From: Nephrocerus scutellatus | Taxonomy: Eukaryota > Arthropoda > Insecta > Diptera > Pipunculidae | DNA: 64,000 bases | Direction: 5' to 3' | Assembly: GCA_947095585.1 (NCBI GenBank) | Contig: OX352765.1 | Location: 57,004,920 to 57,068,919 of the forward strand | Shown: positions 1 to 64,000 of the stretch, in pieces | Numbering within the stretch: the stretch's first letter is position 1 | Layout: each line of letters begins with the position of its first letter | The notes under the pieces: generated by a model | What the model saw: only the letters and a program-made list of their open reading frames with translations | Database searches by the model: none | What the model was told of the DNA's origin: nothing | Translations under genes and position numbers: made by a program

Positions 1-2855
1 AAGAATAATACGCCTAAATTTAAATTTTGTTAATCAATCTATAATGATTAGCACAAAAATCCTTTTCAATGTGACTTTTTTTTATTAATTACTTAAGGGT
101 TATATTTATAGCGAAGAAACCGATTGTCGCATAATAAAAAAATATACAAAACGAAAATTTAAAGGAAGTAAACCATATTCAAGAATAATACGCCTAAATT
201 TAATCGTAAATATTTGTTAATCAATCTATAATGATTAGCACAAAAATCCTTTTCAATGTGATTTTAATTTTTTTTATTAATTACTTAAGGGTTATATTTA
301 TAGCGAAGAAACCGATTGTCGCATAATAAAAAAATATACAAAACGAAAATTTAAAGGAAGTAAACCATATTCAAGAATAATACGCCTAAATTTAATCGTA
401 ATTATTTGTTAATCAATCTATAATGATTAGCACAAAAATCCTTTTCAATGTGACTTTTTTTTATTAATTACTTAGGGGTTATATTTATAGCGAAGAAACC
501 GATTGTCGCATAATAAAAAAATATACAAAACGAAAATTTAAAGGAAGTAAACCATATTCAAGAATAATACGCCTAAATTTAATCGTAAATATTTGTTAAT
601 CAATCTATAATGATTAGCACAAAAATCCTTTTCAATGTGATTTTAATTTTTTTTATTAATTACTTAAGGGTTATATTTATAGCGAAGAAACCGATTGTCG
701 CATAATAAAAAAATATACAAAACGAAAATTTAAAGGAAGTAAACCATGTTCAAGAATAATACGCCTAAATTTAATCGTAAATATTTGTTAATCAATCTAT
801 AATGATTAGCACAAAAATCCTTTTCAATGTGACTTTTATTTTTTTTTATTTGTAACTTAAGGGTTATATTTATAGCGAAGAAACCGATTGTCGCATAATA
901 AAAAATTTACAAAACGAAAATTTAAAGGAAGTAAACCATATTCAAGAATAATACGCCTAAATTTAATCGTAAGTATTTGTTAATCAATCTATAATGATTA
1001 GCACAAAAATCCTTTTCAATGTGACTTTTATTTTTTTTTATTTGTAACTTAAGGGTTATATTTATAGCGAAGAAACTGAAGTAAACCATATTCAAGAATA
1101 ATAAGCCTAAATTTAATCGTAAATATTTGTTAATCAATCTATAATGATTAGCACAAAAATCCTTTTCAATGTGACTTTTATTTTTTTTTATTTGTAACTT
1201 AAGGGTTATATTTATAGCGAAGAAACCGATTGTCGCATAATAAAAAAATTTACAAAACGAAAATTTAAAGGAAGTAAACCATATTCAAGAATAATACGCC
1301 TAAATTTAATCGTAAGTATTTGTTAATCAATCTATAATGATTAGCACAAAAATCCTTTTCAATGTGACTTTTATTTTTTTTTATTAATTACTTAAGGGTT
1401 ATATTTATAGCGAAGAAACCGATTGTCGCATAATAAAAAAATATACAAAACGAAAATTTAAAGGAAGTAAACCATATTCAAGAATAATGCGCCTAAATTT
1501 AAATTTTGTTAATCAATTTATAATGATTAGCACAAAAATCCTTTTCAATGTGACTTTTTTTTATTAATTACTTAGGGGTTATATTTATAGCGAAGAAACC
1601 GATTGTCGCATAATAAAAAAATATACAAAACGAAAATTTAAAGGAAGTAAACCATATTCAAGAATAATACGCCTAAATTTAATCGTAAATATTTGTTAAT
1701 CACTCTATAATGATTAGCACAAAAATCCTTTTCAATGTGATTTTAATTTTTTTTATAAATTACTTAAGGGTTATATTTATAGCGAAGAAACCGATTTTCG
1801 CATAATAAAAAAATATACAAAACGAAAATTTAAAGGAAGTAAACCATATTCAAGAATAATACGCCTAAATTTAATCGTAAATATTTGTTAATCAATCTAT
1901 AATGATTAGCACAATAATCCTTTTCAATATGATTTTTATTCTTTTTATTAATTACTTAAGGGTTATATTTATAGCGAAGAAACTGAAGTAAACCATATTC
2001 AAGAATAATACGCCTAAATTTAATCGTAAATATTTGTTAATCAATCTATAATGATTAGCACAAAAATCCTTTTCAATGTGACTTTTATTTTTTTTTATTT
2101 GTAACTTAAGGGTTATATTTATAGCGAAGAAACCGATTGTCGCATAATAAAAAAATATACAAAACGAAAATTTAAAGGAATTAAACCATATTCAAGAATA
2201 ATACGCCTAAATTTAATCGTAAGTATTTGTTAATCAATCTATAATGATTAGCACAAAAATCCTTTTCAATGTGACTTTTATTTTTTTTTATTTGTTACTT
2301 AAGGGTTATATTTATTGCGAAGAAACCGATTGTCGCATAATAAAAAAATATACAAAACGAAAATTTAAAGGAATTAAACCATATTCAAGAATAATACGCC
2401 TAAATTTAATCGTAAATATTTGTTAATCAATCTATAATGATTAGCACAAAAATCCTTTTCAATGTGACTTTTATTTTTTTTTATTTGTTACTTAAGGGTT
2501 ATATTTATAGCGAAGAAACCGATTGTCGCATAATAAAAAAATATACAAAACGAAAATTTAAAGGAAGTAAACCATATTCAAGAATAATACGCCTAAATTT
2601 AATCGTAAATATTTGTTAATCAATCTATAATGATTAGCACAAAAATCCTTGTCAATGTGATTTTAATTTTTTTTATTAATTACTTAAGGGTTATATTTAT
2701 AGCGAAGAAAGCGATTGTCGCATAATAAAAAAATATACAAAACGAACATTTAAAGGAAGTAAACCATATTCAAGAATAATACGCTTAAATTATATAGTAA
2801 ATATTTGTTAATGATTAGCACAAAAATCCTTTTCAATTTATAGCGAAGAAACCGA
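1..2855. repeat. AT-rich tandem satellite, about 190-bp monomer
   Basis: About 15 head-to-tail copies of a unit that begins aagaataatacgcctaaa and contains ttaatcaatctataatgatt, agcgaagaaaccgattgtcg and a homopolymer T tract. Most units are 188-194 bp. Units starting near 943 and 1851 share the same deletion of about 40 bp, and units near 1 and 1474 share a short aaattttgtt variant, so variants were spread by block exchange. The array enters from the left edge of the window and decays after 2770. Short open frames of 60-74 codons recur with the unit and are not genes. Centromeric or pericentromeric origin is possible but is not shown by the sequence. Confidence 0.95.
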
Positions 2856-3429
2856 TTGTCGCCTCTAACCACTAGATGGTGTCGAATAATCGCGATGACC
2901 AAAAAAACAATGTTACATATGGTACTGCAAACAACAAAAAATATGCAGGTATAAACATACTTTACAAAAGTCAATGGCTCGGTGGTGCGAACAAAACGTA
3001 TCGATTCCAGCGTAAAAAAAAACTTTCTTGTCGAATGTCAATAGTCATTACTGGCACCAACATTCTACAAATCTTTAGTTAAGTTAATATATATATTTAA
3101 CGAGACTTGCCCTATTGTCCATCACATTTCCTCCGACAGCGCTGACGAGAACGATGTGCTGAAATAAAATGGGTTAAAAACTAGCTAATAAAGAAAGGAT
3201 TACACGATCCTCTACGAGTGCTATTCGCGTCCCGAACAAAAAAAAAAGCAAATAATAAAGAAGAGAACGACCTCCTCAACGAGGCTTAAAGGTGTCGCTC
3301 TATCGCCCTTCGAACCATAGACCGAAATCGATATTACTGGGCTGGACAATACCGGTTTTATAAAAAAAAATCTTTCAAGGAATCGAACAAAATTTTTTTA
3401 TAAGGGCTGATCACATGAAAATCTAATGT

Positions 3430-3430
<1 letters not shown>
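2856..3430. other. AT-rich DNA with no recognisable gene
   Basis: The satellite breaks down just before this stretch. No repeat unit, transposon domain or reading frame longer than about 70 codons can be supported here. Confidence 0.6.

Positions 3431-3463
<33 letters not shown>
3431..3463. repeat. (TA)n microsatellite
   Basis: Uninterrupted run of alternating A and T. Confidence 0.95.
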
Positions 3464-3465
<2 letters not shown>

Positions 3466-4190
3466 TGCATTAATAACGGCTAAACATCGAAATCCGCTAC
3501 AGGCCAATTGTCTAGATCCAACTTCCCGGTTGAATGATGTCTACCAGCAAGCACGTCCGGAGTGAGTCGGGACCATAATTGGCTAAGGTTGATCTCCTCG
3601 ATATCCGGCGCTCGTAAGATTCCTTAGGAACGGTAATGGCTGGGTCCGCCTTTTTTTCTGTAAAAAATGCAATGAAATCGAACAAAAATGGTGTAAGGCC
3701 GCATGCGGTAATTACACGTGGCAAAAATTTGTTAATTTTTATTAACATGTCGTAGTTTTTTTACGAACATGTGCACAGCGCCGTTACGCAATAATTTTTC
3801 TTAATTTAAGTTACGATTTTCAGGAACTGTCTTGGCTTGGGTCCGCCATTTTTCAAAAAAAAAAAAAAAAAAAAAAGGAAACGAAAGTTCTCGAACAAAA
3901 AATGGTGTATGGCCGCACGCGGTAGTTACACGATGCAAAAAAAAAACGTTAATAATTCACATGTTGTAAATTTTACGATCATGTTGCACAGCGCCGTTGC
4001 GCATTCATATTAAATTTTTAATTTCTCTCACAAGTTAAATTCCGTAGGAACGGTAAAAAAATGTTAATTTTATTAATATGTCGAAATTTTTGTGCATTAA
4101 TAAAAAAAAGAGTGCGTGTAACTTTTACGCGCGGTTGAAGTGAAACTTTTTTGACGTTGTGGCCGGTTTTATTTTTATATTTAAATTTAC
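3464..4190. repeat. Worn copies of the 360-bp satellite family
   Basis: Blocks such as gccgcatgcggta, acatgtgcacagcgccgtt and gaaagttctcgaacaaaa match the regular array at 6240-8511, but spacing is irregular and copies differ by many substitutions and poly-A insertions (for example 3857-3878). This looks like the eroded edge of that array, separated from its main body by the 118-bp array. Confidence 0.8.
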
Positions 4191-4224
4191 TGCCAAGAGA
4201 AAACGATTAAAGATGAGATGAGAT

Positions 4225-5930
4225 GACGATAAGAAATGGCTGAGTTCCAAAAAATTCCTGACCCTATTGGGCAGATCCCAGATAAGAATTTTCATAGGAC
4301 CAAGTTTTATAGTATGATATAATTACTATATTCAGAGTTTCAAACGAATCGCTTGAGAAATTGCTTGGTTCCCAAAACTACAAACGCTATTGGTCAGATC
4401 CGAGAAATTCAATAGGAAAAAATAGTATAGTCGCATATTTGTCCTACACTCCGAGTTTCATACGAATCGCTTGAGAAATGGCTTGGTTTCCAAAATTCCA
4501 GACCCTATTGGCCATATCCCAGAACTTCCATAGGAACAAATCCTATAGTCGCATATTAGTCCTACATTCCGAGTTTCATACGAATCGGTTGAGAAATGGC
4601 TTGGTTTCCAAAACTCCAGACCCTATTGGCCATATCCCAGAATTTCCAAAGGAACAAATCTTATAGTCGCATATTAGTCCTACGTTCCGAGTTTCATACG
4701 AATTGCTTGAGAAATGGCTTGGTTCCCAAAACCCCAGAACCTATTGGCCAGATCGCAGAATTTCCATAGGAGCAAATCTTATAGTCGCATTTTAGTCCTA
4801 CATTCCGAGTTTCAAACGAATCGCTTAAGAAATGGCTTGGTTTCCAAAACTCCAGACCCTATTGGCCAGATCCCAGAATTTCCATAGGAACAAATCTTAT
4901 AGTCGCATATTAGTCCTACATTCCGAGTTTCATACGAATCGCTTGAGAAATGGATTGGTTTCCAAAACTCCAGACCCTATTGGCCAGATCCCAGAATTTC
5001 CATAGGAACAAATCTTATAAACGCATATTAGTCCTACATTCCGAGTTTCATACTAATCGCTTGAAAAATGGCTTGGTTCCCAAAACTCCAGACCCTATTG
5101 GCATGATCCCAGAATTCCCATAGGAACAATTCTTATAGTCACATATTAGTCCTACATTCCGAGTTTCATACGAATCGCTTGAGAAATGGCTTGGTTCCCA
5201 AAATTCCAGACCCTATTGGCCAGATCCCAGAATTTCCATAGGAACAAATCTTATAGTCGCATATTAGTCCTACATTCCGAGTTTCATCCGAATTGCTTGA
5301 AAATGGCTTGGTTTCCAAAACTCCAGACCCTATTGGCCAGATCCCAGAATTTCCATAGGAACAAATCTTATAGTCGCATATTAGTCCTTCATTCCGAGTT
5401 TCATACGAATCGCTTAAGAAATGGCTTGGTTTCCAAAACTCCAGACCCTATTGGCCAGATCCCAGAATTGCCATAGGAACAAATCTTATAAACGTATATT
5501 AGTCCTACATTCCGAGTTTCATACTAATCGCTTGAAAAATGGCTTGGTTCCCAAAACTCCAGACCCTATTGGCATGATCCCAGAATTCCCATAGGAACAA
5601 TTCTTATAGTCACATATTAGTCCTACATTCCGAGTTTCATACGAATCGCTTGAGAAATGGCTTGGTTCCCAAAATTCCAGACCCTATTGGCCAGATCCCA
5701 GAATTTCCATAGGAACAAATCTTATAGTCGCATATTAGTCCTACATTCCGAGTTTCATCCGAATTGCTTGAAAATGGCTTGGTTTCCAAAACTCCAGACC
5801 CTATTGGCCAGATCCCAGAATTTCCATAGGAGCAAATCTTATAGTCGCATATTAGTCCTACTTTCCGACTTTTATACAATTCGCTCGAGAAATGGCTTGT
5901 TTCCAAAAATTCCAGACGCTATTGCCTGTA
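4225..5930. repeat. 118-bp tandem array with a four-unit higher-order block
   Basis: About 14 units, each with aatggcttggttcccaaaa, cagaccctattggccagatc, ccataggaacaaatcttata and tacattccgagtttcatac. Copies of the ATGGCTTGG landmark lie 118 bp apart (4478, 4596, 4714). The block beginning at 5186 is repeated almost exactly at 5657, 471 bp later (four units less one base). Open frames of 60-96 codons on both strands are by-products of the repeat: 118 is not a multiple of 3, so no unit keeps one frame into the next. Confidence 0.93.
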
Positions 5931-5935
5931 GTAAT

Positions 5936-5940
5936 ATATG

Positions 5941-6017
<77 letters not shown>
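5936..6017. repeat. (TA)n microsatellite
   Basis: About 80 bp of alternating T and A directly after the 118-bp array. It produces meaningless Tyr/Ile open frames. Confidence 0.95.
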
Positions 6018-6022
<5 letters not shown>

Positions 6023-6107
6023 ATATTTGTAGTTATACACATATATAGGTACATACATATAAAATATAACTATAGAAAACGAGGCACATAATTAACAAAA
6101 GTGAACA

Positions 6108-6216
6108 GCAGAGCGATGTGTACAACAGAGCAATGTGTACAACAGAGCAATGTGTACAACAGAGCAATGTGTACAACAGAGCAATGTGTACAACAGAGCA
6201 CAGTGTACAACAGAGT
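6108..6216. repeat. 17-bp minisatellite
   Basis: Six to seven copies of caatgtgtacaacagag, with substitutions in the first and last units. Confidence 0.93.
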
Positions 6217-6239
6217 AATAACAGTGTAACGCTGTGAAA

Positions 6240-8511
6240 ATATTTGCCCCCTCCGTAAAAAAGTTTCACTTCAAAAAATTGTTGCTCTTAAATTTTTTTT
6301 TTAATTTAATTTACGATTTTCAGAAACTGTATTGGCTTGGGTCCGCCATCATTTTTTTAGCTTTTAAGATATCACCACTTTTTGTGAGCAAATAAAAAAA
6401 CTCTCACCGCACGCGGTGAGTATATGTAGCGAACTATCGATTAACATGAGTGAATATTTTACAAGCATGTTATAAAGCGCCATCGCGCATTACAATTAAA
6501 AAAAAATGGAACGAAAGTTCTCGAACAAAATTACCGTGTACTTTATTTATTGGTTTTAAATTTTTTTTCAATTTAATTTTACGTTTTTTTTTTTGAATTG
6601 TATTGTGGGGTACTCCATTATTTTTCACTTTACAGAATTCAATACTTTTTACGTGAGTAAATAAAATGTTGACCGCACGCGATGAGTATATGTAGCGAAC
6701 AATCGATTTTCTTAACATGAGTGAATATTTTACAAGCATGTTATAAAGCGCCGTCGCGCATCACAATTGAAAAAAATCTGGAACGAAAGTTCTCGAACAA
6801 AATTACTGTGTAAGGCCGCATGCGGTACGTTGCAAAAATTTGTTAATTTTTTTAACATGTCGTAATTTTGACGAACATGTGCACAGCGCCGTTGCGCATT
6901 CATATTCAAATTTGTACAATTATTAATTTTTTTAATTTAATTTTACGATTTTTCAGGAACTTTATTGGTTTAAAATTTTTTTTTTCAATTTAATTTTACG
7001 TTTTTTTTTCAGGGTCCTCCATTATTTTTCACTTTACAGAATTCAATCCTTTTTTCGCGAGTAAATAAAATGTTGACCGCACGCGATGAGTATATGTAGC
7101 GAACTATCGATTTTCTTAACATGAGTGAATATTTCACAAGCATGTTATAAAGCACCGTTGCGCATCACAAACGAAAAAAAATGGAACGAAAGTTCTCGAA
7201 AAAAACTACCGTGTATGGCCGCATGCGGTACGTTGCAAAAAATTTTTAATTTTATTAACATGTCGTAATTTTTACGAACATGTGCACAGCGCCGTTGCGC
7301 ATTCATATTCAAATTTGTACAATTATTAATTTTTTTAATTTAATTTTACGATTTTTCAGGAACTTTATTGGTTTTAAATTTTTTTTCAATTCAATTTTTA
7401 AAGCACCGTTGCGCATCACAATTGGAAAAAAAAGGAACGAAAGTTCTCGAACAAAATTACCATGTATGGCCGCATGCGGTACGTTGAAAAAATTTGTTGA
7501 TTTTATTAACATGTCGTAATTTTGACGAACATGTGCACAGCGCCGTTGCGCATTCATATTCAAATTTGTACAATTATTAATTTTTTTAATTTAATTTTAC
7601 GATTTTTCAGGAACTGTATTGTGAGGTCCGCCATTATTTTTCACTTTACAGAATTCATTACTTTTTTCGCGAGCAAATAAAAAACTGACCGTACGCGATG
7701 AGTATATGTAGCGAACTATCGATTTTCTTAACATGAGTGAATATTTCACAAGCATGTTATAAAGCACCGTTGCGCATCACAAACGAAAAAAAATGGAACG
7801 AAAGTTCTCGAAAAAAATTACCATGTATGGCCGCATGCGGTACGTTGCAAAAATTTTTTAATTTTATTAACATGTAGTAATTTTTACGAACATGTGCACA
7901 GCGCCGTTGCGCATTCATATTCAAATTTGTACAATTATTAATTTTTTTAATTTAATTTTACGATTTTTCAGGAACTGTATTGTGAGGTCCGCCATTATTT
8001 TTCACTTTACAGAATTCATTACTTTTTTCGCGAACAAATAAAAAGTTGACCGCACGCGGTGAGTATATGTTGCGATCTATCGATTTTCTTAACATGAGTG
8101 AATATTTCACAAGCATGTTATAAAGCACCGTTGCGCATCACAAACGAAAAAAAATGGAACGAAAGTTCTCGAAAAAAATTACCGTGTACGCATGCGGTAC
8201 GTTGCAAAAAATTTTTAATTTTATTAACATGTCGTAATTTTTACGAACATGTGCACAGCGCCGTTGCGCATTCATATTCAAATTTGTACAATTATTAATT
8301 TTTTTAATTTAATTTTACGATTTTTCAGGAACTGTATTGTGAGGTCCGCCATTATTTTTCACTTTACAGAATTCATTACTTTTTTCGCGAACAAATAAAA
8401 AGTTGACCGCACGCGGTGAGTATATGTTGCGATCTATCGATTTTCTTAACATGAGTGATTATTTCACAAGCATGTTATAAAGCACCGTTGCGCATCACAA
8501 TTGGAACAAAA
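6240..8511. repeat. 360-bp satellite, an ancient dimer of two related half-units
   Basis: Each full unit has two diverged halves. Half one carries ccgcatgcggtacg, ttaacatgtcgtaa and acatgtgcacagcgccgttg. Half two carries ccgcacgcgatgagtatatg, ttaacatgagtgaat and gcatgttataaagcaccgtt. Starts of the CCGCAnGCGG motif alternate by about 142 and 220 bp between 7077 and 8409, giving a period near 360. One half-unit is missing near 7390-7440. Flanking text such as gaaagttctcgaacaaaatt and caggaactgtattgtgaggt recurs once per full unit. No coding potential. Confidence 0.92.
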
Positions 8512-8755
8512 AAGCAGTTACGTTAAAAAGTATTGTTATTCAAGTTTTTATTTTATTTGAGTAGTTTTTAGAAGTAGAATTTTTATTGACTTTCTGTCTC
8601 AGTAGCTGTGCGTGCCTTTTTCGTTTGTTAGGCCTGGTACTACAAACGAATAAGTAACGTTTTCACTGTTGAGTGGTTGGTCGTAGAAATTCTTCTTATT
8701 ATTGTTATTTATAATATTTTTCATCTTGACGGGTTCGGTATTTTTAATTTGTAAA

Positions 8756-9508
8756 ATGAACTCTTATTTTGAAATTCATTTCACAAATATTCGCGGCATT
8801 AAAAGTAATTTTAACTCGATCGTAGCACATCTTGACGCGAATAAACCTGCGGTTCTAAGTTTATGTGAAACGCAGGCCTCTTATATGGGTACCCCAAATG
8901 ATTTTCAATGTCAGGGGTATTCTCGTGTCGACTGTTTGGTTCCTCATCGTGGGGTTCTTTTATTTATACGAGAAGACATCAGTTTTAGTGTACCTAATTT
9001 TAATGTTCCAAACAGTAATCCAAGGTTCAATACGATATGGATTGAAATTGTAATTTCAAACCATTCGATATTTATTTGTTCCCTTTATCGTAGTCCTAAT
9101 TTGTCACCTGATGAGTTTAATTACTTATCAGACACAATAGACAAGATTTACCAATCATCACCAACATCAGAATTGGTAGTCTTGGGTGATTTTAATGTAC
9201 ACAATGATTCATGGTTGACCTATTCGAATGGTAGAGATCGATCAGGTGAAACCGCTGAACTATTTTCAAATGTTAATCTTTTCACCCAACTCGTTGATAA
9301 GCCAACTAGGTATCCCGATACTACTGGTCAATCACCTCACCTTTTAGATTTATTTCTTACAACTATGCCTGATAAATATTCAATTGATGTATCTGCTCCG
9401 TTAGGTCTTTCTGACCATGCTTTGATAGTAGCCAAATTTTCAATATCACCAGCCCTTATTGAGACTACAAGTAAAATGCTACTCTGGCACTATAAAAATG
9501 CTAACTAG
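8756..9508 (+). CDS. Apurinic-type endonuclease domain of the non-LTR element (5' part of ORF2)
   Basis: Endonuclease/exonuclease/phosphatase-type domain that nicks target DNA during retrotransposition. Visible signatures in order: FTNIRGIKSNF near the start, LSLCETQ with the conserved Glu, VVLGDFNVHNDSW with Asp and Asn, and GLSDHALI with the C-terminal Asp-His pair. The frame is open from 8702. I start at the Met at 8756 because NSYFEIHFTNIRG is where family members usually begin; an upstream Met at 8702 would add a hydrophobic leader. The frame ends at an in-frame TAG (9506-9508), after which the same frame continues into the RT region, so this is a nonsense mutation and not the true end. 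Confidence 0.85.
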   Translation: MNSYFEIHFTNIRGIKSNFNSIVAHLDANKPAVLSLCETQASYMGTPNDFQCQGYSRVDCLVPHRGVLLFIREDISFSVPNFNVPNSNPRFNTIWIEIVISNHSIFICSLYRSPNLSPDEFNYLSDTIDKIYQSSPTSELVVLGDFNVHNDSWLTYSNGRDRSGETAELFSNVNLFTQLVDKPTRYPDTTGQSPHLLDLFLTTMPDKYSIDVSAPLGLSDHALIVAKFSISPALIETTSKMLLWHYKNAN

Positions 9509-11322
9509 GAGCTCCTGAACCAATTTTATAGCTCATTTGATTGGTCAACCTGTTTTTCCAGCAATAATGCTGATGAAGCATCACAACTTATCACGTCAAC
9601 CATTTTGCTAGGAATGAAAAATTGCATTCCTTCTTCATTTAAAAAGAAAAATACTCATAAAAATAAATGGTTTAACGAACATTACAGGTCAGCAGTCGCG
9701 TGTAAAAAAGCAGCCCATTTGGACTACGTTAATTGCACTTCTGAAGAAAACCTTGTAAAGTTTCGAATAGCTAGAAATAGATCAAACGCAATATTGAAAA
9801 GGTCCAAAATAATATATGACCTTAAGATTCGAGATAGCATGCGAAAATTTTTGGATTCTGATTCAAACAGTCGAAGCTTTTGGTCGTTTGCTGCATTGGT
9901 TGAAAGAAACTTTGCAGACAATACTTCGTCTATTCCTTCTTTATTTCATAATGGTATTCATTATAGAACTAATATTGAGAAAGCTAATCTCTTAGCTTCT
10001 CATTTCGCTGGTGCGTCTACTCTTCCTTTAACTAATCAAAGCCCCCCAATTCTCCCGAATCTAGGCCCAGGTATGTCTAAAATCTATTTTCGGAAACGGG
10101 TTGTTTCAAAGATTCTGAAAGAACTTGACCCCAATAAAGCGACTGGCCCCGACGGTATTCCGCCATTAGTATTGAAAAGTTGTCATCTTACTTTGGCAAA
10201 ACCGCTTAGCAAATTGTTTCATCTCTCAATGAAGACAGGTGTTTTTCCGTCAATTTGGAAAATAGCTAATATTCAACCAGTCCCGAAAAAAGATGTTAAA
10301 TCGGCACCTACGAACTACCGACCTATTGCTTTGTTGTCGGTTCTATCGAAGGTAATGGAATCTATCGTTAATTTCAGACTAATGAACTATCTGGATTCGA
10401 ATGTTCTTTTATCCGATGTGCAGTATGGATTTCGTAAAAATCGATCTTCAGTTGTCTTCTACAACCTGTGATATCCATTCATTTGCTGATGATACAACAC
10501 TATCGGCCTCCATTGAGTTTGACAATCAAAAAGAATGCAATTCTCGCTTGAATGGTTCGCGTGAATTAATGAATTTGACTATTCTGTCTAATATTCAATT
10601 CATTCTTGATTGGGGCATTTCTAACAGAGTAGAATTTAACCCTAATAAAATCCAGTCTTGCCTTTTTTCTCAGAAGACAACTCAACATTATGTTCCTCCT
10701 ATTATTAATGGTACCTCTATTGCGAGATCTGATTCACTTAAGTTGTTAGGTTTAAAAGTATCAAGTGATCTCTCCTGGAAAGAACATATTTATGAAATTT
10801 CAAAAAGAGCTAGCCAATGTTTAGGCTTCATAAGACGTTGTAACTTCTACTTCACTCCCTCTGAAGTGTTAAGATTATATAAATCTTATGTTAGACCAAT
10901 TTTAGAATTTAATTCATATGTGTGGGGTGGTGCTCCAAGATCGCATTTGGTTCATCTTGATGGTGTTCAGAATAGAGTTATCCGTTTGATAAACGATGTA
11001 ACCATTACTTGATACTTTGGAGCACAGACGAAATGTAGGAGCTTTATCTGTTTTCTATAAATTTTACAACGGTAAATGTTCTTTAGAAACCCGTTCTCTA
11101 GTTCCTGGGCCTTTTCGCAGTAACGTAAACACTCGTTTAAGGTGCAATCAACATAGATTTGCCTTAAATCTTTTTTCATGTAGAACCCAACACTTTAAAT
11201 CCTCCTTTTTTCCAAGAGTCTCTTCGATGTGGAATCAATTGGTCGAACACGTGTTTCCAGAATCTTATAATCTGCAGGCGTTCAAATTAGCCGTTAACAA
11301 CTTCTTGAAGGATGATGGCTAA
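9509..11322 (+). pseudogene. Broken reverse transcriptase part of the non-LTR ORF2
   Basis: From 9509 the frame continues without a Met. It shows DPNKATGPDGIPP and NYRPIALLSVLSKVMES, typical of the RT fingers, then QYGFRKNRS near 10425-10445. The next recognisable piece, SFADDTTLS (the catalytic Asp-Asp box, near 10480), is in another frame and follows almost at once. Roughly 90-100 codons that normally separate these boxes are missing. A further frameshift lies near 11012, between VIRLINDVTIT and EHRRNVGALSVF. The C-terminal part ends at 11322. It cannot make an active polymerase. Confidence 0.88.
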
Positions 11323-11642
11323 AGTATTCATAAGTTGTTTCTTAATATATAAAAAAAAAAAAAAATTGTTTATCAGTATTTTTTAAATTATTTTTATAAT
11401 TTGTAATATTTTCTTGGTCAAGGTTTTTTGTAGTTTTCCCTGACCATGATTCATTGATAAAAGTATTTGGACTCGCGTCGTTCTAAATTCGTGTTCGTTT
11501 TTCGTATTGCTTTTCCAATGAATCAGGGAGAATTCTGAGAAAATAAATTGAAACCGGCTACAAACGTGAGGAATGTGATATATTGTAAATCACATTCTTT
11601 CGATTTTTATTTTATTTTGAATTTAATAAAGGGCTTAGCCCA

Positions 11643-11693
11643 ACTTATTGCCGTGACGTAAGTCATTCAGGGAGTCATCCCTTGGCAATAAGT
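11643..11693 (+). other. Stem-loop in the 3' end of the non-LTR element
   Basis: acttattgcc (11643-11652) and ggcaataagt (11684-11693) are perfect reverse complements separated by 31 bases, about 10 bases before the poly-A tail. In non-LTR elements a 3' hairpin can be the mark the polymerase recognises. That role is an inference here. Confidence 0.7.
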
Positions 11694-11723
11694 CTCTATA
11701 TAAAAAAAAAAAAAAAAAAAAAA

Positions 11724-12185
11724 TATGTAGCGAACTATCGATTTCTTAACATGAGTGAATATTTCACAAGCATGTTATAAAGCGCCGTTTCGCATCACAA
11801 TTGGAAAAAAAATGGAACGAAAGTTCTCGAACAAAATTACCGTGTATGGCCGCATGCGGTACGTTGCAAAAATTTGTTGATTTTATTAACATGTCGTAAT
11901 TTTTACGAACATGTGCATAGCGCCGTTGCGCATTTATGTTCAAATTTGTACAATTATTATTTTTTCCATTTAATTTTACAATTCTTCAGGAACTGTATTG
12001 GTTTTAAATTTTTTTAATATAATTTTACGATTTTTTTCAGGAACTGTATTGTGGGGTCCGCCATTATTTTTCACTTTACAGAATTCATTACTTTTTTTCG
12101 CGAGCAAATAAACAGTATACCGCTGCGGTGAGTATATGTAGCGAACTATATTCTATTACATCTCGTGTAATTTCACGAGTATGCA
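11724..12185. repeat. 360-bp satellite, right of the non-LTR insertion
   Basis: Resumes at tatgtagcgaactatcgatt, followed by the same motifs as 6240-8511 for slightly more than one unit, then decays near 12130-12185. Confidence 0.9.
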
Positions 12186-12814
12186 CTCTTTGTTCACATC
12201 CGATGCATCGCAAAAAAAAATGAAAACCCCACACTCACTGCCTGAGATCGGTTCTCTATGTCGTTTCCTGTCTCCTGTTTGTGTGTGTTGCGCACTCCGA
12301 ATTATCGCATTATTTTTTTGGGGCAACCGACTAAGCTCTCTTTTTTCTTTGTTCTCGTTTGGTGAGGTTTACCCTTGTTGGTGTTACTTGGAGTTACCAT
12401 GCTTCATATATAAGTTTTTTGATGTCTAAGCGGTGCAAGAGAGGGGGAGGAACACGAGCACAAACTAATGGCTGGACAATTACACCACAGCGTACTACCT
12501 GATGCGTCGTAACAGAACTCAATGCCAAGCCAGAGGGAAATACCCCGTTGGTTACTGAAAATTCCAATATTTGGAAATATATTTTTTTTCTTCTCAGTTT
12601 CAGTACTACGTACGAGTGTCGTTTCTTGATGGGCATGAGTATAAGTGCTGCATGCAATCACGCTCTTGCCACTACAGGGTTATTAAGGTGGTGGGCACCG
12701 GGTGTTTATGCTATTTCTAGCTTAGCAGTCGCCACTACAAAACAGGATTTCCGGGGAGTTTACCCTAAAGGCCCCGAAAGGCTGAGAACAGGCGACGACG
12801 AGCCAGTACGAATC
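12186..12814. other. Unassigned sequence, possibly the 3' end of Gypsy-F
   Basis: Lies downstream (minus strand) of the Gypsy-F integrase stop codon. It may hold that element's 3' untranslated region and LTR; gccactaca occurs twice (near 12666 and 12730), which could reflect LTR edges. No second LTR is available for comparison. Open frames on both strands show no known domain. Confidence 0.4.
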
Positions 12815-13321
12815 CTACTGTTTGATATCTTTCGCATGGTATACGCCGATCTGTTTCTCCTGGCGATCTTCTAGCATGTAATAGCAACTTCCCAACTTGT
12901 CCCTAATGCAGGCCTTCAAGAAGGTCGGCACCAATTTGGCGTTAAAAACTTTAAGCCAATCACTTTGGGCGAAGTTGCGCCAACATACTTCTTGTCCGAC
13001 TCGAAAGTCGATAGGTCTCGATCTGGTATTATAGTTTCGTTCATTTCTTCGTAGGCCTTTCTCAATCGTTCTTTGGCTTGGCTACGAACCTGGGCCAATC
13101 CAACTGCGTGATATATCGGAGTGTCGGGTGATTCTAATAGCTCCAGCTGCCGCAGCTCATAACTGTCACCATGTACCATCATGTTCTGGCCAAACGTCAG
13201 ATTAAATCCAGGTACAACCGTTGAAAAGGTTGAAGTGTTTTGTCGACCCGTGTACGGTCTTAAGGTAACATTAGGGTGTTTAGTGGTTTTACACACGGTG
13301 CAATTAAGAATATAATCCCGT
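12815..13321 (-). pseudogene. Gypsy-F integrase, C-terminal half
   Basis: Minus-strand remnant of a Ty3/gypsy integrase. Next to the BEL insertion it reads RDYILNCTVCKTTKHPNVTL, the end of the zinc-binding domain. It then jumps past the catalytic core to HAVGLAQVRSQAKERLRKAY, and ends, after a frameshift near 13000, with a typical C-terminal module (WLKVFNAKLVPTFLKACIRD) and a stop at 12815-12817. The core with the D,D,E residues is missing. The N-terminal half continues at 18790-19030 beyond the BEL element; the two halves were contiguous before that insertion. Confidence 0.85.
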
Positions 13322-13607
13322 TGTTGTGTAGCGAACACAAGTCCACAAAGTATCATTAATTAAAAAAACAGCTTCGGGTTTGTGCATACAAATTAATTTA
13401 TTGGATTGTAAATAATAACAAAAATAAAAATCGGTGCGAGCAAGAAAAATGTTAACTTCACATGCCGTTGTCGTTTCGCCGTTTTCGCTTCGCCCTTTTC
13501 GATAGTTCACATAATGTGCTCGTTCCTTTTTCTGCTCTGCTCGCACGACGATTTACTAACGTCAAATGCTTGTGGTGTAGCAATTTTGTTGTTGAAGAAA
13601 TCTAACA
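13322..13607 (-). repeat. BEL/Pao 3' LTR
   Basis: On the plus strand it runs from tgttgtgtagcgaacacaag to gaagaaatctaaca, so the minus-strand LTR has TG...CA ends. It matches 18499-18789 along its length. Just inside the element, the minus strand reads catgggggccgata before the LTR, a plausible polypurine tract. Confidence 0.92.
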
Positions 13608-13849
13608 TATCGGCCCCCATGATGACTCGAAGGCATAATTTAATTGATAAAGTGGTGTTATGAAACCGTTCTTCTATTACGATGATGCAGGTATTTAAGA
13701 ACATGATCTCGTCGGCTCAATATGTATCCAAGTACAGAAACAGTTTGAAGAAATGTTGCAGGTCGAGTTACGTACATTTAAATTAGTCTAATTTGTGCGA
13801 AGGATAACTTAGGATATTATAGAATAAGGAAAGGAAATTTTAATCTCAA

Positions 13850-15205
13850 TATTCACCAGTACATTGATCGATTGGTAGACGACAAAGTTTCGTGATTGAT
13901 CGTTTTAATGTCCCGTTTGTTGTTTTTATCGACGCAACGCGCACTAGGCCATCCAATCCTGGTTGAATTTCTGTAACACGCCCCAATAACTAATTCAGGG
14001 GCGGTAGGAGTTCATCCTTTATCAAGACGAGATCACCGTTCTGCAGAATGTTTTGAGATCTTAACCATTTGGGACGCGATTGTAACTGATTCAGGTATTC
14101 ATTGGCCCCAAAATACTTGTTTCATTTGCATGAGTTCCCGTAAATGAGTCGTTAAATGCATACCGCTGCTTGTTGAATCGGGTTCGGGTATTCCACGGCA
14201 GATATCCCCATTTAGAAAATGGTTTGGCGTTATGGCGGATAAATCTTCTGGGTCTGATTTATGTGCACATAAAGGCGACTATTCAAAACTCCTTCAATTT
14301 CAGTTAACACAGTCGACCATTCTTCGAAAGTGAATGCACGATCACCACAAACTCTCTTGAGGTGATATTTCACTGACTTCACCCCAGCTTCCCATATGCC
14401 ACCGAAAGTGGGTGATGCAGGAGGTATGAAATGCCAGTTAATGGCTCTATTGGCAAGATATGGCTGAATCTCCTGGTCAATTTGTTGCTTCCAAATTTTT
14501 TCGTATGACTTGAGCTGTTTGGATGCTCTTAAAAACGTAGTACCGCAGTCACTGTAGATATCGGAGCACATACTACGTCTAGCCAAAATCGTTTTAGAAC
14601 TGCTAGAAATATAGAGGTAGACAAATCCCCTGCAAGTTCAAAGCGGATCGCTCGAACTGCGAGGCAGACGAAAATGCAGATGTACCCTTTGTATTTTACT
14701 TTTCCGCGACACAATGATGCCTTTACTTGAATGTGGCCTGCAAAGTCTATACCCGTAGATCGGAATATAGGCGAAGGTCGCACTGTTGCAGATGGGAGGA
14801 CACCCATACGTTGTTCTCCACCCCTTGCGCGCATTCTATCGCAAGTGATAGATTTTAGAATGTGAAAACGAATTGTGTTGCGTGCATTCAATATCCAGTA
14901 TTTCTTTCGTAAGCACGATTTGCGTTCCACCATGCAATGTTAATCTATGACATTCAGATATTAGTAGTTTTGTGAAGTGATTTTGTGATGGTAATATAAT
15001 TGGTAATTTCTCGTTATAGCTTAAAACGAATTTTCCCATCTACCACGAACGCGCATAATACCATTGTCATCAATGAATGGGTTCATGTTTAAAAGCTTAC
15101 TTTTCACTCCAACTGTGCTAGTTTCAGATAATGATTTCATCTCAGATGGAAAATCGTGCCATTGAATCGTACGAATCCAAAAATTGCGTGCAATATTGAG
15201 TTTAC
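13850..15205 (-). pseudogene. BEL/Pao integrase, broken
   Basis: Catalyses insertion of the DNA copy. Fragments in order along the minus strand: HRLTLHGG (zinc-binding part, near 14950), STGIDFAGHIQVK with the first catalytic Asp (near 14750), IYSDCGTTF with the second Asp (near 14550), GGIWEAGVKS with the catalytic Glu (near 14390), NGDLVLIKDELLPP and KLCRLPID near the C-terminus (14020-13850). Frame changes occur near 14930, 14580 and 14230, with additional stops. The D,D,E residues survive but the frame does not. Confidence 0.85.
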
Positions 15206-16214
15206 TCACTGTTTTGGTAATATTATGAGTTGATGTCGAGCTCTTTTTGCGAGTAAATGAAACCGAGCTGTAGTACGTAGTAATTTGTTGTATGATGAAA
15301 AGCGTTGCAGAATTTTAATTGTTTCTGCTTTTATTATTCTTTGTACATGAACTTGAACTGGTCGGGTTTCTGAATTATAGTTGCCCAGTTGTTGAGGCGA
15401 GTAAATTTTAAATTCTACATTCATTCGTAGAACGGAAGGTCCATGCCATCACAAAGTATTTTCCATCATGTCTGAGACCGTCATACCTCGTGTACCAACA
15501 TCGAAGGGGTTTGATTCGCTAACGATGTGTCTCCATTTTTCACAAGGAATGATTTCCTTTATTTTGGTCACACGATTGGCTACGAATAGTTCCCAACGAT
15601 TTGAGTCACCATTGAGCCAATGCAATATTATCTGCCAGTATGTTCACGCGAATATCCTTGGTATAGACGACACCTTCCAACTTTTCCTGACCTTGTCCAT
15701 TAAAACGGATAGTAACACAGCTCCTATTAACTCAATCGCAGATCGCAAATATATTGATGCCGCATACGCATCTTTCGAGGCATCACAAAACCCATGAAGC
15801 ACAACTGAGTTAGATCGTTCGTCGGTTGAAATCTATCATGGTATATTCAGTTTTGGCAGGTCGTGGAGATTTTGTAGATATTGTTTCCATCGACTTCGTA
15901 AATCAGGAGATACTGGATCGTCCCAATCTAACTTTTCTAGCCACAAATCTCGCATTAATAACTTGGCAGCCAACAGAACTGGTGTGATAAAGCCCAATGG
16001 GTCATACAGACGTGCGATCGTTGACAAAACACTTCGTTTCGTGCTGTCTTCATCGAACACAGAAGGTAATTCGAAATTAAATTTGAATTGAAATTGATCA
16101 GTATTAGGCTTCCATGAATTTCCCAATGTTTTGACTGAATTCTCTAGATTGAGCGCGAAAGGCAAAATTAATTCTCGATCCTCTTCAGGCACAGATTGTA
16201 ATATTTGCTCTTCG
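15206..16214 (-). pseudogene. BEL/Pao RNase H and connection region, broken
   Basis: Contains STIARLYDPLGFITPVLLAA and LDWDDPVSPDLRSRW (15836-16237), the conserved stretch that follows RT in BEL/Pao elements. Next come LHGFCDASKDAYAASIY near 15800 with an RNase H catalytic Asp, and a degraded linker toward the integrase. Frameshifts lie near 15840 and 15440. Confidence 0.8.
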
Positions 16215-17098
16215 TTACTCACCCATTTTCCTACCAATTACTTGTCGTTGCAATAGAAGAGCCTGTTCGGTGTTATTCGCACCACCGAATACATCATCTA
16301 CATATGAACAATCTTCTAGTAAATGGCCTGCCATTGGGTACTTATTCTGAAGATCATGAGACAATTGTTTAAGTGTGCGTATTGCCAAGTAAGGCGCACA
16401 AGTTGTCCCAAATGTTACGGTTTTCAACATATATTTCTGAAGAGGCTCACTTGCTTTATTACGCCAGACTACTCGCTGAAACTGCATGTCATCGGGATGA
16501 ACACAAATTTGTCTAAACATTTGTTCGAGGTCAGCTGTGAATGCCACGCTATGGAATCGCCAATTAGTAATAGTAAGTCATTGTGCATTGTTGGTACTGC
16601 AAATAATACATCATTTTATGAATTGCCATTTGTTGTTTTTCGGGAAGCATCAAAGACGATCCCTAATTTTGTTGTTGAGCTTGAGTCCTTAAAGACTGCG
16701 TGATGAGGCAGATAGCAGCAACTCACTGTAATTCGACCATCTCGGTATGATGTGTGATGCTGTTCGTCTGTGCTCACCGGTTCCAAATGGTTATGAGTGA
16801 AGTAATTATTGCACATGTTTGAATATTTTATATGAAACTCAGGATCACGAATGAACCTTCTTTCTAACTGAGCAAACTGGTTGATGGCCATTTGACGAGA
16901 TTTCCCCAGAACTGCCTCGCTATTTAAATGAGTGCGAAAGGGTAATCGTACTAAATACCCAGATGATGTCCTTGTAGTCGTATCATTGAACAACTTCTCA
17001 CACCATTTCTCGTCCGGAGTCAACTCTCGCACCGAAGATACGTTATCTACCTCCCAAAATTTTTGAACTAGTTGACCAATTTCAACCTTTGTAACCAT
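16215..17098 (-). pseudogene. BEL/Pao reverse transcriptase, split by a frameshift
   Basis: Two overlapping minus-strand frames together cover the RT domain. 16616-17098 has CCYLPHHAVFKDSSSTTKLG and IVFDASRKT, diagnostic of the BEL/Pao clade. 16215-16547 has AFTADLEQMFRQICVHPDD, FGTTCAPYLAIRTLKQL and the catalytic box CSYVDDVFGG. About 70 bases between them are out of frame. The catalytic Asp pair is intact. Confidence 0.9.
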
Positions 17099-17104
17099 CG
17101 ATTT

Positions 17105-17560
17105 TACTTGTAGTGTTGAACTCTGGAATAGCTCCCATTAGTATCCAACCGAATTCTGTTTTCTGTGCTGTACGAAGCCCTTTACATTTTCGTAAACCAT
17201 CGCAAATTATTTCCGCATATACGTCACTACCGAGGAGCAAATCAATTTTATCTGGTTTGAAGAACCGAGGATCAGCTAGTGGTAGCTCTGCTATATGTGA
17301 CCAGTTGATTCACATTTTTTGTGGTAACAAGTTGGTTAACCTTTTCATAACGAAGGCTGACACGTCTAATTGGTAACCATTCACTCTGGAGCGTAAATTA
17401 AGTTGAGCCACTTTATTGCAGGAACTGGCTGCGACGTCACTGATTCCACTGATGGTTGCCTTGATTGATAGCTGAGGTAAGTTCAACCCGTTTATTGCTC
17501 GTTGAGTTATTAAACGACGCCTCGCTGCCCTTATCAATGAGAGCTCGAAGTTCAACAAAC
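17105..17560 (-). pseudogene. BEL/Pao protease, broken
   Basis: Near 17545 the minus strand reads LRALIDKGSEAS, the active-site region of the BEL-type aspartic protease with Lys in the middle of the usual D-x-G. A frameshift near 17520 moves to LITQRAINGLNLP, a second near 17310 moves to IDLLLGSDVYAEII, which ends with EFGWILMGAIPE at about 17140, just before RT. Confidence 0.75.
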
Positions 17561-17755
17561 TCACCTTGCGAATTCTGAACTTGTACTATGGCTGTTGATA
17601 GTAGTATTTGACGCTGAGCTTAATTAGCTAAGTGCGTTTGAACAGAGTCCGATGTTATATGAAATGCAATAGCTTGTATCTCCGTGGATGGTTGAGCGTT
17701 ATCAATATGAATTAATGTATGGTGTCGTTGTCCACAACGTTCGAATTGCGTTTGA

Positions 17756-18281
17756 TTAAAGTATTTGATGAAGACGAACTTTTCGTTGATGATGTCGACT
17801 GTTTTGATGACGATGCTGACGTCGCTTTTTTTCAGCCACAGCTTCTAATGTTTTAATGCGAGTGTCCAAAAATGATTGTAAAACGTCAAAGTTTGGCAGC
17901 GTCAACGAGCCACCAATTTTTGTTTCCCAGAATCCAATTGTTTCCGATGGTAATTTTTGCGTTATAAAATAAACCAAAATCGGGTCACAATGATTTAAAT
18001 CGATTTCAAAATTTGTTAGCGCTTGACGGCACTCACGCGATATGCTGAGTAAAGACCGTATTTGATGAGGATCTTCTTCATTTATTTTCGTTTGTGAAGA
18101 AAATATTCATAATATTCCGTTAATAATTTCCATGCAGGCGTGAAATTTTCCTCAGTAGTTACCATATGTTTTAACATATCGTATGGTTCTCCTCGAAGAC
18201 TACCTTTTTGTAATTGGTCATAACCTTTTCCAACGATGCGTGTAACGCGGTTTGTTGATTGACTACCGCTTCTAAATCCAT
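17756..18281 (-). pseudogene. BEL/Pao gag, shortened and frameshifted
   Basis: Starts with ATG at 18281 (MDLEAVVNQQTALH). After a frameshift it shows LRGEPYDMLKHMVTTEENF and LLSISRECRQALTNFEID, then LVYFITQKLPSETIGFWE and LQSFLDTRIKTLEAVAEKK, the gag pattern of BEL/Pao elements (DUF1759-type). At about 175 codons it is well short of the usual length; the N-terminal third is mostly deleted. It probably forms the particle shell in intact relatives. Confidence 0.78.
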
Positions 18282-18475
18282 TTTCGTGTTTTTAATTCCG
18301 TACGATCTTATATATGTAGCTTATATATTGTTTTGAAATTAGGGGAATGAAATAGGGAAAGGAATTGTGGCAAGGAAAGGGAAAAGTAAATTAGACTGCA
18401 CATGGTAATAACCTTATAATTCGACCTCGTGGATTGCTCTGTTGATGATGATGATGATGTGGAATCTTTCCTCGT

Positions 18476-18493
18476 TCCCGGGTTTCGGCACCA
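18476..18493 (-). promoter_or_regulatory. Primer binding site matching tRNA-Phe
   Basis: Minus strand TGGTGCCGAAACCCGGGA, five bases inside the 5' LTR. As I recall the conserved insect tRNA-Phe(GAA), its 3' end plus CCA is complementary to all 18 bases. Confidence 0.8.
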
Positions 18494-18498
18494 AAATA

Positions 18499-18789
18499 TG
18501 TTGTGTAGCGAACACAAGTCCACAAAGTCTCATTAATTAAAAACCCAGCTTCGGGTTTGTGCATTCAAATTAATTTATTGGATTGTAAATTAAAACTCTT
18601 AACAAAAATAAAAATCGGTGCAAGCAAGAAAAAAGTTAACTTCACACAAAGATGAACCGGAAAGCAGCAAAATTCCCCCATTTCACAAAATGTGCTCGTT
18701 CCTTTTTCTGCTCTGCTCGACGACGATTTACGATTTACTAACATCAAATGCTTGTGGTGTAGCAATTTTGTTGTTGATGAAATCCAACA
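18499..18789 (-). repeat. BEL/Pao 5' LTR
   Basis: Plus-strand ends tgttgtgtagcg and gatgaaatccaaca. Pairs with 13322-13607, with indels (for example an extra actctt and cgatttac block). Confidence 0.92.
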
Positions 18790-19030
18790 CCCGTACTTCG
18801 GCAAACATATGCTGACGTTGGGGAATCGTGCGCTCGTTCGATCACCTGTCTCGTGAGGTTTCTTGGAACACATAGCTCCCAACCTGATTGTTCTTCTTTC
18901 TCCTTACCACTGTAGAATTCGGTCCGCTTGCAGAGATGTCGGTTAACCACTCTTAAATCTGGCAGTTTATCGCTATTCTCAATGACTTGTCGCTTTCGGT
19001 CTTTATATTCTGAACTTGATGAAGTCTTGA
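18790..19030 (-). pseudogene. Gypsy-F integrase, N-terminal half
   Basis: Minus-strand remnant with NSDKLPDLRVVNRHLCKRTE, WELCVPRNLTRQVIERAHD and SPTSAY, the start of a Ty3/gypsy integrase including the first His of the zinc-binding domain. An internal deletion then joins this to a short piece at the BEL insertion point (tttgccgaagtacggg, read FAEVR), which is continuous with RDYILNCTVC at 13321. Confidence 0.83.
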
Positions 19031-19606
19031 TGGAACTAAACTTGACGAAGTCTTGATGGAACTGAAGTATTCGTATGATTTTCATACGGCTTATATACTA
19101 TTTGTGTGCTGTCCAACTTCTTTGTTAGCTTTTGGACTTTGATCTTATCCTTGAATTTAGGAAGTAAACATGTTGATATCTTAGATCGAATATTGAGATC
19201 AGAATGCGTTCATATTAGAACATGCACAACAGGACATCTGGCGGACCTTGATCGTGTCCTTGAATTTAGAAAGACGTAAACATGTTGATCTCTTATGATA
19301 ATGGTTTATTCATGTCAGAACATGCGCAATTGGAAATCTGGTTGTCCTTGAATGATCAAAACGTAAACATGTTTACTTCTTAGATCAGAATTAAAGATAA
19401 GGATTTAAAATGCGTCACTCTTATATTGTCCAGTAGGACTGCGCATTTGTTATATGTATGTGCATTTTGTTCGTTACTTTCATATTTTGTAGTTGGACTG
19501 CGCACTTGTTATATAATGAATAATATTATGAATATGCGTTATGAATAATATTATGAAAATACATTATGATATTATAAACACCCTCATGTTCTAGGAATGT
19601 AACCCT
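19030..19606 (-). repeat. Probable 3' LTR of the errantivirus-like element D
   Basis: Follows (minus strand) the envelope tail and a purine tract, aaggaggaaggg-like, at about 19605-19615. It holds three diverged copies of a roughly 100-bp block with tccttgaattta and taaacatgttgat (near 19150, 19255 and 19347), then TATATAAGCC at 19088-19097, a plausible TATA box on the minus strand. The right partner LTR lies outside the window, so the ends are not proven. Confidence 0.55.
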
Positions 19607-19861
19607 TCCCTCCTTAAGTTTGATGCTCCTCTGAGTACCTATAATTCTATTTTCAATTTTAATTTTTTGGGTTTTTCGACATGTAAAATATAATAATAGA
19701 ATTGCAATTATAATAACTATGATTGTGATACTTGTTATCATATACAACATGTTTTATATTGTTTTGGTATCTTATAGCTTGCAATTCTTTTAAATTTTCA
19801 ATTAGATTTATATTATAACTTCTAATGTTACATCAGTTTTTGTAAAGTTTAATGTGTTATA
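19607..19861 (-). pseudogene. Envelope C-terminal remnant of element D
   Basis: Minus strand: one hydrophobic stretch of about 20 residues (Ile/Val/Leu-rich, near 19690-19740), then a basic tail (CRKTQKIKIENR) that ends at the putative LTR. This is the layout of a retroviral-type envelope membrane anchor. Upstream it carries stops and is cut by the fold-back element at 19862. It cannot produce a protein. Assignment rests on layout and on its position downstream of a matching pol, so it is moderate. Confidence 0.55.
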
Positions 19862-22061
19862 CAGGGTGTACAAGAATTCGTGGCACAAACGAAGCAGGGT
19901 AATAGCGGAGGTCATTTCCAACCAAAATAGCCAAATGAAGTTTTATCGAATTGTTGATGGTTAAAAAGTTATTCCATTTTTAGTATTTTTGGGTAAAATC
20001 GCATACGCCGCCACTAAAAAATAATTTAAAAAAACCAACAGTTCTTTTGTTATGTTTATTGTTTAATACAATCTGGAAGAGTGTGCCTTTCCAATAAAGT
20101 CATTTTTGTAAACTTTTTTATATTCTGTCAAACTAAAACAATAGATTTGTGCTGTCTTTTTGTGTCCCAAAATTTTTTGATTGATTTTTAAGTAGCTCTG
20201 GCGGAAAAACAATGTACTACAGAAAGTTGACCGACTATCAGAAATACTTGCGACATTAACGCAGATTCTTAAATGGTATCACGCATAGGAATGTTCAAAA
20301 CAGAATGGTTTTTATCAATTGTTTTGTGGTGTAAACAGAGGTAAAACAGAGATACGTACTTTTGACCTTACATCACTTTACACACTGTAACCCTTGATCA
20401 AGCTACAATATCACTGTTGGTCTATTTTGATAGAAAACTAAATCTTTAAGCTAAAAAAAATGTAATTATTTTTTAAATTCTTAAAACCATTACCGATATA
20501 AACGTCGTCAAAGTAAAAAAAAAAAAGTTTTTTAAAAATTTTATTTTCAAACGCGATTATTTCGAAAAATGTTCTTGGATAATTCTTTTTGACAAATGCA
20601 GTATTAAAGCCCATTGAATTTTCTACAACTTCACCTCATAATATTTCTGCAGTACGTCAACAGGAACAGGATTAAAATTGAAAGTTTGTGAAATGATTGA
20701 AAACGTACTTTTGCTCTTACATGCTGTCCATTTTAACCACCAATTGCATGTGTCCACTCACAAAATTAGGTCCTTCTAGGCAAGTCCGTTTGAAGCAGAT
20801 TATGCACGGGAGTGGCGTGGTAAGAGTGCATCCATTCTACGTTAATTTTGTTGCACCGTTGCTGCAGGAACACTAAGACGGCAAGCAACTCTTCGTATAC
20901 GTACTAGTAGTAACTCAACCTGCACTATCTCGCTCTTGTTGACCGAATCCACAAACATTGTGCCATTGATTTGTAGGAAATTGAACACACCTTAATATAA
21001 CATTTGTCAAAAAAATGTATCCGAGAGAATTTCTTGAAACAATCGCGTTTTTAAATACAATTTCTATTTTTAATTTAAATTTTGATTTTGACGATCTTCT
21101 TATCGGTGTGGCTTAAATAATTAAAAAAAAGTACATTGTTTAATCTTAAAAATTTAATTTTCCTTCAAAAAAGATTAACAGTAACCTTGTAGCTGGAAGT
21201 GTTCAAGTGTTATAGGGTGTAAGCATGTAAGAGCAAAAGTACGTTTTCAATCATTTCACAAACTTTCAATTTTAATCCTGTTCCTGTTGAAATATTATTG
21301 CATTGCAGAAATATTATGAGGTGAAGTTGTAGAAATTTCAATGGGCATTTTTCGAAATAATCGTGTTTGAAAATATAATTTTTTAAAAAAAACCTTTTTT
21401 TTTTTTTATTTTGACGACGTTTATATCGGTAATGGTTTTAAGAATTTAAAAAATAATTACATTTTTTTACCTTAAAGATTTAGTTTTCTATCAAAATAGA
21501 CCAACAGTGATATTGTAGCTTGATCAAGGGTTACAGTGTGTAAAGTGATGTAAGGTCAAAAGTACGTATCTCTGTTTTAAAACTCTACGTACACCACAAA
21601 ACAATTGATAAAAACCATTCTGTTTTGAATATTCCTATGCGTGATACCATTTAAGAATCTGCATTAATGTCGCAAGTTTTTTTGATAGTCGGTCAACTTT
21701 CTGTAGTACATTATTTTTCCGCCAGAGCTACTTAAAAATCAATCAAAAAATTTTGGAACACAAAAAGACAGCACAAATCTATTGTTTTAGTTTGACAGAA
21801 TATAAAAAAGTTTACAAAAATGACTTTATTGGAAAGGCACACTCTTCCAGATTGTATTAAACAATAAACATAACAAAAGAACTGTTGGTTTTTTTAAATT
21901 ATTTTTTAGTGGCGGCGTATGCGATTTTACCCAAAAATACTAAAAATGGAATAACTTTTTAACCATCAACAATTCGATAAAACTTCATTTGGCTATTTTG
22001 GTTGGAAATGACCTCCGCTATTACCCTGCTTCGTTTGTGCCACGAATTCTTGTACACCCTG
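19862..22061. mobile_element. Fold-back DNA element with inverted arms of about 0.85 kb
   Basis: Ends are cagggtgtacaagaattcgt and its reverse complement; arms run about 19862-20725 and 21222-22061 with a spacer of about 500 bp. It is flanked by TA (19860-19861 and 22062-22063), consistent with a Tc1/mariner-type TA duplication; the matching TATA on each side would also fit a 4-bp duplication. The right part of the spacer (about 21005-21255) is a diverged direct copy of the right arm near 21330-21575 (shared tattttgacga, cggt, gtagct, gtaag.gcaaaagtacg). No transposase frame is present, so it is non-autonomous. Confidence 0.85.
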
Positions 22062-22065
22062 TATA

Positions 22066-22335
22066 ATGGAATTATAATATTTTGTTTAAAAGTTTCTTTT
22101 TGATTTATATATAAATTTAATGTTACGATCTTTAAAATGCATAAGGATTAACAATTTTATAATCAATATTATTACAATATTCTTTTAAGCTTGTTTCTAA
22201 TAAGTTTTTTGTTAAAATTAGTCCATCTTCTAATTCTATTTATTCTTGATTTATTTGATCTTATTTTACAATTTTCATATTTTCTTTTATATAGGTTTTG
22301 TATACATATTGGAATCTTCTTTAAATGCGTAACAG
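22066..22335 (-). pseudogene. Envelope fragment of element D, copy 1
   Basis: Minus-strand remnant between the Gypsy-C LTR and the fold-back. Pieces such as KRKYENCKIRSN and, in another frame, IEDGLILTKNLLET and EYCNNIDYKIVNPYAF have the Cys pattern and style of errantivirus envelope ectodomains. Two or more frame changes and stops. The call is moderate and supported by order: it lies after integrase and before the membrane-anchor remnant of the same scaffold. Confidence 0.5.
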
Positions 22336-23361
22336 TGTTTACTCTGACGCTCGCCGGTCAACCCAGGGTTCGTTCTCCTCTTGCTTCTCGTTACAAATTA
22401 AAAGATTGTTGTTGTTTTCGGTGTTTAAAATTACAATTGGTTTTTATTCATCATTCTCGATTCTTAATACTATCATATGCATGCATATACTTTTAATAAG
22501 CTGGTTTGTACGCATGACATGCGGGGAAACCAGTGGGGCTTGGTTGCGTTCTAGGCTATTACCTTGTCACACGACGTTGGTATTTTGCTTAGACTGCGGA
22601 AGGGGGCTGGTGGCCGATTCTGCTCTCAGGTTCGTTGCTACCAGAGACTGGAGCACATGAGCAGCGTTCAGGCGAACGGCGCAGCACAATATGGCAAATT
22701 ACCTTGTCACACGACGTTGGTAGTTTGCCGTATTGGCAATAATAAAAGGCTAGGTCCGCGGGGATGACTACCGCGATGGGAGCGGGCAGACAGCCAGTGT
22801 CTTACAAATCGATTATCAGCACTGCGTCATACAACGGTAATGCTAAATAATTGACTTATTATAGCAAACTGTTAACGTCGTATGACACGGCAGTTTGCCA
22901 TATTGATAATGACAAGTGAGTGTATTAGCTTAAGCACTACTGCTTGACTGCTTAACTCCTTTTGTCATTTAAAAAAGTTGTTCGTATAGAACAGCGGTCA
23001 GTTGAGGAGCTTTACTTTGGAGAATTTCTGTATACCACAGCGTATTTCTCCATCTCGAGTAGATATCACTGCCTACCGCAGTGTGTTCTACTCTCTCGAA
23101 TAGATATTACTGCCTACCGCAGTATGTTCTACTCTACTTGCATTGTGTCTTCTTAGCCTATAAGTGTGTCTGATTAGTTGTATTTCTTAGGAATTTTATT
23201 GCCACCCTTTTTGAAAAATAATAGATTTCTTCATATCTTCATATAGTATTGTTCTTCTTGAACGTTCGGGTGGCAAACCTTTTCCCAGAGAAAAAAATAA
23301 TAATTTGATTGGTAAGGTCGCCGGACTGAACGCAGTTGATTTTTTACTCAACTTCGTTACA
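22336..23361 (-). repeat. Gypsy-C 3' LTR, copy 1
   Basis: About 1,026 bp with minus-strand ends TGTAACGAAGTTGAG and ...GAGTAAACA. On its inner side the minus strand reads ccgaagtaggggggaa, a good polypurine tract (23362-23375). Inside, ttaccttgtcacacgacgtt occurs twice (near 22559 and 22700) and a related inverted block lies near 22870-22905. The same LTR is at 30350-31369. The 5' LTR is missing in the window. Confidence 0.85.
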
Positions 23362-24171
23362 TTCCCCCCTACTTCGGGGTGGTGAAAAGACGTAAGACAC
23401 ACTTATAGGCTAAATCTTCTGGTATTATATTTTCTTATTTTATATGATTCGATAATTAATTACTACTTAAAAACTTTTTTTTTGTTCTTAGTTATATGAC
23501 AGGTTTGTACTAGTAAATGACTAAAGCGATTGCTACATTATAATTCTTATATCTAGTTGTATGCTAATATTTTATATATATATCTAAAGTTTTCTCTCTT
23601 TTGTTGTGTTTACTCTCTTTTTTAAGCTTAAGTCTACTCAACAGCAATTTAGAATAGAATATATATATCTGGAATAATAGAAATAAAGATATAATTCAGG
23701 TTTTTTTCGTTTTTCATATTTAATTTTTTTTCCCTTTTTTTTTTCTTTTTTATTCATTTATAATTCAAAAAAAAATTTTTGTTGTATTTTTTTCCTTTTT
23801 TTTCATTTTTAATTCATCAAAAATTTATATCTGGGTTTTTTTTGTTGTTGTTTTTTGTTCCCCAATTTTTTAAATTTTTAATTCATCAAAAGTTTAGTTT
23901 TTTCCCCAACAGTAACAATAATAGTAATAAGTATAATAATAAAAGTAGTAAGTATAATAAAAAAGTAATAAGGTATATAAAATTTAATTTTGTTTTATTT
24001 TTTTTATTTTTAATTCATCAAAAGTTTAGTTTTTTCCCCAACAGGAACAATAATAGTAATAAGTATAATAATAAAAGTAGTAAGTATAATAAAAAAGTAA
24101 TAAGGTATAACATTTTTTTTTTTTTTTTGTAAACAATGTAACAATAACAGTAAAGTAAAATGTGATTCCTT
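23362..24171. other. Gypsy-C 3' untranslated region, AT-rich and repetitive
   Basis: Low-complexity T-rich DNA. A block of about 125 bp (attcatcaaaagtttagttt followed by GTAATAA-type repeats) occurs twice, at about 23880 and 24014. No gene. Confidence 0.75.
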
Positions 24172-24672
24172 TTAAATGTTGCTGGCGTGGTGGATGTCGG
24201 CCTGGATAAGGGTCAGGATGCTTCCTGCGCATTTTAGTGTGATGGTGTGGTCCGGTGCTTGACGTCCGTAGATTCGTCCACTGGGTCCGGCTATGCGGAA
24301 CGTCCTAGTTGCCGTTGGGACCAGGATGTCCTTGAAGACGTCAGGGTTGAATGGGTCGCTCTTTTCGAGGGTTATAAATTTCATCAACGGCAGTTTTTTG
24401 TTCGGTTTAGCCTGACTGTTTATGGTGGTACTGGTATGGGGGCTGGTTGGTAGGGCGGTGGTATCTTTGGGTTTTATGGGAGTAAAGGAAAGGTTGTTGG
24501 TGGTTGGGTTTTGGGATGCGTGGTTTTGGGTGGTTGGTGGGATGGTTCGGTGTGCGGTCCTTGGGCCTTTTATGGTTCGAGAGGTGGTTCCTCGTGGCTT
24601 GCCCCAATGAAGCGGGATGGCTGCATTGCTTCTCGTGCTAGGTGCCACCTCGTACAGATGGAGTTCATGCAC
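24172..24672 (-). CDS. Gypsy-C third ORF, 166 codons, unknown function (copy 1)
   Basis: Uninterrupted minus-strand frame that starts 36 bases after the integrase stop and ends before the 3' UTR. The N-terminal half is rich in Thr, Pro, Asn and Lys; the C-terminal half (LPLMKFITLEKSDPFNPDVF, SGRIYGRQAPDHTITLKCAG) looks like a small folded domain. No signal peptide or membrane segment is visible, so it is not a standard envelope protein. It could also be an integrase C-terminal extension in another frame. Both copies are open over the whole length with a few substitutions, while the integrase beside it is frameshifted. Confidence 0.6.
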   Translation of the reverse strand: MHELHLYEVAPSTRSNAAIPLHWGKPRGTTSRTIKGPRTAHRTIPPTTQNHASQNPTTNNLSFTPIKPKDTTALPTSPHTSTTINSQAKPNKKLPLMKFITLEKSDPFNPDVFKDILVPTATRTFRIAGPSGRIYGRQAPDHTITLKCAGSILTLIQADIHHASNI

Positions 24673-24708
24673 GGTGAGCAGTCGGTTAGGGGGTGGTGGC
24701 CGTTTTTT

Positions 24709-26118
24709 CTACTCGAGGCTTCGGGTCTGCTGCTGTGGTGTGGTGATTTTTGGAGGGGATGCCAATACGGGGCGTGATCTGGTGCGGCGATGTGTTCCCG
24801 GTGTTGGATTGTTGCCGAGGAACTTGGTGACGTGTTGATCGTTCGCCATTTTGATTGGTACTGGTGTTGCTGGTTGGGTGATGTTGTCGAGTATACCTAC
24901 GGTTTGACTTTTATCTACGTGTGGTGTGTCGGATACTTGCTTTAAGTCTTTGACGTGAGCAGTTATTGTTTTTTTGTTTTCCCCTTCCAGGATAAATATA
25001 ACTGGTGACAACTTCTTGGATAACCGGTAAGGTCCAACGAATCGTGGTGCTAGCTTAGCGGCGAAATTTTGGGTAGCTGAGGAGAGTGGTCGGTGGCGAT
25101 AATAGACCATTTCCCCTATTGCTGGTGTCCATGGGCGTCGTCGAAGGTCGTAGTAGCGTTCTTGTGTGCTAAACACTTTTGCTAGGTTATGCTTAACTAG
25201 GATTAGGATCTCATTCAACATGGTGATACGTTCCGGTGTGTCAGGTTCTTTATTTAGTGGTATATCTGGGGTGACCGTAACCGTAGCTCATGGCCGAAAT
25301 TAAGATAGGCGGCGGAGTAACCGGTTGTCTTGTTGTGACTGGTGTTAATGGCTAACATAAATGCGGATAGGTACACGTCCCATCGACGGTGATCTGTTTT
25401 GACATATTGCGAGATCATTGTCTTGATTACACAGTTCATCCGTTCGGTCGGGTTAGCTTGCGGTGTATAGGGCTGTGTAAATCTCTGTTCAATCTGCAGC
25501 AGTGTTAATAGATTCTGGAACTGCTTACTTCGGTACTGCGTACCATTATCGGTAATCAATATTTTCGGGCAGCCGTAACGGCTGAGTATGTGTTCTTTTA
25601 AACCTTTAATGAGGGCGGGGGTGGTTGCATCACGGAGAGCCAAGAATTCTGTCCATTTAGAGAACTTATCGTAAAAGACTAATATCATCGTGTTCCCTTT
25701 TGCCGATCGTGGAAGAGGGCCTATGAAATCGGAGCATACGATTTCCCATGGATGGTTGGCGGTGGTAACATGCATCTCTCCAGCAGGTTTTCGGGTAGGA
25801 ATCTTGTACTCAAGGCAGGTGGGGCACCTTCGGACGAATCGCGCGGTATCGCGATATAGTCGCGATTCTGGTGATAGTTTTGGTTATCCCCATATGGCCT
25901 GCGGTCACATCTGCATGATTCTCGTGCATGACCTGTTGGCGATGTGGTTTGGGTACGCAAATTTTCCAAGCTGACGTGGTGGTTTCGGTGTAGCTGGTCG
26001 GAGTGAATATGTGTCGGTATACGGTTTTCTCTACGATCTGGTATTCTGGGTTTTCCTCGGGTTTCGTGACAGATTGCATCTTGGAATCGTACCATGGGCG
26101 GGTTTCGGTTATTGGCAA
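24709..26118 (-). pseudogene. Gypsy-C integrase, frameshifted (copy 1)
   Basis: Ty3/gypsy integrase in three frames. 25810-26118: zinc-binding part with WKICVPKPHRQQVMHENHAD and HMGITKTITR. 25254-25775: catalytic core with IVCSDFIGPLPRS (first Asp), ITDNGTQYRSKQF (second Asp) and PQANPTERMN (Glu). 24709-25221: C-terminal region with YDLRRRPWTPAIGEMVYY and LAPRFVGPYRLSKKLSPVIF, a GPY/F-type module. Frameshifts near 25850 and 25265 are shared with copy 2, so they predate the duplication. The D,D,E set is complete. Confidence 0.88.
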
Positions 26119-26136
26119 TAAGAATCTGATGGAGTT

Positions 26137-26745
26137 TTAGGTTGGGTGTCGGGATAGTACATCGGCCACGGTGTTGGACGATCGTTTTCGGTAACGGATG
26201 TCGTGTTCGGTGATGTCGGTTGGCCCTTTCAGTTTTTCGAACGTGGGTACTTCGGTTGCTAAAAATTTCTTGAATGGTTGTTCTTCGGACAAAAGACTTT
26301 GAATAACTGGGTTGCCAGGTTTGGTTCGAGCTGCTATCATCTCTTTTCCACGGTTGATGGTAAATCCAAATCTTGATAGGAAGTCGATTCCTATTAGGAA
26401 ACCGTCCATGAGTTCTGGTATATATACAAACTCATGAGTAACTGTACGACCCTCCCAGGGTAGTTTCGTCATGTATGCATAGCGGGCGGTAATGGTAGAT
26501 TTGTCGGCTAAGGCGAAAGTCATGGCTATCGGTCGGACTGGTACACGGTTTGCTTTACAGATCTGCTGTATGGTTTTACTGATGCATGATCTTCCTGCCC
26601 CGGTGTCGATGACTGCATCGTATTGGCGATTATATAGAATTTGAAGGATAGTGTGTATGAGGCGTGGCTGAGGATAGTCGGAGTGGGGGCGTCTAATGCT
26701 TCACAAGATTGGATGGCCCGCTGACGTTTCCCGACCTGCATTGGC
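26137..26745 (-). pseudogene. Gypsy-C protease joined directly to the RNase H tail: RT deleted (copy 1)
   Basis: The minus strand reads AVIDTGAGRSCISKT, the retropepsin active site with D-T-G (near 26610), then DGFLIGIDFLSRFGF (the flap-distal ILGxDFL-like motif), then EKLKGPTDITEHDI, which normally leads into RT. Instead the next residues are RYRKRSSNTVADVLSRHP, the standard end of the gypsy RNase H domain. So RT and nearly all RNase H, some 1.5 kb, were removed in one frame-preserving deletion. The same junction is in copy 2. Such an element could move only with help from a relative. Confidence 0.87.
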
Positions 26746-26789
26746 AGTGGCGGCTCTGTATCCCCTGTGTGCCGCAGTGTGAGCAGTTG

Positions 26790-27662
26790 GAGTGGTTGTT
26801 GTCAATGCTTTCTTAGGGGTCCAGGTTGGCTGCATGCCCAACAGTGGGTTTTCCGCTCATATGCGTTTGTCGGTGTTGCGCTACTGGTGTGAGATTGGTG
26901 TGGATATATTGTATTTTTATTAGAGATCTGGTGGGTGATATTGCTGGTGTGTGACGGGTATGAATGTGTTACATCGTTGGCCACTGGTTGATATGAAGAT
27001 GTGACATTTCTAGTGTGTGACGGGTATGATTGTGTTACATCGTTGGCCACATGTTGATATGAAAATGTGACATTTCTGGTGTGTGACTGATGTGGATATG
27101 TTACATCGTTGGCCACAGGCTGATATGACGATGTCATGTCTCTGGTGTGTGACTGATGCGGATATATTACATTGTTGGCCACTAGGTCTGGTGGCAAAAT
27201 TGGTCGAGCGAACTGGATAGGAAGGTGGTATGGAGTGGCTACGGGTTGAGACGCTGGCTGGCTATGTTGTACTGGTGACATATATTGTCGAAACGGTGGT
27301 GCGGTATGACGGAACGGTGGGACGGTAGGGTGTAGTGGCAATGGTCGACTTTGTGTCTGAGTGGGTCGTGATGGATGTTGTTCTGCCACTAAGCACTCGA
27401 AATCCTCAATTAATGTGGTTAGTTCGGACAAGGTGTTGAACTCTCTTCGCTTTATGTAGTGCGGGTAGTCGGGCCGCAAGTTGTCGTAAATCCGATCGAG
27501 CTTTTCTTCGGTTGTGGTATGCTCGCATCAGGGCTTGAATTGATGTTAGAAATTCCTTGCCCTTTTCTCAATCTTCTGCGTACGACCACGAATGCGATCG
27601 AGTAGTTGGGTGTAGAACCGCGGTGGTAAGAAAAAGTGGCGTAGTTCCTCGCTAAATGATTT
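26790..27662 (-). pseudogene. Gypsy-C gag, capsid C-terminal part and nucleocapsid (copy 1)
   Basis: Begins at the Gypsy-A insertion point with WKSFSEELRHFFLPPRFY and continues after a frameshift to MRPDYPHYIKRREFNTLSEL, the end of a gypsy capsid domain. A 22-residue motif (ANDVTYPHQSHTRNVTSSYQ in one copy) is then repeated about five times between 26890 and 27185. A zinc-knuckle-like CWACSQPGPLRKH follows, lacking its last Cys because of a frameshift to CSHCGTQG. The N-terminal part of this gag is now at 40663-41107, on the far side of Gypsy-A. Confidence 0.83.
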
Positions 27663-27666
27663 CCAG

Positions 27667-28578
27667 TGTAACGGAGTTTTCCAGCCGTGGTAAACTCAGC
27701 GTGACCAGAGTTCAGAGAAAAGGGGTCGTTACAATAAATTTATACTTTGTGGGACTTTTCGTTATATTCAGTCTTTATTGCTTAAATTGTATTATTTTCA
27801 AGGTGTGATGATGATCCTGAGCGATGCGTGGGCGTGAGCCTGCGACGATCGTGATTCCTTAGCGATGCGTGGGCGTGACGCCTGACGATCGTAAATCCTG
27901 AGCGATGCGTGAGCGCTAGCCTGAGATGTGCGTGCAACCTGGGTGATGCGTGGGCCTGAGACAATCGTGATCCCTGAGCGATACGTGAGCCTGAGACGAT
28001 CGTAAATCCTGAGCGATGCGTGAGCGCGAGACGATCGTGGTTCCTGAGCGATGCGTGAGCCTGACGATCGTAATTCCTAAGCGATGCGTGAGCTTGAGAC
28101 GCTCATAATCCCTGAGCGATGCGTGAGCCTGAGACGATCGTAGATCCTGAGCGATGCGTGAGTGCTAGCCTGAGATGTGCGTGCAACCTGGATGATGCGT
28201 GAGCGCTAGCCTGCGATGAGCATGCAACCTGGGTGATACTTGGGCCTGAGACAATCGTGATCCCTGAGCAATACGTGAGCCTTAGACGATCGTAAATCCT
28301 GAGCGATGCGTGAGCGCTAGCCTGAGATGTGCGTGCAAACTGGGTGATACGTGAGCGCTAGCCTGCGATGAGCGTGCAACTTGGTTGATGCGTGCGACGG
28401 CGAGGAATGTGATGGATGCAATGGACGACGTTGGCAGCGATATGCTGCGCTGTACCAGCGTAAAACCTGCGGGGGAGCCACACAGCGAAATTACGTTGTA
28501 CGACGGCAAGAATTGTGATGAATACAATGGACCTGTTAGCAGCGATATGCTGCGCTGTACCAGCGTAAAACCTGCGGG
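27667..28578 (-). repeat. Gypsy-A LTR, truncated by the duplication junction
   Basis: Begins tgtaacggagttttccag directly after CCAG at 27663-27666, and matches the left 0.9 kb of 35672-36974, including the cctgagcgatgcgtgagc minisatellite and two copies of gctgcgctgtaccagcgtaa. It stops at the duplication boundary. Confidence 0.9.
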
Positions 28579-28587
28579 CTCCCCCAG
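28579..28587. other. Filler at the duplication junction
   Basis: ctcccccag sits between cctgcggg and gaaaaatgttc. Read with its neighbours, gggctcccccagg is almost the reverse complement of the cctgcgggggagcc motif of the adjacent LTR, so the filler may be an inverted copy made during repair. Confidence 0.6.
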
Positions 28588-30075
28588 GAAAAATGTTCTT
28601 GGATAATTCTTTTTGACAAATGCAGTATTAAAGCCCATTGAATTTTCTACAACTTCACCTCATAATATTTCTGCAATACCTCAACAGGAACAGGATTAAA
28701 ATTGAAAGTTTGTGAAATGATTGAAAACGTACTTTTGCTCTTACATGCTGTCCATTTTAACCACCAATTGCATGTGTCCACTCACAAAATTAGGTCCTTC
28801 TAGGCAAGTCCGTTTGAAGCAGATTATGCACGGGAGTGGCGTGGTAAGAGTGCATCCATTCTACGTTAATTTTGTTGCACCGTTGCTGCAGGAACACTAA
28901 GACGGCAAGCAACTCTTCGTATACGTACTAGTAGTAACTCAACCTGCACTATCTCGCTCTTGTTGACCGAATCCACAAACATTGTGCCATTGATTTGTAG
29001 GAAATTGAACACACCTTAATATAACATTTGTCAAAAAAAAATGTATCCGAGAGAATTTCTTGAAACAATCGCGTTTTTAAATACAATTTCTATTTTTAAT
29101 TTAAATTTTGATTTTGACGATCTTCTTATCGGTGTGGCTTAAATAATTTAAAAAAAGTACATTGTTTAATCTTAAAAATTTAATTTTCCTTCAAAAAAGA
29201 TTAACAGTAACCTTGTAGCTGGAAGTGTTCAAGTGTTATAGGGTGTAAGCATGTAAGAGCAAAAGTACGTTTTCAATCATTTCACAAACTTTTAATTTTA
29301 ATCCTGTTCCTGTTGACGTATTGCAGAAATATTATGAGGTGAAGTTGTAGAAAATTCAATGGGCATTTTTCGAAATAATCGCGTTTGAAAATATAATTTT
29401 TAAAAAAAAACCTTTTTTTTTTATTTTGACGACGTTTACGATATAATGGTTTTAAGAATTTAAAAAATAATTACATTTTTTTACCTTAAAGATTTAGTTT
29501 TCTATCAAAATAGACCAACAGTGATATTGTAGCTTGATCAAGGGTTACAGTGTGTAAAGTGATGTAAGGTCAAAAGTACGTATCTATGTTTTAAAACTCT
29601 ACGTACACCACAAAACAATTGATAAGAACCATTCTGTTTTGAATATTCCTATGCGTGATACCATTTAAGAATCTGCATTAATGTCGCAAGTTTTTCTGAT
29701 AGTCGGTCAACTTTCTGTAGTACATTGTTTTTCCGCCAGAGCTACTTAAAAATCTATCAAAAAATTTTGGGACACAAAAAGACAGCACAAATCTATTGTT
29801 TTAATTTGACAGAATATAAAAAAGTTTATAAAAATGACTTTATTGGAAAGGCACACTCTTCCAGATTGTATTAAACAATAAACATAACAAAAGAACTGTT
29901 GGTTTTTTTAAATTATTTTTTAGTGGCGGCGTATGCGATTTTACCCAAAAATACTAAAAATGGAATAACTTTTTAACCATCAACAATTCGATAAAACTTC
30001 ATTTGGCTATTTTGGTTGGAAATGACCTCCGCTATTACCCTGCTTCGTTTGTGCCACGAATTCTTGTACACCCTG
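28588..30075. mobile_element. Fold-back element, right two thirds (duplication copy 2)
   Basis: Matches 20564-22061; lacks the outer 0.7 kb of the left arm because the duplication began inside it. Confidence 0.9.
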
Positions 30076-30079
30076 TATA

Positions 30080-30349
30080 ATGGAATTATAATATTTTGTT
30101 TAAAAGTTTCTTTTTGATTTATATATAAATTTAATGTTACGATCTTTAAAATGCATAAGGTTTAACAATTTTATAATCAATATTATTACAATATTCTTTT
30201 AAGCTTGTTTCTAATAAGTTTTTTGTTAAAATTAGTCCATCTTCTAATTCTATTTATTCTTGATTTATTTGATCTTATTTTACAATTTTCATATTTTCTT
30301 TTATATAGGTTTTGTATACATATTGGAATCTTCTTTAAATGCGTAACAG
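30080..30349 (-). pseudogene. Envelope fragment of element D, copy 2
   Basis: Near-identical to 22066-22335, with the same disruptions. Present only because of the duplication. Confidence 0.5.
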
Positions 30350-31369
30350 TGTTTACTCTGACGCTCGCCGGTCAACCCAGGGTTCGTTCTCCTCTTGCTT
30401 CTCGTTACAAATTAAAAGATTGTTGTTGTTTTCGGTGTTTAAAATTACAATTGGTTTTTATTCATCATTCTCGATTCTTAATACTATCATATGCATGCAT
30501 ATACTTTTAATAAGCTGGTTTGTACGCATGACATGCGGGGAAACCAGTGGGGCTTGGTTGCGTTCTAGGCTATTACCTTGTCACACGACGTTGGTATTTT
30601 GCTTAGACTGCGGAAGGGGGCTGGTGGCCGACTTCTGCTCTCAGGTTCGTTGCTACCAGAGACTGGAGCACATGAGCAGCGTTCAGGCGAACGGCGCAGC
30701 ACAATATGGCAAATTACCTTGTCACACGACGTTGGTAGTTTGCCGTATTGGCAATAATAAAAGGCTAGGTCCGCGGGGATGACTACCGCGATGGGAGCGG
30801 GCAGACAGCCAGTGTCTTACAAATCGATTATCAGCACTGCGTCATACAACGGTAATGCTAAATAATTGACTTATTATAGCAAACTGTTAACGTCGTATGA
30901 CACGGCAGTTTGCCATATTGATAATGACAAGTGAGTGTATTAGCTTAAGCACTACTGCTTGACTGCTTAACTCCTTTTGTCATTTAAAAAAGTTGTTCGT
31001 ATAGAACAGCGGTCAGTTGAGGAGCTTTACTTTGGAGAATTTCTGTATACCACAGCGTATTTCTCCATCTCGAGTAGATATCACTGCCTACCGCAGTGTG
31101 TTCTACTCTCTCGAATAGATATTACTGCCTACCGCAGTATGTTCTACTCTACTTGCATTGTGTCTTCTTAGCCTATAAGTGTGTCTGATTAGTTGTATTT
31201 CTTAGGAATTTTATTGCCACCCTTTTTGAAAAATAATAGATTTCTTCATATCTTCATATAGTATTGTTCTTCTTGAACGTTCGGGTGGCAAACCAGAGAA
31301 AAAAATAATAATTTGATTGGTAAGGTCGCCGGACTGAAAGCAGTTGATTTTTTACTCAACTTCGTTACA
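30350..31369 (-). repeat. Gypsy-C 3' LTR, copy 2
   Basis: Matches 22336-23361 with a few substitutions and a small deletion after ggtggcaaacc (ttttcc missing near 31294). Confidence 0.87.
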
Positions 31370-32180
31370 TTCCCCCCTACTTCGGGGTGGTGAAAAGACG
31401 TAAGACACACTTATAGGCTAAATCTTCTGGTATTATATTTTCGTATTTTATATGTTTCGATAATTAATTACTACTTAAAAACTTTTTTTTTTGTTCTTAG
31501 TTATATGACAGGTTTGTACTAGTAAATGACTAAAGCGATTGCTACATTATAATTCTTATATCTAGTTGTATGCTAATATTTTATGTATATATCTAAAGTT
31601 TTCTCTCTTTTGTTGTGTTTACTCTCTTTTTTAAGCTTAAGTCTACTCAACAGCAATTTAGAATAGAATATATATATCTGGAATAATAGAAATAAAGATA
31701 TAATTCATGTTTTTTTCGTTTTTCATATTTAATTTTTTTTCCCTTTTTTTTCTTTTTTATTCATTTATAATTCAAAAAAAAATTTTTGTTGTTGTTTTTT
31801 TTTTCCTTTTTTTTCATTTTTAATTCATCAAAAATTTATATCTGGGTTTTTTTTTGTTGTTGTTTTTTGTTCCCCAATTTTTTCAATTTTTAATTCATCA
31901 AAAGTTTAGTTTTTTCGCCAACAGTAACAATAATAGTAATAAGTATAATAATAAAAGTAGTAAGTATAATAAAAAAGTAATAAGGTATATAAAATTTAAT
32001 TTTGTTTTATTTTTTTTATTTTTAATTCATCAAAAGTTTAGTTTTTTACCCAACAGGAACAATAATAGTAATAAGTATAATAATAAAAGTAGTAAGTATA
32101 ATAAAAAAGTAATAAGGTATAACATTTTTTTTTTTTTGTAAACAATGTAACAATAACAGTAAAGTAAAATGTGATTCCTT
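31370..32180. other. Gypsy-C 3' untranslated region, copy 2
   Basis: Same T-rich and GTAATAA-type sequence as 23362-24171. No gene. Confidence 0.75.
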
Positions 32181-32681
32181 TTAAATGTTGCTGGCGTGGT
32201 GGATGTCGGCCTGGATAAGGGTCAGGATGCTTCCTGCGCATTTTAGTGTGATGGTGTGGTCCGGTGCTTGACGTCCGTAGATTCGTCCACTGGGTCCGGC
32301 TATGCGGAACGTCCTAGTTGCCGTTGGGACCAGGATGTCCTTGAAGACGTCAGGGTTGAATGGGTCGCTCTTTTCGAGGGTTATAAATTTCATCAACGGC
32401 AGTTTTTTGTTCGGTTTAGCCTGACTGTTTATGGTGGTACTGGTATGGGGATTGGTTGGTAGGGCGGTGGTATCTTTGGGTTTTATGGGAGTAAAGGAAA
32501 GGTTGTTGGTGGTTGGGTTTTGGGATGCGTGGTTTTGGGTGGTTGGTGGGATGGTTCGGTGTGCGGTCCTTGGGCCTTTTATGGTTCGAGAGGTGGTTCC
32601 TCGTGGCTTGCCCCAATGAAGCGGGATGGCTGCATTGCTTCTCGTGCTGGGTGCCATCTCGTACAGATGGAGTTCATGCAC
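32181..32681 (-). CDS. Gypsy-C third ORF, 166 codons, unknown function (copy 2)
   Basis: Same frame as 24172-24672 with only a few amino-acid changes (for example EVAPS to EMAPS and PTSPH to PTNPH). No stops in either copy. Function unknown. Confidence 0.6.
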   Translation of the reverse strand: MHELHLYEMAPSTRSNAAIPLHWGKPRGTTSRTIKGPRTAHRTIPPTTQNHASQNPTTNNLSFTPIKPKDTTALPTNPHTSTTINSQAKPNKKLPLMKFITLEKSDPFNPDVFKDILVPTATRTFRIAGPSGRIYGRQAPDHTITLKCAGSILTLIQADIHHASNI

Positions 32682-32717
32682 GTTGAGCAGTCGGTTAGGG
32701 GGTGGTGGCCGTTTTTT

Positions 32718-34123
32718 CTACTCGAGGCTTCGGGTCTGCTGCTGTGGTGTGGTGATTTTTGGAGGGGGTGCCAATACGGGGCGTGATCTGGTGCGGCGAT
32801 GTGTTCCCGGTTTTGGATTGTTGCCGAGGAACTTGGTGACGTGTTGATCGTTCGCCATTTTGATTGGTACTGGTGTTGCTGGTTGGGTGATGTTGTCGAG
32901 TATACCTGCGGTTTGACTTTTATCTACGTGTGGTGTGTCGGATACTTGCTTTAAGTCTTTGACGTGAGCAGTTATTGTTTTTTTGTTTTCCCCTTCCAGG
33001 ATAAATATAACTGGTGACAACTTCTTGGATAACCGGTAAGGTCCAACGAATCGTGGTGCTAGCTTAGCGGCGAAATTTTGGGTAGCTGAGGAGAGTGGTC
33101 GGTGGCGATAATAGACCATTTCCCCTATTGCTGGTGTCCATGGGCGTCGTCGAAGGTCGTAGTAGCGTTCTTGTGTGCTAAACACTTTTGCTAGGTTATG
33201 CTTAACTAGGATTAGGATCTCATTCAACATGGTGATACGTTCCGGTGTGTCAGGTTCTTTATTTAGTGGTATATCTGGGGTGACCGTAACCGTAGCTCAC
33301 GGCCGAAATTAAGATAGGCGGCGGAGTAACCGGTTGTCTTGTTGTGACTGGTGTTAATGGCTAACATAAATTTGGATAGGTACTCGTCCCATCGACGGTG
33401 ATCTGTTTTGACATATTGCGAGATCATTGTCTTGATTACACAGTTCATCCGTTCGGTCGGGTTAGCTTGCGGTGTATAGGGCTGTGTAAATCTCTGTTCA
33501 ATCTGCAGCAGTGTTAATAGATTCTGGAACTGCTTACTTCGGTACTGCGTACCATTATCGGTAATCAATATTTTCGGGCGTAACGGCTGAGTATGTGTTC
33601 TTTTAAACCTTTAATGAGGGCGGGGGTGGTTGCATCACGGAGAGCCAAGAATTCTGTCCATTTAGAGAACTTATCGTAAAAGACTAATATCATCGTGTTC
33701 CCTTTTGCCGATCGTGGAAGAGGGCCTATGAAATCGGAGCATACGATTTCCCATGGATGGTTGGCGGTGGTTACATGCATCTCTCCAGCAGGTTTTCGGG
33801 TCGGAATCTTGTACTCAAGGCAGGTGGGGCACCTTCGGACGAATCGCGCGGTATCGCGATATAGTCGCGATTCTGGTGATAGTTTTGGCTATCCCCATAT
33901 GGCCTGCGGTCACATCTGCATGATTCTCGTGCATGACCTGTTGGCGATGTGGTTTGGGTACGCAAATTTTCCAAGCTGACGTGGTGGTTTCGGTGTAGCT
34001 GGTCGGAGTGAATATGTGTCGGTATACGGTTTTCTCTACGATCTGGTATTCTGGATTTTCCTCGGGTTTCGTGACAGATTGCATCTTGGAATCGTACCAT
34101 GGGCGGGTTTCGGTTATTGGCAA
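32718..34123 (-). pseudogene. Gypsy-C integrase, frameshifted (copy 2)
   Basis: As copy 1, with an additional 4-bp deletion near 33578 (gggcagccgtaac became gggcgtaac), which breaks the core just before ITDNGTQYRSKQF. That lesion arose after the duplication or was lost from copy 1. Confidence 0.87.
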
Positions 34124-34141
34124 TAAGAATCTGATGGAGTT

Positions 34142-34750
34142 TTAGGTTGGGTGTCGGGATAGTACATCGGCCACGGTGTTGGACGATCGTTTTCGGTAAC
34201 GGATTTCGTGTTCGGTGATGTCGGTTGGCCCTTTCAGTTTTTCGAACGTGGGTACTTCGGTTGCTAAAAATTTCTTGAATGGTTGTTCTTCGGACAAAAG
34301 ACTTTGAATAACAGGTTTGCCAGGTTTGGTTCGAGCTGCTATCATCTCTTTTCCACGGTTGATGGTAAATCCAAATCTTGATAGGAAGTCGATTCCTATT
34401 AGGAAACCGTCCATGAGTTCTGGTATATATACAAACTCATGAGTAACTGTACGACCCTCCCAGGGTAGTTTCGTCATGTATGCATAGCGGGCGGTAATGG
34501 TAGATTTGTCGGCTAAGGCGAAAGTCATGGCTATCGGTCGGACTGGTACACGGTTTGCTCTACAGATCTGCTGTATGGTTTTACTGATGCATGATCTTCC
34601 TGCCCCGGTGTCGATGACTGCATCGTATTGGCGATTATATAGAATTTGAAGGATAGTGTGTATGAGTCGTGGCTGAGGATAGTCGGAGTGGGGGCGTCTA
34701 ATGCTTCACAAGATTGGATGGCCCGCTGACGTTTCCCGACCTGCATTGGC
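34142..34750 (-). pseudogene. Gypsy-C protease joined to the RNase H tail (copy 2)
   Basis: Same deletion junction as copy 1 (DITEHEI then RYRKRSSNTVADVL). Retropepsin D-T-G-A-G-R-S is intact near 34615. Confidence 0.87.
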
Positions 34751-34794
34751 AGTGGCGGCTCTGTATCCCCTGTGTGCCGCAGTGTGAGCAGTTG

Positions 34795-35671
34795 GAGTGG
34801 TTGTTGTCAATGCTTTCTTAGGGGTCCAGGTTGGCTGCATGCCCAACAGTGGGTTTTCCGCTCATATGCGTTTGTCGGTGTTGCGCTACTGGTGTGAGAT
34901 TGGTGTGGATATATTGTATTTTTATTAGAGATCTGGTGGGTGATATTGCTGGTGTGTGACGGGTATGAATGTGTTACATCGTTGGCCACTGGTTGATATG
35001 AAGATGTGACATTTCTAGTGTGTGACGGGTATGATTGTGTTACATCGTTGGCCACATGTTGATATGAAAATGTGACATTTCTGGTGTGTGACTGATGTGG
35101 ATATGTTACATCGTTGGCCACAGGCTGATATGACGATGTCATGTCTTTGGTGTGTGACTGATGCGGATATATTACATTGTTGCCCACTAGGTCTGGTGGC
35201 AAAATTGGTCGAGCGAACTGGATAGGAAGGTGGTATGGAGTGGCTACGGGTTGAGACGCTGGCTGGCTATGTTGTACTGGTGACATATTTTGTCGAAACG
35301 GTGGTGCGGTATGACGGAACGGTGGGACGGTAGGGTGTAGTGGCAATGGTCGACTTTCTGTCTGAGTGGGTCGTGATGGATGTTGTTCTGCCACTAAGCA
35401 CTCGAAATCCTCAATTAATGTGGTTAGTTCGGACAAGGTGTTGAACTCTCTTCGCTTTATGTAGTGCCGGTAGTCGGGCCGCAAGTTGTCGTAAATCCGA
35501 TCGAGCTTTTCTTCGGTTGTGGTATGCTCGCATCAGGGCTTGAATTGATGTTAGAAATTCCTTGCCCTTTTCTCAATCTTCTGCGTACGACCACGAATGC
35601 GATCTAGTAGTTGGGTGTAGAACCGTGGTGGTAAGAAAAAGTGGCGTAGTTCCTCGCTAAATGATTTCCAG
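34795..35671 (-). pseudogene. Gypsy-C gag, C-terminal part (copy 2)
   Basis: Same as 26790-27662, including the 22-residue repeat region. It ends at TSD bases CCAG (35668-35671), immediately before the intact Gypsy-A 3' LTR. Confidence 0.83.
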
Positions 35672-36974
35672 TGTAACGGAGTTTTCCAGCCGGGGTAAAC
35701 TCAGCGTGACCAGAGTTCAGAGAAAAGGGGTCGTTACAATAAATTTATACTTTGTGGGACTTTTCGTTATATTCAGTCTTTATTGCTTAAATTGTATTAT
35801 TTTCAAGGTGTGATGATGATCCTGAGCGATGCGTGGGCGTGAGCCTGCGACGATCGTGATTCCTTAGCGATGCGTGGGCGTGACGCCTGACGATCGTAAA
35901 TCCTGAGCGATGCGTGAGCGCTAGCCTGAGATGTGCGTGCAACCTGGGTGATGCGTGGGCCTGAGACAATCGTGATCCCTGAGCGATACGTGAGCCTGAG
36001 ACGATCGTAAATCCTGAGCGATGCGTGAGCGCGAGACGATCGTGGTTCCTGAGCGATGCGTGAGCCTGACGATCGTAATTCCTAAGCGATGCGTGAGCCT
36101 GAGACGATCATAATCCCTGAGCGATGCGTGAGCCTGAGACGATCGTAGATCCTGAGCAATGCGTGAGTGCTAGCCTGAGATGTGCGTGCAACCTGGATGA
36201 TGCGTGAGCGCTAGCCTGCGATGAGCATGCAACCTGGGTGATGCTTGGGCCTGAGACAATCGTGATCCCTGAGCAATACGTGAGCCTTAGACGATCGTAA
36301 ATCCTGAGCGATGCGTGAGCGCTAGCCTGATATGTGCGTGCAAACTGGGTGATGCGTGAGCGCTAGCCTGCGATGAGCGTGCAACTTGGTTGATGCGTGC
36401 GACGGCGAGGAATGTGATGGATGCAATGGACGACGTTGGCAGCGATATGCTGCGCTGTACCAGCGTAAAACCTGCGGGGGAGCCACACAGCGAAATTACG
36501 TTGTACGACGGCAAGAATTGTGATGAATACAATGGACCTGTTAGCAGCGATATGCTGCGCTGTACCAGCGTAAAACCTGCGGGGGAGCCACTCAGCGAAA
36601 TTACGTTATACGACGGCAGAGTTGATGAATGCAATGGACGACGTTGGCAGCGATATGCAAAGCAAATGTTGTATGCAGATTAAGTTAGCACTTACCGAGG
36701 CGTGATCCAGCCAGCGCAATGGCGAATAAAGAAAGCGACTAACAGAGCGATCGCCTGCGTGTTCGCCCTTTTATACTATTTTGCGTTGCCAATTCTCAAG
36801 TCACGTGCTGCGATGTGATTGGCCGGTCCGGTAGCGTGATGCTGCTATTGTCTTTTATTTTATATGCATTTGTTGGCTGCACTGCGTGGGTACAGGGTGC
36901 ACCCGAATTTGGGAAAAAGTATGTGGCATGTTTTGTGTGAACAAAATTCTGCCACAAGAATTTTGTTCTTCACA
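35672..36974 (-). repeat. Gypsy-A 3' LTR (1,303 bp)
   Basis: Minus-strand ends TGTGAAGAACAAAATTC and ...CTCCGTTACA. From its plus-strand left end: U5 and poly-A signal, a minisatellite of cctgagcgatgcgtgagc-type units (about 35815-36400), two copies of a 100-bp repeat (gctgcgctgtaccagcgtaa, 36452 and 36556), a TATA box (GTATAAAAG on the minus strand, near 36769-36777), and U3. Confidence 0.92.
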
Positions 36975-36984
36975 CTCCCCCGTT

Positions 36985-37630
36985 ACTTCGGCGGAAAGAC
37001 ACTTGCGCTTCACTAGCTAGTTCTTATAACGGGGCATCTACATTCGTAGTTCCCGTTAACCTTGCTGCGTCTGCTGCTGGTACTACCACTGTTGCCACTG
37101 CTATTGTTGACTTCGTTGCTGCTGTTGACTTCGTTGCTGCTGTTGACTTCGTTGCTGTTGTGCCTGTTTCTGTTGTTGTTCTGTAGATGCTGTGAGTTCT
37201 GTTGCTGTGCTCGTTGTTGCAAAGTTCTTCTACTGCACTCTGTTGTTCTTCCGATTAACTGGCGTTGCTGCAGCTGTGCCTGAGTTTGTAGTTGTACAAT
37301 TTTTGCTGCTGCGCTCTATTGTTGGGCTCGCAGTTGTTGTTGTCGAAGAGTTAAATTGTTGTTGTTTTTTTGTGATGACTTTCGTATGCTGTGCACGCTG
37401 TTGTGGTCTTTCTGCTGCTCTTGTTGGTTTTGTGGTTGTGTTGCCGTTGTCGACTTCTTACTGTGCCGGTTCTTGGGGCGTCTGTGGCAATTTCTGATGG
37501 GAGTCCACACTGGAGTTGGTTCAATCGGAGCTGGTAACATTCGTATCACGCCAACTGTATCACGGTGCCGTTCTGGTTCTTGGAGTTTATTGTACGTCGA
37601 ACGTTAAACCAGCCGTGCTGACCCAGTTTG
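36985..37630 (-). pseudogene. Gypsy-A Gln/Asn-rich tail sequence
   Basis: After the protease the minus strand holds low-complexity coding-like DNA rich in Gln, Asn and Ser (NSNEVNSSNEVNSSNEV; QQEQQKDHNSV) in shifting frames, ending just before the polypurine tract. It may be the remains of a third ORF or of an integrase tail after pol was deleted. No domain is recognisable. Confidence 0.45.
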
Positions 37631-38087
37631 GAGTGTTATGCACTCACCTCCGAAGCTTAAAGTTGCTCTGGGCCTTGCAAGGAAGTCCATGCCCAGTGTA
37701 AGGACATCAACAGGCGGTCGGTAGCACCAACAGGCGCAGTGAACATGCTGACTCTCCAAAACGAACGTTGACGTTCAACCCTTCGCGGACTGTTGTCTGA
37801 CTCCTATTGGCCATTCTAATTGGGATGTTCGCGGGAATGGGGTTGCCTAAATGTCGAAGCCTGTCGGCCAACCGTTCGCTCACGAAACTGCGGGATGCGC
37901 CTGTATCAATGGTGTCTTGGACGGGTTCACTGCCGATCTTGATGCGGGCAAGAATTCGCTGTCGGTCTTGGATCAGAGCTTTCTTTTGGTTGAACTGGAG
38001 CAAATGACGCTGCTCAACGTGTGAAGTATGTTGACGGCAGCAGTCTATTGTTCTATTTCCTCGTTGGCCGCAATCCCAACAGAACAA
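37631..38087 (-). pseudogene. Gypsy-A second zinc knuckle and protease
   Basis: Begins in the same frame as gag after one TAG codon (38088). CWDCGQRGNRTIDC resembles a zinc knuckle with Asn in place of His. Retropepsin follows: VQDTIDTGASRSFVSERLAD (active site D-T-G, near 37910) and LTLGMDFLARPRATLSFGGE near 37670. The frame stops after ITLQTGSARL, where RT should begin. About 150 codons, retroviral-type aspartic protease; the catalytic residues look intact. Confidence 0.85.
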
Positions 38088-39112
38088 CTATTGTGGTCTT
38101 CGACAATTTCGCCAGGTGTGTCCGTCCTGGCCGCAGCGTCTGCATGCCATTCGAACGTTGATGCACTCCTCCTGACTCTCTGTGACCAGAAGGTTCCTCT
38201 CGATCGGTCGGGACTGTGGCCTGGGTGCTTGTCGGATTGGTTCTGGGCTGGCAAAGATGTTCTCCAGGTCTTTTGCTAACCCAATTAGCTCCTGCAGATC
38301 TTGGAAATCTCTCCTCCGTATGTACAGTTGATATTCCTGGCGGCAGTTTCGGAATATACGCTCCAACTGTTGTGCCCTTGAATATCTGGCATGCCGCGTG
38401 AGGTTTTGCATGGCGATAACGAAATCCTTGAAGTTTTCTTCGGGTCTTTGTCGTCGTCGACGGATTTCGTCATCTAATTATTCCTGGTACCTTGCTGGGA
38501 GGAAGAAGCGCAGGAAGTCTTCCTTGAATGAATGCCAGTGTGACCACCGCTGGTTATTATTTCTAAACCAAACCAGGGCTCGGTCACGCAGCAGTTCCGC
38601 CATTGTCCTGGCCAGGAGGTCTTTGTTTAAGGAATAGGCGTCAGCCAATTCCTCCAACCGCTCGATGAAGGAGATCGGGTCTTTCCCGCCATCATACCGC
38701 ACAGACCATTTCCTTACCGTGTCAATGACCATTGGGTCTCTTTCGCTTGATGGGGTGGCATTGCGACCTGCGATTCCCAGGACCTTGTGTTGCTCGCTAC
38801 AGTTTCCTTGGTGTCATAGGCCGGTCTTGTCCCGTGTGGTGTCAGAGCGGTCGCACCGGTGGTCTTCCTTTCCTTGTGTATGTCGGCTGATTTTAGGATC
38901 ACTGGCGGTGATGGTGATGTGCCGCGTCGGTGCTTTGCTTCCAGTTCGGCCAGCCGAACCTCATCTTCCGACGTTACGTCATGTCCCGAGATGTAGGTTA
39001 TGAAGCGCTTCCTTAGCTCTTCCACTCCACCGGAATTGTACAACTTGAATTCGGTCATGTAGGTCTGCAGCTCCTCCTTTGAGAGGGTGTATACCCAGCT
39101 TGTCTTGACCAT
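38088..39112 (-). pseudogene. Gypsy-A gag, frameshifted
   Basis: ATG at 39112. Residues 1-45 (TSWVYTLSKEELQTYMTEF, EELRKRFITYISG) resemble a SAP-type DNA-binding helix pair. A frameshift near 38730 leads to VRKWSVRYDGGKDPISFIER, ALVWFRNNNQRWSHWHSFKE and FLRFFLPARYQE, the gypsy capsid; TAA follows at 38478. The same frame continues to VERIFRNC-like LERIFRNCRQEYQLYIRR and a perfect CX2CX4HX4C zinc knuckle, CRRCGQDGHTWRNC, ending at TAG 38088. Confidence 0.88.
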
Positions 39113-39166
39113 CTTGTCTTTCTTGTTTCTATTTTAATTTTGGTGTTTTGTTTATGTTATCGGAGG

Positions 39167-39184
39167 GTCCCTGCTCGGGCGCCA
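39167..39184 (-). promoter_or_regulatory. Gypsy-A primer binding site
   Basis: Minus strand TGGCGCCCGAGCAGGGAC, two bases inside the 5' LTR. Differs at one base from the well-known tRNA-Lys(UUU) primer site; Gypsy-B has the same difference. Confidence 0.85.
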
Positions 39185-39293
39185 ATTGTAACGGAGTTTT
39201 CCAGCCGAGGTAAACTCAGCGTGACCAGAGTTCAGAGAAAAGGGGTCGTTACAATAAATTTATACTTTGTGGGACTTTTAGTTATATTCAGTC

Positions 39294-39299
39294 TTTATT
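39294..39299 (-). terminator. Gypsy-A poly(A) signal in the LTR
   Basis: AATAAA on the minus strand, between the minisatellite and the U5 end, so the R region would lie between the TATA box and this signal and contain both tandem arrays. Confidence 0.6.
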
Positions 39300-40455
39300 G
39301 CTTAAATTGTACTATTTTCAAGGTGTGATGATGATCCTGAGCGATGCGTGGGCGTGAGCCTGCGACGGTCGTGATTTCTGAGCGATGCGTGGGCGTGACG
39401 CCTGACGATCGTAAATCCTGAGCGATGCGTGAGCGCTAGCCTGAGATGTGCGTGCAACCTGGATGATGCGTGAGCGCTAGCCTGCGATGAGCGTGCAACC
39501 TGGGTGATGCGTGGGCCTGAGACAATCGTGATCCCTGAGCGATACGTGAGCCTGAGACGATCGTAAATCCTGAGCGATGCGTGAGCGCGAGACGATCGTG
39601 GTTCCTGAGCGATGCGTGATCCTGACGATCGTAGATCTTGAGCGATGCGTGAGTGCTAGCCTGAGATGTGCGTGCAACCTGGATGATGCGTGAGCGCTAG
39701 CCTGCGATGAGCGTGCAACCTGGGTGATGCTTGGGCCTGAGTCAATCGTGATCCTTGAGCAATACGTGAGCCTGAGACGATCGTAAATCCTGAGCGATTC
39801 GTGAGCGCTGGCCTGAGATGTGCGTGCAACCTGGGTGATGCGTGAGCGCTAGCCTGCGATGAGCGTGCAATCTGGGTGATGCGTGCGACGGCGAGGAATG
39901 TGATGGATGCAATGGACGACGTTGGCAACGAAATGCTGCGCTGTACCAGCGTAAAACATGCGGGGGAGCCACACAGCGAAATTACGTTGTACGACGGCAG
40001 AGTTGATGAATACAATGGACCTGTTAGCAGCGATATGCTGCGCTGTACCAGCGTAAAACCTGCGGGGGAGCCACACAGCGAAATTACGTTGTACGACGGC
40101 AGAGTTGATGAATGCAATGGACGACGTCGGCAGCGAGAAGCTGCGCTGTACCAGCGTAAAACCTGCGGGGGAGCCACACAGCGTAATTACGTTGTATGAC
40201 GGCAAGAATTGATGAATACAATGGACCTGTTAGCAGCGATATGCTGCGCTGTACCAGCGTAAAACCTGCCGGGGAGCCACACAGCGAAATTACGTTGTAC
40301 GACGGCAGAGTTGATGAATGCAATGGACGACGTTGGCAGCGATTGCAAAGCAAATGTTGTATGCAGATTAAGTAAGCACTTACCGAGGCGTGATCCAGCC
40401 AGCGCAATGGCGAATAAAGAAAGCGACTAAGAGAGTGATCGCCTGCGTGTTCGCC

Positions 40456-40464
40456 CTTTTATAC
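40456..40464 (-). promoter_or_regulatory. Gypsy-A TATA box
   Basis: GTATAAAAG on the minus strand; also conserved in the 3' LTR. Transcription should start 25-35 bases further left. Confidence 0.7.
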
Positions 40465-40662
40465 CATTTTGCGTTGCCAATTCTCAAGTCACGTGCTGCG
40501 ATGTGATTGGCCGGTCCGGTGGCGTGATGCTAAAATTGTCTCTTATTTTATATGCATTTATTGGCTGCACTGCGTGGGTACAGGGTGCACCCGAATTTGG
40601 GAAAAAGTATGTGGCATGTTTTGTGTGAACAAAATTCGGCCACAAGAATTTTGTTCTTCACA

Positions 40663-41107
40663 CCAGGTACCTAGCAACTCTTTGCTATTCCGGTACCACA
40701 CCAGTGCGTTCCCTTTCAACAGTTCGGGTAGTGTACGGACAATGCGGTCGAGAGGTAGTTGGTAGCGTTCGGAAACTCTTCGACGCGTTCCAAAAATTCC
40801 AGGGGATTATATGTACCGCCGTCGTACCTCATATTCCATTTCCGTACCTTATCCATTATGTCCGCTTCTGACAATCGGTATGCGAATGGTTGCGAATTAC
40901 GTGTATTTACCATTTATGAGGTACTTGCATCTACTCCTGGGTAGATTATTGACGATGCCTCGTAAATTCTGCTAGTCGGATTTGGTACACGCAAGGCCTC
41001 ACTGGTTTCGCGTTTCTTTTGTAAAGTTCCTTTTCTGGTCTGGTTCAGCTCTTCGCCTGGTTTCATTCTTTTGACTTCGGTGCTCAACCTTTTGCGTAGC
41101 TCGTCGA
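40663..41107 (-). pseudogene. Gypsy-C gag, N-terminal part
   Basis: The minus strand from 41107 reads NVDELRKRLSTEVKRMKPGE and, after a stop, YRLSEADIMDKVRKWNMRYD, FLERVEEF and, in another frame, ALVWYRNSKELLGTW up to the Gypsy-A insertion point, where WKSFSEELRHF resumes at 35667. The 5' LTR and start codon of Gypsy-C are missing; at about 41107 the sequence changes abruptly to element D. Confidence 0.8.
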
Positions 41108-41505
41108 CGTTATGTTACTTCATTTCATTTCAATATTCTTTAAATGCTAGGCTATGAAATTCATTATCGCATACTTTTTCTTGGGGTTTGCCTAATATAC
41201 AATTACTAAGCTTAAGTTGCTCAATAAGTTTATGGGTGTTTCTACTAGCTAGGGGAAAGGCTGTCAAATGTTTTGTAAATTATCTATAATTGTTAAAAAG
41301 TAAATATCTTTACTTGGGATATAAATGTCCATGTGTATAAGCTCGTTTGGCTTAAGTGCAGTTTAGCTTATTTCAAATTTTATTTTTTCTGGACTTCTAT
41401 CATGTTTCGCTGTTTGGCATACAGTACAATTGTTAATGTATCTTCTAATTAATTCTATTAATTTTGGAAAATAATATTCATTAAATTCTCTATATTAACT
41501 TCACT
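41108..41505 (-). pseudogene. Element D integrase, N-terminal and core remnants
   Basis: Minus strand: YYFPKLIELIRRYINNCTVC (zinc-binding end), QTAKHDRSPEKIKFEIS, ELIHMDIYIPSKDIYFLTII with the first catalytic Asp, then in another frame HLTAFPLASRNTHKLIEQLK and VCDNEFHSLAFKEY with the second Asp. Style matches the gypsy/17.6 (errantivirus) branch. Cut on the left by Gypsy-C and on the right by the 120-bp array. Confidence 0.78.
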
Positions 41506-42345
41506 TGCCCGTGGCACGGATGTAGGTCGTCGGTCGTCTGCGTGGAATCTTGCGATCAATTTTTAACCCACTTCCCAAACCCCGATTTTATTGAAACTCA
41601 CTAAAACACAAATGTGTATTTCCGGAGACAACACTTTCTATTAAAATTTGAGGCTCCTCGGGCCACGGGGTGGGGGGGCTCCCATACAAATATTTTACAA
41701 AATTTTACTCGATTTTCTTCAAATTTTATACACATGTGTATCTCTGATGGACAACACTTTTTGTAAAAATTTTGGACACCCCGGGCCCCGGGTTCGTGGG
41801 TCCCATAAATTTTTTTAAAAAAAATTAACCCGATTTTCTTCAAATTTTACATACGTGTGTATATCCGATAGACAACACTTTTTGTAAAAATTTTGGAGAC
41901 CCCGGGCCCGGGGCCGTGGGGCCCCACAATTTTTAAAAAAATATTAACTCGATTTTCTTCAAATTTTATATACGTATGTATCTCCGATGAAAAACACTTT
42001 TTGTAAAAATTTTGGAGACCCCGGGCCCCAGGGTCATTGGGCCCCAAACATTTTAAAAAAAAAATTAAACCGATTTTTTTTAAGTTTTATATATACGTGT
42101 GTATCTCCGATGGACAACATTTTTTGTTTTTGGAGTGAATGGGTCCTGAGGCCCGAAGGGAGCCCATATAATTTTTTTAAAAATTAGCTCGTTTTTCTTC
42201 CAATTTTAAACACATGTGTATCACTGATGGACAAAACTTTTTGAAAATTTGTTTGAGTGATAGGTCCCTGAGACCCGTGTGGTGTCGATGTAAATTTTTT
42301 TAAAATTAGCCCGATTTTCTTCAAATTTTAACCCATACCCATCTC
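41506..42345. repeat. 120-bp tandem array with GC-rich palindromes, inserted in element D pol
   Basis: Six or seven diverged units of about 120 bp, each with cgattttcttcaaatttta (41711, 41831, 41950, 42072, 42190, 42311), acacatgtgtat, tggacaacactttttgtaaa and a GC-rich centre such as ccccgggcccgggg (41900-41913). It lies between the pol linker and the integrase of element D, so it is an insertion and not part of the gene. Confidence 0.9.
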
Positions 42346-42459
42346 CTATTAGAGAATTTACATGAAAAATTTAAATTTTTATGGGTTGTTTTTTTTTAGT
42401 TTCAAGATATGTTTCTTGTATTCCTCTGTGATTAAATTGTTCATGAATCCTTTGAATGA

Positions 42460-43240
42460 GATTCAACGCATCGTTTGTATTACTTTAATCTTTTAAAAGA
42501 GTAATGCATCTTAGTAATATTAGTTTACTTTGATTGCTGTAAAGCTCAACATATATTTCCTGAATTTTCCGTGATCGGGTAAAAATTCCCTTAATGCTTC
42601 AGTAAAATATTCGCCTACATCTTTTGATTTAATAGTGAGTCTTCTTATACCCTTATAAAGATATTTTATATTTTTACCTTCATCTTCTGACTCTATAACT
42701 TCTATTTGATGCTTAAAAATATTTGTAGGTAATTCTAAAATTCCTATGTGATCATTTCTTTCTTCTATTCCACTATGATTTGTGGCTAACGATGAATCTT
42801 CATTTCCATTTACTTCGATAATCTGCTACGCGATTGTCTTTTCCTTTTAAATATTCGATAACAAAATCATATTCATTTAAACTTATTTTCCATCTTTGGA
42901 GTTTTGAGTTTGGTTCTTTAAGGTTACTTAACCAAACTAAAGGTCTATGGTCAGTTTGTATTTTAAATTTGCGACCGTAAAGATATGGTCTGTAATATTT
43001 TGTTGACCAAACAATACTTAATAATTCTTTTTCAATAGTGCTATATCCGCGTTCATGTTCATTGAGTGTGCGAGATGCATAGCATAATAGGTGATTTGAT
43101 TGTGAAAGGACGGATCCAATTGCATAATTTGATGTATCAGTTGTTAACACGAATTCCTTTGTGTAGTCAGGATATTTTAGATATGAGTTATTTTGGATAT
43201 GAGATAGATATGAGTAATTTAAGTTCTTCAAAAGCTGTTA
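42460..43240 (-). pseudogene. Element D RNase H and linker
   Basis: 42800-43231 is an open frame with the gypsy RNase H domain: [16 protein letters not shown] (catalytic Asp), [20 protein letters not shown] (catalytic Glu region), [20 protein letters not shown] (catalytic Asp), [16 protein letters not shown] at the end, where DALSR is more usual. The reading continues after a frame change to a linker (HIGILELPTNIFKHQIEV, RRLTIKSKDVGEYFTEAL) ending near 42510. RNase H removes the RNA strand after copying. Confidence 0.85.
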
Positions 43241-43811
43241 TATATTCTGGGTCTTTAATGTTTATCTTTGTTCCTTTCTTGAGATATTTGGTCATAGGTA
43301 CTGCTACCTTTGAATAATCTTTAATAAACTTTCTGTAATAACCTGTTAGACCTAGAAAAGATTTTATTTGTTTTGTTGTACAAGGAATGGGTATCTTTTC
43401 AATTGCTTGTTTTTTCTGGGTTTGGCTTTATTCCGTTTGTAGTAATTACGTGCCCTAAATATTCTGTTTCTTTGCTAAGAAATTTACATTTATCTATTTG
43501 TATTTTTAAGTTGCGTTGGTAAATTTTTTAAAATACTTTTTTAATTGAGAAAATATGTTCCTCTAATATGAGAATGTCATCTAAATAGACAACACATATT
43601 GGTAAAATATTGAGCTCTTCCCAATTTACTAAAAATGTCTTCAATGTTTGGAATAGGAAAATTGTCTTCCACAGTTACTTCGTTAAGTTTTCTATAATCT
43701 ATAACAATTCGCCATTTCTTAAGTCCTGAATTGTATATCTTTTTGGGAACGACCCAGATAGGAGCATTGTATGAACTGTTATTTGTTTATCGACTTCTTT
43801 TATATGTACTT
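43241..43811 (-). pseudogene. Element D reverse transcriptase, deleted and frameshifted
   Basis: Minus strand: [20 protein letters not shown] and [20 protein letters not shown] (RT boxes 1-2), NIEDIF, then a deletion to [19 protein letters not shown] with the Y-x-D-D box, then [20 protein letters not shown]. Several stops and frameshifts. The part between boxes 2 and 5 is missing. Cut at 43811 by Gypsy-B. Confidence 0.83.
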
Positions 43812-46800
43812 TGTAACGAGGTTTTTCCCAGCCGGGGTAAAACTCAGTGTGACCAGGGTTCCTTCTTCTACTAGGGTCGTTACAATAAAAAGAATTTGTT
43901 TGTTTAGGGAATGGAATTCAATTGTTTTTATTATTACTTCCTTTTCTTCGCTTAATCCGTAAACTTAAAACTATTATTGGCTTAAAACTATGTATAAGAT
44001 TAAATTGTGTTTGTTAGGCAAGGATTTCACTCTTGCACTTTCAAGCGTGAGGATAATTGTACTAGCGTGAAGGCAATGATTTCACTCTTGCACTTTCAAG
44101 CGTGAGGATAATTGTACTAGCGTGAAGGCAAGGATTTCACTCTTGCACTTTCAAGCGTGAGGATAATTGTACTAGCGTGAAGGCAAGGATTTCACTCTTG
44201 CACTTTCAAGCGTGAGGATAGTTGTACTAGCGTGAAGGCATGGATTTCACTCTTGCACTTTCAAGCGTGAGGATAATTGTACTAGCGTAAAGCGTGGATG
44301 TGAAGGCAAGGATTTCACTCTTGCACTTTCAAGCGTGAGGATCGTTGTACTAGCGTAAAGCTTGGGTGTGAAGGCAAGGATTTCACCTTTGCACTTTCAA
44401 GCGTGAGGATCGTTGTACTAGCATAAAGCGTGGACGTGAAGGCAAGGATTTCACTCTTGCACTTTCAAGCGTGAGGATAGTTGTAAAACGTGAAGGCAAG
44501 GATTTCACTCTTGCACTTTCAAGCGTGAGGATAGTTTTACTAGTGTGAAGGCATGGATTTCACTCTTGCACTTTCAAGCGTGATAATCGTAGTACTAGCG
44601 TAAAGCGTGGACGTGAAGGCAAGGATTTCGCTCTTGCGCTTTCGATCGTGAGGATAATTGTACTAGCGTGAAACGTGGCTGTGAAGGCAAGGATTTCGCT
44701 CTTGCGCTTTCGATCGTGAGGATAATGGTACTAGCGTAAAGCGTGGATGTAAAGGCAAGGATTTCGATCTTGTACTCACGATCGTGAGGATAATGGTACT
44801 AGCGTAAAGCGTGGACGTGAAGGCAAGGATTTCACTCTTGCACTTTCAAGCGTGAGGATAGTTGTACTAGCGTAAAGCGTGGATGTAAAGGCAAGGATTT
44901 CGCTCTTGCACTCTCGATCGTACACTTGTTGCCGGGAGAAGGGATCATTAGGAAAGAAGGCCGATTGTTGGGACTGCTGGCCTTGTATACTCTTCCGTCG
45001 AGTGAAGGAGTCCCGTTAATGCTACGATCGAAGAGTCCGTTAAATCGTACGATCGGTCGATGGTATATTGTTGTTGCTTCCTTTGTTTTGGCATTGTTGT
45101 TGTTGTTTGTTGTTGGCCGGTTAGCATTGCTGCACTTGATGGCTTGTTGTTGGCCGGTTAGCATTGCTGCGCTTGATGGCTTGTTGTTCCCAGCTTGGGT
45201 GTGAAGGCAAGGATTTCACTCTTGCACTTTCAAGCGTGAGGATCGTTGTACTAGCGTAAAGCGTGGACGTGAAGGCAAGGATTTCACTCTTGCACTTTCA
45301 AGCGTGAGGATAGTTGTACTAGCGTGAAGGCAAGGATTTCACTCTTGCACTTTCAAGCGTGAGGATAGTTGTACTAGCGTGAAGGCATGGATTTCACTCT
45401 TGCACTTTCAAGCGTGAGGATAATTGTACTAGCGTAAAGCGTGGATGTGAAGGCAAGGATTTCACTCTTGCACTTTCAAGCGTGAGGATCGTTGTACTAG
45501 CGTAAAGCGTGGACGTGAAGGCAAGGATTTCGCTCTTGCGCTTTCGATCGTGAGGATAATTGTACTAGCGTGAAGCGTGGCTGTGAAGGCAAGGATTTCA
45601 CTCTTGCGCTTTCGATCGTGAGGATAATGGTACTAGCGTAAAGCGTGGATGTAAAGGCAAGGATTTCGATCTTGCACTCACGATCGTGAGGATAATGGTA
45701 CTAGCGTAAAGCGTGGACGTGAAGGCAAGGATTTCACTCTTGCACTTTCAAGCGTGAGGATAGTTGTACTAGCGTAAAGCGTGGATGTAAAGGCAAGGAT
45801 TTCGCTCTTGCACTCTCGATCGTACACTTGTTGCCGGGAGGAGGGATCACTAGGAAAGAAGGCCGATTGTTGGGACTGCTGGCCTTTTATACTCTTCCGT
45901 CGAGTGAAGGAGTCCCGTTAATGCTACGATCGAAGAGTCCGTTAAATCGTACGATCGGTCGATGGTATATTGTTGTTGCTTCCTTTGTTTTGGCATTGTT
46001 GTTGTTGTTTGTTTTTGGCCGGTTAGCATTGCTGCGCTTGATGGCTTGTTGTTGGCCGGTTAGCATTGCTGCGTTGTTGTTGTCATCGATCGGATCTTCC
46101 GAGTCTGCATTGCCTGTTTGTTGTTATTGTACCTCTCTGCTTGTCTAGTAATGCTGCGAACTGTGGAATGTATGCGGCCATGTATGCATATTATTTGTTG
46201 TTGTTTTCCTTCCTAAGTCTGCCCCGTTTTGAAGTGCATGCTTATTGTTGTTGTTTTCTTGAATCGACATCGATCGGGTCTTCCGAGTCTGTGCTGTTTG
46301 CTTGTTGTTGTTGTATCTCTCTACTTGTCTGATAATGCTGCATACTGTGAACTGTACGCGGCCATGTATTGCATATTGTTTGTTGTTGTTTCTTGAATCG
46401 ACATCGATCGGATATTCTATGTCTGTGGTAACTCGTACTGCCTGTGTGTTGTTGTTGCTTCCGAGTGTATTGCGGGTGCGGTAACTCCTTAGGCATCGAT
46501 TTGGGTATTCCCAGTCTTTGTGGTCTCGTATTGTATGCATGTTGTTGTTGTTTTGCTCAGCCGCTTGATGATGGTGCGTACTAGCTATGTGTGGTGAGTT
46601 TACGAGAAAAGAGAGAAAAAAGGGAAACAATAGAAAACTGGAGTTTCCTAAACCATAAGACTAGAGTATTCTTTTGGTGAGTGTTTTACAATTCACTCAA
46701 GGAGAGTGGGCAGCATGTTGCAATCCACTTAAGGAGAGTGGGCAACATGTTAAACAAAATACTATGGTGTCTATTTGTAATGGGTATACAAGTTTCCCTT

Positions 46801-46867
46801 TTGTTCAAATAAAAATGTATACAAGAATAGTGTGGGAGAAATTGTGTGGGACAATTTTTCCCTCACA
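43812..46867 (-). repeat. Gypsy-B 3' LTR, about 3.06 kb, internally duplicated
   Basis: Plus-strand ends tgtaacgaggtttttccc and ...gacaatttttccctcaca. It holds a minisatellite of aaggatttcactcttgcact-type units (55-72 bp) from about 44015 to 44930, a promoter-like block, then a second array (45200-45830) and a second promoter-like block: a 0.9-kb internal duplication (the landmark acacttgttgccgggag occurs at 44932 and 45828). The right TATA is intact (GTATAAAAG, 45884-45892); the left copy is mutated (ttgtatac). The U3 part (45960-46560) has about ten ttgttgttg clusters and three copies of atcgatcgg.tcttccgag-like text. Confidence 0.88.
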
Positions 46868-46880
46868 CCTCCCCCTCACT
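46868..46880 (-). promoter_or_regulatory. Gypsy-B polypurine tract
   Basis: Minus strand agtgagggggagg directly before the LTR; primes plus-strand synthesis in such elements. Confidence 0.8.
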
Positions 46881-46983
46881 TCGGCGGATGCTGACTTTCC
46901 CTTTCCAAGTAACTGGTACTCCAAACCGAGTTTTCCCTGTATTCGCCGCATCGTTCCAGTTGCCACCCTTTCCTTTGCTTCCT

Positions 46984-48186
46984 TTATTTTGGCCTGGAGT
47001 TCTTGGGGCAAGATTTCAGCCGTGGTCCCACCTTCATGCACCGTGTCGCTGCCTGTGATTGGCAGGACGTCGTTATGCTGCCTGGACGCCTCTGGGTTTG
47101 GGGGGTCACGTTCATCCGATACGAGCTTGGTGGGGTTCTTCCTCTTTTTCTCTTGTTGTCGGTTTCGCTGCTGCTGCTGCTGCTGCTTTCGCTGCTGCTC
47201 CTGCTGTTGCTACTACTACAGCTGCTACTGCTGCTGCTACTGCTGCTGCTACTGCTGCTGCTACTTTTATCTTGTCTGCTACGGCTCCGGTAGCGATGGC
47301 GAGTGCGGCGCGGAGTTTTCTGCCTACTGCGATTGTTCCTCTCTCGGGTGTTTCGTCCTAGGTCGTCGTCGTCTAGTTTGAGGTCTGGGAGTTTTATCGT
47401 TCGTTCGGCATTCCTCTGGATAAAAGCTGCGAGCATCCTTCGTTTCTTGTGGGCGCTGTCCACCGACATCTTCTGTCCTGGCGATTCGGGTCCTGATAAT
47501 CTCCACGCGAGGACCTTTTCGGCGGCCTCCAGAAGGAATGCGCCGCAATTCACCCCGTTTTGTTGCCGGCCTGGATAGCAACTTTCGAACTCGGCCCAGG
47601 TCCACGGATGCCCCTTCGCTAGGTGCTGCTGTATGACATACCAGCGGATGATTTGGATGGTTTCCGTCCTCGGTGTTTTGACCCACGAGTCATACACGTC
47701 GATGGTGGCGCGGAGTGGTCTGCCCGGGTTGATAACCACCACGAGGTACCAATGGTTGCCATCACAGATGGGCACTAAGACCAGGTCCTTTTTGATGAGG
47801 TCCTTACGCCGGTCCCACCTACTCACCAGTGCGTGTCGCCTGATGACCGTCCTCTCAGGGTCCTCTTGCTGGTCTGGTCGGTACTGCTGCATGCGCGAAA
47901 AGAGGAACGTGCTACAGACCATGATCTTGTCTCGGTATTCTCCCTCCATCCTTCCTCCTAGCCACCTTAGTCCGACTTCTACCAGGACGTCGTTTAGATG
48001 GACTCCCTTCTTCAGCCGGCAGTAGTCGGCCATTCGTACGTCGACGCCGCCTGGCCCTGGGGAATAACTCCCGATCACTTGGCCCAGATCGATTTCTTCG
48101 GATGCGGGTGCAATACCTGTGCCCTTTATGATGATACGTTGTACGGCTTCGTTGTCTCCCTTCAGTATCCTCTGGTTGTTCATCAT
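46984..48186 (-). CDS. Ulp1-like (C48 family) cysteine protease encoded by Gypsy-B, 400 aa
   Basis: Uninterrupted minus-strand frame between integrase and the 3' LTR. Residues about 55-225 fit the Ulp1/SENP fold: KKGVHLNDVLVEVGLRWL (59-76; family consensus has WLND), CSTFLFSRM (91-99), DGNHWYLVVVIN with His145 and Trp146, VYDSW with Asp166, and PGRQQNGVNCGAF with Gln208 and Cys214. Family members remove SUMO or similar modifiers from proteins; the substrate here is unknown. Residues 250-310 are basic, then RSRSRQDK, about 40 mostly Ser residues and KRKRGR, a likely nuclear signal. The last 50 codons read better in another frame (LQAKIKEAKERVATG, 46900-47040), so a frameshift may have changed the C-terminus. 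Start at 48186 is the first ATG of the frame after integrase. An unrelated host gene captured by the element is the likely origin. Confidence 0.82.
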   Translation of the reverse strand: MMNNQRILKGDNEAVQRIIIKGTGIAPASEEIDLGQVIGSYSPGPGGVDVRMADYCRLKKGVHLNDVLVEVGLRWLGGRMEGEYRDKIMVCSTFLFSRMQQYRPDQQEDPERTVIRRHALVSRWDRRKDLIKKDLVLVPICDGNHWYLVVVINPGRPLRATIDVYDSWVKTPRTETIQIIRWYVIQQHLAKGHPWTWAEFESCYPGRQQNGVNCGAFLLEAAEKVLAWRLSGPESPGQKMSVDSAHKKRRMLAAFIQRNAERTIKLPDLKLDDDDLGRNTRERNNRSRQKTPRRTRHRYRSRSRQDKSSSSSSSSSSSSSSSCSSSNSRSSSESSSSSSSETDNKRKRGRTPPSSYRMNVTPQTQRRPGSITTSCQSQAATRCMKVGPRLKSCPKNSRPK

Positions 48187-48374
48187 GTTTGCTTTCTTCT
48201 GAATATTTTTGTTTACTATTCGGGTTTGATGTCTGAATGGACTCCGTAATCACTTTAGACTAATTTTTACTTGCTGAGTGCACTTGAAACGAAAACAAGT
48301 TGCGGGACCTGTGTTCCGTTGTTTTCTCCTCTGGCGCAGTTTACTTCGTTGTTATTCCAGTGTGTTTTGGACGG

Positions 48375-49812
48375 TTACATCATTTGGGTGTCGTGGTGTT
48401 GATTTCGATGTTTTCGAGTTGTTGTCACAGCTTTTACAGTAGTCCCAGATGAGGTCGTCATATGCCGTTTGCTACTATAATGTATTTCTATTGATTCCTG
48501 AGGGCATTGCACGTGAGGTGGCATTGTTGTTGCGATGCGGTTTGTCTTGTCTGGCTCGGGTGGGGGGTTTCCGTGAAAGTCTTTCAGTTCACTGACATGG
48601 ACTGTGCGCTCCTTACTTTGTCCATGTTTCCTCAGCCTTACGATGACTGGCGAGATGAAGTCCATCACGGAGTATGGTCCATCGTATCGCGGCGCTAGTT
48701 TACTGGCGAACCCTTCTACTGCTTTCGATAAGTGGTGCTGTTTGACCAGTACTAACTTCCCGATTTCTGGCTTCCAAGGGCGTCGCCTGAGATTGTAGTG
48801 GCGGGCTTGGTCCTTTGCGGCTCATTCCAGGTTCTGTCGCACGATCTCGAAGATTTCTCTCATTCGGGTCTCTCGGTCCTCTGGGTCTTTGCCTAGCGTA
48901 CCTGTCCCCGGAGTGGTCTCGTCATATAGTGTGTGTGGGAGGCGTGGTTCTCGGCCTTGTGTCAGAAAGGCTGGACTGTACCCTGTTGAGTCCTGAACGC
49001 TCGAGTTTATCGCCAGTATGACTTCGGGCAGCCTTTCGTCCCAAGTGCGTTGTTGTGACCCTGATAATTGTGCAATTATCGTTTTGATGGTGTTGGCTCT
49101 TTCCGTAGGGTTTTCCTGGGGGGTGTACGGTGCTGTAAACTGTTGGCGTATGCCCATGGTCTCCAAAAATCGATGAAACGCTCTGCTGCTGAATTGTGCC
49201 CCGTTGTCCGTTATCAGGATTTTGGGCACGCCGTATCGGGCCAGTATACGTTAGCGAAACGCCCGTTGAACTCCTTCCGTCGTTGCCCTCCTCATTGAGA
49301 TCAGTTCAACCCACTTCGAAAACCGATCAAAGAAGACTAGTAGCATGGTATTTCCGTGTTTCGATCTGGGGAGTGGCCCAATGAAGTCGCTGCACAACGT
49401 GGCCCATGGTTCGTCGGCCACCTGGGTTAGCATCTTCCCTGCTGCTTGCTGTTGACTGGGTTTGTAGACCTGGCAGCTTTCGCATCTCTTCGCGTGCTGT
49501 CGGAGGTCGCGGAACATACCCGGCCAATAGTAACGACCACATATTCTCGCCGTGGTCTTCCGGATTCCTATGTGCTGCTGCTGACGCGCTGTCGTTGTTC
49601 TCTTGTAATACTCGACTTCGCAGGGTACTCGGCACACACAGCTTCCACGGTGCGTTGTCCTCGTCTCCGGCTCGATGCCCTATGTGTCGATACAGTTGTT
49701 GACCTTCGATCACGTAGTCGGGGAATTTGGCGGGATCCTCTGCGACCTGGTGGATTTTCTTCTGCAGCCAGTGGCACTTCTGTTGCCCGGTGTGTTCTTC
49801 GGAGGTCGTCAT
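48375..49812 (-). pseudogene. Gypsy-B integrase, frameshifted
   Basis: 49327-49812: linker and zinc-binding part (YVIEGQQLYRHIGHRAGDED, WKLCVPSTLRSRVLQENND). 49251-49637: RYYWPGMFRDLRQHAKRCES and TLCSDFIGPLPRSKHGNTML with the first Asp. 48822-49229: ILITDNGAQFSSRAFHRFL (second Asp), PQENPTERAN (Glu). A stop precedes the C-terminal part, LAPRYDGPYSVMDFISPVIV, a GPY/F-type module, which ends at 48375. Lesions: frameshift near 49600, stop near 49250, stop near 48822. Complete D,D,E set, but not one reading frame. Confidence 0.88.
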
Positions 49813-49819
49813 CAGCGTT

Positions 49820-51647
49820 TCTTGAGGTTGTCTTGATAGCGCGTCTGCGACGACGTTGAGTTTACCCCGCCTATATTGTATGTCATATGTGTATTGTTAT
49901 AGCTCCAGTGCCCACCGTGCGATCCGACCGGAGGGGCAGGATATGGAGTTGAGCCATTTGAGGGAGAGGTGGTCTGTTACTACCGTGAACCTATACCCTT
50001 CGATATACGCCCGCATTTTCCGTATTCCCCATATAATAGCCAGACATTCCTTCTCGGTCGGCGAGTAATTCCTCTCTGCAGGGTTTAGATGCCGGCTGGC
50101 GTAAGCTATGACCCGTTCACTGTCGTCGATCTCCTGGGTGAGGACTACCCCCAAGCCATAATCGCTGGCATCTGTCTGAAGTGTGAATTTCTTAGAGAAA
50201 TCGGGGCATGCCAGGATTGGGGCCTCGGTAAGTTTCAGTTTTTCGAATGCTTCCTGTTGCTCCTCTTCCCACTTCCAGTGCTTCCCTTTCTTGAGTAAGT
50301 TGGTCATCGGTCGTACGCTCGGCAAAATCTGGGACAAACCGTCGGTACCATAAAGCGATGCCCAGATACCGGCGCACTTCTCGTACATTCCTCAGTGGTT
50401 GGAGTTCTTTGATCGCCGCCACTTTGTCAGGGTCAGTGTGTATGCCTTTGTTACTGACCACGTGTCCCAGGTATCGTATTTCTGTTTTGCAGAATTCACT
50501 CTTTTCCGGGTTAATTTTTAAGTTAGCCATTAGCAATCGCTTGAACACCTTGCGCAGATTTTCCATGTGTTCGTCAAACGTCCTCCCGATGACAACTATG
50601 TCATCCAGGTATGCAAACGCATGGGGCTCCATCTCTGGTCCGATGACTCGATCGAGCGCTCGCTGGAAGGTTGCGGGGGTCGAGTGTAGTCCAAACGGCA
50701 TAACGCGCCATTGGAACAGTCCAGGCGATTTGCCAATATCCATTTCTCAGGTTCAGGCTACTGATGAATTTTGCGCCGCGAAGCTTTTCTAGGATGTGTT
50801 GGATTCGTGGTAAGGGGTATGCGTCGGGCACCGATCGTGCGTTCAGTTCTCGATAGTCAATACAGAGTCTCCATTTGCCCGTCTTCTTTCGCACGAGAAC
50901 TATGGGTGCACTGTGGGGGCTATGCGAAGGTTCGATGCATCCCTTTTTCAACAACTCGTCGATTTCTGTATTTATTATCTCCTGCATGGCTGGATTACGG
51001 GGGAAGTAGCGCTGTTTTATTGGGCGTTCATCGTGCATGACGATTCTGTGTTCCGTGATGTTGGAGACGGCGGGTAGTCGGTCGAATTTCTGGAATTCTT
51101 GTTGCAGAAAAATTGAAAGTTCTTCCTGGTCTGCCCCTAGGATTTCCTGCGTGATGGTGCATTGTCGGATGTGTTCCGCGGGCGTTGTTCTGTGTTGTAA
51201 TTTTATGGTCTGGCCGCCGCAGCTTAGACGGGCCCTCACCCGTGACAAAAAGTCCAAACCTAATATTACTTCGTCCGTTGCATCTGGGAGAATCAAGAAT
51301 GGAAACTGTATCTCCCTATTACCTATCTTGACATCTAGTTGTAGGGCCTCTCGGATCAGCTTGGGTGTTCCTTCGGCCATCCGCACGGTCACGTCCATGG
51401 GTAGTCCCTTCGTTGTTCCCCTTTTGCCTTCCGCAAAACGTTCACTCACAAAACTCCTAGTAGCCCCTGTGTCGATCGTAGCTCTTACCGATGTTCCTCC
51501 TAGGGTGATGGCGGCGAATATCCGGTTGGAATCGTACGCGAGGAAGTTTACTGAGTCCGGGGTGTCGGTCTCGGGGTCTCCGCCATGCCACGGTTTCGGC
51601 GGTCCCCTTGCTCGTTTCCCGATCGTTCGACGCGTTTCCGGCAGCAC
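49820..51647 (-). pseudogene. Gypsy-B protease, reverse transcriptase and RNase H, broken
   Basis: 50601-51647: retropepsin ATIDTGATRSFVSERFAEG and EVILGLDFLSRVRARL, then RT boxes IVLVRKKTGKWRLCIDYREL and FISSLNLRNGYWQI. About 20 codons are then missing with a frameshift. 50192-50743: GLFQWRVMPFGLHSTPATFQ and the catalytic FAYLDDIVVIG, with YLGHVVSNKGIHTDPDKVAA. Another frameshift near 50290. 49897-50388: RNase H with FTLQTDASDYGLGVVLTQE and TVVTDHLSLKWL; a stop at about 49897 precedes RRGKLNVVADALSRQP. The active-site Asp residues are present. Confidence 0.9.
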
Positions 51648-52655
51648 TCAACGGTCCGGACGTTTCGCAGGCCGCAGTTCCAACAGAAGATGGTTTGGGG
51701 GTTACGACAGTCCCGCCTCATGTGTCCGTCCTGGCCACATCGCAGGCAAGCTGTCCTTACATTTATTCGTGTCTCCAAATTTTGTGCTACCATGAAACTC
51801 CTTTCGGGTTGCCTGGGTCGAGGCGAGGGTTTGATAGGCTCCGCTGCTCCAGCGATGCCTTCAAAGTCTTCTGCCAGGCCGATGAGTTCGTGGAGGTCTC
51901 TAAAATCCTTCCTCCGGATATAGTATTGGTACTCTTGGCAACAGTTCCGGAAGATCCTTTCGACCTGTTGTGTAGTGGTGTAGTTCGCGTGCCTCATGAG
52001 ATTTTGCATGACGATGACGAAATCCTTGAAGCTCTCCTTTGGCTTTTGCTGGCGTTGACGGATTTCGTCTTCCAGATGTTCCCAGTACCTTGAAGCGGGA
52101 AGAACTGTAGGAAGTCTGTCGTGAAGGCGTTCCAGGTTTCCCATTTTCGGTTGTTGTTGCGGAACCATAATAACGCACGGTCACGGAGTAGTTCCGGCAC
52201 GGCAGGAGGTCCCTGTTTAAATAGTAGGCATCCGCCAGTTCTTCCAGCCTTTCGATGAACAGAAGAGGCTCCTTACCCCCATCGTATCTCACTGACCACT
52301 TCCTCACATGGTCCATTATCTGAGCGTACGATGTAACTGTCGCGTCCGTCCTGCTTCGCGTAGGAACCAGTTCCGGTGGTGTCGGAGATGTTGCCCTGAA
52401 GGTTGTCTTTAGTTCGTCTCGTGCCGTAGCTTCAGACGGGTTTAGAGTTATCAGGGGCACTAGTGACGGGCCGCGTCTATGCTTCTCTTCGAGCTCACTT
52501 AGGCGTACCTCGTCCTCCGACGTAACGTCTCGTCCCGAAACATAGCTGGAAAACCTTTTCCTTAACTCTTCCACTGCGCCATTGCTGTCGATTCGGAACT
52601 CGCTCATGAAGCCCTTCAGCTCCTCTTTTGACAGTGTATAAATCCAACTGGTCTT
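51548..52655 (-). pseudogene. Gypsy-B gag, frameshifted and without start codon
   Basis: Minus strand from 52655: KTSWIYTLSKEELKGFMSEF (SAP-like, as in Gypsy-A, but the expected ATG is ATA), EELRKRFSSYVSGRDVTSED, then VRKWSVRYDGGKEPLLFIER and LEELADAYYLNRDLL. A frameshift near 52200 moves to ELLRDRALLWFRNNNRKWET, another near 52100 to the C-terminal capsid (VERIFRNCCQEYQYYIRRKD). A perfect zinc knuckle CLRCGQDGHMRRDC follows, then CWNCGLRNVRTVEC with no His. Confidence 0.87.
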
Positions 52656-52724
52656 AACTATCGTGGTTATCTAATTGTGGTTTTCCTTTATTGGTATAAT
52701 TTCTTTCCTCTATCAAATTCCAGG

Positions 52725-52742
52725 TTCCCTGCTCGGGCGCCA
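52725..52742 (-). promoter_or_regulatory. Gypsy-B primer binding site
   Basis: Minus strand TGGCGCCCGAGCAGGGAA, two bases inside the 5' LTR. The first 17 bases equal those of Gypsy-A. Confidence 0.85.
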
Positions 52743-52744
52743 AT

Positions 52745-54030
52745 TGTAACGAGGTTTTTCCCAGCCGGGGTAAAACTCAGTGTGACCAGGGTTCCTTCTA
52801 CTACTAGGGTCGTTACAATAAAAAGAATTTGTTTGTTTAGGGAATGGAATTCAAATGTTTTTATTATTACTTCCTTTTCTTCGCTTAATCCGTAAACTTA
52901 AAACTATTATTGGCTTAAAACTATGTATAAGATTAAATTGTGTTTTTTAGGCAAGGATTTCACTCTTGCACTCTCGATCGTGAGGATAGTTGTACTAGCG
53001 TAAAGCGTGGATGTGAAGGCAAGGATTTCACTCTTGCACTCTCGATCGTGAGGATAGTTGTACTAGCGTAAAGAGTGGATGTGAAGGCAGGGATTTCACT
53101 CTTGCACTTTCAAGCGTGAGGATAGTTGTACTAGCGTGAAGGCAAGGATTTCACTCTTGCACTTTCAAGCGTGAGGATAATTGTACTAGCGTAAAGCGTG
53201 GATGTGAAGGCAAGGATTTCACTCTTGCACTTTCAAGCGTGAGGATCGTTGTACTAGCGTAAAGCGTGGACGTGAAGGCAAGGATTTCGCTCTTGCGCTT
53301 TCGATCGTGAGGATAATTGTACTAGCGTGAAGCGTGGCTGTGAAGGCAAGGATTTCACTCTTGCGCTTTCGATCGTGAGGATAATGGTACTAGCGTAAAG
53401 CGTGGATGTAAAGGCAAGGATTTCGATCTTGCACTCACAATCGTGAGGATAATGGTACTAGCGTAAAGCGTGGACGTGAAGGCAAGGATTTCACTCTTGC
53501 ACTTTCAAGCGTGAGGATAGTTGTACTAGCGTAAAGCGTGGATGTAAAGGTAAGGATTTCGCTCTTGCACCCTCGATCGTACACTTGTTGCCGGGAGGAG
53601 GGATCACTAGGAAAGAAGGCCGATTGTTGGTACTGCTGGCCTTTTATACTCTTCCGTCGAGTGAAGGAGTCCCGTTAATGCTACGATCGAAGAGTCCGTT
53701 AAATAGTACGATCGGTCGATGGTGTATTGTTGTTGCTTCTTTTGTTTTGGCATTGTTGTTGTTGTTTGTTGTTGGCCGGTTAGCATTGCTGCGCTTGAAG
53801 GCTTGTTGTTCCCAGGTCCCGTTGATGCAACGATAGGGAAATCCGTTAAATCATACGATCGACCAGTGGTGTAGCGTGTTTGTTGCCTCCGTCGACCCTA
53901 TGTTGTTTGTTGGTTTTCCTGGTCACCATGCATTGCGTGCTGTTTGTTGTTGTTCTATTTGTGATTCGGTGCCGTCTTATACTACATGCTCGTTGTTGTT
54001 GTCATCGATCGGATCTTCCGAGTCTGAGTC
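52745..54030 (-). repeat. Gypsy-B 5' LTR, truncated in U3
   Basis: Begins tgtaacgaggtttttccc. Poly-A signal AATAAA (minus, 52860-52865), minisatellite about 52940-53580, TATA box GTATAAAAG (minus, 53641-53649). Matches the left LTR until tcatcgatcggatcttccga near 54025, then stops; about 0.8 kb of U3 is missing. It has one array and one promoter, so the duplicated layout of the 3' LTR is secondary. Confidence 0.88.
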
Positions 54031-54193
54031 GAGGTTTCATCCAAAACGTATTTGTATTAGTAATCAACTAAAGAGCAAAATCCATATAAAATTTTTCTGT
54101 TTCCCACTACCACATCTTACGTCTCTCGCTCTTTGCGACTACTTATTTTTTGTACACTGTATTCACATTCCAAAATACAGACACGTTTTGGAT
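54031..54193. other. Short inverted-repeat segment of unknown origin
   Basis: atccaaaacgtatttgtatt near the left end and aatacagacacgttttggat near the right end are imperfect reverse complements about 125 bases apart. It sits between the truncated LTR and element D. Possibly a small MITE or a rearranged remnant. Confidence 0.4.
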
Positions 54194-54195
54194 TG

Positions 54196-54935
54196 GTTTA
54201 CAGCATTAGTGTGCATTGAGTTGGGCTTTCTATAGAGAAGGTTTTGATTGTATGCATGTTTTAGTTTTGATTTTATGTGTTACTTCCTTTACGTTAGTTA
54301 AAATGTCTCCTTCTCTATAGAATAATTGTTTATTATTTTTTAATATTTAATTCAGGGCTATCTTTTCTTCTCTGTTCATATAAGGTTTAGTTAATTTGTC
54401 AGTTAAATCTTGTAAAGCTAAATCAATACCACATAAATTAATTTGTGTATTTGATAATTCTTGAATGTACCTATCTAAAGGGTATTCCTTGGGTTTTGTG
54501 AGCAATGGGATAATAGTATTTTTAATCTTCAATGTATGAGTATAATATGATATTTCGGCTTCTAATGGTATAAGGATATTATTTCCTAAAATTCCGCCAA
54601 ATGAACTGTTGGTAATTGGAGTAATTAAAAATTCCATGGTTGATTCTTTTTTATTAAATTCGATTGGTAATGGTAAAATTATTTTAGTATTTACTTTTTT
54701 TTCATTATATATTGCTTTAATTGTAATTGGTTTGTCTAATTTACTTTCAAATGTCTTGGAAATATATTTTCTTTTAAAATAGATGTAGCTGCTCCTGTGT
54801 CTACTAAAAATCTAAGTTTTTTATTAAGAATATGAACATGCAGAATATGCAGGGTATGGTCTGTTGAGGCAGGTGTTTGAAAATTTGCTGTATTTTCGGT
54901 AAGTTGATCTACTTACATTGGTTCTGGATAATTTT
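54196..54935 (-). pseudogene. Element D protease, broken
   Basis: Minus strand near 54800: KKLRFLVDTGAATSILKENI, a retropepsin active site with D-T-G. After a stop and frame change, 54347-54637 is open with NSSFGGILGNNILIPLEAEI, the conserved C-terminal motif of gypsy/17.6-type proteases, then a linker (YREGDILTNVKEVTHKIK) that would lead into RT. RT of this element is now at 43241-43811, beyond Gypsy-B. Confidence 0.82.
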
Positions 54936-55128
54936 TTTTATTTTGTGTAGCAAATGGGTTACGATTATTATAAGAAAAATTTCCACTTCCTATAATTTTG
55001 TTCATTTTGGTTCTATAGTTTTGATTATTGTTTCTATAAAAGTTCTGACCTTTGTTATTGAAATTCCTATTGTTATTTGAATTTCTTGATTCGTTTTTAT
55101 AAAATCTATTATTTCATTGAATTGTAAA
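54936..55128 (-). pseudogene. Element D gag C-terminus, Asn/Arg-rich
   Basis: Minus strand rich in Asn and Arg (ESRNSNNNRNFNNKGQNFYR, YNNRNPFATQNKKNYPEP) without a Cys knuckle, as in errantivirus gag. Separated from the rest of gag by the two small elements. Confidence 0.7.
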
Positions 55129-55421
55129 GGGTGTTTTTTTGGGAGGTTTGTTTTTCCGATAGATGTCGTTTTATTTTATGACAGTTGTTTTGACAGCTCA
55201 AAGTGGCATTTCTACTCAGTATTGTTTGGCAAATCATTATGAAAAAAAAAAAAAAAAAAATGACATTTGTGAAAAATAGTCGTGGTAGCCATATGCCAGA
55301 AATTGTGTTTAAATGTTAAATGCCAAAAAATTATCTACCAAATAAAAAAAAATTTTGGTCATTTCATAATTTTATATGTGTTTTATTCAAAAAAAAAATC
55401 GGCAACCTCTTAAAAAAACAC
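55129..55421. mobile_element. Small inverted-repeat element, first of a tandem pair
   Basis: About 293 bp. Left end gggtgttttttt.gggaggtt, right end with aacctcttaaaaaaacac, the inverted counterpart; internal poly-A run of about 20. No coding capacity. Followed by GTTAG. MITE-like. Confidence 0.75.
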
Positions 55422-55426
55422 GTTAG

Positions 55427-55538
55427 GGGGTTTTTTTGGGAGGTTTGTTTTTCCGATAGATGTCGTTTTATTTTATGACAGTTGTTTTGACAGCTCAAAG
55501 TGGCATTTCTACTCAGTATTGTTTGGCAAATCATTATG

Positions 55539-55575
<37 letters not shown>

Positions 55576-55737
55576 ACATTTGTGAAAAATAGTCGTGGTA
55601 GCCATATGCCAGAAATTGTGTTTAAATGTTAAATGCCAAAAAATTATCTACCAAATAAAAAAAAATTTTGGTCATTTCATAATTTTATATGTGTTTTATT
55701 CAAAAAAAAAAATCGGCAACCTCTTAAAAAAACACCC
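55427..55737. mobile_element. Small inverted-repeat element, second of a tandem pair
   Basis: Near-identical to the first copy except for a longer poly-A run (about 34) and a complete right end aaaaaaacaccc. Also followed by GTTAG. The pair lies inside gag of element D. Confidence 0.75.
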
Positions 55738-56332
55738 GTTAGATATTATTATAGTTATTATATCTTTTATAATATTTGTCATTAAAGATATTATTGTTAT
55801 TTCTAAAACTTCGAAAATTTCTATTATTATTATTATTGTTATTCTCTTCCTTTGTCCAATGACAAGATTCTAATTTATAAAAGGCTTCACTTAAAGTTTT
55901 TATGCTAGGATTAATTATAATCGATTTAGCTAGTAATGATGCTTCATTATTGCTAGAATTATATTCTATTGGTTTGTCTTCCGATAGATAATATTTATTA
56001 TTAAATCTACAAAGAATGTCTGAATATGAATTATAAAGCTGAGTTATATTCTTAGTATAAACTCTATCTGCTTGTTCTTTTAATTTTAAAAAGGATTCTT
56101 TCTCTCCGAAATTTTTAACTAATATATTTTTTACTTCTTGCCAGCTATTTAGGTCACCACCCCGTAATATTACTTCTAATGCATAATCTGTGATTTTAGA
56201 TTTTATTTCACTAACTATAAATTCTTTTGCGGGTTCATTGTGTAAACTGACTGTACTCATTATAAAGTCTGCCTTTTTTATAAATATAATTAAGTTACAG
56301 GTTTTACCATTGAAGTTTGGTAAGTTCTTCAC
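55738..56332 (-). pseudogene. Element D gag, central part
   Basis: Open minus-strand frame of 197 codons. LPNFNGKTCNLIIFIKKADF and FIVSEIKSKITDYALEVILR match the capsid start of gypsy/17.6/297-type gag; FGEKESFLKLKEQADRVYT follows; the C-terminus is Asn-rich. This part has no lesion, but the reading is cut on the left by the small-element pair and is disturbed on the right. Confidence 0.83.
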
Positions 56333-56734
56333 TAATTTTAAGAGATCAGTATTTATTTTTTATATTTGTTGGTTTCTCGAGATTTTATTCAATTTGTTTT
56401 TCTTTTAGTTGTTGGATCGCTGCTGTCTCTGTTGAATGTGTAGACTCTATAGCTGAAGTATCACTTTCCTTTTTGTCAAATTTTAATGCAGCTGGTATGT
56501 TGTATGGTATAAATGGTTTTTTGAACACGTTGGGGCTTTCGACATGGATATTTTCTGCCACGTAAAGTTGTTCTTCCTTCTTTATTTTTATTAAAGTTAC
56601 AGTTTTATTTAATTTTATTTCGTCGAAGTTGTTGTCTTCTTAACTTTTGTTGAATTAATTTGAAATGTTCTTGAAAATCAGCTTTTGCTTCGTCGTCTAT
56701 CCAACTTTGTGAGTTTTGTTCTACGTGTGGTTCT
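56333..56734 (-). pseudogene. Element D gag, N-terminal part
   Basis: Degraded coding-like DNA with SQSWIDDEAKADFQEHFKLI and QQKLRRQQLRR near 56650-56720, a helical region typical of errantivirus gag N-termini. Cut at 56734 by the copia insertion; the first codons and the 5' LTR must lie beyond the right edge of the window. Confidence 0.6.
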
Positions 56735-56859
56735 TGTTGTTTTATTTCATGAGTATACTTTATTACTGATAAATTGTTCTGCTGTTGCTGTCACCAACAA
56801 CGCTTACACAGACGACTGTTTTTAACAGTGTTGCCAATATGAATGTATAAAAACCAACA
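56735..56859 (-). repeat. Copia 3' LTR
   Basis: Plus strand tgttgttttatttcatgagt ... aaaaaccaaca. Minus-strand purine tract aaggaggcg lies just inside at 56860-56868. Confidence 0.93.
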
Positions 56860-56973
56860 CGCCTCCTTACATTTATATTGACACAAATTTACATCTTCAG
56901 AGTTTAATTTAAATGTTAGAACCTAACAATTATATAAATCAACTTATACTAATCTTACTTCTACACATCTTTA

Positions 56974-58599
56974 TTATTTTATATTTAACATTTCTCTAAA
57001 TTTTATGAATTTAACATTACCCAATGCTTTAGTTAATATGTCCGCGACATTATTTTCGGACTCTATTTTAATAACTTCAATTTTATCTTGTATTAACATT
57101 TTCATGTATAAAATGGTAGTGTATTTCAATGTGTTTCGAGTTTTTTGTAAAATTTCCATATTAAGATATTGCCACTGCGCCTGAGTTGTCTTCATATATT
57201 TTAACTGGTTTACAAACTTTAGTAAAGACATCATTAATTAAGCATATTAAAAAGTTAATTTCTGTTACTGCTTCTGACACTGCAATATATTCTGCAAATG
57301 TGGACGATTTACTTATACAGTTCTGTTTTTTTGATTTCAAAAAGATAACATTTCCGAACACTCTAATTAGAAATCCAGTGGTGGATTTCCTATCAATTAT
57401 ATCTCCTGCCCAATCAGCATCAAAAAAGCAATCCATTACGTCAGTATTATCATTTTTATAATATTTTAAATTTATCTTTTTTGTCAAAAATAAATATTTC
57501 AGCACTCGCAGTGCATATCCAAAATGTGTTTCATTATAGCAATTTTGAAAACGACTTAGATAATTTACACAAAATGATATATCTGGTCTAGTACCAGAGC
57601 TGATATATAAAAGTGCACCTATTAAATTTCTATACTTTATATCCTCGTTCAGTTCAGATTTTTCCAATTTCAAGTTTATTTCCATAGGTGTTTTGAACAA
57701 TTTTGCATTTTCAATATTGTAACGTTTTGCTAATGACTCAACATAATGTTCCTGGCTTAAAGTTAAAATGTTTTCTCTTGTTCATAGCTATATTCAATAT
57801 CTATACCAATGTAATTTTTAACTTTGCCTAAATCTTTCATTTTAAATTTAACAGATAATTTAAATTTAATGTCATCAATAATATATTTTTTTCTACAGCA
57901 AATCAAAATGTCATCTAGAAATAATAGAATATAAACAATCAAGTCAGTCTCCCTTTTAAAATATAAACAATAATCATATTTGCATCTTTGAAAATTTAAA
58001 GTTGTCAGAAATCCGTTAAAACATTCGTACCAGGTACGTGGATTTTCTTTAAGGCCATATAATGACTTTTCTAACTTATAAACCTTTTCAGTACATTTTT
58101 CGTAGCCCATTGGCTGTTGTACATAAACTTCAGATAGAACTTTGCCATTTAAGAAGGCTGTCTCCACATCCATCTGATGGATTTCCAAAGAATTTTGGCA
58201 ACAATAAGACAGTAAAAGCTTTAATGTTGGCATTTTAGCTACCGGGGAATAAGTGTCATCCACACAATCAGTTTGTTGGAATCCCCTAACCACTAACCTG
58301 GCTTTATATTCATCTGCACTCTTTCTTTTGTAGACCCATTTCACATCAATAACCTTTTTGTCCTTCTGTGGCTTGTTAACGGGTGTCCATGTTTTATTTT
58401 TCACTAAACTGTCCATCTCACGATCCATGGCTGTTTTCCACTTATTTGAATCCTAACAGTTTATCGCCTCCTGATAATTTACGGGAGTAATAGCATCACA
58501 GTAGTTTACACTTATGCAATAATAGCCGAATTCTTCGTCGAATCGGAGTGGTGCCTTAACTTGTCTTCTTAATCTCTTTTCTCTCATAGTTTCATCCTC
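56974..58599 (-). pseudogene. Copia reverse transcriptase and RNase H, lightly broken
   Basis: 57763-58428: WTPVNKPQKDKKVIDVKWVY, YKARLVVRGFQQTDCVDDTY, MDVETAFLNGKVLSEVYVQQ and the catalytic YILLFLDDILICC (Phe-Leu-Asp-Asp). One frameshift near 57765 leads to 57161-57755, with FKTPMEINLKLEKSE, SSGTRPDISFCVNYLSRFQ and RNase H motifs DADWAGD, RKSTTGFLI and FAEYIAVSEA. A frameshift near 57165 leads to the end (NNVADILTKALGNVKFIKF, stop 56974). In-frame stops also lie near 58455 and 58605. Copies RNA to DNA in intact relatives. Confidence 0.9.
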
Positions 58600-59427
58600 T
58601 TATACCTCAGAATCACTATTTCCGTTATATGTCTCGTTCTCTTCTTGTTGTTTGGTAGTCCTAAGATTTGTTGTAAATACATTTTCTTTTTCTTCCTCTT
58701 TTGTTGTGCCCAAACCCTTTACTGGCTCTTTTTCTTCTTCATCTTTCTCGTCTTTAAATCCACATAATGTTACATCTTCTTCTATTACATCACGATGTCT
58801 AGCCACTATTACTCTGTTGTTTATCAATACTCTATATCCAGTGTCAGTATATCCAAGTAGGATGCCGGTTTCTGCCTTCTTGTCCCATTTAGATTTTCTT
58901 CTCGCTTCTGGAATTCGTACAAACACTTTACTACCATACATTTTCAGATTCTTAACTGAGGGCTTCCTGTCGAAAATTATTTCATATGGAGTTTTTCTTT
59001 CAATGGTATTGGTTCTATTTTTAAGATATGCAGCTGCTTTAATTATTTCTGGCCAGTATTTTCTTTCAACCTTTGCTTCTGATAAAAGACATCTCCCCAT
59101 ATCCATTAATGATCGGTTGTACCTCTCAGTGGTTCCATTTAGTTCATGCACATATGCCGGACAAGGTTTTATTATAATTCCTTTTTCTTTTGCAAATTCA
59201 AAAACTCTCGTATTCATATTATTTTTACTCATATTTGCAACCAACGTTTCTCCATTTATGTAACTTGTCATCTTATATAGTCTTTCATCTTTAATTGCAA
59301 CAGCTATAATTTCTCCATATGGGTTATATATTCTTGTCAATCTTCCCCTTGACACCACTGAATTTCTGTCTGTGATTTTTGAATAGCTTAGTAAATTTGC
59401 CTTCATCTCCTTTACGTAAAATACATT
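58600..59427 (-). pseudogene. Copia integrase lacking the zinc-binding domain and two catalytic Asp
   Basis: Reads NVFYVKEMKANLLSYSKITD and LYKMTSYINGETLVANMSKN, the copia pre-integrase region. It then jumps to FAKEKGIIIKPCPAYVHELN and GTTERYNRSLMDMGR, which carries the Glu. About 150 residues with the HHCC domain and both Asp are deleted in frame. It continues to the C-terminal part (YGSKVFVRIPEARRKSKWDK, GYRVLINNRVIVARHRDVIE) and an acidic linker. The frame stays open, so the deletion is clean, but the enzyme would be inactive. Confidence 0.87.
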
Positions 59428-59926
59428 TCGTCGTCTGAGAATTGTTTTGTTGTATACGCCAAAATGCACTTTTTGGAGTGGATATGCAGTACTATGTTTT
59501 CAAAGGAGCTCTTTCCATTTCTGCACCCAGATGTAACCTATAATTTACCGTTACTGAGAGAATTAGTATCATTTTGTCGTAAGCGACTGATTTTGGCATG
59601 TACGACAAAATTTCTATATAATTTTGCATTTTTTTTTGTTTAGTTTTGTTTTGTCGTATGTCTATAGGCATAATAGATACGATACAAAATTCCAAAAGAA
59701 ATTTTAGAATTGTTTTGTCGTAAGTGTATAAACCTCAGAAGAAGAATGGAACTGATCCTATGAACATACAACACAAACATAAAAAAGTAAGTGCGGCTTG
59801 GTTTGTTGTATGTGCATACAGATTTTAACGGAGGAAGGAGAACGTATAAGTAGACGAGGATCACCGTTAAAAATTTAGTCGTCTGTTAAATCTCGTTCAG
59901 TGAGGTCGTATGCGTTGTATACAACA

Positions 59927-62130
59927 ATGGGATCTCCGGACAGAAATATTTCGCAAGATATACTTTCGTTAGTAGTATAGTAGAAAAATAGTTTATTTTA
60001 TTCATTAAGTGTAGTATGAGATATGTAATTTGAGTAAACAATAGGCGTGTTTTTTATGTCGGTGTACTCAAAGAGATCCCCTGAAAATTATCGGATTTAT
60101 CAATTTCTCCGACATAAAAAAAACGCCCAATATTACATATTATAATGTCATATTGATTTAACTTATTTTGTTATTAGACTTATTAATGAAATAGTTCCTA
60201 GCGATGTTGAATTTAAGGAAAACATTGACGGACCTCATTCCATTTTATCTGAAAAGGATTTTGGTATTTACGAACCTCAATTAAAGAATAAACGGAAAAT
60301 TTATATTGTTTTAGTTAGATAGCGACGACACTTTAAAGGACTCTGATTTTATTCCATAATCAGAATCAAATTTACGCGAAGCCTTATTAGAACTTCCTTT
60401 GTCTGAAAACTTAAGAAAAATACCTTCCGAATACTACACATCATCTGGTTAAACAAATTTGAACTGTTCATTGTAGTAATACTTTTGTTTTTATAAAGAG
60501 AGTGACGCATCCCCGAAAGGTGCGAGAAAAATATCGAGGAAACCAGAACTCTGGAAAAGTAACATAAGGAAGAGACTCAGAGAATCAGGACTGGAGTATT
60601 CTATATAGGAAAATCCATGGCAGCCAGAAAAATGAAGGAACCATTTAGGCCCACTTGTTTCTTTTTCTTGCACAAAGAATTTCGTCACCGAAGACAGACT
60701 TAGAATTCATAACTCATTTTGGAATTTATCCGATGCTGAGAAACCCTATTTTTATGGCAAGTTTGTTCAGAAAACCCCAATCCAAAGAAGAAGAAGAATT
60801 GAATCAACGGTTAAGAAACCATTCTTTTAAGTTCTTCCTTCAATCTGATGAGGAAAGAATATACCAAGTTTGTAAAAAAAAAAATTTTAAACACCTTATC
60901 TATTAGTGAAAGAAGAATTTACTATTATTTCAATAATTTGCATAAACAAGGCTGCCCTCAGCCATTTAAAAAGGGAAAAAATATTAAGAAAGTAACACCT
61001 CCTGATAAAACAAAGGCAGTCCGTGACAATATAAAAAGCTTTCCCACCATAGACTCCCACTATTGTAAAGCCCGCACAACAAGGAAATATTTAGAAGACC
61101 ATTTGAGCGTTCTTAAAATGTACCAGCTTTGTAAATACAAAAATGATATAGTATATGACAGAACGAGCAAGGAAAGAAGTGCGCGTCCAAACCGGTTTTT
61201 TTTTTGCTAAATCGAGAGAGAAGCAGAAATGTGAGAATGTGTGTTCGCTGTGACTGCAGTAAATAACAAAGAAATGAATTTTTCACGCGTCCAAACCGGT
61301 TTTTCTGCTAAATCGAGAGAGAAGCAGAAATCACAAACGACAAACAAAAGAGAATTCTTGCTCACGCGCAATGTGTTCGCTGAGATTGTAGTAAATAAAA
61401 AAAGAAGTTTATATCATAACATAACTAGTGTTGTTATGGGCTACTTTCGAGGCTAGTTTATAGCGTACGAAACAGTCACTTTCGTCTATGGGCGTGTGAA
61501 AAAGCTTTAATGAAAGCGGAAAGGGATATTGATCGTCAAAACATTGACACAAAACATGGCGTAATATGTTTTGACCTTCAGAGTGACTTTTCTTTGCCAA
61601 AAGGTAATGCATCTTCATTTTTTTATAAAAGAAAATTAAACGTCTACAATATGACGGCAACACTTTGCTTGCCGCAAAAGCCAAAGGTAACATACTGCGC
61701 AATTTGGAATGAGTCTTTTAGCGGCCGATCTGGTGAAGATATGGCAAGCTAAGTTTCAAAAATTTTGAGTCAAATCTTATCTGATAACCCTCTAATTGAA
61801 GCCTTGACACTTTGGAGTGACTCCTGTGTCCCGCAAAAAAAAACAAGGTAATGTCAAAAGCGATGCTATTTCTTCTCGCAAGAGCTCATAGATTGAAAGT
61901 AATAGAGCAAAAATTTTCAGAGCCTGGCCATTCCTTGATTCAAGAGGTAGATTGTGTGCATAGCTCCATCGACAGGTATCTAAAAAACTTAAAAGTTTAT
62001 TCAGCCGGTTGTCTCTTTTTAGACATATGAAAAACGTGAGTTTTAAAAATGTCAAGTTGAAGCTTATTAAAAGGATTGTTTGTTTTCATGCCTAAAGAAG
62101 ATCAATCCTATTACAAAGCTTTATTTAATC
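59927..62130 (+). pseudogene. Transposase-like gene of the inserted DNA transposon, broken
   Basis: Plus-strand pieces in order: a possible first exon MGSPDRNISQDILSLV (59927), LINEIVPSDVEFKEN and SENLRKIPSEYYTSSG (60180-60450), RKPELWKSNIRKRLRESGLE (60530-60590), RIYQVCKKK and TLSISERRIYYYFNNLHKQG (60850-60950), FPTIDSHYCKARTTRKYLED (61040-61100), VICFDLQSDFSLPKGNAS (61560), FYKRKLNVYN, LTLWSDSCVPQ (61800), IEQKFSEPGHSLIQEVDCVH (61905). The last motifs look like a D...D...E catalytic set. I recognise the layout from uncharacterised insect transposon proteins, possibly the DUF7869-type group, but the name is uncertain. Many frameshifts and a duplicated 45-bp block (61183 and 61285) make it inactive. 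Confidence 0.65.
60043..60127. other. Hairpin-forming inverted repeat in the transposon
   Basis: aggcgtgttttttatgtcgg (60043-60062) pairs with ccgacataaaaaaaacgcc (60109-60127); the complementarity extends outward imperfectly. It lies in what may be an intron of the transposase gene. Possibly a small inserted MITE. Confidence 0.6.
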
Positions 62131-62735
62131 AAATAAAATAAATACTTATTTAAGGTGTACCTGATACAATAAGTTCATAAGCTCATTTTTCTTTATTTAT
62201 TATTTAAATTTTATGGTCATAGGATGACTTTTGTTATGTTTTTTTATTTGTTTTCAACATGAATTCATTTTAAGTTTATAAAAAGACTGTTTTTATAAAA
62301 AATACTATAAGTTCATTTAATAAATAAAATTGTTAAGGTATGAAAAAGTGATTTTTTAATACGTAAATAGAAAGTCATATTTTTTTAGGAATTTTTCATA
62401 TTCCACTCAGTATTGGATTCAACAATTGAACTTTTTATTGGAATGTGGTACGTGCGTTTACTTTGTCGTACGTGTATGGGGTGGAAGCAAGTGTTCATTT
62501 TCGTGGCGTATACGACAAACTCATTTTGAGGAAAACCCCTAATAGTTGGAAAACCAAAAGATACTGCAGAGCGTAGAGCACATCAATCAAAAGAAAATTT
62601 TCCACGTAATAACATATTAAAACTAGGGAAAACTTCAGCGGTTAGTTTTTTTTTTATTTAAACCCCAACATAAAAATTAGATTTCCCAACATCGTTCAAA
62701 TGGCGTATATAACAAAACAATTCTTGTGCGACGAT

Positions 62736-62902
62736 TTGTCAATTTTACCTCTATTTTTAGTTCATAAACTGGAAAAGAAGCTTCTAATATTGTACCGTCA
62801 CCAATTTTTACTTTCACATGTTTTTGTAATGTCACGCTTGTTTCAAAATACTCATCTGTATTAATGATATGGTCTGTACAACCACTATCAAGTAACCATT
62901 CT
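62736..62902 (-). pseudogene. Copia protease, 5' part
   Basis: Minus strand: SIEWLLDSGCTDHIINTDEY, the copia-type protease active site D-S-G, then VTLQKHVKVKIGDGTILEAS. It starts in the -1 frame relative to the end of gag and is cut by the DNA transposon. Confidence 0.8.
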
Positions 62903-63827
62903 ATTGACCTCTTTTTGGCTTTTCATTTTGACTCATTGTAGTATTATAAGAAATAGTAGCGTGAAAACTATTTCCTTGTTGCTCACGATAGTAATTTCTT
63001 TGTTGCTCATGATGATAATTATCTCGTCCTCGATGAACGTTGCCAGTATTATATGATCCACGCCCGCTTTTTATAGAATACCTACGACCTCGACCACCAT
63101 ATGTATTTTCAGTGCGGGAACGACACTCCTTTTTCCAATGGCCCGGTTTTCCACAATTTAAACAATTTAACTTATTCCTTGATGATGATCTGGCTTCCGC
63201 TCTAAAAACATTTGAGCTACTTTGTGATGCCTCATGATATTTTTCCTCTGCATCTGCACCTTTTAACTTGATTTTACTTTTCAAATAATCTACCGTTCTC
63301 TCCTTTTCTGGTAAAACATCTATCAAGTCACCAATATGACTATAGTTCTGTGGCAGCGATTTTAACATATAGTCAAGTTTTTCTTGCTCCGTTATTACTG
63401 CACCTGCCTGCTTTAATTCATTTACAGCTTTTTCAAAATCGTCGAAAAATAAAATCACATCTGCATAATTATTCAATTTGACATTTTCAAGGTTATGTCG
63501 GCAGACGATTTGCAAAGCAGTCGATTTTTTAAGGTACATTTCATCAAACTTTTGGATAATCTCGTAAGCTGTATCTAATTCACTTATGTATTCTAGCTGT
63601 TTGTTTGTAATTGCACTGTAAATATAATTAGTCGTCATTACATCTAGCTCATCCCATTTGTCATCGTCCTCGACGCTTCTACTCCGCAGTATAACTTCTT
63701 TACACTTTTTATATTGAAGGAATTTAAGTATACGTATTTTCCAATTACTGTAGTCTGCTCCATCAAAGATAGAAATATTCATGTCACCTTTATTTGCCGC
63801 CATTTCGACGTTGTTTTTTGTCTGCAC
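62901..63827 (-). CDS. Copia gag, intact 308 codons
   Basis: Structural protein of the particle. Uninterrupted frame starting at 63827; a second ATG eight codons in (MAANKGDMNISIFDGADY) matches where copia gag usually begins and may be the real start. Contains FDGADYSNWKIRILKFLQYK (capsid start), ELKQAGAVITEQEKLDYMLK and LPQNYSHIGDLIDVLPEKER, then the zinc knuckle CLNCGKPGHWKKEC (CX2CX4HX4C, near residue 224) and a basic, Gly/Arg/Tyr-rich tail. Protease follows in another frame, so either a mutation or a frameshift mechanism separates gag from pol. Confidence 0.88.
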   Translation of the reverse strand: MQTKNNVEMAANKGDMNISIFDGADYSNWKIRILKFLQYKKCKEVILRSRSVEDDDKWDELDVMTTNYIYSAITNKQLEYISELDTAYEIIQKFDEMYLKKSTALQIVCRHNLENVKLNNYADVILFFDDFEKAVNELKQAGAVITEQEKLDYMLKSLPQNYSHIGDLIDVLPEKERTVDYLKSKIKLKGADAEEKYHEASQSSSNVFRAEARSSSRNKLNCLNCGKPGHWKKECRSRTENTYGGRGRRYSIKSGRGSYNTGNVHRGRDNYHHEQQRNYYREQQGNSFHATISYNTTMSQNEKPKRGQ

Positions 63828-63855
63828 AGATTTTTAATAATTTCCCAAACCAAAA

Positions 63856-63871
63856 CCATATTATGCTACCA
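63856..63871 (-). promoter_or_regulatory. Probable copia primer binding site
   Basis: Minus strand TGGTAGCATAATATGG directly inside the 5' LTR. The first eight bases fit the 3' end of initiator tRNA-Met; the rest do not, so the primer is uncertain. Confidence 0.5.
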
Positions 63872-63996
63872 TGTTGTTTTATTTCATGAGTATACTTTAT
63901 TACTGAACAATTGTTCTGCTGTTGCTGTCACCAACAATGCTTACACAGACGATTGTTTTTAACAGTGTTGCCAATATGAATGTATGAAAAACAACA
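63872..63996 (-). repeat. Copia 5' LTR
   Basis: Plus strand tgttgttttatttcatgagt ... gaaaaacaaca, 125 bp, matching 56735-56859. Confidence 0.93.
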
Positions 63997-64000
63997 GTTC

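What the first reader, a model, noticed from the sequence alone, without database searches (positions are those of the whole stretch)
46984..48186. A gypsy-type retrotransposon carries an open Ulp1-like cysteine protease gene
Seen: a 400-codon uninterrupted frame sits between integrase and the 3' LTR, same strand, with HW (145-146), YDS (Asp166) and QQNGVNCG (Gln208, Cys214) in the order and spacing of C48/Ulp1 proteases. Known: Ulp1-like domains are reported in plant MULE-type DNA transposons and related proteases in other mobile elements, and they act on SUMO or similar modifiers. Inference: this element took up a desulfation-like or, more likely, de-SUMOylating function to interfere with host SUMO-dependent silencing, to protect its integrase, or to mature its own proteins. 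I do not know of a described insect gypsy lineage of this kind, but I cannot search.
Basis: partly seen in the sequence, partly recalled or inferred. Interest (0 to 1): 0.88.

Follow-up and report, generated by a model that had tools for sequence, protein, structure and literature searches.

The report
SUMO protease inside Gypsy retrotransposons
A group of jumping genes of the Gypsy kind, in what looks like an insect genome, carries a gene for an enzyme resembling those that strip the small protein SUMO from other proteins; because insects use SUMO to silence jumping genes, this may be a weapon against that silencing, although nobody has yet tested it.

Summary
Minus strand 48186-46984 encodes a C48/Ulp1-family protease (Pfam 8.8e-18) between integrase and 3' LTR of a Ty3/gypsy element. 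It is no one-off: the same genome holds many copies in families A-F plus a rearranged G, the protease domain being as little as 24% identical between them. In 46 of 47 loci read, gypsy pol lies upstream on the same strand. ORF3 ends in or beside the polypurine tract in 15 of 16 copies printed. The domain is under purifying selection (dN/dS mostly 0.1-0.2), groups as integrase does, and is nearest SENP7, unlike the host's SENP1-like gene.

New: ORF3 seems to have its own internal promoter; an Inr+DPE or TATA+Inr site lies just before ORF3 in 5 of 6 family representatives and nowhere else on the same strand of those loci.

The window copy is decayed: split gag-pol, truncated 5' LTR, frameshifted ORF3 tail, six residues lost by the active site. 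I infer a nuclear deSUMOylase that blunts SUMO-dependent silencing; activity and target are untested. My paper searches listed no such gene in a Gypsy element.

The parts
46984..48186 (-). ORF3 as found: 400 aa C48 protease gene of this (decayed) copy
47482..48069 (-). C48/SENP catalytic domain (residues about 40-235; Pfam match 81-225)
47752..47754 (-). catalytic His145
   Evidence: alignment; assignment of roles recalled from SENP1
47689..47691 (-). catalytic Asp166
   Evidence: role recalled
47563..47565 (-). Gln208 (oxyanion-hole glutamine)
   Evidence: role recalled
47545..47547 (-). catalytic Cys214
   Evidence: role recalled
47173..47331 (-). Arg/Ser-rich then Ser-rich tract of ORF3 (low complexity; limits approximate)
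   Evidence: SR-25 in 3 of 7 and AF-4 in 2 of 7 members, weak
46805..47209 (-). frame that holds the family's usual ORF3 tail in part (out of frame with the ORF in this copy)
48290..48312 (-). conserved non-coding block ACAGGTCCCGCAACTTGTTTTCG, at -51..-29 of the proposed start site
48258..48263 (-). proposed initiator TTAGTC (one mismatch), +1 at 48261
48229..48234 (-). proposed DPE AGACAT at +28..+33
48375..49679 (-). integrase (H2C2, rve core split by a stop, Tf2-type SH3)
49897..50391 (-). RNase H
50459..50894 (-). reverse transcriptase pieces in two frames
51240..51509 (-). aspartic protease (DTGA)
51548..52607 (-). gag frames with CCHC knuckle, split between frames
52724..52742 (-). primer-binding site TGGCGCCCGAGCAGGGAAC (by eye)
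52745..54025 (-). 5' LTR, truncated at its outer end
46868..46880 (-). polypurine tract; in relatives the last ORF3 codons lie in or at it
43812..46867 (-). 3' LTR, with 68 and 55 bp tandem repeats

Best explanation
ORF3 is a captured C48 protease whose nearest known relatives are SENP6/7 (Ulp2 class); it has become a standing accessory gene of a Ty3/gypsy lineage, in the position where errantiviruses keep env. SHOWN by sequence: the protease domain with its catalytic residues, the place between integrase and LTR in several families, purifying selection, and grouping that agrees with integrase. STRONGLY SUGGESTED: the gene is transcribed from its own RNA polymerase II core promoter between pol and ORF3. 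INFERRED: the protein enters the nucleus and removes SUMO or SUMO chains from host silencing factors (for example the Piwi-Panoramix-Su(var)2-10 branch), so that the element's LTR promoter escapes transcriptional silencing. A separate promoter would let the protease be made even where the LTR promoter is repressed.
For: C48 match in 7 of 7 members of the window-family alignment and in the 3 of 3 D, E and F copies scanned. SENP7 is the best solved relative: 7.4e-21 with the profile, 1.9e-40 for a D copy, 2.3e-23 for an E copy; F was not run. The host C48 gene at C3:36739840 is instead SENP1-like, 2.5e-70. Gypsy pol on the same strand upstream of C48 in 46 of 47 loci; His-Trp in 47 of 47; Asp in 46 of 47 (L046 has Asn); Gln/Cys motif in 46 of 47 (in L056 the best hit is cut by the locus end). 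ORF3 ends in or beside the purine tract and LTR start in 15 of 16 copies printed, the exception being the window copy. C48 dN/dS 0.10-0.20 in 8 comparisons within A/B/C, D and E and 0.20 for F1-F3, of 11 made. C48 and IN trees both group (A,B,C,G), D, (E,F). Promoter pattern in 28 of 35 copies tested, copies of a family not being independent; 5 hits in the six upstream stretches of 260 nt, none elsewhere on the same strand of 29,258 nt; within the window element only the one at 48261. SIM-like SIVLSSDEEED in E and AIPLSSDDEES in F; 4 of 4 Timema proteins hold VIVVSSDDEE. Panx must be SUMOylated for silencing (PMC13195609, passages); SUMO depletion derepresses R1/R2 (PMC7676866, passages). Arabidopsis VANDAL elements have Ulp1 domains in anti-silencing genes, the domain's own role being unknown (PMC13317346, passages).
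Against: Subfamily C fails the promoter criterion (0 of 7 copies); of 8 further loci 4 (L043, L048, L049, L056) show none; L005, L018, L019 and L025 were not tested. The criterion was written after I had looked at the sequences, and the pattern itself is not rare: 17 hits on the plus and 22 on the minus strand of the 64 kb window. The SIM-like motif is in E and F only. The C-terminal module has 3 invariant columns of 57 among six sequences. Loss of a SUMO protease can also RAISE retroelement RNA: yeast ulp1 mutants and Ty1 (PMC8585004, passages), Drosophila Ulp1 knockdown and R1/R2 (PMC7676866, passages); these are Ulp1-class enzymes, which also mature SUMO. The split of element from cellular proteases is weak (UFBoot 44) and the root moves (host SENP1 joined E/F), so one capture is not proven. 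The 14 control genomes of the family search gave no match, so no other genome has yet been shown to hold such elements.
Confidence: 0.5

Rival explanations
1. The protease is a deSUMOylase, but its clients are the element's own proteins: it strips SUMO from Gag or integrase so that they escape SUMO-targeted degradation or can act in the nucleus.
For: Linked to integrase by position and by congruent grouping; the same chemistry as the best explanation. In Ginger1 DNA transposons Ulp1 is fused to a gypsy-like integrase (PMC2836005, passages).
Against: A separate promoter gives expression apart from Gag-Pol, which such a role would not need. C48 diverges faster than IN (A-C 58-60% against 87-88% identity), more like a protein facing a changing host than one serving a conserved partner.
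Confidence: 0.25
2. ORF3 is made from a spliced RNA that starts in the LTR, as env is in errantiviruses, and the promoter-like pattern is accidental.
For: The conserved block upstream of ORF3 in A/B/C is pyrimidine-rich before AG (TTGTTTTCGTTTCAAG or TTGTTTTCGTGCTGAG), as a splice acceptor could be; by eye a possible donor GAG/GTACGC lies early in gag near 52508.
Against: Across families the shared feature is a core promoter of either type at the right spacing, with the first ATG after it being that of ORF3 in 27 of 28 copies; no such site elsewhere on the same strand of six loci; in A/B/C the main conserved islands are the block at -51..-29, the Inr and the DPE. No splice-site model was run.
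Confidence: 0.2
3. It is a particle-maturation protease like adenain or the Polinton protease, cutting Gag or Pol rather than SUMO.
For: Ulp1-like proteases are among the genes Polintons share with related viruses (PMC10175614, passages; their virion role recalled).
Against: An aspartic protease is kept in pol in the window (DTGA) and in E (IDTGATRSF in L054). The closest relatives found are SENP-type proteases.
Confidence: 0.07
4. A passenger: a host gene fragment caught by one element and drifting.
For: The window copy is decayed.
Against: Present in families A-F; dN/dS mostly 0.1-0.2; conserved catalytic residues and end point.
Confidence: 0.02

Closest known systems
SENP6/SENP7 (Ulp2 class, peptidase family C48)
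   Same: Best solved relative for the window-family profile and for D and E copies; E and F share a SIM-like acidic motif with four Timema C48 proteins that I take to be SENP6/7
   Different: Intron-free, in a retrotransposon; lacks the long insertion between His and Asp seen in SENP7 and Timema; adds a low-complexity linker and a C-terminal module
Ginger1 DNA transposons
   Same: Gypsy-type integrase linked to Ulp1 (PMC2836005, passages)
   Different: DNA transposons with TIRs and no RT; Ulp1 is fused to the transposase. Here it is a separate ORF of an LTR element
NeSL and Utopia non-LTR retrotransposons
   Same: Retroelements with a Ulp1-like protease (PMC4640811, passages)
   Different: Non-LTR; the protease is an N-terminal domain of the RT protein
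CryptonF/CryptonS with C48 peptidase
   Same: Mobile elements with a C48 gene (PMC3212892, passages)
   Different: Tyrosine-recombinase elements of oomycetes
Arabidopsis VANDAL/KIU (MULE) anti-silencing genes
   Same: A mobile element with a Ulp1 domain in a gene tied to escape from silencing (PMC13317346, passages)
   Different: Plant DNA transposon; Ulp1 joined to VANC, with the Ulp1 part's role unknown; DNA methylation rather than piRNA silencing
Errantiviruses and MDG1-group Metaviridae with sORF2
   Same: Insect Ty3/gypsy elements with an accessory gene beside gag-pol (PMC11952523, passages; errantivirus env recalled)
   Different: Env or fusogen for transmission, not an isopeptidase
Foamy virus internal promoter
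   Same: A second promoter inside the provirus (figure legend of PMC7828637; that it drives 3' accessory genes is recalled)
   Different: Retrovirus; accessory genes unrelated to SUMO protease

Membership tests
Ty3/gypsy (Metaviridae) LTR retrotransposon | domain order PR-RT-RNaseH-IN | tested here: met
   (minus strand 51.6 to 48.4 kb)
Ty3/gypsy (Metaviridae) LTR retrotransposon | LTRs TG..CA, PBS, PPT | tested here: met
   ends read by eye; the 5' LTR is truncated in this copy
Peptidase family C48 (Ulp1/SENP) | profile match and His-Asp-Gln-Cys in order | tested here: met
Peptidase family C48 (Ulp1/SENP) | cleaves SUMO or a relative | not testable with these tools
   needs an enzyme assay
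SENP6/7 (Ulp2) class (membership not claimed, only nearest kin) | closer to SENP6/7 than to SENP1/2/3/5 among solved chains | tested here: met
   the host SENP1-like gene shows the opposite pattern
SENP6/7 (Ulp2) class (membership not claimed, only nearest kin) | groups with cellular SENP6/7 in a tree | tested here: inconclusive
   the deep nodes have UFBoot 44-75; the only outgroup, host SENP1, joined E/F
SENP6/7 (Ulp2) class (membership not claimed, only nearest kin) | large insertions in the catalytic domain | tested here: not met
   the His-Asp spacing is short in A-F; Timema and SENP7 carry the insertion
Errantivirus | env gene in the ORF3 position | tested here: not met
   ORF3 is C48
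Ginger1 DNA transposon | TIRs, no RT, Ulp1 fused to transposase | tested here: not met
   LTRs and RT present; separate ORF
Anti-silencing factor (VANC/KIU-like role) | relieves silencing of the element | not testable with these tools
   needs cells

The most novel reading that the evidence does not exclude
An old and diverse Ty3/gypsy lineage stole an arthropod SENP6/7-like SUMO-chain protease once, gave it a private promoter in the env slot, and uses it as an anti-silencing effector against SUMO-dependent, piRNA-guided transcriptional silencing. This would be an animal counterpart, reached independently, of the plant KIU/VANC genes.
Probability: 0.35. Interest if true: 0.93.

Novelty: new variant of a known kind. 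Interest (0 to 1): 0.82.

Why it matters
Whether animal retrotransposons encode active counter-measures against piRNA/SUMO silencing is an open question. Here is a concrete, recurrent, selected candidate gene of a known enzyme class, for which a single-cysteine mutant gives a catalytic-dead control. It also offers a case of an LTR retrotransposon that seems to run a second promoter for an accessory gene, and it adds a capture of a SUMO-type protease by one more kind of mobile element, which suggests that SUMO is a common battleground.

Tried and rejected
Tried without result: single-sequence and profile searches of the 5.8-billion protein set with the window family found nothing at E<=0.001 and 0.01 (that search sees only relatives sharing exact words and of similar length); only family D reached arthropod C48 proteins. 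A scan of viral contigs with the window-family alignment found 35 pattern matches and no relative. Telomere motifs at five contig ends: no TTAGG array, so the host order is only guessed (a fly or other insect).

Rejected: chance ORF; one-off nested insertion; origin from the host SENP1-like gene; neutral passenger. Not settled: one or several captures; how far the lineage reaches beyond this genome, since no other animal genome was searchable. In one search the F1-F2 pair has too few changes (0.54, interval 0.15-2.25) and E1-F1 is saturated (no value); neither counts as support. Pairs A-C, B-C and F1-F3 have pS 0.64-0.69, near saturation. An earlier count on slightly different domain limits gave C48 0.08-0.20 between subfamilies, 0.28 (0.12-0.64) for window copy against L006, and 0.08-0.33 for the tail with two of five pairs saturated and two more not computable.

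Full report
WHAT IS THERE. Pfam finds Peptidase_C48 at 8.8e-18; among solved structures SENP7 is first at 8.9e-12. The host element is a Ty3/gypsy retrotransposon on the same strand: primer-binding site at 52742-52724, gag frames with a CCHC knuckle, aspartic protease, RT, RNase H and integrase down to 48375, then ORF3, a polypurine tract at 46880-46868 and a 3 kb 3' LTR rich in 68 and 55 bp repeats. This copy is dead: gag and pol are split between frames, the 5' LTR is cut off near 54025, six residues before the active-site Gln are missing, and the ORF3 tail is out of frame with that of most relatives after about residue 349. I give no mend.

OTHER COPIES. The genome (613 Mb, 9 contigs, unnamed) gave 111 match rows for this protein, some being pieces of one copy, with 104 of 2,477 first-look candidates scored, so the number is a lower bound. 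A search with the Pfam family gave 150 matches, all over the cut-off, from 487 candidates of which 150 were scored; the 14 control genomes of that search gave none. The loci are picked from the best-scoring rows, not a random sample. In 46 of 47 the gypsy RNaseH-integrase region lies upstream on the same strand; the exception is L048. Groups by sequence: A (the window), B and C, which are 58-83% alike in the protease domain; D; E; F; and G, a rearranged tandem form. Between these groups (A/B/C, D, E, F, G) the protease domain is 24-44% identical and integrase 43-77%; inside F, F1/F2 against F3 give 52% and 80-81%. ORF3 of intact copies is about 440-550 aa: an N-terminal stretch (with a SIM-like SSDEEE-type motif in E and F only), the protease, a Ser- or Asn-rich linker, and a C-terminal module of about 50 residues whose pattern is recognisable in A-F although only 3 of 57 columns are invariant. 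The open frame ends in or beside the purine tract, read by eye, in 15 of 16 copies printed, from A-F; the window copy is the exception.

SELECTION. dN/dS for the protease domain in 11 comparisons: A-B 0.10-0.11, A-C and B-C 0.16-0.20, D1-D2 0.20, E pairs 0.15-0.18, F1-F3 0.20; F1-F2 is uninformative (0.54, interval 0.15-2.25) and E1-F1 saturated. Integrase in the same pairs gives 0.03-0.16 (F1-F2 0.88, E1-F1 saturated). Both genes are under purifying selection, the protease less tightly. Seven of nine B copies compared differ by 0.29-1.01% over about 2.8 kb, so this subfamily moved recently; the other two are 2.5-7.6% off. His-Trp is kept in 47 of 47 loci, Asp in 46 of 47, and the Gln/Cys motif in 46 of 47, the last being cut by the locus end.

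ORIGIN. With the window-family profile SENP7 scores 7.4e-21 against 2.8e-11 for SENP5; a D copy gives 1.9e-40 with SENP7 and 1.2e-19 with Ulp2, an E copy 2.3e-23 with SENP7. The strongest C48 match of the genome (C3:36739840), which has no pol beside it and which I take for a host gene, is SENP1-like at 2.5e-70, so it is not the source. A protein search with family D returned 8 proteins: one of the spider Oedothorax, four of Timema that I take for SENP6/7, one yeast, two fish SENPs. The four Timema proteins carry VIVVSSDDEE, close to SIVLSSDEEE of family E; the spider protein does not. In a tree the element proteins stand on the SENP6/7 side, but the nodes that would prove a single capture are weak (UFBoot 44-75), and in an earlier tree the only outgroup joined E/F. 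The C48 and integrase trees agree on the groups (A,B,C,G), D and (E,F), G's exact place in the integrase tree having no support; this is as expected if ORF3 has been inherited with pol. I do not file ORF3 as a member of the SENP6/7 class, because it lacks that class's insertions; it is nearest to it.

AN INTERNAL PROMOTER. Between pol and ORF3 I noticed arthropod core-promoter elements (consensus strings recalled, not from a call). A scan for Inr (TCAKTY, up to one mismatch) with DPE (RGWYVT at +28) or TATA (TATAWAWR, 28-35 nt upstream) found one in 28 of 35 copies: A 7 of 7, B 10 of 10, C 0 of 7, D 5 of 5, E 4 of 4, F 2 of 2; in 27 of the 28 no ATG lies between the start site and the ORF3 ATG. 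Dinucleotide shuffles of 200 nt reach it in 0.6-3.3% of cases (nine sequences). In six representative loci (29,258 nt, same strand) there are 5 hits within 260 nt upstream of ORF3 and none elsewhere. In the window element the only one is at 48261, although the 64 kb window as a whole has 17 on the plus and 22 on the minus strand. In A/B/C alignments the main islands that stay conserved are the block at -51..-29, the Inr and the DPE. Against it: the rule was framed after looking, subfamily C has two Inr mismatches and one in the DPE (by eye), and of eight further loci L043, L048, L049 and L056 show none while L050, L055, L057 and L060 do, the last four belonging to families already seen. L005, L018, L019 and L025 were not tested.

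HOW IT PROBABLY WORKS. Shown: gene, place, selection, relationship. Inferred: the protein cuts SUMO, is nuclear (Arg/Ser or basic tracts), and acts on host silencing. [quoted passage not shown] A SENP6/7-type enzyme would deconjugate SUMO chains without being needed to mature SUMO (recalled). This matters because loss of Ulp1, which does both, raises Ty1 in yeast (PMC8585004, passages) and R1/R2 in flies, so the sign of the effect is not obvious and must be measured. The main rival is a role on the element's own Gag or integrase.

WHAT IS KNOWN. Ulp1/C48 genes are described in Ginger1 and Mutator DNA transposons (PMC2836005, passages), Cryptons (PMC3212892, passages), NeSL and Utopia (PMC4640811, passages), Polintons (PMC10175614, passages) and VANDAL/KIU elements, where they sit in anti-silencing genes (PMC13317346, passages). 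A review of accessory domains in retrotransposons has no occurrence of 'ulp' or 'SUMO' (PMC6338049, term search). My paper searches for such a gene in a Gypsy/LTR element (open-licence PMC only, no Repbase) listed none that I could recognise from title and abstract start; some searches listed only the top 30 of 968, 15 of 1,157 and 15 of 48. So it is a new variant of a known kind as far as I can see.

Noticed in passing
G000:C2:56345592-56464724; L056: A cluster of C48 matches, some in very long open frames (1,267-1,482 aa); in L056 two C48 domains lie in one frame beside gypsy pol; a tandemly expanded or possibly domesticated form of the element gene.
   Followed up: partly
window 24172-27479 and 32181-35484: ORFs of the same lengths (166, 170, 225 aa) recur about 8.0 kb apart, pointing to a direct 8 kb duplication.
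   Followed up: no
window 57763-63827: Copia-type LTR element pieces: RVT_2, SH3_retrovirus and copia-type gag.
   Followed up: partly
window 8702-10471 (+): Non-LTR retrotransposon fragment: endonuclease and start of RT.
   Followed up: partly
window 42520-43237 (-) and 54260-55100 (-): Pieces of other, AT-rich LTR retroelements (RNase H; a DTGA-type protease read by eye) on both sides of this element, nested insertions.
   Followed up: no
L042-L046 ORF3 linker: Family D carries a 15-residue protein minisatellite (GQGINPSGNDLSNNH) of varying copy number between protease and tail.
   Followed up: no
P0001 (Oedothorax gibbosus): A spider C48 protein in which the N-terminal part of the catalytic domain is repeated several times before the full domain.
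   Followed up: no
window 43812-46867 and 52745-54025: The LTRs are built in large part of 68 and 55 bp tandem repeats, which struck me as unusual for a gypsy LTR.
   Followed up: no
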